From a virus, in the IMG/VR virus record IMGVR_UViG_3300048550_000419, positions 1-25,655 of that record: a DNA stretch of 25,655 nucleotides. One strand, 5' to 3'. Below the pieces are notes generated by a model. The model was given only the letters and a program-made list of their open reading frames with translations. It searched no databases and was not told the DNA's origin. The position numbers and the translations under genes are program-made. Positions 1-25,655 of this stretch are shown one piece after another (positions within the stretch are counted from its first letter, which is position 1; each line of letters begins with the position of its first letter).

Positions 1-7
1 AACTCAT
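1..7 (-). CDS. Possible start of the next late gene (partial, 5' end only)
   Basis: On the minus strand an ATG lies at 7-5 and the reading frame runs out of the window. It is preceded by AAGGA about 12 bases upstream and by a late-promoter-like CTAAATA at 49-43. This arrangement would fit the first gene of the next late transcript, but only two codons are visible, so no product can be proposed. The start could also lie outside the window. Confidence 0.3.
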
Positions 8-42
8 GGCGCTGTCGTATCCTTGACTTTTTTCCTATGATA

Positions 43-49
43 TATTTAG
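43..49 (-). promoter_or_regulatory. Late-promoter-like element CTAAATA
   Basis: The minus strand reads CTAAATA three bases after the stop codon of the 166-residue gene. It differs from the T4 late consensus TATAAATA in its first bases. It sits in the short gap where a promoter for the next gene would be expected, with purine-rich sequence (AGGAAAAAAG) downstream. Position supports it more than sequence does, because a seven-base AT-rich match is weak in this genome. Confidence 0.45.
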
Positions 50-51
50 CA

Positions 52-552
52 CTAAGCCCAAGCAATACTTATAACTTCTGTGGATACCGCCCATTTAATT
101 GTTTGCACTGTTCCTGATCTTACAGTCGAATAACTAAAACGATTGGTCGCTGTGAATGGTTGTATAGACCAAGATTCTCCCCCAGGGACATCGTGCTTGA
201 TAATCGTTAACATACTGGAAAGAACTGTAGTTGCTCCTGCGGGACCACAAAATACAACACTTTCTATTTTTCCTGAGTAAACTACTCCAGAAGGATTGAC
301 TCCAAGAAAATGACCGGTGATAAAATTAACTGTATTATTCTGAATAATAATTTGAGTCCCAACATCATCTAATTCTAGGGTTGCAGTATTTACTCCTCTC
401 AGAATATAATTTGTTGTTTTGCTATCTTGAAAAAATGCATTCTTCATCTCAATTGAATTGAGAGACATCGCATTATGCCCCTCATCAATATGAACTGTTT
501 CGTCTACAGAATATCCACCAAGGGATTCAAATTTTTGTATGTTTGTCGGCAT
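52..552 (-). CDS. Small structural-region protein of unknown function, 166 aa
   Basis: I do not recognise this protein. It starts one base after the TAA of the 1,431-residue fibre-like gene, so the two are almost certainly cotranscribed and perhaps translationally coupled. An AGGA lies 11 bases before the ATG, inside the last codons of the upstream gene. The sequence has no signal peptide and no clear membrane segment. From about residue 45 it alternates short hydrophobic and polar stretches, with many Thr, Ser, Val and Ile, suggesting a compact beta-rich fold. The C-terminus is hydrophobic and ends in Ile-Ala-Trp-Ala. Its place directly after a fibre-like gene suggests a minor virion protein or a factor for fibre assembly or attachment, but this is inference from position alone. 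A late-promoter-like element follows its stop codon, so it may end its transcription unit. Confidence 0.8.
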   Translation of the reverse strand: MPTNIQKFESLGGYSVDETVHIDEGHNAMSLNSIEMKNAFFQDSKTTNYILRGVNTATLELDDVGTQIIIQNNTVNFITGHFLGVNPSGVVYSGKIESVVFCGPAGATTVLSSMLTIIKHDVPGGESWSIQPFTATNRFSYSTVRSGTVQTIKWAVSTEVISIAWA

Positions 553-553
553 T

Positions 554-3500
554 TTATTTAATTTCCTGAATTAATACGGTTACATTAATAATATCAGCAA
601 CAGTGTGATCATCAGTTAATTCTATTGTAATTCTAGTTTCAGAAGATGCAGTAAAATCAAATGTTGCTGTATACTGATCTGCTGAAGTATTTAACGATCC
701 ATATTCATTATGAAAAATATCCACACCATTATCTATAACTGAATACTCGGTCATAGATTTTTTCCCGGAGTCTGATTTAGACATAACGGTTACTTTACAT
801 CCAGTTGAACTACTTGGATATAAAACTACAGATGAAGATTCTAATCCACCTTTATCTAATGTAAAAGTTGCTGTTCTTAGTTTATAATCAGCAAGTTCAA
901 ATTCTTTTAGTTCACCGTCAAAAATTTTAACACCATTAAAAGATCCTGTTCCAAATGTTGTATTGAGATATACATCACCTTGATTATCTAATCTTAATAC
1001 AGGATCAACATTTAAACCAGATGACAATCCAAGATCTAAGTATTGTTTTGTTGTGCTAATAAATGTAGAATTTACATCAGTGTTATCAATAGTGGTTGCA
1101 TTAGAACTTAAAGTTAATGTTTGAGTATCAAGAGAAAGACTAGTACCACCAGATGTTGTTATAGTATCAATATTGGTAAAGTCAAGAACAGTTTCTGTTA
1201 GTTGTAATGTGTTCGAGTTATTGTTGTAAAAATAAAGAATATTTTCATTTGCTGCAGGAGAAGTTTCGGGAATAATATACGTATTTCCATCAACGTCCCT
1301 AACTCCACCAAGAGAAGACCAGTTGGCACCACTATATCCTTCAAACTGAAGATTGTCAGTATTAAATCTGATAGAACCAGGTCCAGCAGGTGCAATAGAT
1401 TTTTGATTGTCGTTTCCAGCAGGAATTCTGAAGTGTGTTACAGAATTTACAATTACTTGTTTACCTGCGTTTGGTTGGATAATTAAATCTTGTACTTGAG
1501 TTGAAATTGTATTGTCATCTAATTTTAATTCTTGTCCGATAATTATAGGACAATCTTTATTAGGACCTACTCTAATTTCATCTACTTCATTAAAAATTAG
1601 TTCCGATACTGCTGTTTGAGAAAATGTTAGTTGTGCGCTTCCACTATTAGCGACACCCGATAAATGAATTGGTTCTGTTCCTTGACCACCCGTTGTTCCT
1701 GAAGATGTTACCTCATATAAATTGTTTCTGTACTTAATGTAAGATCCAATTACAACTGGAGTATTTGATGTAAAATTATTAAAACTTGGAATACCTAATT
1801 TTGGGGAAGATAATGTTTTTACTGCTTGGAATTGTAATTGATCTGTTGTTAACTTTAGGGTATTAGAATTGTCATTATAGAACCACAATGTATTGTCATT
1901 TGCTCCAGCAGTAAGTTCTGCTAAAATATAAGTATTGCCATCAATATCTCTAACACCACCTAAAGAAGACCAAGAAGATGTGGAAGCACTATAACCTTCA
2001 TACTGACTATTGTCTGTATTGAATCGTATAGCACCATTTTCAGCAACACCGGATCCAGGTCTACCTGATGTATCCCCAACAGGAACTACTAGAGCAGATA
2101 AAGAATCAATTTTTGTAACTTTGTTGGATGCTGGTTTTAAAACAAGATTATTTCCAGAAGTGGATATAATTTCATTGTTTCTTATTGTAATTTTATCATT
2201 AACATTTAAATCTGATAATATTTTTACATCACCAGAAGTTTCAATATTTCCAGAAGAACTTTCAATTGAGAATAAATTACCAACGTTAAAGAATACTGAA
2301 GTTATATCAACATCATATCCAGAAGAATTAATTGCAAAATTACTAGAAGAATTGATTGTGTTAATACTTGCAACAGAACCAGCAATATTAGGAGCAGTTA
2401 AAAGAGTAGGAACGGTTAGTGTACCAACTTCACCTGTAGTTACTGAAATCTCATTACTTGTTAGTTTTTTGTTATCAATACTAATAGAAACTATATTTGA
2501 TGATTCAACATCTGATAGCGTAATAGTAAATCCTGATCCAAAAACTTTTGGGTTGTTTAAGTCTATGGTTATTTGTGCTTCATTATTATCATCTCCACCC
2601 ATGTCTGGGTGGACTGCACAATAATAATATAAAGGCGAAGGTGTAGATGCAGTTGGCGTAATTTGACTATATCCAGATTCGTATACTACGTTATCTGTAT
2701 AAGCATATCCAGAAAAATCTAGATCAGCAGAACCAGATGAATCTGGAACTTTTGTTAAAGTAATATTAAATGAGTCAACAATACTTTCTACAAGTGTATC
2801 CGAACCAATAGTTCCAGCACCTTGTCCTCCACTTGCAGTACTAGTAACAATCATACCAACAAGAATTCCTGTTGTGCTCGTGAGAGTTACTGTTGTACTA
2901 TTAGTATCTAAAGTTGTTGACATTCCAGTAATACTACTGGGTGTGTGAGTTCCGTCTCTAAATTGGGAAAATCTAAATGGGTGCGATGTATTTTGGGGAT
3001 TGTTAAATTTGTAAGTGCTTCCAGCATAAAATACAAAATCTGGATGATATTGAACTCCTGATCCACTATCGACAAAATATTCATTTCTACCGCTAAAAGT
3101 GTTGACAGTATATACAGTTGCTGGAACTCCAACTTTTGCAACTGTGCTAGCATCATTAATATTACCTGTATCTGCACATACCAAAGACGTGATATTTCCA
3201 ATAGCAGATCTAATCGCCAAAACTTCAGCCGCGGATCCATCATCAGAAACACCACTTACAGTAATTTCTACATTATCTGCAGGAGTTGATCCACCAACAG
3301 AAGCACCCAGAAATGTAATTACTTCATCTTGGGCATATCCCACGCCACCCGCAGTTATTGTAGCTGAAGAAATATCACCACTAAATCCTCTTTCTATACT
3401 AAACACAGCATTAACACCAGAACCAGATGTTGTTCCTGTTAAATTTGCGTAAGTATTATTTGCTTCTGCGGCAATAGTTGTTTGTGTTGTAATGGAAGTG

Positions 3501-4849
3501 GATTGAATAACTCCACCTGGAATATACAAAGAATCACCAACTGATATGAAAGAAGTAGGAACAGTCCCATTAAAAGTAATAGTTGCAGTTGCGGAAACAC
3601 TTACTTGATATTCTACTGGTTGAACTAAATCAAATGACGATACTGTAAGTGTATCACCTTTAGCATATCCACTACCACCATTAGATACTCCTACTGTATC
3701 TACTGCTCCAACTTTATCAATAAGAAAAGCGAAAGATGTGCTAGGTGATCCATATGCTGGAGAAAAGTTTAAAACTGCTGATCCACTAGTATCTGGATTT
3801 CCCGATAATGTAATTGTTGTTCCATTTTTTTCAAAGACTGTTATACTTCCGCCAAGACCACCAATTAAAACACCAGATCCAGAAACTTGTGTTACAACAT
3901 AATTAACTTGAATTGCATCTGCTTGAGATTGCGTTACAGTAATATCTGTAGTTGCATTATCCAAAGTACATGATACACCAAGAACTGCTCCTGGCAAAGT
4001 TAACGTATCATTTACAAGATATCCAGTTCCTTTTTCTGAAAATTGAAATGATGATTCGTCAACTGTGCCGGGATTACTAGTAATAGTAAAACTAAATCCC
4101 CCACCGGATCCTCCAAGATCTGCATTACTGACAGAAAGAATATCTCCATTTTGATATCCTACACCAGAATTTGAAATAGTAACTCCAGTTACTTCACCCG
4201 CATTTACATTACAACCAAATGTTGCTCCCGATCCGTTTCCCCCAGTAAATGGAACATCACTATAGAGACCATCCGAGTATGAAGATCCTGCATTTGTAAC
4301 ATCACCTTCAATATCAATAACTTGAAAATTTATAGTTGCTCCAATTCCATTTCCACCAGATACTGGAATTGCCGCATATGAACCCGGAATAAAACCTGTT
4401 CCATAGTTAGTGATAGATCCCGTAAATGATTCAATTGAGATGTTGATTAATCCATTAATTCCAGAACCGCCAATAACAGAAACATTGGAATACGTTCCCG
4501 GATCGTAATTGTCTCCGCTATTATTGATAGTTATAAATGAACTTGATATTTCATTCTTAACAAAATTAACATCGTTAAAAAATTTGTTATCTTGATTGTT
4601 AAAAGTAGCAATAAGTTTGGTGTTTGAAATTACACCAATTGTTTTTGATTCTGGTCTAAAAAAACCAGTATCGTCATCATTTGTAAAAGCCAAAGACGGA
4701 ACTGTTTTAGTACCATCTCCTAGTTTTAAATTGCCCGTAGCAAGATCACTGCCACCAGCAGTAACATTAAAAATTTGAGAACCAATTTCATTAATTTTGA
4801 CCCTTTGTTTTTCAAAGGTATCAGTTCTAGCGACATTAATTGCTGGCAT
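554..4849 (-). CDS. Modular tail-fibre-like virion structural protein, 1,431 aa
   Basis: This is probably a peripheral baseplate or tail-fibre protein that faces the host surface. The N-terminus (residues 5-60) has ARTDTFEKQRVKINEIGSQ and then NDDDTGFFRPESKTIGV, patterns common at the start of phage fibre-like proteins. Residues 110-213 hold glycine-rich tandem repeats with a 38-residue period. Residues about 610-755 are cupredoxin-like, with SHPFRFS, DGTH and YYYCAVHPDMGG. Residues 918-1011 and 1136-1228 are two copies of one module containing RFNTDN, EGYS and SSLGGVRD. The last 130 residues look like a separate beta-sandwich with a CKVTVMSKSDSG segment. The start ATG overlaps the end of the 68-residue gene by 14 bases; upstream GAGAG is only a weak ribosome site. 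The 166-residue gene follows after one base. The exact virion location is unknown. Confidence 0.87.
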   Translation of the reverse strand: MPAINVARTDTFEKQRVKINEIGSQIFNVTAGGSDLATGNLKLGDGTKTVPSLAFTNDDDTGFFRPESKTIGVISNTKLIATFNNQDNKFFNDVNFVKNEISSSFITINNSGDNYDPGTYSNVSVIGGSGINGLINISIESFTGSITNYGTGFIPGSYAAIPVSGGNGIGATINFQVIDIEGDVTNAGSSYSDGLYSDVPFTGGNGSGATFGCNVNAGEVTGVTISNSGVGYQNGDILSVSNADLGGSGGGFSFTITSNPGTVDESSFQFSEKGTGYLVNDTLTLPGAVLGVSCTLDNATTDITVTQSQADAIQVNYVVTQVSGSGVLIGGLGGSITVFEKNGTTITLSGNPDTSGSAVLNFSPAYGSPSTSFAFLIDKVGAVDTVGVSNGGSGYAKGDTLTVSSFDLVQPVEYQVSVSATATITFNGTVPTSFISVGDSLYIPGGVIQSTSITTQTTIAAEANNTYANLTGTTSGSGVNAVFSIERGFSGDISSATITAGGVGYAQDEVITFLGASVGGSTPADNVEITVSGVSDDGSAAEVLAIRSAIGNITSLVCADTGNINDASTVAKVGVPATVYTVNTFSGRNEYFVDSGSGVQYHPDFVFYAGSTYKFNNPQNTSHPFRFSQFRDGTHTPSSITGMSTTLDTNSTTVTLTSTTGILVGMIVTSTASGGQGAGTIGSDTLVESIVDSFNITLTKVPDSSGSADLDFSGYAYTDNVVYESGYSQITPTASTPSPLYYYCAVHPDMGGDDNNEAQITIDLNNPKVFGSGFTITLSDVESSNIVSISIDNKKLTSNEISVTTGEVGTLTVPTLLTAPNIAGSVASINTINSSSNFAINSSGYDVDITSVFFNVGNLFSIESSSGNIETSGDVKILSDLNVNDKITIRNNEIISTSGNNLVLKPASNKVTKIDSLSALVVPVGDTSGRPGSGVAENGAIRFNTDNSQYEGYSASTSSWSSLGGVRDIDGNTYILAELTAGANDNTLWFYNDNSNTLKLTTDQLQFQAVKTLSSPKLGIPSFNNFTSNTPVVIGSYIKYRNNLYEVTSSGTTGGQGTEPIHLSGVANSGSAQLTFSQTAVSELIFNEVDEIRVGPNKDCPIIIGQELKLDDNTISTQVQDLIIQPNAGKQVIVNSVTHFRIPAGNDNQKSIAPAGPGSIRFNTDNLQFEGYSGANWSSLGGVRDVDGNTYIIPETSPAANENILYFYNNNSNTLQLTETVLDFTNIDTITTSGGTSLSLDTQTLTLSSNATTIDNTDVNSTFISTTKQYLDLGLSSGLNVDPVLRLDNQGDVYLNTTFGTGSFNGVKIFDGELKEFELADYKLRTATFTLDKGGLESSSVVLYPSSSTGCKVTVMSKSDSGKKSMTEYSVIDNGVDIFHNEYGSLNTSADQYTATFDFTASSETRITIELTDDHTVADIINVTVLIQEIK
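1168..1432 (-). repeat. Internal module copy B of the fibre-like protein
   Basis: This is the second copy of a duplicated module, at about residues 1139-1227. It carries RFNTDNLQFEGYSGANWSS, then SSLGGVRDVDGNTYI, then LYFYNNNSNTLQLT. The match to copy A is strongest over the SSLGGVRD-DGNTYI core, where nearly every residue is shared. It is about 120 residues downstream of copy A within the same reading frame. Confidence 0.85.
1817..2092 (-). repeat. Internal module copy A of the fibre-like protein
   Basis: This is the first copy of the duplicated module, at about residues 920-1011. It carries RFNTDNSQYEGYSASTSSW, then SSLGGVRDIDGNTYI, then LWFYNDNSNTLKLT. The encoding DNA has diverged from copy B mainly at third codon positions over the conserved core, indicating an old duplication kept under protein-level constraint. 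Confidence 0.85.
2595..3055 (-). other. Cupredoxin-like stretch with candidate copper ligands, split by an insert
   Basis: This lies within the 1,431-residue protein, about residues 599-752. FVFYAGSTYKFN is followed by SHPFRFS (His623) and DGTH (His635). After about 75 residues of a different character comes a Tyr-rich strand and YYYCAVHPDMGG, with Cys744, His747 and Met750. An early His plus a late Cys-x2-His-x2-Met resembles the type 1 copper site of cupredoxins. Plastocyanin instead has Cys-x2-His-x4-Met. I recall similar SHPF ... YYYC-x2-H-x2-MGG patterns in marine phage structural proteins. Copper binding is inferred, not shown. Confidence 0.6.
2707..2936 (-). other. Ser/Thr-rich module inserted in the cupredoxin-like stretch
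   Basis: About residues 639-714 read as a self-contained Thr/Ser/Val-rich unit: STTVTLTSTTGILVGMIV, then TLVESI, then SGSADLDFSG. A comparable pattern occurs in the gp7-like protein (SKTVTVSNTDNLAVGMHI near residue 2150). It falls between DGTH and the final ligand strand of the cupredoxin-like stretch, so it seems to be an insertion there. The boundaries are approximate. Confidence 0.5.
4210..4520 (-). repeat. Glycine-rich tandem repeats, 38-residue period
   Basis: Three consecutive units in the fibre-like protein begin NYDPGTYSNVSVIGGSG, GFIPGSYAAIPVSGGNG and SYSDGLYSDVPFTGGNG. By direct counting, the first-to-second and second-to-third spacing is exactly 38 residues (114 bp). Each unit has Gly-x-Tyr, a hydrophobic strand, GG(S/N)G and a beta-rich tail. 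The repeat then degenerates into GVGYQNGD-type units. Such repeats commonly form elongated beta shafts in phage fibres. Confidence 0.8.
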
Positions 4850-5042
4850 TTTTTATTAACTCTCTAAGTAGGAATTTAATTTCAGAGACTTCATCCTTCA
4901 ACATATTTATGTCGTCCAACGCGGAATTCAGCTGTCGCTGCTTGCGTCTTGCTTGGATAGCAGAATCGCTGTGATTGACTATGGCACCTGAGGTCTCGTC
5001 TCTGACAAGACCATCATGCCCTTTGACTTTAATATAACCCAT
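4836..5042 (-). CDS. Small conserved coiled-coil protein, 68 aa
   Basis: This short protein begins MGYIKVKGHDGLVRDETSGA and then turns basic (ARRKQRQ, residues 31-37). Residues 38-63 have hydrophobic residues at L38, L42, I45, L48, V52, I55, L59 and L62, close to a heptad pattern, so the C-terminal half should form a short coiled coil. I recall similar small proteins with a G-H-x-x-LVRD start and an EIK-x-LLREL end in marine T4-like phages, without known function. It starts 9 bases after the stop of the 2,706-residue gene and overlaps the start of the fibre-like gene by 14 bases, so the three are probably co-expressed. No good Shine-Dalgarno sequence is visible. Placement suggests an adaptor or assembly role, but that is inference. 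Confidence 0.85.
   Translation of the reverse strand: MGYIKVKGHDGLVRDETSGAIVNHSDSAIQARRKQRQLNSALDDINMLKDEVSEIKFLLRELIKNASN
4904..4911 (-). promoter_or_regulatory. Possible internal late promoter CATAAATA
   Basis: The minus strand reads CATAAATA inside the 68-residue gene, about 55 bases before the ATG of the fibre-like gene. It fits the NATAAATA form of the T4-type late promoter, and the distance suits a short leader. It also encodes Asp-Ile-Asn in a conserved small protein, so the match could be chance. Confidence 0.4.
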
Positions 5043-5051
5043 ACGCGGAAA

Positions 5052-8000
5052 TTAGAATGCAGCAACTGCACGAATATCTTGAATCTTCGGAACATATGCA
5101 GGATCATTTCCTTTCATAACAATTTTAATTGCAAATGACGAGAACTCTGGGAGATCTGCTACGCTGTAAGTAATATCCTGATAAGATTCTTGCTTCTCAA
5201 TTATACTCGAAATGCTATTTTCAGGAGTAGCAATTTCTAGAGAATCAGGTTGACCGGTGCCATTGAAGTATTCCCAATCAATATCCTCAAAGTTTTCATT
5301 GCTAGATGCTTTTTTGAATTTGTATAAAACTTCGATATCAGAAAGATCTCTGGCATTTAAAGTTAAATGTATATCAATCGCAGTAGCTGGATTTGTGATA
5401 GAAACTTCTTTTGTAATATACTTAGCAACAGAAGAACTATTCTTAGAAGTAAGTTCAGAAACAAATTCAGAACCATTGCTATATGTCATAGTGCCAACTT
5501 CCAAGAAGAAGGCTTCATCAGCAGGTTGGTTCGGATATGATACAATATCACCTACACGGAAAATATCAGAAACTTGATCAACTAACTGTGCTTTTCTAGC
5601 ATATGCATCACTATCTCGAATCCTTCCATTAAAATCACCGGCAATAGGTTGAGTGTCAGTTCTTAATGTCAATTCTTGTGTTCTATCATTCCAAATTACT
5701 GCTTTACCAGTAATAACATTATCATAAGTTTCTGTTGGTGTAGCTGGATTTCTTGCTGTAATTGTAGAAGCATCAGGAATTTCCTGGAAGTTTTGAATTG
5801 GATTTGTATCGACAATTGCCAATGGAACTTCTACTCCATTTACAGTTTCAACCAAAGTTGGTTGATTGCCTAAAGTAATTCTTTCTCCTTTCTGGAAGAA
5901 CTGTGAAGTCTTAAGTTTTACCCAAACTGTAGATCCAGAAACTTTTGCAATCTTACCAACTGCTTTAGAGTTATATCCCTCAATTGCTTGATCATTCTGA
6001 ACAGTCACTCCAGTGATATTGGAAATATTAAATGAGTAGATGGGATAAAATTCAATGATTTGATCTTTTCTTCCATAGCGATCCTCTTGTCCATATGCTT
6101 TATCTATCCTATTAGTGGATGTTTTTACACTAGAAGTTGATAGATCCACAACAGGAGAAAGGTGTGATACTGTAGAAGATAGTTGTAATTTATATGACAG
6201 AGAATTGGTTAGATTATTTAATATTTCATTAATATTTGAAGAAATGAATTTTTGATTAGCGAAGTAATGAGGTTCATTCAAGAAAGTTTTTTCGTAATCA
6301 GATTGATCATATGAATCATAATTAATTTTGGAAGCATCTACTGCAATAACATTCGTAGTTTTTACCATAGATTCTATCTTAGTTCCCGTAAAAGATAGAT
6401 ATTGCATCTGTGGATATAAAGTTTCATATTTTCTGTTATAAGAAGAATAAACTTTATCTCCACCACCTATAATATTTCCAGAAGCAGCAATAGATGATGT
6501 AATGTCATACGTATCAACTCCGCTATTAGAAATCTGGAACAACGTGTTATTTAAAACATCTGATGTTATACCACCAGTTTCTAGTGCTGTTCTATAGAAA
6601 ACATAAGAATCTCCAAGAGTTTCAAATCCGTGATCTCTGTGATTAACACGTACAATACTGTTATTGTTTCTAAACAACAACGAAGTTGCATTTGTGTTTG
6701 CTGTAGCACTGGTTTGGAATGGATTCTTCTGTAGAAGTTCGTATCCCAAATCTTCATTTGTAAGAATTAACTCTGCAGTTCTTGTAATATCAAACTCTGC
6801 TCTATACATTTTGAACTTGATATCTTCATAATTATCTTCTGTCCAATTCTCAGTATTCTGAGATCTATAAACAGAACCAAGTGAAGGTTGTGTAGTGATA
6901 ACTGTGCTTGTAGCAATATCTGTTTCACCAAGTCGCGACACCCACAGTTCGTAATCAGTTGAATCTGTTTCAACAGCAAGAGCATATTCGGTATCATTCT
7001 GTAGATATACAGGATAATCAAAAGCAAAGTGTGTTGGTATTGTGGAGTCTGTGATCTCTTCAGAATCAATTGCTACACCCATTCTAACTGCTGGGGTGTT
7101 AATCTCTATCTCTGTCTCAATAACACACCCTCCAGCGCCATTTCCGACGCCTCTGACGACTACTGATGGTGGTTCTGTATATCCAAAACCAGGTAGAGAA
7201 ATTTCTGTGTTGTAAATTTTACCACCAGAAACTTCTACTCGTGCAGTTGCAACCGATCCACCAGAAAGTTGTGGACTTTCAATTGTGATAATTGCGCTAT
7301 CATAATTTAATCCGGGATTCAAGATTTTAACAGCAGAAACTTTTCCACTATCTTTTGCAATAGTTAATACCGAATTTGTTCCTTGTGTGTTATTTGATAA
7401 CGTTACTGATGGTATGATCAGATTTTCATTTTGATTAAATGAACGACCATTGTGGTTATCTAAAACCATAGTGTAAACTTGTTCGTTTGTTAGTAAGTAT
7501 CTTCCTGAAGACGAAGGAACTAGATCAACACCATTTTTGTCAATGATTTTAGAAAGAGGACCACTTGCGGCAGAAGTCGAACCAGTAATTGATTCTCCTT
7601 GAGTCAAGTAAACATTTCCGTTAGTGAAAATCTTAAGGAAAGTAAATGGAGATATAACTTTTTCTGTACCAGGAATAATATTTTTTCCTGGTTTATCAGA
7701 ATCAACATTAGTAAGATAAACTTTGATTGGAATTCTATTACTCTTATTACTAAAGAATAAATCAACACCAGTAGTAAATACTCCACCATCATAGTTTTCA
7801 ACTTTGAAAGTTTGTGCTAATGGATTAGGACGAACTGGATTATCAGTATTGCTATCTACAAACTGCACACCTTCATTTGCTTTAAAGAAAGATGGTTTTG
7901 TTGAAACAATTGTTCCTGGATTTTCTGGCAAAATACCAGTTGCATAATACTTAACTTCTGCATAAGTATCTACAGTAGATTTGTCTTCGTCTGTGGAACT

Positions 8001-11000
8001 AGATGTAAATCTAAATGTTTTGATACCCGCTGCAATTTTTACTTCTTCTCCAGAAGAATCGTATGAAATAGTATCTACATCTCCCGTCCAAGTTGTATTT
8101 TCTTCCGGTGGAAGTCCAGCAGGAATAATAATAATACCACTAGCATTTCCATCATCATCTGTAGTTACTGGTCCATTAAAAGCAGACGGTGAATTACCAG
8201 CAACCCCAGTAAATCTGAGATCTGGATTTACCCAACGACTAATGTTTCTACCTTCCAAAAAGACAGAAATAGTTGTATTTGGTTTTAGTCTTTTAACAAC
8301 AAACTTAACTGGAATACTTCTAGCAAAAAATTGTAGAGCAGAAGATACGGCATTTCCTCTTACAGTTTTAGTTTGAACTCCTTTTGCAACATCATTATTT
8401 TTTGGACTGATGTTTGAAGAACTAGCAGTAGATGCTAGTTTTACTTTTGACTGAGCATCCTGACTATTAACATTGCCAAGAGAATTAATTGAAGAGAATG
8501 ATGGTGATGAACCAACCCAGTTAATTACAAAAGAATTATACAAACTAGAAAAACTTTCTTTTACATTTTCTTTGGATAAGAAAATCTTGTATAGATCAGT
8601 ATTAGTATCTACAATTAGTGGTTCTTCTGTGGTATCATACCATTGATCGATACTTGGAGAGAGCACAGAATCTCCAACATACTGGAGGACAACAAATGGA
8701 TTTGGATTAAGAGTCTTTGATGCAAAACTATTACCGATAAATTCTAAACTAGAATATGGTAAAGTAACTACATTTCCAGATTTTTTATATCCAGAAACAA
8801 CTCTTTGATCTTCTCTGGTATTTACTTCCTTGAGTATAAAAGAATCTTCTTTCGATTGTGGGCGCAAGACTGCTTGCTGAGAATCAATGGAACACTGGTA
8901 ATCTAAAGAAGTTAAATTGCCAGTTCTATGCGATTCAAAATTGTCTACCAAGAAACCAGATTTAAATCTGTCAAATCCAATTTCATCCTTAACTTGCATA
9001 TTAAGAGCTTGTTGCTCAAGAACACTAAGAGTGGTATAATACTCAAGTCTCTCAATACGCTTCTCCAATTTACCAATATCGCGCATTGTATAACGGCGAT
9101 TATCAACTGGAGTAATTCTTACATCTTTACTATTTTGTGTAAACGCAGGAATGTATGCATAGAAAAGAGGAATTGCATCATCGATAAGATCTGGTTTGGA
9201 TGGATTGAGTGAGGAATTTCCTTCCTTAACAATAAATTTACCATTCTTATTGAGGAATACACCATCAATTCTATCAAGATATTGTACTTGACTGAACGAT
9301 AAAGTATATTCTAAATTGGTATCAGATGCGGGACTTGATGCAATAATAGCACCAGAACCAGCAAATGGACCAACTGTTCTTGATAAAGACGCTGTATCCT
9401 GGAAACCAGCAATAGTTGCAGTGGTATCTACTTTAGGTCTGAAATCTAAAATATTTTTAAGATTGACAATACCATAAACAGATGAATTGAACGATGGAAT
9501 TTCATCTTCCGTCACACCAGCTTCATGAATATAACTATCAACTGTACAGAAATCTCCAACAGAATGCTCGAAGTAATCGAAAGCAATTAGAAGTTGTCCA
9601 GTAGTCTGTTCATATCCTGGTTTTAGAACTAATCTAGAAACATCATAAACAGTGTCTCTTTGACCATCATCAAATGTAAATCTATCTGTGACATCAGAAC
9701 CAGAAATTAACTCTCCAGCAGAGTTTGCTTGGGGTGGTTGAGTAGCACTACCTTCATAAACATATCTAAGTTTGTACGCATCAGAATATGAAAGTGTTTC
9801 AACAACTTCATTATCATAATTAACACCCCTAAATGGAATTACTCTATCACCACTAGAAGTAATTACAATTCTTCTATTTTCTACAGAAGTTTTTAATCTT
9901 GGTTTTGCATTTTCTACTTCTAATGTAGCAGTCAGTTTTAACTTTGGATAAGTTCCATTTGATGGAATTGTTCCAAAATATGTTGTTGGTAATTGTAAAC
10001 TAATACTTCCAGCAATAAGTCCACTGCTAGTATCAGTAGATGAACTAATTTCTACTGCATCCTTATCAATATAAACAATATCTCCAATGTTTACAACAGG
10101 AGAATCGCCGGGATCTAGAACAGTAATAATATAATTTTTTTCAGTAAAAGCAGCAAATCTTTGTGTGCCAAATGGCAACTGAGCAGCAAAGGTAATAATG
10201 CCACCACCAGTAGATGCAGTAGTTACAAAATCTCTGCGGAAGAAATACTTAATCTTAGTTTCCTCTGGTGTTGCAGCAATCTGCTTAATTTGATTGCTTC
10301 CAGTTGGATAAATTAAAGTTCCTTGGTTTGCACTATCTACTCTAGGACGCAAACGTACAATGCTAGTATTAACAACATCACCAGGAAGCATTGTATCCAA
10401 ATAGATTCTGGTCTTAAATGCTCCTTGTTTTACTGTTGCATATTGGATAGTTGAACGTACTAAATTGTTATCTTCATCAGAGAACTGAATGATATCACCC
10501 TGCTGCAGTACATTACTAGCATCTGCATTGAAACTGGTAGATTCAATAAAATTATATCCTTTAGATCCAAAGAAAGTAAAATCAGTAATAGATTTAATTT
10601 CTGCAAATTCTGAATCATCAACTACAACATCTGCAGTAAATACGTTTTCTCCAGCAGATCCATACTTAGCAGAAACTGATTTTACATTTTGTGGAGTATA
10701 TGTTGTTACTGCATTTCTAGTCAACACTGCTAAAATAACTGCACCTTGAGCGGGTGTTGCAGAACCATCAGGTTGTTTTACAGTTATTGACGGTGGTTGT
10801 GCATACTCTGTTGATAGAGCAGACTTATTTTTAACTTCTGCTCTATAGAAAGCACCGCTGTTTAATCTTGCTAGATCAACAACAGAGTTATCATACTCAA
10901 CGCCATTAACTACAATATTTGAATTGTCTGCATATCCCAACCCAGGATTGGTTACAATAAAATGAGATACTGTATTATCTTTTGCAATTTTAACTACATT

Positions 11001-13172
11001 TCCACCTTCATCCTTAATAGATTCTCCTGACTGAAATCTACCAGATAGAGTTTTTATGAACAAAAGTTTTCCTACGGAATATACTCCAGAAGGACTACCT
11101 TCAACAACTCCATACGCTCCAGATTTTAAACCAAATACATATTTACCAATTCCAAATGCTCCTGCTGCAGGAATGGTATCTAATAAAATTTTGGTAAAAA
11201 ATTCTGGATCAAAATAAGATAATCCAAATGTTGCATTGTAAGTTGTTGATCCATCAGATTGACGACCCTGTGATAAAATAATATCAGAGTCATTATTAAA
11301 TCCTGATCCTGTTTTCTTAAGAGCAAAATTATTTGGTTTTGCTCTACCAATAACAGGTGTAATTGTTTCACTGTAATCTACAATAAAACCCAGTTCATTA
11401 GAGTCGGAAGATGCATCTGAATTAGCAATAAATATTTTTCTTTGGTAATTTGAGTCTCCTAAATCATACTCAAGAAATAATAAATCTAGATCATCTTTCT
11501 TACCAAGAATTGTTAATTCTAGAAATTTAACGGAGTCATTTGCATTAATTAATGGTTTGTTTACTTTTGCAAAAGCAAGTCCTTTTACGGATGAAACAGA
11601 AGTTGCAGCACCAGAATCATTTCTAGTTTTAATAAAATGAACTTCTCCAAGTAAAGTATCAAAGTTTGCATCTGTAATACTTGAAAGTGGTTGGGTAGTA
11701 TTAGTTACTTCAACAACAATAGTTTTTACAGCATCATCAGAACCAAAAACTTTTCCTCTTCTATCTGTGGTTTGTCTATGATCAGTAGGAAGTTCCGAGT
11801 CTCCTAATCCCACAGACCCATCATTAAATGTGGAATATAAGTTAATGTATGGATATGCAGTAAGCTCTGCTCCTTCTTTGTTGAGGGGAACACTACCATA
11901 TACATTAGTAATATTTAAAGTCGGCAAAGACTTAGTTTTTAATCTAATATTATCACTAGTAAGACTTGCTCTTGCCTTATTAATTTCTAGGTACTTAGTT
12001 TCTTTATTGACAATTTCATATCCTTTGATGTATGCTTTGCCTGCGCTGACACTAGCTAACATCTTTCTTGATGCTTCTCCCTCAGTTAGACCATTGTAAA
12101 GTCCAAACGCATCTGCTTTATAAAGTCCGCCGTTTCTATTTTTCTGTGCATATTCTCTGACATCAATATCAAAGTTGCCAACAACATAATCTCCACTCTC
12201 ATCAAACGTTCTACGCGCAAGAGTTTGTTCAATTAAACTATAATTAGTTGGCGATACCTTTCTTTGTACTGCACCTCTTAACGTAGTGAGTAGTTGAATG
12301 AAATTTTTATCTGTAGTTTGATTTAATTCAAACTTAACCAATTTCAATGAAATTTTTAATCTATGTGCTCCTGGAGCAGTGTAATTAGAAGACCCGATAG
12401 AATTATCATAAAGACTAGCATCTTCCTCTGGAGTGATAATTTCTTCTTGAATTTTAAATCCTACTTTTGAAGAAGGACTATCATAGTAATCATCGATTAC
12501 TAGAATTTCTTTATTGCATCTTACAAAATAACCATTTACAAAATAGATACCTTCTTCTACCTCCACAGCAGAAGCAAATCCCATTGCCGGACTTTCAATT
12601 GAAGTTATGTCTCCAGTATCTGGATTTGTAAGTTGAATACTGGTGGGAAGTACACTACCGTCAGTTCCAACAACCAATAATGGAGTATTGATACCATCAA
12701 CAACTTCTAAGGTTTCTCCTTGACGAAATTTTGATTCATTGTTAGAATTGCCACTATTTAAATAATTTACATAAACAGTGTCAGCAGTAGTTTCTGTTGC
12801 TAACTTTGTTTCTAGAACAGTAGAAATTACTCCTGAATTTAATCCACGTAATTGTCTACCAATTAGTTGACTGATATCGTATTTTTTATATACAATATCA
12901 CCATCTTCTTCAACAGCAACTTCTGACACAGAAGATAACTTAACGTAATCTAATTTTGTGTTAAGTCCGACTTCTCCAGGTACAACCAAGTCTCCTTGTT
13001 TGAAAGCATACTTACCAAAACTTTCAACCTGATTCTGGAGAATAGATTGTATTTGTGTTAATTCTCTGCTCTGGATAGAGTACCCAGGACGGAATAGAAT
13101 TTTATAAAAATTCTTACTTGCGTCGAAGTCCTCGTAATAAGGATTTACATTAAGGTTTGTCTTCTGTGGCAT
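5052..13172 (-). CDS. Giant baseplate/fibre structural protein with DUF4815-like features, 2,706 aa
   Basis: This is a virion protein at the position of T4 genes 9-10, most likely a peripheral baseplate or fibre-anchoring component. Residues 12-67 (FDASKNFYKILFRPGYSIQ, SRELTQIQSILQNQVESFG) match the N-terminal pattern I associate with DUF4815 phage proteins. Residues about 1362-1437 contain a predicted coiled coil, KLEKRIERLEYYTTLSVLE, followed by DRFKSGFLVDNF and a Leu-Arg-Pro. Residues about 1617-1651 have KFVVKRLKPNTTISVFLEG. Near 1782 is NPLAQTFKV, and near 2060-2112 are EYALAVETDS, WVSRLGETDI and SLGSVYRSQN, a module seen in many marine phage tail proteins. The C-terminus is a beta-rich domain. 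The start is supported by a late promoter 37 bases upstream and GGCGGAA before the ATG. T4 gp10 itself (602 aa) is far smaller and I see no direct match to it. Confidence 0.88.
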   Translation of the reverse strand: MPQKTNLNVNPYYEDFDASKNFYKILFRPGYSIQSRELTQIQSILQNQVESFGKYAFKQGDLVVPGEVGLNTKLDYVKLSSVSEVAVEEDGDIVYKKYDISQLIGRQLRGLNSGVISTVLETKLATETTADTVYVNYLNSGNSNNESKFRQGETLEVVDGINTPLLVVGTDGSVLPTSIQLTNPDTGDITSIESPAMGFASAVEVEEGIYFVNGYFVRCNKEILVIDDYYDSPSSKVGFKIQEEIITPEEDASLYDNSIGSSNYTAPGAHRLKISLKLVKFELNQTTDKNFIQLLTTLRGAVQRKVSPTNYSLIEQTLARRTFDESGDYVVGNFDIDVREYAQKNRNGGLYKADAFGLYNGLTEGEASRKMLASVSAGKAYIKGYEIVNKETKYLEINKARASLTSDNIRLKTKSLPTLNITNVYGSVPLNKEGAELTAYPYINLYSTFNDGSVGLGDSELPTDHRQTTDRRGKVFGSDDAVKTIVVEVTNTTQPLSSITDANFDTLLGEVHFIKTRNDSGAATSVSSVKGLAFAKVNKPLINANDSVKFLELTILGKKDDLDLLFLEYDLGDSNYQRKIFIANSDASSDSNELGFIVDYSETITPVIGRAKPNNFALKKTGSGFNNDSDIILSQGRQSDGSTTYNATFGLSYFDPEFFTKILLDTIPAAGAFGIGKYVFGLKSGAYGVVEGSPSGVYSVGKLLFIKTLSGRFQSGESIKDEGGNVVKIAKDNTVSHFIVTNPGLGYADNSNIVVNGVEYDNSVVDLARLNSGAFYRAEVKNKSALSTEYAQPPSITVKQPDGSATPAQGAVILAVLTRNAVTTYTPQNVKSVSAKYGSAGENVFTADVVVDDSEFAEIKSITDFTFFGSKGYNFIESTSFNADASNVLQQGDIIQFSDEDNNLVRSTIQYATVKQGAFKTRIYLDTMLPGDVVNTSIVRLRPRVDSANQGTLIYPTGSNQIKQIAATPEETKIKYFFRRDFVTTASTGGGIITFAAQLPFGTQRFAAFTEKNYIITVLDPGDSPVVNIGDIVYIDKDAVEISSSTDTSSGLIAGSISLQLPTTYFGTIPSNGTYPKLKLTATLEVENAKPRLKTSVENRRIVITSSGDRVIPFRGVNYDNEVVETLSYSDAYKLRYVYEGSATQPPQANSAGELISGSDVTDRFTFDDGQRDTVYDVSRLVLKPGYEQTTGQLLIAFDYFEHSVGDFCTVDSYIHEAGVTEDEIPSFNSSVYGIVNLKNILDFRPKVDTTATIAGFQDTASLSRTVGPFAGSGAIIASSPASDTNLEYTLSFSQVQYLDRIDGVFLNKNGKFIVKEGNSSLNPSKPDLIDDAIPLFYAYIPAFTQNSKDVRITPVDNRRYTMRDIGKLEKRIERLEYYTTLSVLEQQALNMQVKDEIGFDRFKSGFLVDNFESHRTGNLTSLDYQCSIDSQQAVLRPQSKEDSFILKEVNTREDQRVVSGYKKSGNVVTLPYSSLEFIGNSFASKTLNPNPFVVLQYVGDSVLSPSIDQWYDTTEEPLIVDTNTDLYKIFLSKENVKESFSSLYNSFVINWVGSSPSFSSINSLGNVNSQDAQSKVKLASTASSSNISPKNNDVAKGVQTKTVRGNAVSSALQFFARSIPVKFVVKRLKPNTTISVFLEGRNISRWVNPDLRFTGVAGNSPSAFNGPVTTDDDGNASGIIIIPAGLPPEENTTWTGDVDTISYDSSGEEVKIAAGIKTFRFTSSSTDEDKSTVDTYAEVKYYATGILPENPGTIVSTKPSFFKANEGVQFVDSNTDNPVRPNPLAQTFKVENYDGGVFTTGVDLFFSNKSNRIPIKVYLTNVDSDKPGKNIIPGTEKVISPFTFLKIFTNGNVYLTQGESITGSTSAASGPLSKIIDKNGVDLVPSSSGRYLLTNEQVYTMVLDNHNGRSFNQNENLIIPSVTLSNNTQGTNSVLTIAKDSGKVSAVKILNPGLNYDSAIITIESPQLSGGSVATARVEVSGGKIYNTEISLPGFGYTEPPSVVVRGVGNGAGGCVIETEIEINTPAVRMGVAIDSEEITDSTIPTHFAFDYPVYLQNDTEYALAVETDSTDYELWVSRLGETDIATSTVITTQPSLGSVYRSQNTENWTEDNYEDIKFKMYRAEFDITRTAELILTNEDLGYELLQKNPFQTSATANTNATSLLFRNNNSIVRVNHRDHGFETLGDSYVFYRTALETGGITSDVLNNTLFQISNSGVDTYDITSSIAASGNIIGGGDKVYSSYNRKYETLYPQMQYLSFTGTKIESMVKTTNVIAVDASKINYDSYDQSDYEKTFLNEPHYFANQKFISSNINEILNNLTNSLSYKLQLSSTVSHLSPVVDLSTSSVKTSTNRIDKAYGQEDRYGRKDQIIEFYPIYSFNISNITGVTVQNDQAIEGYNSKAVGKIAKVSGSTVWVKLKTSQFFQKGERITLGNQPTLVETVNGVEVPLAIVDTNPIQNFQEIPDASTITARNPATPTETYDNVITGKAVIWNDRTQELTLRTDTQPIAGDFNGRIRDSDAYARKAQLVDQVSDIFRVGDIVSYPNQPADEAFFLEVGTMTYSNGSEFVSELTSKNSSSVAKYITKEVSITNPATAIDIHLTLNARDLSDIEVLYKFKKASSNENFEDIDWEYFNGTGQPDSLEIATPENSISSIIEKQESYQDITYSVADLPEFSSFAIKIVMKGNDPAYVPKIQDIRAVAAF

Positions 13173-13208
13173 CGTTTTCCGCCAAATACTAGCATTCTTT
13201 GTCCTTAG

Positions 13209-13216
13209 TATTTATA
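13209..13216 (-). promoter_or_regulatory. T4-type late promoter TATAAATA for the 2,706-aa gene
   Basis: This is a perfect match to the T4 late promoter octamer on the minus strand, 37 bases upstream of the ATG and inside the only noncoding gap between gp8 and the giant gene. In T4 this element is read by the late sigma factor gp55 with the sliding clamp; those proteins are not encoded here. It should drive the 2,706- and 68-residue genes. Confidence 0.85.
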
Positions 13217-13221
13217 GAGAT

Positions 13222-13254
13222 AAAAAAAATCCCCCGAGGTATCTCAGGGGATTT
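13222..13254 (-). terminator. Rho-independent terminator after gp8
   Basis: On the minus strand an AAATCCCC arm pairs with GGGGATTT, with an inner GAG/CTC pair around an ATAC loop and one mismatch. A run of eight T residues follows. It begins 18 bases after the gp8 stop codon and ends five bases before the next late promoter. The stem, loop and T-run are directly visible. Confidence 0.9.
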
Positions 13255-13272
13255 AAAGTTATTTACTTATGA

Positions 13273-15084
13273 TCAGAATTCGATGACTAGTTTGATATCT
13301 TCAATCTGGTCAGGAGCACGAGTGATCAAACGACGGTTCTCTTGGTAGATAACATCGCCAGAGTTATTCTTAATTTCTGCGGCTGCTAAACCAGCAGTAA
13401 ATGATACACCCAGAAGTGTGCTTGCATATGTTGTATCAACATTACCTGCAGCAGCGGAAAGAACACCAGAAATAGCATTAGAACCATTACTTTCAAATGC
13501 TTGGACTACACCTTGATCAACGTGTGCATCAACAGTTTGAATATACTTAAGAACACCTGCAGTAGAAGAACCACTGTCTAGAACCCAAGAAACAACAGTT
13601 CCTTTTGCAGTGCCACCAGTTACAGTCTGAGAAATTGTTTCATCAGGAATAAAATCTGCAGTTGCTCCAGTAATCTTAACTGCTTTTAATCCAGATAGTG
13701 TATCTTGAGTAGCAAAGGTGCTTGTGCCTGCGCGAACGGGATCCTTGATAATACCAATACGACGGAAGTCGTTATCAACAGGGAAGTCTCCAGAACCTTC
13801 TGAATAGGTAAGGCGAATGTTAGTCATTACACGCTTGCCATTCAACTCTAGTTCATGATCGAAACCATGACCACCTTCAGGAGGCATCACAACCTCAATA
13901 GCACCCGTTGCGTCTGCAGCGGTAGCAACTGCTGTGGTTAAACCAGCATCAGAGAAGAGGTTGCCGTTTCCTAGAAGGACATTGGCATAGGTGTAATCCT
14001 GACCTCTTGCTTGGACACTAGCAGATGTAATAGTGCCAGAACCATCGGTAGCAAACTCAATTACTCCTCCAGTTCCATCACCCTTGATGCTAGTAAATAG
14101 TGTTTGTGAAGCAGGTAGGTTAACACCACCATCTTCAATAAGAGCGACATCAATTGCTCCATCAACAGCAGCACCAGTAACAGCAGTACGGGTATTGTTG
14201 GCAGGAAGAACAATCGGCATGAAGTCCGAAGATAAGAATCTTAGAACATCATCAGTTGGCATGGTGTACATGTACTTCCAGATGTATCCTGCACCAGATG
14301 TTTCAGTATAAAGACCGGTGCCAGAAGCATAGTTGCCACCACTAGTTTTTGGTTCTTCAGTGGCATTTTGACCAGATGCATTAGCAACGTTTTCTCCGTT
14401 GTAGAGGCACTTAAAGACTTCGTAATCAGAATTCATTACGTAGAACTTAGCATCGGAAATGCTTGTTTGGTTTGTAGCAGTCTGCTTACCAACTTGTCCA
14501 CCACCACCAGGGGTAGCAGAATAGTCTGGTTTCCACATGTCAAACTTAGGGTTGGCAACTTGATCCCAGTTATAACGACGGATAACTGTTCTCGCGAATG
14601 CATCAGTAATACGCTTGGCAGCAATGATTTCGTCGTATACGTTGAGTTTCTCTCTCTGGTTGTCCAAAGGAAGAGGGGGAATATCCTCTGTTGCGTAGCG
14701 ATAAACACCAGATTGCGCTGTTGCAGCAGTATCAGATGAACCACCGTCTGCAGTTTCTTTTAGACTTGAACCAATGGGGGGAACAGAGTTTGTTCCGTTG
14801 CTGCCAAAAACGTCGGTTAATAAAAGGGCACTATCATAAACTTCGGCAACTGTTGCACGGAAAGCAGTAGAACCATACGTTCCAACATACACTTCGTTTC
14901 CAACAGTAAAGTTAGTTGAAGATTTTGAATAAACTTCGATATACGCTTTCCATGGTTGGGGTCTTCCAACAAAGAAATACATTCTGGTGCGCTCGGCACT
15001 GGTTTCACTTGGACCTTCTGTCAAGGATTCCAAGAATTGTTTAGCGTTAAAAATTCTAAACTTATCTGAGATAATAGCAGCCAT
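13273..15084 (-). CDS. gp8: Baseplate wedge protein gp8, 603 aa
   Basis: In T4, gp8 dimerises within each baseplate wedge and contacts gp6, gp7 and gp10. The C-terminus here, IYQENRRLITRAPDQIEDI followed by KLVIEF, lines up with the end of T4 gp8 (YMENRPPIIMAMDQTEEIN, recalled from memory). Residues about 148-185 (TDAFARTVIRRYNWD) and 260-290 (GAGYIWKYMYTMPTDDVL) also correspond to T4 segments. The N-terminus MAAIISDKFRIFNAKQFLES is typical of cyanophage gp8. The protein is about 270 residues longer than T4 gp8 (334 aa); the extra sequence includes glycine-rich modules at about 330-380 and 460-560. Two overlapping late promoters lie upstream and a terminator follows, so it may be its own transcript. 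Its DNA is visibly richer in G and C than the flanking giant genes. Confidence 0.94.
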   Translation of the reverse strand: MAAIISDKFRIFNAKQFLESLTEGPSETSAERTRMYFFVGRPQPWKAYIEVYSKSSTNFTVGNEVYVGTYGSTAFRATVAEVYDSALLLTDVFGSNGTNSVPPIGSSLKETADGGSSDTAATAQSGVYRYATEDIPPLPLDNQREKLNVYDEIIAAKRITDAFARTVIRRYNWDQVANPKFDMWKPDYSATPGGGGQVGKQTATNQTSISDAKFYVMNSDYEVFKCLYNGENVANASGQNATEEPKTSGGNYASGTGLYTETSGAGYIWKYMYTMPTDDVLRFLSSDFMPIVLPANNTRTAVTGAAVDGAIDVALIEDGGVNLPASQTLFTSIKGDGTGGVIEFATDGSGTITSASVQARGQDYTYANVLLGNGNLFSDAGLTTAVATAADATGAIEVVMPPEGGHGFDHELELNGKRVMTNIRLTYSEGSGDFPVDNDFRRIGIIKDPVRAGTSTFATQDTLSGLKAVKITGATADFIPDETISQTVTGGTAKGTVVSWVLDSGSSTAGVLKYIQTVDAHVDQGVVQAFESNGSNAISGVLSAAAGNVDTTYASTLLGVSFTAGLAAAEIKNNSGDVIYQENRRLITRAPDQIEDIKLVIEF

Positions 15085-15120
15085 TGGTTTTCTGTTCCGA
15101 CGTAAGGTTTGTGCCTGAGT

Positions 15121-15134
15121 TATTTATATTTATA
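15121..15134 (-). promoter_or_regulatory. Two overlapping T4-type late promoters upstream of gp8
   Basis: On the minus strand perfect TATAAATA octamers occur at 15134-15127 and 15128-15121, sharing two bases. They lie 37-50 bases before the gp8 ATG, in the 60-bp gap after the gp7-like stop codon. Either could place a transcription start in a leader of about 30-40 bases. The gap has no recognisable terminator, so read-through from the gp7-like gene may also reach gp8. Confidence 0.85.
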
Positions 15135-15144
15135 CCGTTATTCA

Positions 15145-18100
15145 TTAAATTGTAAACGGAATCAATTCTTCTGTGGCGTTAATGGAATTTGGTCCATTGT
15201 AGAGAGTACAACCAGTAAATTCGGTTGATGACTTTCCGGTATATTGAATTACAGTTCCACCACTGGTAAATAAGTATCCTTCACTTGGGAAGTATGTAGT
15301 ATCTTGAACAACGATGTTTCCGCCAATAGTTCCGGTAGAAGAACTAATAGCAACTGGATTCTGAATTGATGGTGGCATCAAATTAAATTTAGCACCTGAG
15401 AGAGTATAACTAGATTTACCTCTTTCCTGGAAATCTTTTATAGTAAGTGCTCTAAAGTAAATATCAATTTCTGAAAGTGTTAATCCAGAAACACCTGCTG
15501 CTCCGTCATCAAATATACCCTCAAAATGTCCTATGGTATGACCAACATTGGTTTTAGTATAGTTTCCTATGTAATCTACATCAAGACCAAATACCGAGTT
15601 ATTGATGTAGATTATAGTTCCATCACGTTTCACAACTCCGTAATCATCAAGTAGATTTACAAATCCATTCAGTCTAGTGCCAACTGGGTCGCTAATAAAG
15701 ATACTCTCTTGATATCCATCAACTACACCACCAGGAGGTGGAGTTATGGATACTTCAGTTGCTGCTTTTTGGAGATCAAGTTGAGATTGAACAGATTGTA
15801 ATGTGTTAATAATTTCTACATCTGAAGTAGTTGTAAAAGAAGATACAATATTAAATGTTGGTTCTAATTTATACCTAATTTGAGACTCAATTGCAGAAAC
15901 AGACTCTACATTAAATTGTTTTTGAACTTCAACAACTATTTGCTTAGTGATAGTCTTGATATCAGCAGGCGGTGTTATAAACTGTTTCTGTGATGCGCCA
16001 CCACTAGAAATTCCAGAAGCAATGTTGACTGTAACAAGTTGAGACTCGGACTCAACAATCGAGATACCCGCAGAAGCAACAGATACTGGATCGGGAACTT
16101 GTCTAATAAATGTGCCAGCGTTCCATGCTTGTGCAGAAGTATTATCAAGACCACGCTCAACCATTAAGAAACGATCATTTAACTTGCGTAGATAACGTAC
16201 AATCTCTCCTCCAACCAGCAGGTATCCATTAGTACTAAACTTGCTTGTATCAGCAACGTAGATAATAGTATCTGTTGGAGATAGAGGTGCTTGTAGGAAG
16301 GATCCAGAAGCAAAGTAGTTAACATTATTGAGATAATTGTTCTCAACAATAGTCGTAAACTTATTGGTAATCTCCTTAGTTGCAGATATAGTAAGAGTAG
16401 ACTCAGACTCGATGTCAACAATATATGGAGTCTCAACAAAGAAGTAAATTTCAGTGCTATTATGTTGCGTATCAATAGGTGCTACTTGATCATTCAGTTG
16501 TTTTTCTGTTCTGATTGTATCCAATCCACCAGTCAAATCCGAACTAACTTCTAGTGCAGCAGGATATATTTCAGCAGTAATAACTTTGTCAATATTGACA
16601 GGACTATCAACTAATGTTGACGAAAGAGATGTTACATCAACTGCTTCATTTCCTAAGATACTGACAGTGGAATATATAGAAAATCCAATTGACTGCTGTA
16701 TGTTTATTTTGACATCGATTAAAGAAACACCAATATCAGTATCTTCTAATACATCATATCTTCTAGCGACAACAACTTTTGGTGCCTTAGTATATCCAGA
16801 TCCACCTGTAATTAGTTCAACACTAATTACTTGACCTTTGCTTACAATTACTTGTGCTCTTGCACCACCACCATTGCCATCTTCTGATAAGAAGTTAATT
16901 ATGGGTGGTGTATAATATTGATATGCAGTAGGTTGTGTAATTGGAGCATAACTGCGCTTATTCCAATCGAGTCTTACAACTGATCCATTTTCAACTACTG
17001 CGACAATAGAAAGTCCTTCACCTCTAGTGATACCACTATATGGTCCAATATTAACTTGTCCATAAAAAGAATTGGAAAGTTGTTCTCCTAGTCTCTGTTC
17101 TTTAGATGTAAGAACTGAAGGTAGTTCATTAATTTTTCTAAAACCTTCCTCACCTTCAACACGGATCAATGAACCATTTGAAATACTAACAAATGGATTT
17201 TTGTATGTCTTTCTCCAATAAGTTCCACGCCAGTTTTGATCAATACCTCTCAATAAAAGATTATTATCTTCATTTTTTTCATACGTTATGCTACTTCCAG
17301 CAAGTGTAAATGAAACGTCAGTGTTTAACGAATATCTTCCCTTAACAGCAAATGTTATTGGAATATTTTCAATCAATTCTGCTTTGTATCCAAAACATTC
17401 AAATGTCAGTGTAGATCCATTACTACGTGGAGTATTAATTTCTCCAATAATATTATAAGTACCATCTGGTCTGATTTGGAAAGCTTGAATAGGAGCTCCG
17501 CCTTGATTGCCCATCCATGCTCTCAATTCAAAAGCAGGAAGACCACTTGTAGTTTCCAATACTACTACAGAGTTTGCATAATATTGATCTACATTATAAT
17601 CATATAGATTTAGAATTTGACCGACATCTCTACCATAAAGGTATCGCATGTCAACTTTCATTTGTTGTGTAACAGAAAATTCAAAGAAAATATTTGGTCC
17701 AGATACAGTATAAGAAATACCTTCTTTCTGTAATACTCCATCAACAAATACTAATAGATAATCTGGTTCTTCGATATTTGCAACCGTAAGGTCTTCTAGA
17801 TCCAGAATAAGGAAAGGACCACTCCTTATATTATTAATCAAATTAGGATCGATGGTGAGTCTTTTGTAATTACCAACACCAATACCAATAATTTTTTCTA
17901 CTGCTGTAGGTTCCCCAAGAGTTTTGGCACCTTCATATTGATCCCAAATTGGTGCTACATCAAACACTAATTTATTTGGAACAACAGTTTTATCAATATA
18001 ATACGAATCATCACCAGGATAATTTGCATTATACTTAGTTTCTTGTAAAACAGCATTAATTGTAATTAAAAGATTTTCATCTTTTTCTGTGGATACTGCT

Positions 18101-21100
18101 GCTCCATCATCCCAATACATTTCAAACTCTTTTGTTTCTCCATCAACATAATCTGGAAGTGTTTTGTCTACGGAGATAGAATTTAATACATCATCTAAAT
18201 TTTCATATAAAGAATTTACAGACGATATAACATCATTACATTCTTCTGCAGTTAATAAAGGGTCTCCAATAATATTGTAATTTGAATATGTTGGAGTAGT
18301 AGACCAATATCCAGATTTATTTTCATTCTGTTTTACCGATTCTACAACACCCGATCCATTCTCAATAATATCTTTTGTGATATCAATAAATGTATTAATC
18401 GATGATTCGACTTCTTGGCAATATGGGAACTGAGTATCTGCAGCAACCGTCGCATCTACAAAAGGTGCAATGCTAGTATATGTTCCAGCGCCAAGAGTAT
18501 TTCTCATTGCCGAATTCATTAGAATCGCTAATTGATCCCATGCAGCAATAGCAGCAGTCGTTTCTGTTGATGATCTATTAATATACGTTAATTCTTCACC
18601 GTAAGGGTATCCTCTATTGGTATAATAAAGTTGAGCAAAATTAACCACTCTTTCATTACCACCAAATTTTAAATGGTATACAATATTATCAATTAAGAAT
18701 CCAAGATCGCGATAGCATTTTGCTTTATCGCTAGAGGGAAGAGCATAATTTGCATAGACATATTCGCTAACTTCTTCCTGAAGATACAATTTATTGCCAG
18801 CAATTAAATTTCCTGCATCATAGAAAGTTCCGTTATTGATACCGCTTAGATAGAAAGTTGCGCTATCTACACCAGAGAATGATAAAGGAACACTCAAAGT
18901 GTCTCCTGGATTTACAGCAAACTGATCTCCTGGTTCTACACTACCAATACTAGTGGTCAATCCAAGATCATTACCACCTGTATTTCCATCTAAAGATGTG
19001 GTTCCTGCAGATGCTCCACCAGCACCAACACCAGAGTTAACTAATGCTGCTTTTGATAATGTAAGTTTTGATATACTATCAATGGAAACAATTTTTGTGT
19101 CTGGAGTAAATGCTCTACCAGAACTAATATGCATTCCGACAGCAAGATTGTCTGTGTTAGAAACCGTTACTGTTTTTGATCCTTGAATATATTCAACAGT
19201 TTCTTCAACAAAATCCCAATTCCTAATAGCAAGTTTTGCTAAATTAGTTGCATATTTGAATATATTAAGCGATTCTGTTTTGTTATCTGTAATATATGCA
19301 GATCCAGAAAAGAAAATGCTGGCATAATCAACAACTTTAGTATTACCACCAAATCGTAAATCATGACTATAAGAATCTAGGATATATCCAATATCAGTTT
19401 GGTAATCATCTAATTTTGTACTCCAATCTAAAGATCCATAAGATCCTTTACCATATCCAACAGATTCTTCTATGATAAACTGTTTGTTTCTTTCAATTTG
19501 ATTTGCAGCATCAATCCATCTACCGTTTCTTTGATAGATGTTTCTAAGTTTTCTTAAATGTTTTGTGTTATATTGACTATCCTTAAAGTAAAAACTTCTA
19601 CCAACAAACTTCATCCCAACATAAGGGGTTGTATCTGAAGAGTTGTTTCCTGTTAGTTTTACTCCATTACCAAGAGGAGGAGCAGAGAATACAATTGTAT
19701 CTCCAGATACTGTATATGCTACTCCTGGTTCTTGAATGATACCGTCTAATGTGACAATAATACTTTTTTCATTAATTGGACTGAATGCAACTCCAAAGTT
19801 ATCCAAGACTTGGAAAACTGTAGTCCCTTGCAATCTTCCATCTGTGTCATAATATCCATCAAATGGTGAAGCAAGAGTAAACTCAAATGCACGAGTTTCA
19901 TTGAAGTTAAACTCTGATGTAGCGGCAGAACCCTGTCCTTTACGGATTCTGGTATTTTCAACTTTTTGAATTGTTTGTGTAGTTACTTGCTTGGTGCTTT
20001 GTACTGTAATTTGATTCTTTTCAGGATCCCATAGTTGAATAATACTAAAACTATCTGCTTTGCCAGTAGCAACAGGCATCACAGTATCTGCAGTTGTTTC
20101 TATATCAACTTGACCAAATAACTTAAATCCTGCAGGGTGTGTGGTAGATTTAATTAAATCTCTCCACTGTTCTATAGGTGTTTTTGATTTGACAACATAA
20201 GAATAGTCTTGATAAAAGAAACTATCAGTTAACTTTTGGTTTGCTACTCCCAATTTTCCTTTATCGGAAACATAGTATCCAAGGTTATCAAAGAAACTTG
20301 AAATATTAGTTTTGAATGAAGATACAAAAATACTTTTAATAGTTCCTGTTGCATTGGAAACAATTCCAACCAAAGAAACATTTTCTCGTATAATTCCTTG
20401 AATATTAGATAACTTAACTAAATTGGATCCATTTCTATACTCAGAAACTTTTGCACGAAGTACTTCAACACCATTGATTGTCTGAGTAACATATTCTCCA
20501 TTCCTGAACTCCCCGCTAAAGTTAGTTAAAGATACTGTATACTGAGAAGTTACATCTGATGAAACTGTGTTATCTAAATGGTATGCTCCCCCATTATCAA
20601 TAATTCTTACACTTTGTGGAATACCAATACTGCTACTCTCTCCGTATAATTCAATATCACCTTCAACAATTTTAATTGTTGGAGCATAAGTATAACCTTT
20701 TCCAGGACTTACAACTGTAATAGAAAACAGTCTTCCACTTTGTTGAACAACATCAAAAATAACACCAGAACCATCTGCATCCATAACAATTGCTTTTGGA
20801 TTTACATAATCCGAACCAATGTTATCAATTCTTACTGATTGAATTGTTTTTGTTGCATCATCAAATAATACAGTGGCAGAACCTCTATAATTTAAAGTTG
20901 GATCTACACCAACAATCAAAGGAATTTTTTTATAATTTTCTCCAAGATTAACAATTTTAACATTATCAATTTCTCCAATAGCAAACTGACCAGATGTTGT
21001 GTAATTAATAGTTCCAGATCCATCCCACAATGGTGCATAAGGAACATCATAGACAAATCTATTTGGTGTTACGTAATTTAAAGTTTTTGTTCCCTGAAGT

Positions 21101-24100
21101 GGGTCATTAATAATTTTTAAAAATGCTCCATCGGAATTTACAATTTCGTTTTTATCAAAGTAGTAAAAATTGAGAAATTTTGTTCCTTTTTTGATAGTGT
21201 AATTATTCTGTGCTAATCTAGAACCAAATCCAAATTTAACTTCTGTATATGATCCAGTATTTCCTGGCAAAACAATAGAGGTAGTTTTTTCTTGTGTAAT
21301 TAAGTTAAAACTCTTACTAGGACTTAGGTCAAAATATGTTCCTGTCAATGAAGAATGTGAAGTATCAAATACGTACTTGTAAAACTCTTGTATGTTAATA
21401 TTTGGATTCGGTGTAAATGATACGTTATCTTCAGAAAATTCAAACTTATACTCTACATCACTAACAGAACTAATTGAAACTAGTCTCTCTGGGGAACTTG
21501 CATCAAAGAATGTTGTACTAATTGTTAACTCTTGCGCTACTCTTTTTTCAATAGAATACCCAAATACAATTGTCGCTTCTTGAGTTGAAGCATCATATGA
21601 TTTGATGTATCCACTACCATTGTTATTGGTGATTTGATAATCTGCAGTAAAATTATAATTTGGTTTGTATAAAGATACCTCTGCTTCATTGTAATGATCT
21701 ACTGCAGTTGTATTATCTTGTGCTCTAGAAACAGAAAGAATATTTCCATTGATCGCTGTGATTTGAACAATTTCAGAACCAATCGACAAGTAATCACCAA
21801 CTGCAAATCCGTTTGTAGTTTTTAATGGAATACTACTAGAAGATAATGAAACACCAGCATGGTCAACATATACAGCAAGTCTAGAAGAACTTAGTGATCC
21901 TCCAGATCTCGCAAGTTGATCATCATCAACACCCAAATAATCACCTCTTTTATATCCACTACCACCGGTTTCAATTTGAATACTGTTAACAACTCCTGCA
22001 CTGGAAACAGTAATTGATGCTGTAGCACCAGTTCCAGAACCTCCAGTAAGAGGAACTCCAGTATATGAACCTGATGTATAATCAGCTCCACCATTTAATA
22101 TGGTAAATCTGCCAACACCGTTATACTCAATATTTGATTCGTTTTTTGGAGAATTGAAAATAACTGTTTGATACAGTCTTTTTCTTAAAAAGTAATTTTT
22201 AGTCTTAGATGCATCATCAGGAAAAATGCTAATAGAAACTTCATCGCCAATTGCTAAACCGTGATTCTCATCTGTCTCAATTAAACCAACACTTTGATTG
22301 ACTTCAAATGGTTCTAAGTTATCGCTAAGAGATACTAGAGTTACAATTTTAGATCCAGAAGTATTGAATAAATTGTCAGACTGTAAAAAATAATCTTCGT
22401 CAACTATCCAAGTTCCTGTTAAAACTTTAATTTTTAATGTGTTTTGTCTGCTAGTTCCTTCTAAAATTTCGGCAGTAGCAATAGGAGGATTAATACCATC
22501 AGTTAAACTTAATGTAGCACCTTTAGTGTAATTACTATCTTGATCAATAGTAAGAATGAAAGTTTTAATATCTGCAGAGAAAGTTCCGGTATTGTTAAAT
22601 GTTCCAATAACATTTTTAAGAACAATAATGTTATCATCTTTTACTGTTCCTACAATAGAGCCAGATGCTCCACTCGCCGGTTGCCTCAATACATCGTCAA
22701 CAAACAAATATGCATTTTGAATAGTAGTTAGTTTTACTACCTTATCTTCTCTAGATTGCAAATAACTTACAGTTTCACCTTTAACAGAAGAAACCAATGC
22801 TTCGACATTTTTTCCTTCAGTACCAAAATTATCAAAGAATAATTTTGAGTTTATCGAAAAATTGCTAGATGATCTGTCAGTAGTAATACTATCTACAGTT
22901 CCTGAAGTAATTGCACCAATCTGTGCAATTAAACCTTCTCCATTACCTTGCATACCAGGACGATAAAACCTTTTGGAATTCTTAGGAACATCATTTTGAT
23001 TGATGTCGGAATTATAATTGCTATTTACTGGTAGTGAATAATATTTGTCTCCTAAAACATACGGAAACTGTGGTACTTGATTGCTATCAATGGTCAGGAA
23101 ATATGCATAAGTTCCTTCTGGAAAATCTGGAGTAATACAGAATCTTCCATTATTTTCATCCAAAGAACCACTCTTGTGATTATATTTGTAGTCATTGACA
23201 AAAGATCCCAATGCATAGTTTCTTTCAGCAGGTCCATTCTGACGATCTGATCTGATAGAATAACTAGAAGTCATTCTTTCAATGGATGATTGTGAATCTA
23301 AAGGATCTGAATGTCCAAATGGTCCGTAAATTGGGTTGCCATCATAAGCAAAACCTATGATAGGTGAATGAGTCTTAATTGTGGGTTCTGTATCTGCGCT
23401 GTTTAAGTTATCGTTAAGTGCGATTCTTAATGATTTTGGATTTGCAACCTGTCCATATCCATATTCTAGAACGTTATTATAATTTGCAAAAGAATATCCA
23501 AATTGTGTATCTAATTCTTCTTTTACCTTTTCAAATCTATTTTTAACCCATTCTTTCAGTAAAGGTGTCGCAGTTGCATCTTCGCCAACTGCAACAATTT
23601 GAACTTCAATATTTTTTTGTGTATAAAGAGTTCCACCAAAAACTTTATTCAGTTCAGTAATTTTTCCATCTGTATCAACAACAGAGGTATACTCAGCAAA
23701 CCTACCTCTACCAACTTTGTCTCTTATTACTACAGTTGGTGGAGATGAATAGAATTTGCCGGGATCATCAATTACAATACTAGTTACTTCACCTCCTGTT
23801 ATAACAGCAGTTGCTTTAGCACCTCTTCCTGAAGTAATTTCGACAGTTGGTGTTCTTAAGAAAGTGTCATTAGTATCAACTATGATACTATCAATAACAT
23901 TGCCTGTTAAAAATGATCTTGCTTTATTCGGAAGACCATCAATTAATACAAAAGGTGGATTTACATAATTTCTGCCTCTTGTATTAACAAGAATTTGTTC
24001 TAGTTTACCAAAACGAATACTCTCTTCATCTTTATAACCATAAACAGGAACACCATTGAGAAGAATACCAACATCTCTATTTGGTGTTCTGTAGATTTCA

Positions 24101-25635
24101 GTGGTTGTTGCAGGAACTTTTCTTATGATTCTAAGAAGTTTCTGATCCAACATGGTTTCAGAAACTGTGCTACCATCAAAAATATTATATGATGGATAAC
24201 TAGAACTTGTAATATAGTAATATTGATCATCTGCAAAAATAGCAGAGACATCTGTAGACACACCTGTTAGTGCATTTTGCACAGATGTATTAGTCGATGC
24301 ACTAACGGATGCACCAGTTCCAAGAATCCATCTTGGTTGATTAGTTCCAGTCTGTACAATTCTAGGATCAGAGGTTTCAAATCCTGGATTTGAAATTTGT
24401 AATTTATCATCAGTAAATGAGTATGGTTGTTTATCTAATGGTAATGCATTATAAACAACACCAAGTGTCAATAATTTTACACTAGACCCTTTGATTATAA
24501 CTGGTTTGTATACAGGAGTTCCTTGTGTGTGATTTACTGGAAGGTCTCCTCTATTTTTAATAATAAATTGAGTTATGTTTTTGTCATCAAACTCAATAAC
24601 TTCTTCATCAATGAGGACACTACCTACAGATTCCCACCCTATAGTAGAAGCTACATCAATTCTACTTCCTGCTCCGGCAGAGTCAGTAAATGCTTTTTCT
24701 AATCTAGTTTTGGTTGATACATTAAACGATCCGTTTACTGTCTCTGGTGCTAATACAATATTCCAGATAACTTCATTATCTGACGTGCCATCTGGATATA
24801 CGTTATCTACAGTAGCATCAGCATAAGGATACTCATCTGTCAATGCCTGAGTAATCTTCTTACCAATTAAATCTTTTGGGTTGCCTGATACAACTTTAAC
24901 TTTTAAAGCATATACACTAATCCAATCAGATTCCGAAGATTTATACGTAAAATCTTTTGGGTTGTATACTTCTGGTTTGTTCTCAACCTCTTTTGCAATA
25001 ATGGTGTTGAAAACAAACTTAATGGAACTAGTAGTTCCTTTTGATTTGTAAAACTTTTTAATGTTTTTGATAAGAGTTCTCTTATCAATATCACCTTTCA
25101 GATATTTTTCTGGAAAAGAACCTAGGTACTGACTCTCAAAGTTCTTAACTAATGCATATAAGAATAAATTACTGACATTATAAACAGTTGCACCAGATTG
25201 ATGTGTAGATGCATCAGTACTGACAAAATCAGAGGAATCATATAGATCACCTAAAGTGGTATTACCACTTACACCTCTAGAACAATTCTGTAGTTGAGTA
25301 CCGGTACGAGTTTCATAAAAAACAATCTCATTGTTTATTCTTACATACCCGTTCTTTGCTGGGAATGATTGAGCATCATTGAGAGTGATAGTATTGTCTG
25401 TACTAGAAATAGAACTAGCAAGAGTATTATTTTGTGTTAGAAGATTTTTTTCGTAAAAATCAATATCTGCATATTTTTGAATATTATTAATAATATCCAA
25501 AGTACCACCTTGTACTTCCTGTTGTTCATAATACTTCCGAACAAACTTACTAAAAAGTTCATATTCAGTAGTAATAAACTCAGGAAGCTGGGACTCAATC
25601 AGAGTAGAAATTCTTTTGGTCTTAACAGCAGCCAT
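15145..25635 (-). CDS. gp7: Giant gp7-like baseplate wedge protein, 3,496 aa
   Basis: In T4, gp7 (1,032 aa) is the long wedge protein that joins gp10, gp8 and gp6. Here two T4 gp7 motifs are visible. Residues 184-215 (DKRTLIKNIKKFYKSKGTT, then IKFVFNTII) match the T4 segment with DKRD and YSTKGIEASYKFLF. Residues about 1813-1842 (SYVVKSKTPIEQWRDLIKS, then THPAGFKLFGQ, His1833) match the T4 segment SRWKSDVIRFVHPVGFG. In T4 these are well under 200 residues apart by my recollection; here about 1,650 intervene. Other modules: YHYH-type domain about 756-866; five copies of an EIV module; two helical modules at 2045-2145 and 2275-2380; and three (D/N)G(V/I)(L/I)Q-type strands near 1960, 2522 and 2625. 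The start is supported by the family N-terminus MAAVKTKRISTLIESQLPEF. Gene order before gp8 agrees. Confidence 0.9.
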   Translation of the reverse strand: MAAVKTKRISTLIESQLPEFITTEYELFSKFVRKYYEQQEVQGGTLDIINNIQKYADIDFYEKNLLTQNNTLASSISSTDNTITLNDAQSFPAKNGYVRINNEIVFYETRTGTQLQNCSRGVSGNTTLGDLYDSSDFVSTDASTHQSGATVYNVSNLFLYALVKNFESQYLGSFPEKYLKGDIDKRTLIKNIKKFYKSKGTTSSIKFVFNTIIAKEVENKPEVYNPKDFTYKSSESDWISVYALKVKVVSGNPKDLIGKKITQALTDEYPYADATVDNVYPDGTSDNEVIWNIVLAPETVNGSFNVSTKTRLEKAFTDSAGAGSRIDVASTIGWESVGSVLIDEEVIEFDDKNITQFIIKNRGDLPVNHTQGTPVYKPVIIKGSSVKLLTLGVVYNALPLDKQPYSFTDDKLQISNPGFETSDPRIVQTGTNQPRWILGTGASVSASTNTSVQNALTGVSTDVSAIFADDQYYYITSSSYPSYNIFDGSTVSETMLDQKLLRIIRKVPATTTEIYRTPNRDVGILLNGVPVYGYKDEESIRFGKLEQILVNTRGRNYVNPPFVLIDGLPNKARSFLTGNVIDSIIVDTNDTFLRTPTVEITSGRGAKATAVITGGEVTSIVIDDPGKFYSSPPTVVIRDKVGRGRFAEYTSVVDTDGKITELNKVFGGTLYTQKNIEVQIVAVGEDATATPLLKEWVKNRFEKVKEELDTQFGYSFANYNNVLEYGYGQVANPKSLRIALNDNLNSADTEPTIKTHSPIIGFAYDGNPIYGPFGHSDPLDSQSSIERMTSSYSIRSDRQNGPAERNYALGSFVNDYKYNHKSGSLDENNGRFCITPDFPEGTYAYFLTIDSNQVPQFPYVLGDKYYSLPVNSNYNSDINQNDVPKNSKRFYRPGMQGNGEGLIAQIGAITSGTVDSITTDRSSSNFSINSKLFFDNFGTEGKNVEALVSSVKGETVSYLQSREDKVVKLTTIQNAYLFVDDVLRQPASGASGSIVGTVKDDNIIVLKNVIGTFNNTGTFSADIKTFILTIDQDSNYTKGATLSLTDGINPPIATAEILEGTSRQNTLKIKVLTGTWIVDEDYFLQSDNLFNTSGSKIVTLVSLSDNLEPFEVNQSVGLIETDENHGLAIGDEVSISIFPDDASKTKNYFLRKRLYQTVIFNSPKNESNIEYNGVGRFTILNGGADYTSGSYTGVPLTGGSGTGATASITVSSAGVVNSIQIETGGSGYKRGDYLGVDDDQLARSGGSLSSSRLAVYVDHAGVSLSSSSIPLKTTNGFAVGDYLSIGSEIVQITAINGNILSVSRAQDNTTAVDHYNEAEVSLYKPNYNFTADYQITNNNGSGYIKSYDASTQEATIVFGYSIEKRVAQELTISTTFFDASSPERLVSISSVSDVEYKFEFSEDNVSFTPNPNINIQEFYKYVFDTSHSSLTGTYFDLSPSKSFNLITQEKTTSIVLPGNTGSYTEVKFGFGSRLAQNNYTIKKGTKFLNFYYFDKNEIVNSDGAFLKIINDPLQGTKTLNYVTPNRFVYDVPYAPLWDGSGTINYTTSGQFAIGEIDNVKIVNLGENYKKIPLIVGVDPTLNYRGSATVLFDDATKTIQSVRIDNIGSDYVNPKAIVMDADGSGVIFDVVQQSGRLFSITVVSPGKGYTYAPTIKIVEGDIELYGESSSIGIPQSVRIIDNGGAYHLDNTVSSDVTSQYTVSLTNFSGEFRNGEYVTQTINGVEVLRAKVSEYRNGSNLVKLSNIQGIIRENVSLVGIVSNATGTIKSIFVSSFKTNISSFFDNLGYYVSDKGKLGVANQKLTDSFFYQDYSYVVKSKTPIEQWRDLIKSTTHPAGFKLFGQVDIETTADTVMPVATGKADSFSIIQLWDPEKNQITVQSTKQVTTQTIQKVENTRIRKGQGSAATSEFNFNETRAFEFTLASPFDGYYDTDGRLQGTTVFQVLDNFGVAFSPINEKSIIVTLDGIIQEPGVAYTVSGDTIVFSAPPLGNGVKLTGNNSSDTTPYVGMKFVGRSFYFKDSQYNTKHLRKLRNIYQRNGRWIDAANQIERNKQFIIEESVGYGKGSYGSLDWSTKLDDYQTDIGYILDSYSHDLRFGGNTKVVDYASIFFSGSAYITDNKTESLNIFKYATNLAKLAIRNWDFVEETVEYIQGSKTVTVSNTDNLAVGMHISSGRAFTPDTKIVSIDSISKLTLSKAALVNSGVGAGGASAGTTSLDGNTGGNDLGLTTSIGSVEPGDQFAVNPGDTLSVPLSFSGVDSATFYLSGINNGTFYDAGNLIAGNKLYLQEEVSEYVYANYALPSSDKAKCYRDLGFLIDNIVYHLKFGGNERVVNFAQLYYTNRGYPYGEELTYINRSSTETTAAIAAWDQLAILMNSAMRNTLGAGTYTSIAPFVDATVAADTQFPYCQEVESSINTFIDITKDIIENGSGVVESVKQNENKSGYWSTTPTYSNYNIIGDPLLTAEECNDVISSVNSLYENLDDVLNSISVDKTLPDYVDGETKEFEMYWDDGAAVSTEKDENLLITINAVLQETKYNANYPGDDSYYIDKTVVPNKLVFDVAPIWDQYEGAKTLGEPTAVEKIIGIGVGNYKRLTIDPNLINNIRSGPFLILDLEDLTVANIEEPDYLLVFVDGVLQKEGISYTVSGPNIFFEFSVTQQMKVDMRYLYGRDVGQILNLYDYNVDQYYANSVVVLETTSGLPAFELRAWMGNQGGAPIQAFQIRPDGTYNIIGEINTPRSNGSTLTFECFGYKAELIENIPITFAVKGRYSLNTDVSFTLAGSSITYEKNEDNNLLLRGIDQNWRGTYWRKTYKNPFVSISNGSLIRVEGEEGFRKINELPSVLTSKEQRLGEQLSNSFYGQVNIGPYSGITRGEGLSIVAVVENGSVVRLDWNKRSYAPITQPTAYQYYTPPIINFLSEDGNGGGARAQVIVSKGQVISVELITGGSGYTKAPKVVVARRYDVLEDTDIGVSLIDVKINIQQSIGFSIYSTVSILGNEAVDVTSLSSTLVDSPVNIDKVITAEIYPAALEVSSDLTGGLDTIRTEKQLNDQVAPIDTQHNSTEIYFFVETPYIVDIESESTLTISATKEITNKFTTIVENNYLNNVNYFASGSFLQAPLSPTDTIIYVADTSKFSTNGYLLVGGEIVRYLRKLNDRFLMVERGLDNTSAQAWNAGTFIRQVPDPVSVASAGISIVESESQLVTVNIASGISSGGASQKQFITPPADIKTITKQIVVEVQKQFNVESVSAIESQIRYKLEPTFNIVSSFTTTSDVEIINTLQSVQSQLDLQKAATEVSITPPPGGVVDGYQESIFISDPVGTRLNGFVNLLDDYGVVKRDGTIIYINNSVFGLDVDYIGNYTKTNVGHTIGHFEGIFDDGAAGVSGLTLSEIDIYFRALTIKDFQERGKSSYTLSGAKFNLMPPSIQNPVAISSSTGTIGGNIVVQDTTYFPSEGYLFTSGGTVIQYTGKSSTEFTGCTLYNGPNSINATEELIPFTI
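15148..15345 (-). repeat. EIV module copy 5, at the gp7-like C-terminus
   Basis: GNIVVQDTTYFPSEGYLF, then TVIQYTGKS, then CTLYNGP. The general pattern shared by all five copies is hydrophobic strand, D-x3-F, GY/GD-x-L, EIV-x-Y, and often a RG or RA turn with a later His or Trp. The protein ends in this copy, and its EIV position reads TVIQY. Confidence 0.7.
16092..16290 (-). repeat. EIV module copy 4 in the gp7-like protein
   Basis: Reads TDTIIYVADTSKFSTNGYLL, then GGEIVRYLRKLNDRFLMVER, then GLDNTSAQAWNAGTF, at about residues 3116-3181. This is among the clearest copies, with the full EIV-x-Y and ERG turn. Confidence 0.75.
18495..18813 (-). repeat. Helical module copy 2 in the gp7-like protein
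   Basis: GNKLYLQEEVSEYVYANYAL, then KCYRDLGFLIDNIVYHLKFG and GNERVVNFAQLYY, at about residues 2275-2380. The pattern NK-x-(F/Y)-(I/L)-x-EE, (K/D)-x3-DLG or DIG, DLRFGGN-type turn is shared with copy 1. I recall similar KC-x-RDIGY ... GGN modules in other cyanophage structural proteins. The strings suggest alpha helix, unlike most of the protein. Confidence 0.75.
19200..19502 (-). repeat. Helical module copy 1 in the gp7-like protein
   Basis: ERNKQFIIEESVGYG, then DDYQTDIGYILDSYSHDLRF and GGNTKVVDYASIFF, then KYATNLAKLAIRNWDF, at about residues 2045-2145. It aligns with copy 2 across NK, EE, D(I/L)G and GGN. The two copies are about 130 residues apart. Confidence 0.75.
21675..21846 (-). repeat. 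EIV module copy 3 in the gp7-like protein
   Basis: SSIPLKTTNGFAVGDYLSIG, then SEIVQITAINGNILSVSRAQ, then TAVDHYNEAEVSLY, at about residues 1264-1321. It lies in the region between the two gp7 motifs. Confidence 0.75.
21930..22089 (-). repeat. Single glycine-rich repeat of the fibre-like type in the gp7-like protein
   Basis: YTSGSYTGVPLTGGSGTGAT followed by a beta-rich tail and GGSGYKRGDYLGV. It matches the 38-residue repeat of the 1,431-residue protein at Gly-x-Tyr, VP-x-(S/T)GG(S/N)G and GAT. This shows that the two proteins share a module. Confidence 0.75.
23035..23370 (-). other. YHYH-type domain within the gp7-like protein
   Basis: From His756, HSPIIGFAYDGNPIYGPFG is followed by an arginine/serine-rich segment, SGSLDENNGRF, TPDFPEGTYAYF and QFPYVLGDKYY, ending near residue 866. 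This order, with DG-x-PIYGP, LD-x-NGR and PEGTYAYF, is what I recall of the YHYH family (Pfam PF14240). The family's function is not well established and the metal-binding role sometimes suggested for it is unproven. Here it is a passenger domain between the two gp7 motifs. Confidence 0.8.
24507..24672 (-). repeat. EIV module copy 2 in the gp7-like protein
   Basis: RIDVASTIGWESVGSVLIDE, then EVIEFDDKNITQFIIKNRGD, then HTQGTPVYKP, at about residues 322-377. The EIV position reads EVIEF. It follows shortly after the first gp7 motif. Confidence 0.7.
25258..25405 (-). repeat. EIV module copy 1 in the gp7-like protein
   Basis: NTITLNDAQSFPAKNGYVRI, then NNEIVFYETRTGTQLQNCSR, then GVSGNT, at about residues 78-126. 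This copy lies before the first gp7 motif and interrupts the N-terminal region. Confidence 0.75.
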
Positions 25636-25655
25636 TTACTTTACTCTTTGTATGC
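25636..25655 (-). other. Leader of the gp7-like gene; possible end of the preceding gene
   Basis: The 20 bases upstream of the gp7-like ATG read as purine-rich sequence, AAAGAGTAAAGTAA before the ATG, a weak ribosome-binding region. TAA codons occur in two frames here (25643-25641 and 25638-25636), either of which could end an upstream gene. In T4-like gene order that would be gene 6. The piece is too short to decide. Confidence 0.3.

Follow-up and report, generated by a model that had tools for sequence, protein, structure and literature searches.

We describe a cupredoxin-like module within a large structural protein of a T4-like phage, and give a probability of about 0.6 to the whole reading proposed here: a cupredoxin module in a baseplate-region virion protein, with a working copper site of the type 1 kind that would load its metal and have a stabilising role. 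The window, i.e. the whole stretch of DNA analysed, is a virus record of 25,655 bases whose ORF and family matches indicate a T4-like phage close to the cyanophages (Kyanoviridae). Its large ORFs are all encoded on the minus strand, and their matches are to phage families, mostly structural ones (Table 1).

Table 1. Features of the window, with the evidence for their assignment
Feature	Position	Strand	Evidence
1431-aa ORF carrying the domain, T4-like (Kyanoviridae-type) virion structural protein	554..4849	-	phrog_6005 E=0; phrog_32294 baseplate wedge 1e-57
166-aa virion structural protein, neighbour	52..552	-	phrog_5449 E=1e-70
68-aa virion structural protein, overlaps start of 1431-aa ORF	4836..5042	-	phrog_473 E=4e-20
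2706-aa DUF4815 protein, neighbour	5052..13172	-	PF16075 E=2e-47
Baseplate wedge gp8, neighbour	13273..15084	-	phrog_438 E=1e-172; PF09215 (Phage-Gp8)
3496-aa virion structural protein with YHYH domain, neighbour	15145..25635	-	phrog_4406 E=0; PF14240 E=1e-29
Cupredoxin-like domain, part 1, residues 579-640, holds H623	2930..3115	-	masked-profile match 579-653; model and fold match
Insert of ~75 residues (approximately 641-715), a beta domain of its own with a likeness to phage tail proteins	2705..2929	-	fold match
Cupredoxin-like domain, part 2, residues 716-766, YYYC-x2-H-x2-MGG loop	2552..2704	-	masked-profile match 713-759
Candidate ligand His623	codon 2981..2983	-	
Candidate ligand Cys744	codon 2618..2620	-	
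Candidate ligand His747	codon 2609..2611	-	
Candidate ligand Met750	codon 2600..2602	-	

The phrog_6005 profile covers most of the 1431-aa protein, with its best stretch at residues 211-1431; the PHROGs category of this family ("virion structural protein") is head and packaging, and the second-best family is a baseplate wedge. The gene adjoins those for gp8 and for the DUF4815 protein, whose positional counterpart is annotated as gp7 in ACG-2014h and as DUF4815 in Sf-CH1b, and we therefore place the protein in the baseplate gene block, taking its membership of the virion from annotation. Its orthologues show a comparable gene order in cyanophage records. The original prediction spoke of a fibre-like protein; with these two families and gp8 adjacent, it is not clearly a fibre. 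The YHYH domain of the 3496-aa neighbour lies at residues 754-855; such a domain was present in 15 of 15 cyanophage records searched (open frames 2162-4448 aa long) and in none of 14 control genomes.

The domain had been predicted at 2595-3055, i.e. residues 599-752; taken whole it spans approximately residues 579-766 (2552-3115). The four residues proposed as ligands are where they were said to be, on the minus strand, and the texts SHPF and YYYC-x2-H-x2-MGG are exact in the translation: His, Cys, His and Met follow each other in the order of a type 1 copper site, the last three in a short loop. The predicted insert is there too. It is a phage tail-type beta domain lodged within the cupredoxin-like domain, common to all 14 aligned sequences (the window and 13 cyanophage orthologues). 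The whole protein contains 6 Cys, 8 His and 6 Met; the chance expectation of C-x2-H-x2-M in it is 0.00014, and the motif was seen in 2 of 20,000 shuffles. The same motif with an upstream His is repeated across many phage proteins of differing length, and its occurrence in the window protein is, judged on sequence, more than chance.

Two AlphaFold2 models were built from alignments of unchanged natural sequences: A2 (58 sequences), whose first sequence is L080, a relative naturally lacking the insert, and A1 (97 sequences), with the window domain first and its insert retained. Model A2 (pLDDT 95.5, pTM 0.87) gave ten PDB matches at E<=0.001, four chains of the three-domain nitrite reductase HdNIR and six of rusticyanin. 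In a second look its best match was 2dv6 residues 24-131 (Z 9.6, rmsd 2.5, 97 aligned), and all 50 matches listed were copper proteins; some of these are laccase domains that have no type 1 site, and the list therefore supports the fold rather than the site. In the L080 model, H54 comes before strand 56-59, C105 ends strand 100-105 and M111 comes before strand 113-117, i.e. the ligand loop lies between the last two strands and the upstream His before a middle strand, as in cupredoxins. Model A1 (pLDDT 84.7) was weak by Foldseek alone (best E 0.007, to rusticyanin, with no match at E<=0.001), which we attribute to the insert; in the second look both parts of the domain align with the same nitrite reductase N-terminal domain (Z 8.3, rmsd 2.8, 96 aligned). 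The insert matched 8eci_1 (model residues 67-145, Z 8.1) and the tail tube protein 9n71_A (68-146, Z 7.4). In both models the beta-sandwich matches solved cupredoxins, and on these predicted structures the fold of the window domain is almost certainly the proposed one.

An ordinary Ig-like tail domain with a chance motif, a reading already disfavoured, is correspondingly very improbable. Beta-sandwiches are common in tails, and most other rows for A1 lie at Z 6-7, a range where unrelated folds fall too; but the chance expectation of the motif is low, and the domain matches copper proteins specifically, while the matches of the insert in that model are to phage tail proteins.

At E<=10 the window domain has no Pfam match, and a PDB sequence search with the single window sequence gave nothing relevant. 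The Copper-bind profile (PF00127, cut-off 21.2 bits) scores L080 at 14.7 bits and has no match to the window domain, which is therefore not filed in that family. Its matches among the A2 relatives are weak (10 of 58, best E 5e-4), and CBM_4_9, an unrelated family, performs similarly (5 of 58, best 4e-4); NCBIfam gave weak plastocyanin matches for 2 of the 58, alongside single matches of unrelated families. The profile run against PDB sequences returned seven matches, namely five plastocyanins (best E 0.61) and two antibody fragments. Direct hhalign comparison of the phage profile with five PF00127 proteins gave a probability of 7%, with the His unaligned, and of 5% when L279, taken for azurin-like, was included; L279 upset the alignment and was for that reason left out. 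Three Flavobacteriaceae domains pass the Copper-bind cut-off (27.3-27.6 bits), and their alignment reached an hhalign probability of 94.7% with A2, with H, C, H and M in register, and 95.4% with the five stronger PF00127 proteins, figures that are single comparisons of small alignments. In a nine-sequence search with the ligand columns masked, a match persisted for one of the bridging sequences (E 0.001) and was lost for the other two (E 0.11 and 0.15); the bridge thus leans on the ligands.

Further cupredoxin-like domains and a possible distant relative came up: (i) A second family occurs in the same cyanophages, typically with HPFYVK...YYYICxFHxGMxG, in frames of ~680-980 aa (L318, L319, L320, L321, L322, L328, L329). 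Of nine copies read, counting that of P-HM1 in L326, eight keep the ligands; the S-B43 copy (L323) has lost them. The five copies scanned score 15-20 bits against Copper-bind, which is under its cut-off, and the window-type copy of P-HM1 had no match in the same scan; one copy compared with PDB sequences gave 23 weak matches, 21 of them blue-copper entries (best E 0.014). (ii) P-HM1 has a 1842-aa frame (L326) that holds both cupredoxin-like types, and a 4448-aa YHYH frame (L325) that holds two further copies, one of them without ligands. (iii) PF25489 (At5g54830-like) matches 3 of the 58 A2 domains (best E 1.5e-6), a possible tie to a plant protein domain.

A count of ligands is circular if the sequences were retrieved through a ligand motif; we therefore fetched 120 viral loci with a DNA pattern for EYTTGVT, which contains no ligand, and read their domain copies with a profile in which the four ligand columns were masked. 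The H-C-H-M set is complete in 104 of 112 site-spanning copies. In all of the other eight, C, H and M are absent together (six have none of the four ligands, two the His alone); no copy has C/H/M without the His, and none has part of C/H/M (Fisher 1.2e-8 for co-loss, not corrected for relatedness). Clustering at 60% identity gave 16 clusters, 11 all complete and five all incomplete (one of them His-only), with none mixed. Ligand columns are 93-95% conserved, and the Y42, L101, Y103 and P98 columns equally so; conservation by itself does not single the ligands out, and joint loss does. Loop-flanking aromatic and glycine positions are conserved as well in this set (Y103 95%, G112 94%). The 112 copies counted are those spanning the site among 119 that hold EYTTGVT; of the seven uncounted, L174 keeps the His and has lost the Cys, L192, L155, L148 and L149 have lost both, and L147 and L131 keep C-H-M, their His lying outside the aligned stretch. 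No copy qualified at three of the 120 loci (L140, L152, L167). With all loci pooled, part of them motif-selected, 246 of 255 copies are complete.

The window protein's own orthologues give a different picture. From 40 phage records matching the window domain 15 were taken, the remainder being mostly duplicates or like-scoring records of the same phages; ACG-2014i was omitted too. The protein set comprises the window and 14 orthologues. It excludes P-HM1 (L016), whose copy reads H plus C-x2-H-x3-M, and includes L009, which is absent from the orthologue alignment and whose residues were read from separate searches. The insert-bearing domain is complete in 8 of the 15 (window, L002, L005, L008, L010, L012, L014, L015) and incomplete in seven: L003, L009 and L011 keep the Cys and have a lengthened loop with a His and no Met, and L004, L006, L007 and L013 are without C, H and M. 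The upstream His is retained in all of the seven except L006, so that ligand loss in the orthologue set is not all-or-none. The candidate metal site is on this plain evidence dispensable in the window's protein family.

Five of the seven incomplete proteins (L004, L006, L007, L011, L013) have a second domain at residues ~245-360 with a complete set, its loop being C-x2-H-x4-M in L007. The arrangement is the same in all five, the C-terminal copy incomplete and the N-terminal copy with the full set, and Prochlorococcus phage Syn1 is a sixth such case; the pattern may stem from one event in a shared ancestor. A masked-profile search found no second domain in the eight complete proteins at a domain E below 0.1. 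When 15 whole phage records were searched by profile, the domain was found in all 15, as expected from how the records were chosen; every copy matched at E<=0.01 in S-B43 and S-PM2 is incomplete. In the cultured cyanophages S-TIM5, whose domain is insert-free, and P-SSM2, the sets are complete.

These counts bear on the option, left standing in the original prediction, of a vestigial fold, i.e. a cupredoxin scaffold whose ligands are kept by inertia or for packing. It fits some orthologues of the window protein: an incomplete set, seen in 7 of 15 proteins there and in 5 of 16 ligand-blind clusters, still goes with a recognisable domain. For the domain overall it is decidedly improbable in the face of a full set in most ligand-blind copies, the absence of C, H and M together in the others, and the retention of one full set by each of the five two-copy proteins.

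The lengthened loops of L003, L009 and L011, with Cys, a His and no Met, suit zinc better than copper, and the main rival is that the same His2-Cys-Met site holds zinc (or iron) in a purely structural role. Metal ions play a structural part in other phage tail proteins, and free copper is very scarce in the cytoplasm where phage proteins fold. However, Met is rarely used at zinc sites, and it occupies the fourth column in 104 of the 112 ligand-blind copies; the nearest folds, moreover, are blue copper proteins. We consider zinc unlikely. The candidate site probably binds a metal in vivo, and that this metal would be copper is slightly favoured.

By profile and pattern matches, the domain recurs in many ocean phages, in proteins of the tail and in further structural proteins. 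DNA patterns for YYC-x2-H-x2-MGG and for EYTTGVT each gave at least 120 matches in viral contigs, and 59 of the 120 EYTTGVT loci listed are common to the other listing; a copper-type centre on a virion appendage had been thought unusual, and with such counts the domain is common. Among 50,697 phage records, 40 match the window domain (Synechococcus and Prochlorococcus phages and cyanophages) and 53 the L080 domain, including three Pelagibacter and four Methylophilales phages; these 53 are annotated as tail, baseplate or structural (34) or as hypothetical or predicted (16), or have no annotation (3). The label "marine" comes from the named phages and genomes with the same domain, and not from habitat data of the window or the viral contigs. 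With the window domain alone as query, the only locus found was L001 in IMG/VR, identical over the domain. Six PHROG families (27200, 677, 30742, 708, 6005, 693) match 46-58 of the 58 A2 members; they are tail fibre, baseplate wedge, wedge-fibre connector and structural families, whose listed descriptions name no copper or cupredoxin, 27200 being without description. Predicted viral structures (BFVD) include 71 proteins matching at E<=0.001, and small "beta-sandwich proteins" of the giant viruses Pithovirus LCPAC302, LCPAC304 and Marseillevirus LCMAC201 are among the matches listed.

Relatives were also found in cells. The scan of bacterial genomes used a pattern that includes C, H and M, leaving the upstream His as the one unselected ligand, and covered the best 80 of 103 relatives; the His is present in 81 of 81 spanning copies. 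Some of these loci are likely phage or prophage contigs. A simple regular expression detects a lipobox-like N-terminus for 24 of the 81 copies, 22 of them with the domain C-terminal, and the bacterial carriers look exported. L221, L223, L225, L233 and L245 are among the ORFs of marine bacteria that begin with a lipobox-like stretch and carry the cupredoxin-like domain at the C-terminus. Cadherin was above its cut-off in all three carriers scanned (L223, L233, L245), in L245 barely (28.9 against 28.8 bits). The neighbours of these three are mainly metabolic, with a molybdopterin oxidoreductase near L223 and L233 and a MerR-type regulator near L223; no recognisable copper partner was found among the subset of ORFs scanned around them.

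Such carriers bring up an active role in redox or copper handling, i.e. electron transfer at the host surface, or scavenging or delivery of copper in infection. The full type 1 set, the conserved aromatic and glycine positions of the loop, the lipoprotein-like carriers in cells, and the oxidoreductase near two of the three cellular loci and the regulator near one of them would suit it; the lack of a recognisable copper partner in the ORFs scanned there, the placement of phage copies within large structural proteins and the loss of the set in part of the orthologues speak against it, and we think it rather improbable. We prefer a metal-hardened surface module to a redox carrier for two reasons: the domain is embedded in large proteins of structural or adhesin-like type and has no evident partner, and the site is missing from some lineages. 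Whether the role is mainly structural or adhesive rather than electron transfer is, in our estimate, evenly balanced.

For the favoured surface module, the following course may be envisioned. The apo-domain would fold in the host cytoplasm and take up copper once the virion reaches the periplasm, lysate or seawater. The bound metal would then join the Cys-His-Met loop and the last strand to the upstream His, and the domain would form a hardened, presumably surface-exposed module of phage structural proteins. The same role is possible at the C-terminus of the cadherin-type lipoproteins in marine bacteria.

We give even odds to the broadest reading, in which blue-copper-type centres, at about one complete copy per protein, are borne by baseplate, tail-fibre and other structural proteins of cyano-, pelagi- and methylophages, the module being common to cadherin-type lipoproteins of SAR86 and other marine bacteria, as a widespread and undescribed class of virion copper proteins. 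Should copper be bound, the particles of common marine phages would be carriers of copper proteins; this would link virus particles to copper in the ocean, and an effect of metal supply on adsorption or particle stability could be put to the test. A fold is now assigned to a domain hidden in many entries named "tail fiber", "virion structural" or "hypothetical", and through this domain structural proteins of phages are connected with lipoproteins that abundant marine bacteria encode. The fold itself is already known; the type 1 set in virion proteins is apparently undescribed, and in the open-access PMC literature we found neither a complete set in such proteins, nor its joint loss, nor its sharing with bacterial lipoproteins. 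PMC6934571, a paper on encapsulins, mentions cupredoxin and does not concern phage virion domains, and cyanophage virion proteomics exists (PMC3037559).

Among known systems, the best solved fold matches are the N-terminal cupredoxin domain of HdNIR from Hyphomicrobium denitrificans (2dv6, 6tfd, 6tfo) and rusticyanin (1rcy, 2cal). Both hold type 1 copper with an upstream His and a Cys-His-Met loop; their rows show 14-22% identity, and the former belongs to an enzyme and the latter carries electrons, neither being part of a virion. The spacing C-x2-H-x2-M is that of amicyanin. Cyanophages have a cupredoxin-fold copper protein in plastocyanin, which is soluble and serves photosynthesis. Its gene, petE, is named as cyanophage-encoded (PMC3037559, PMC2984593). 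The petE product differs from the window domain in that it is not part of a virion structural protein. The "Ferrojan horse" idea places iron on phage tails, i.e. metal on a tail appendage, with other folds; the window domain would be alike in having a metal on an appendage, and differs in its fold and in that the metal would be copper rather than iron.
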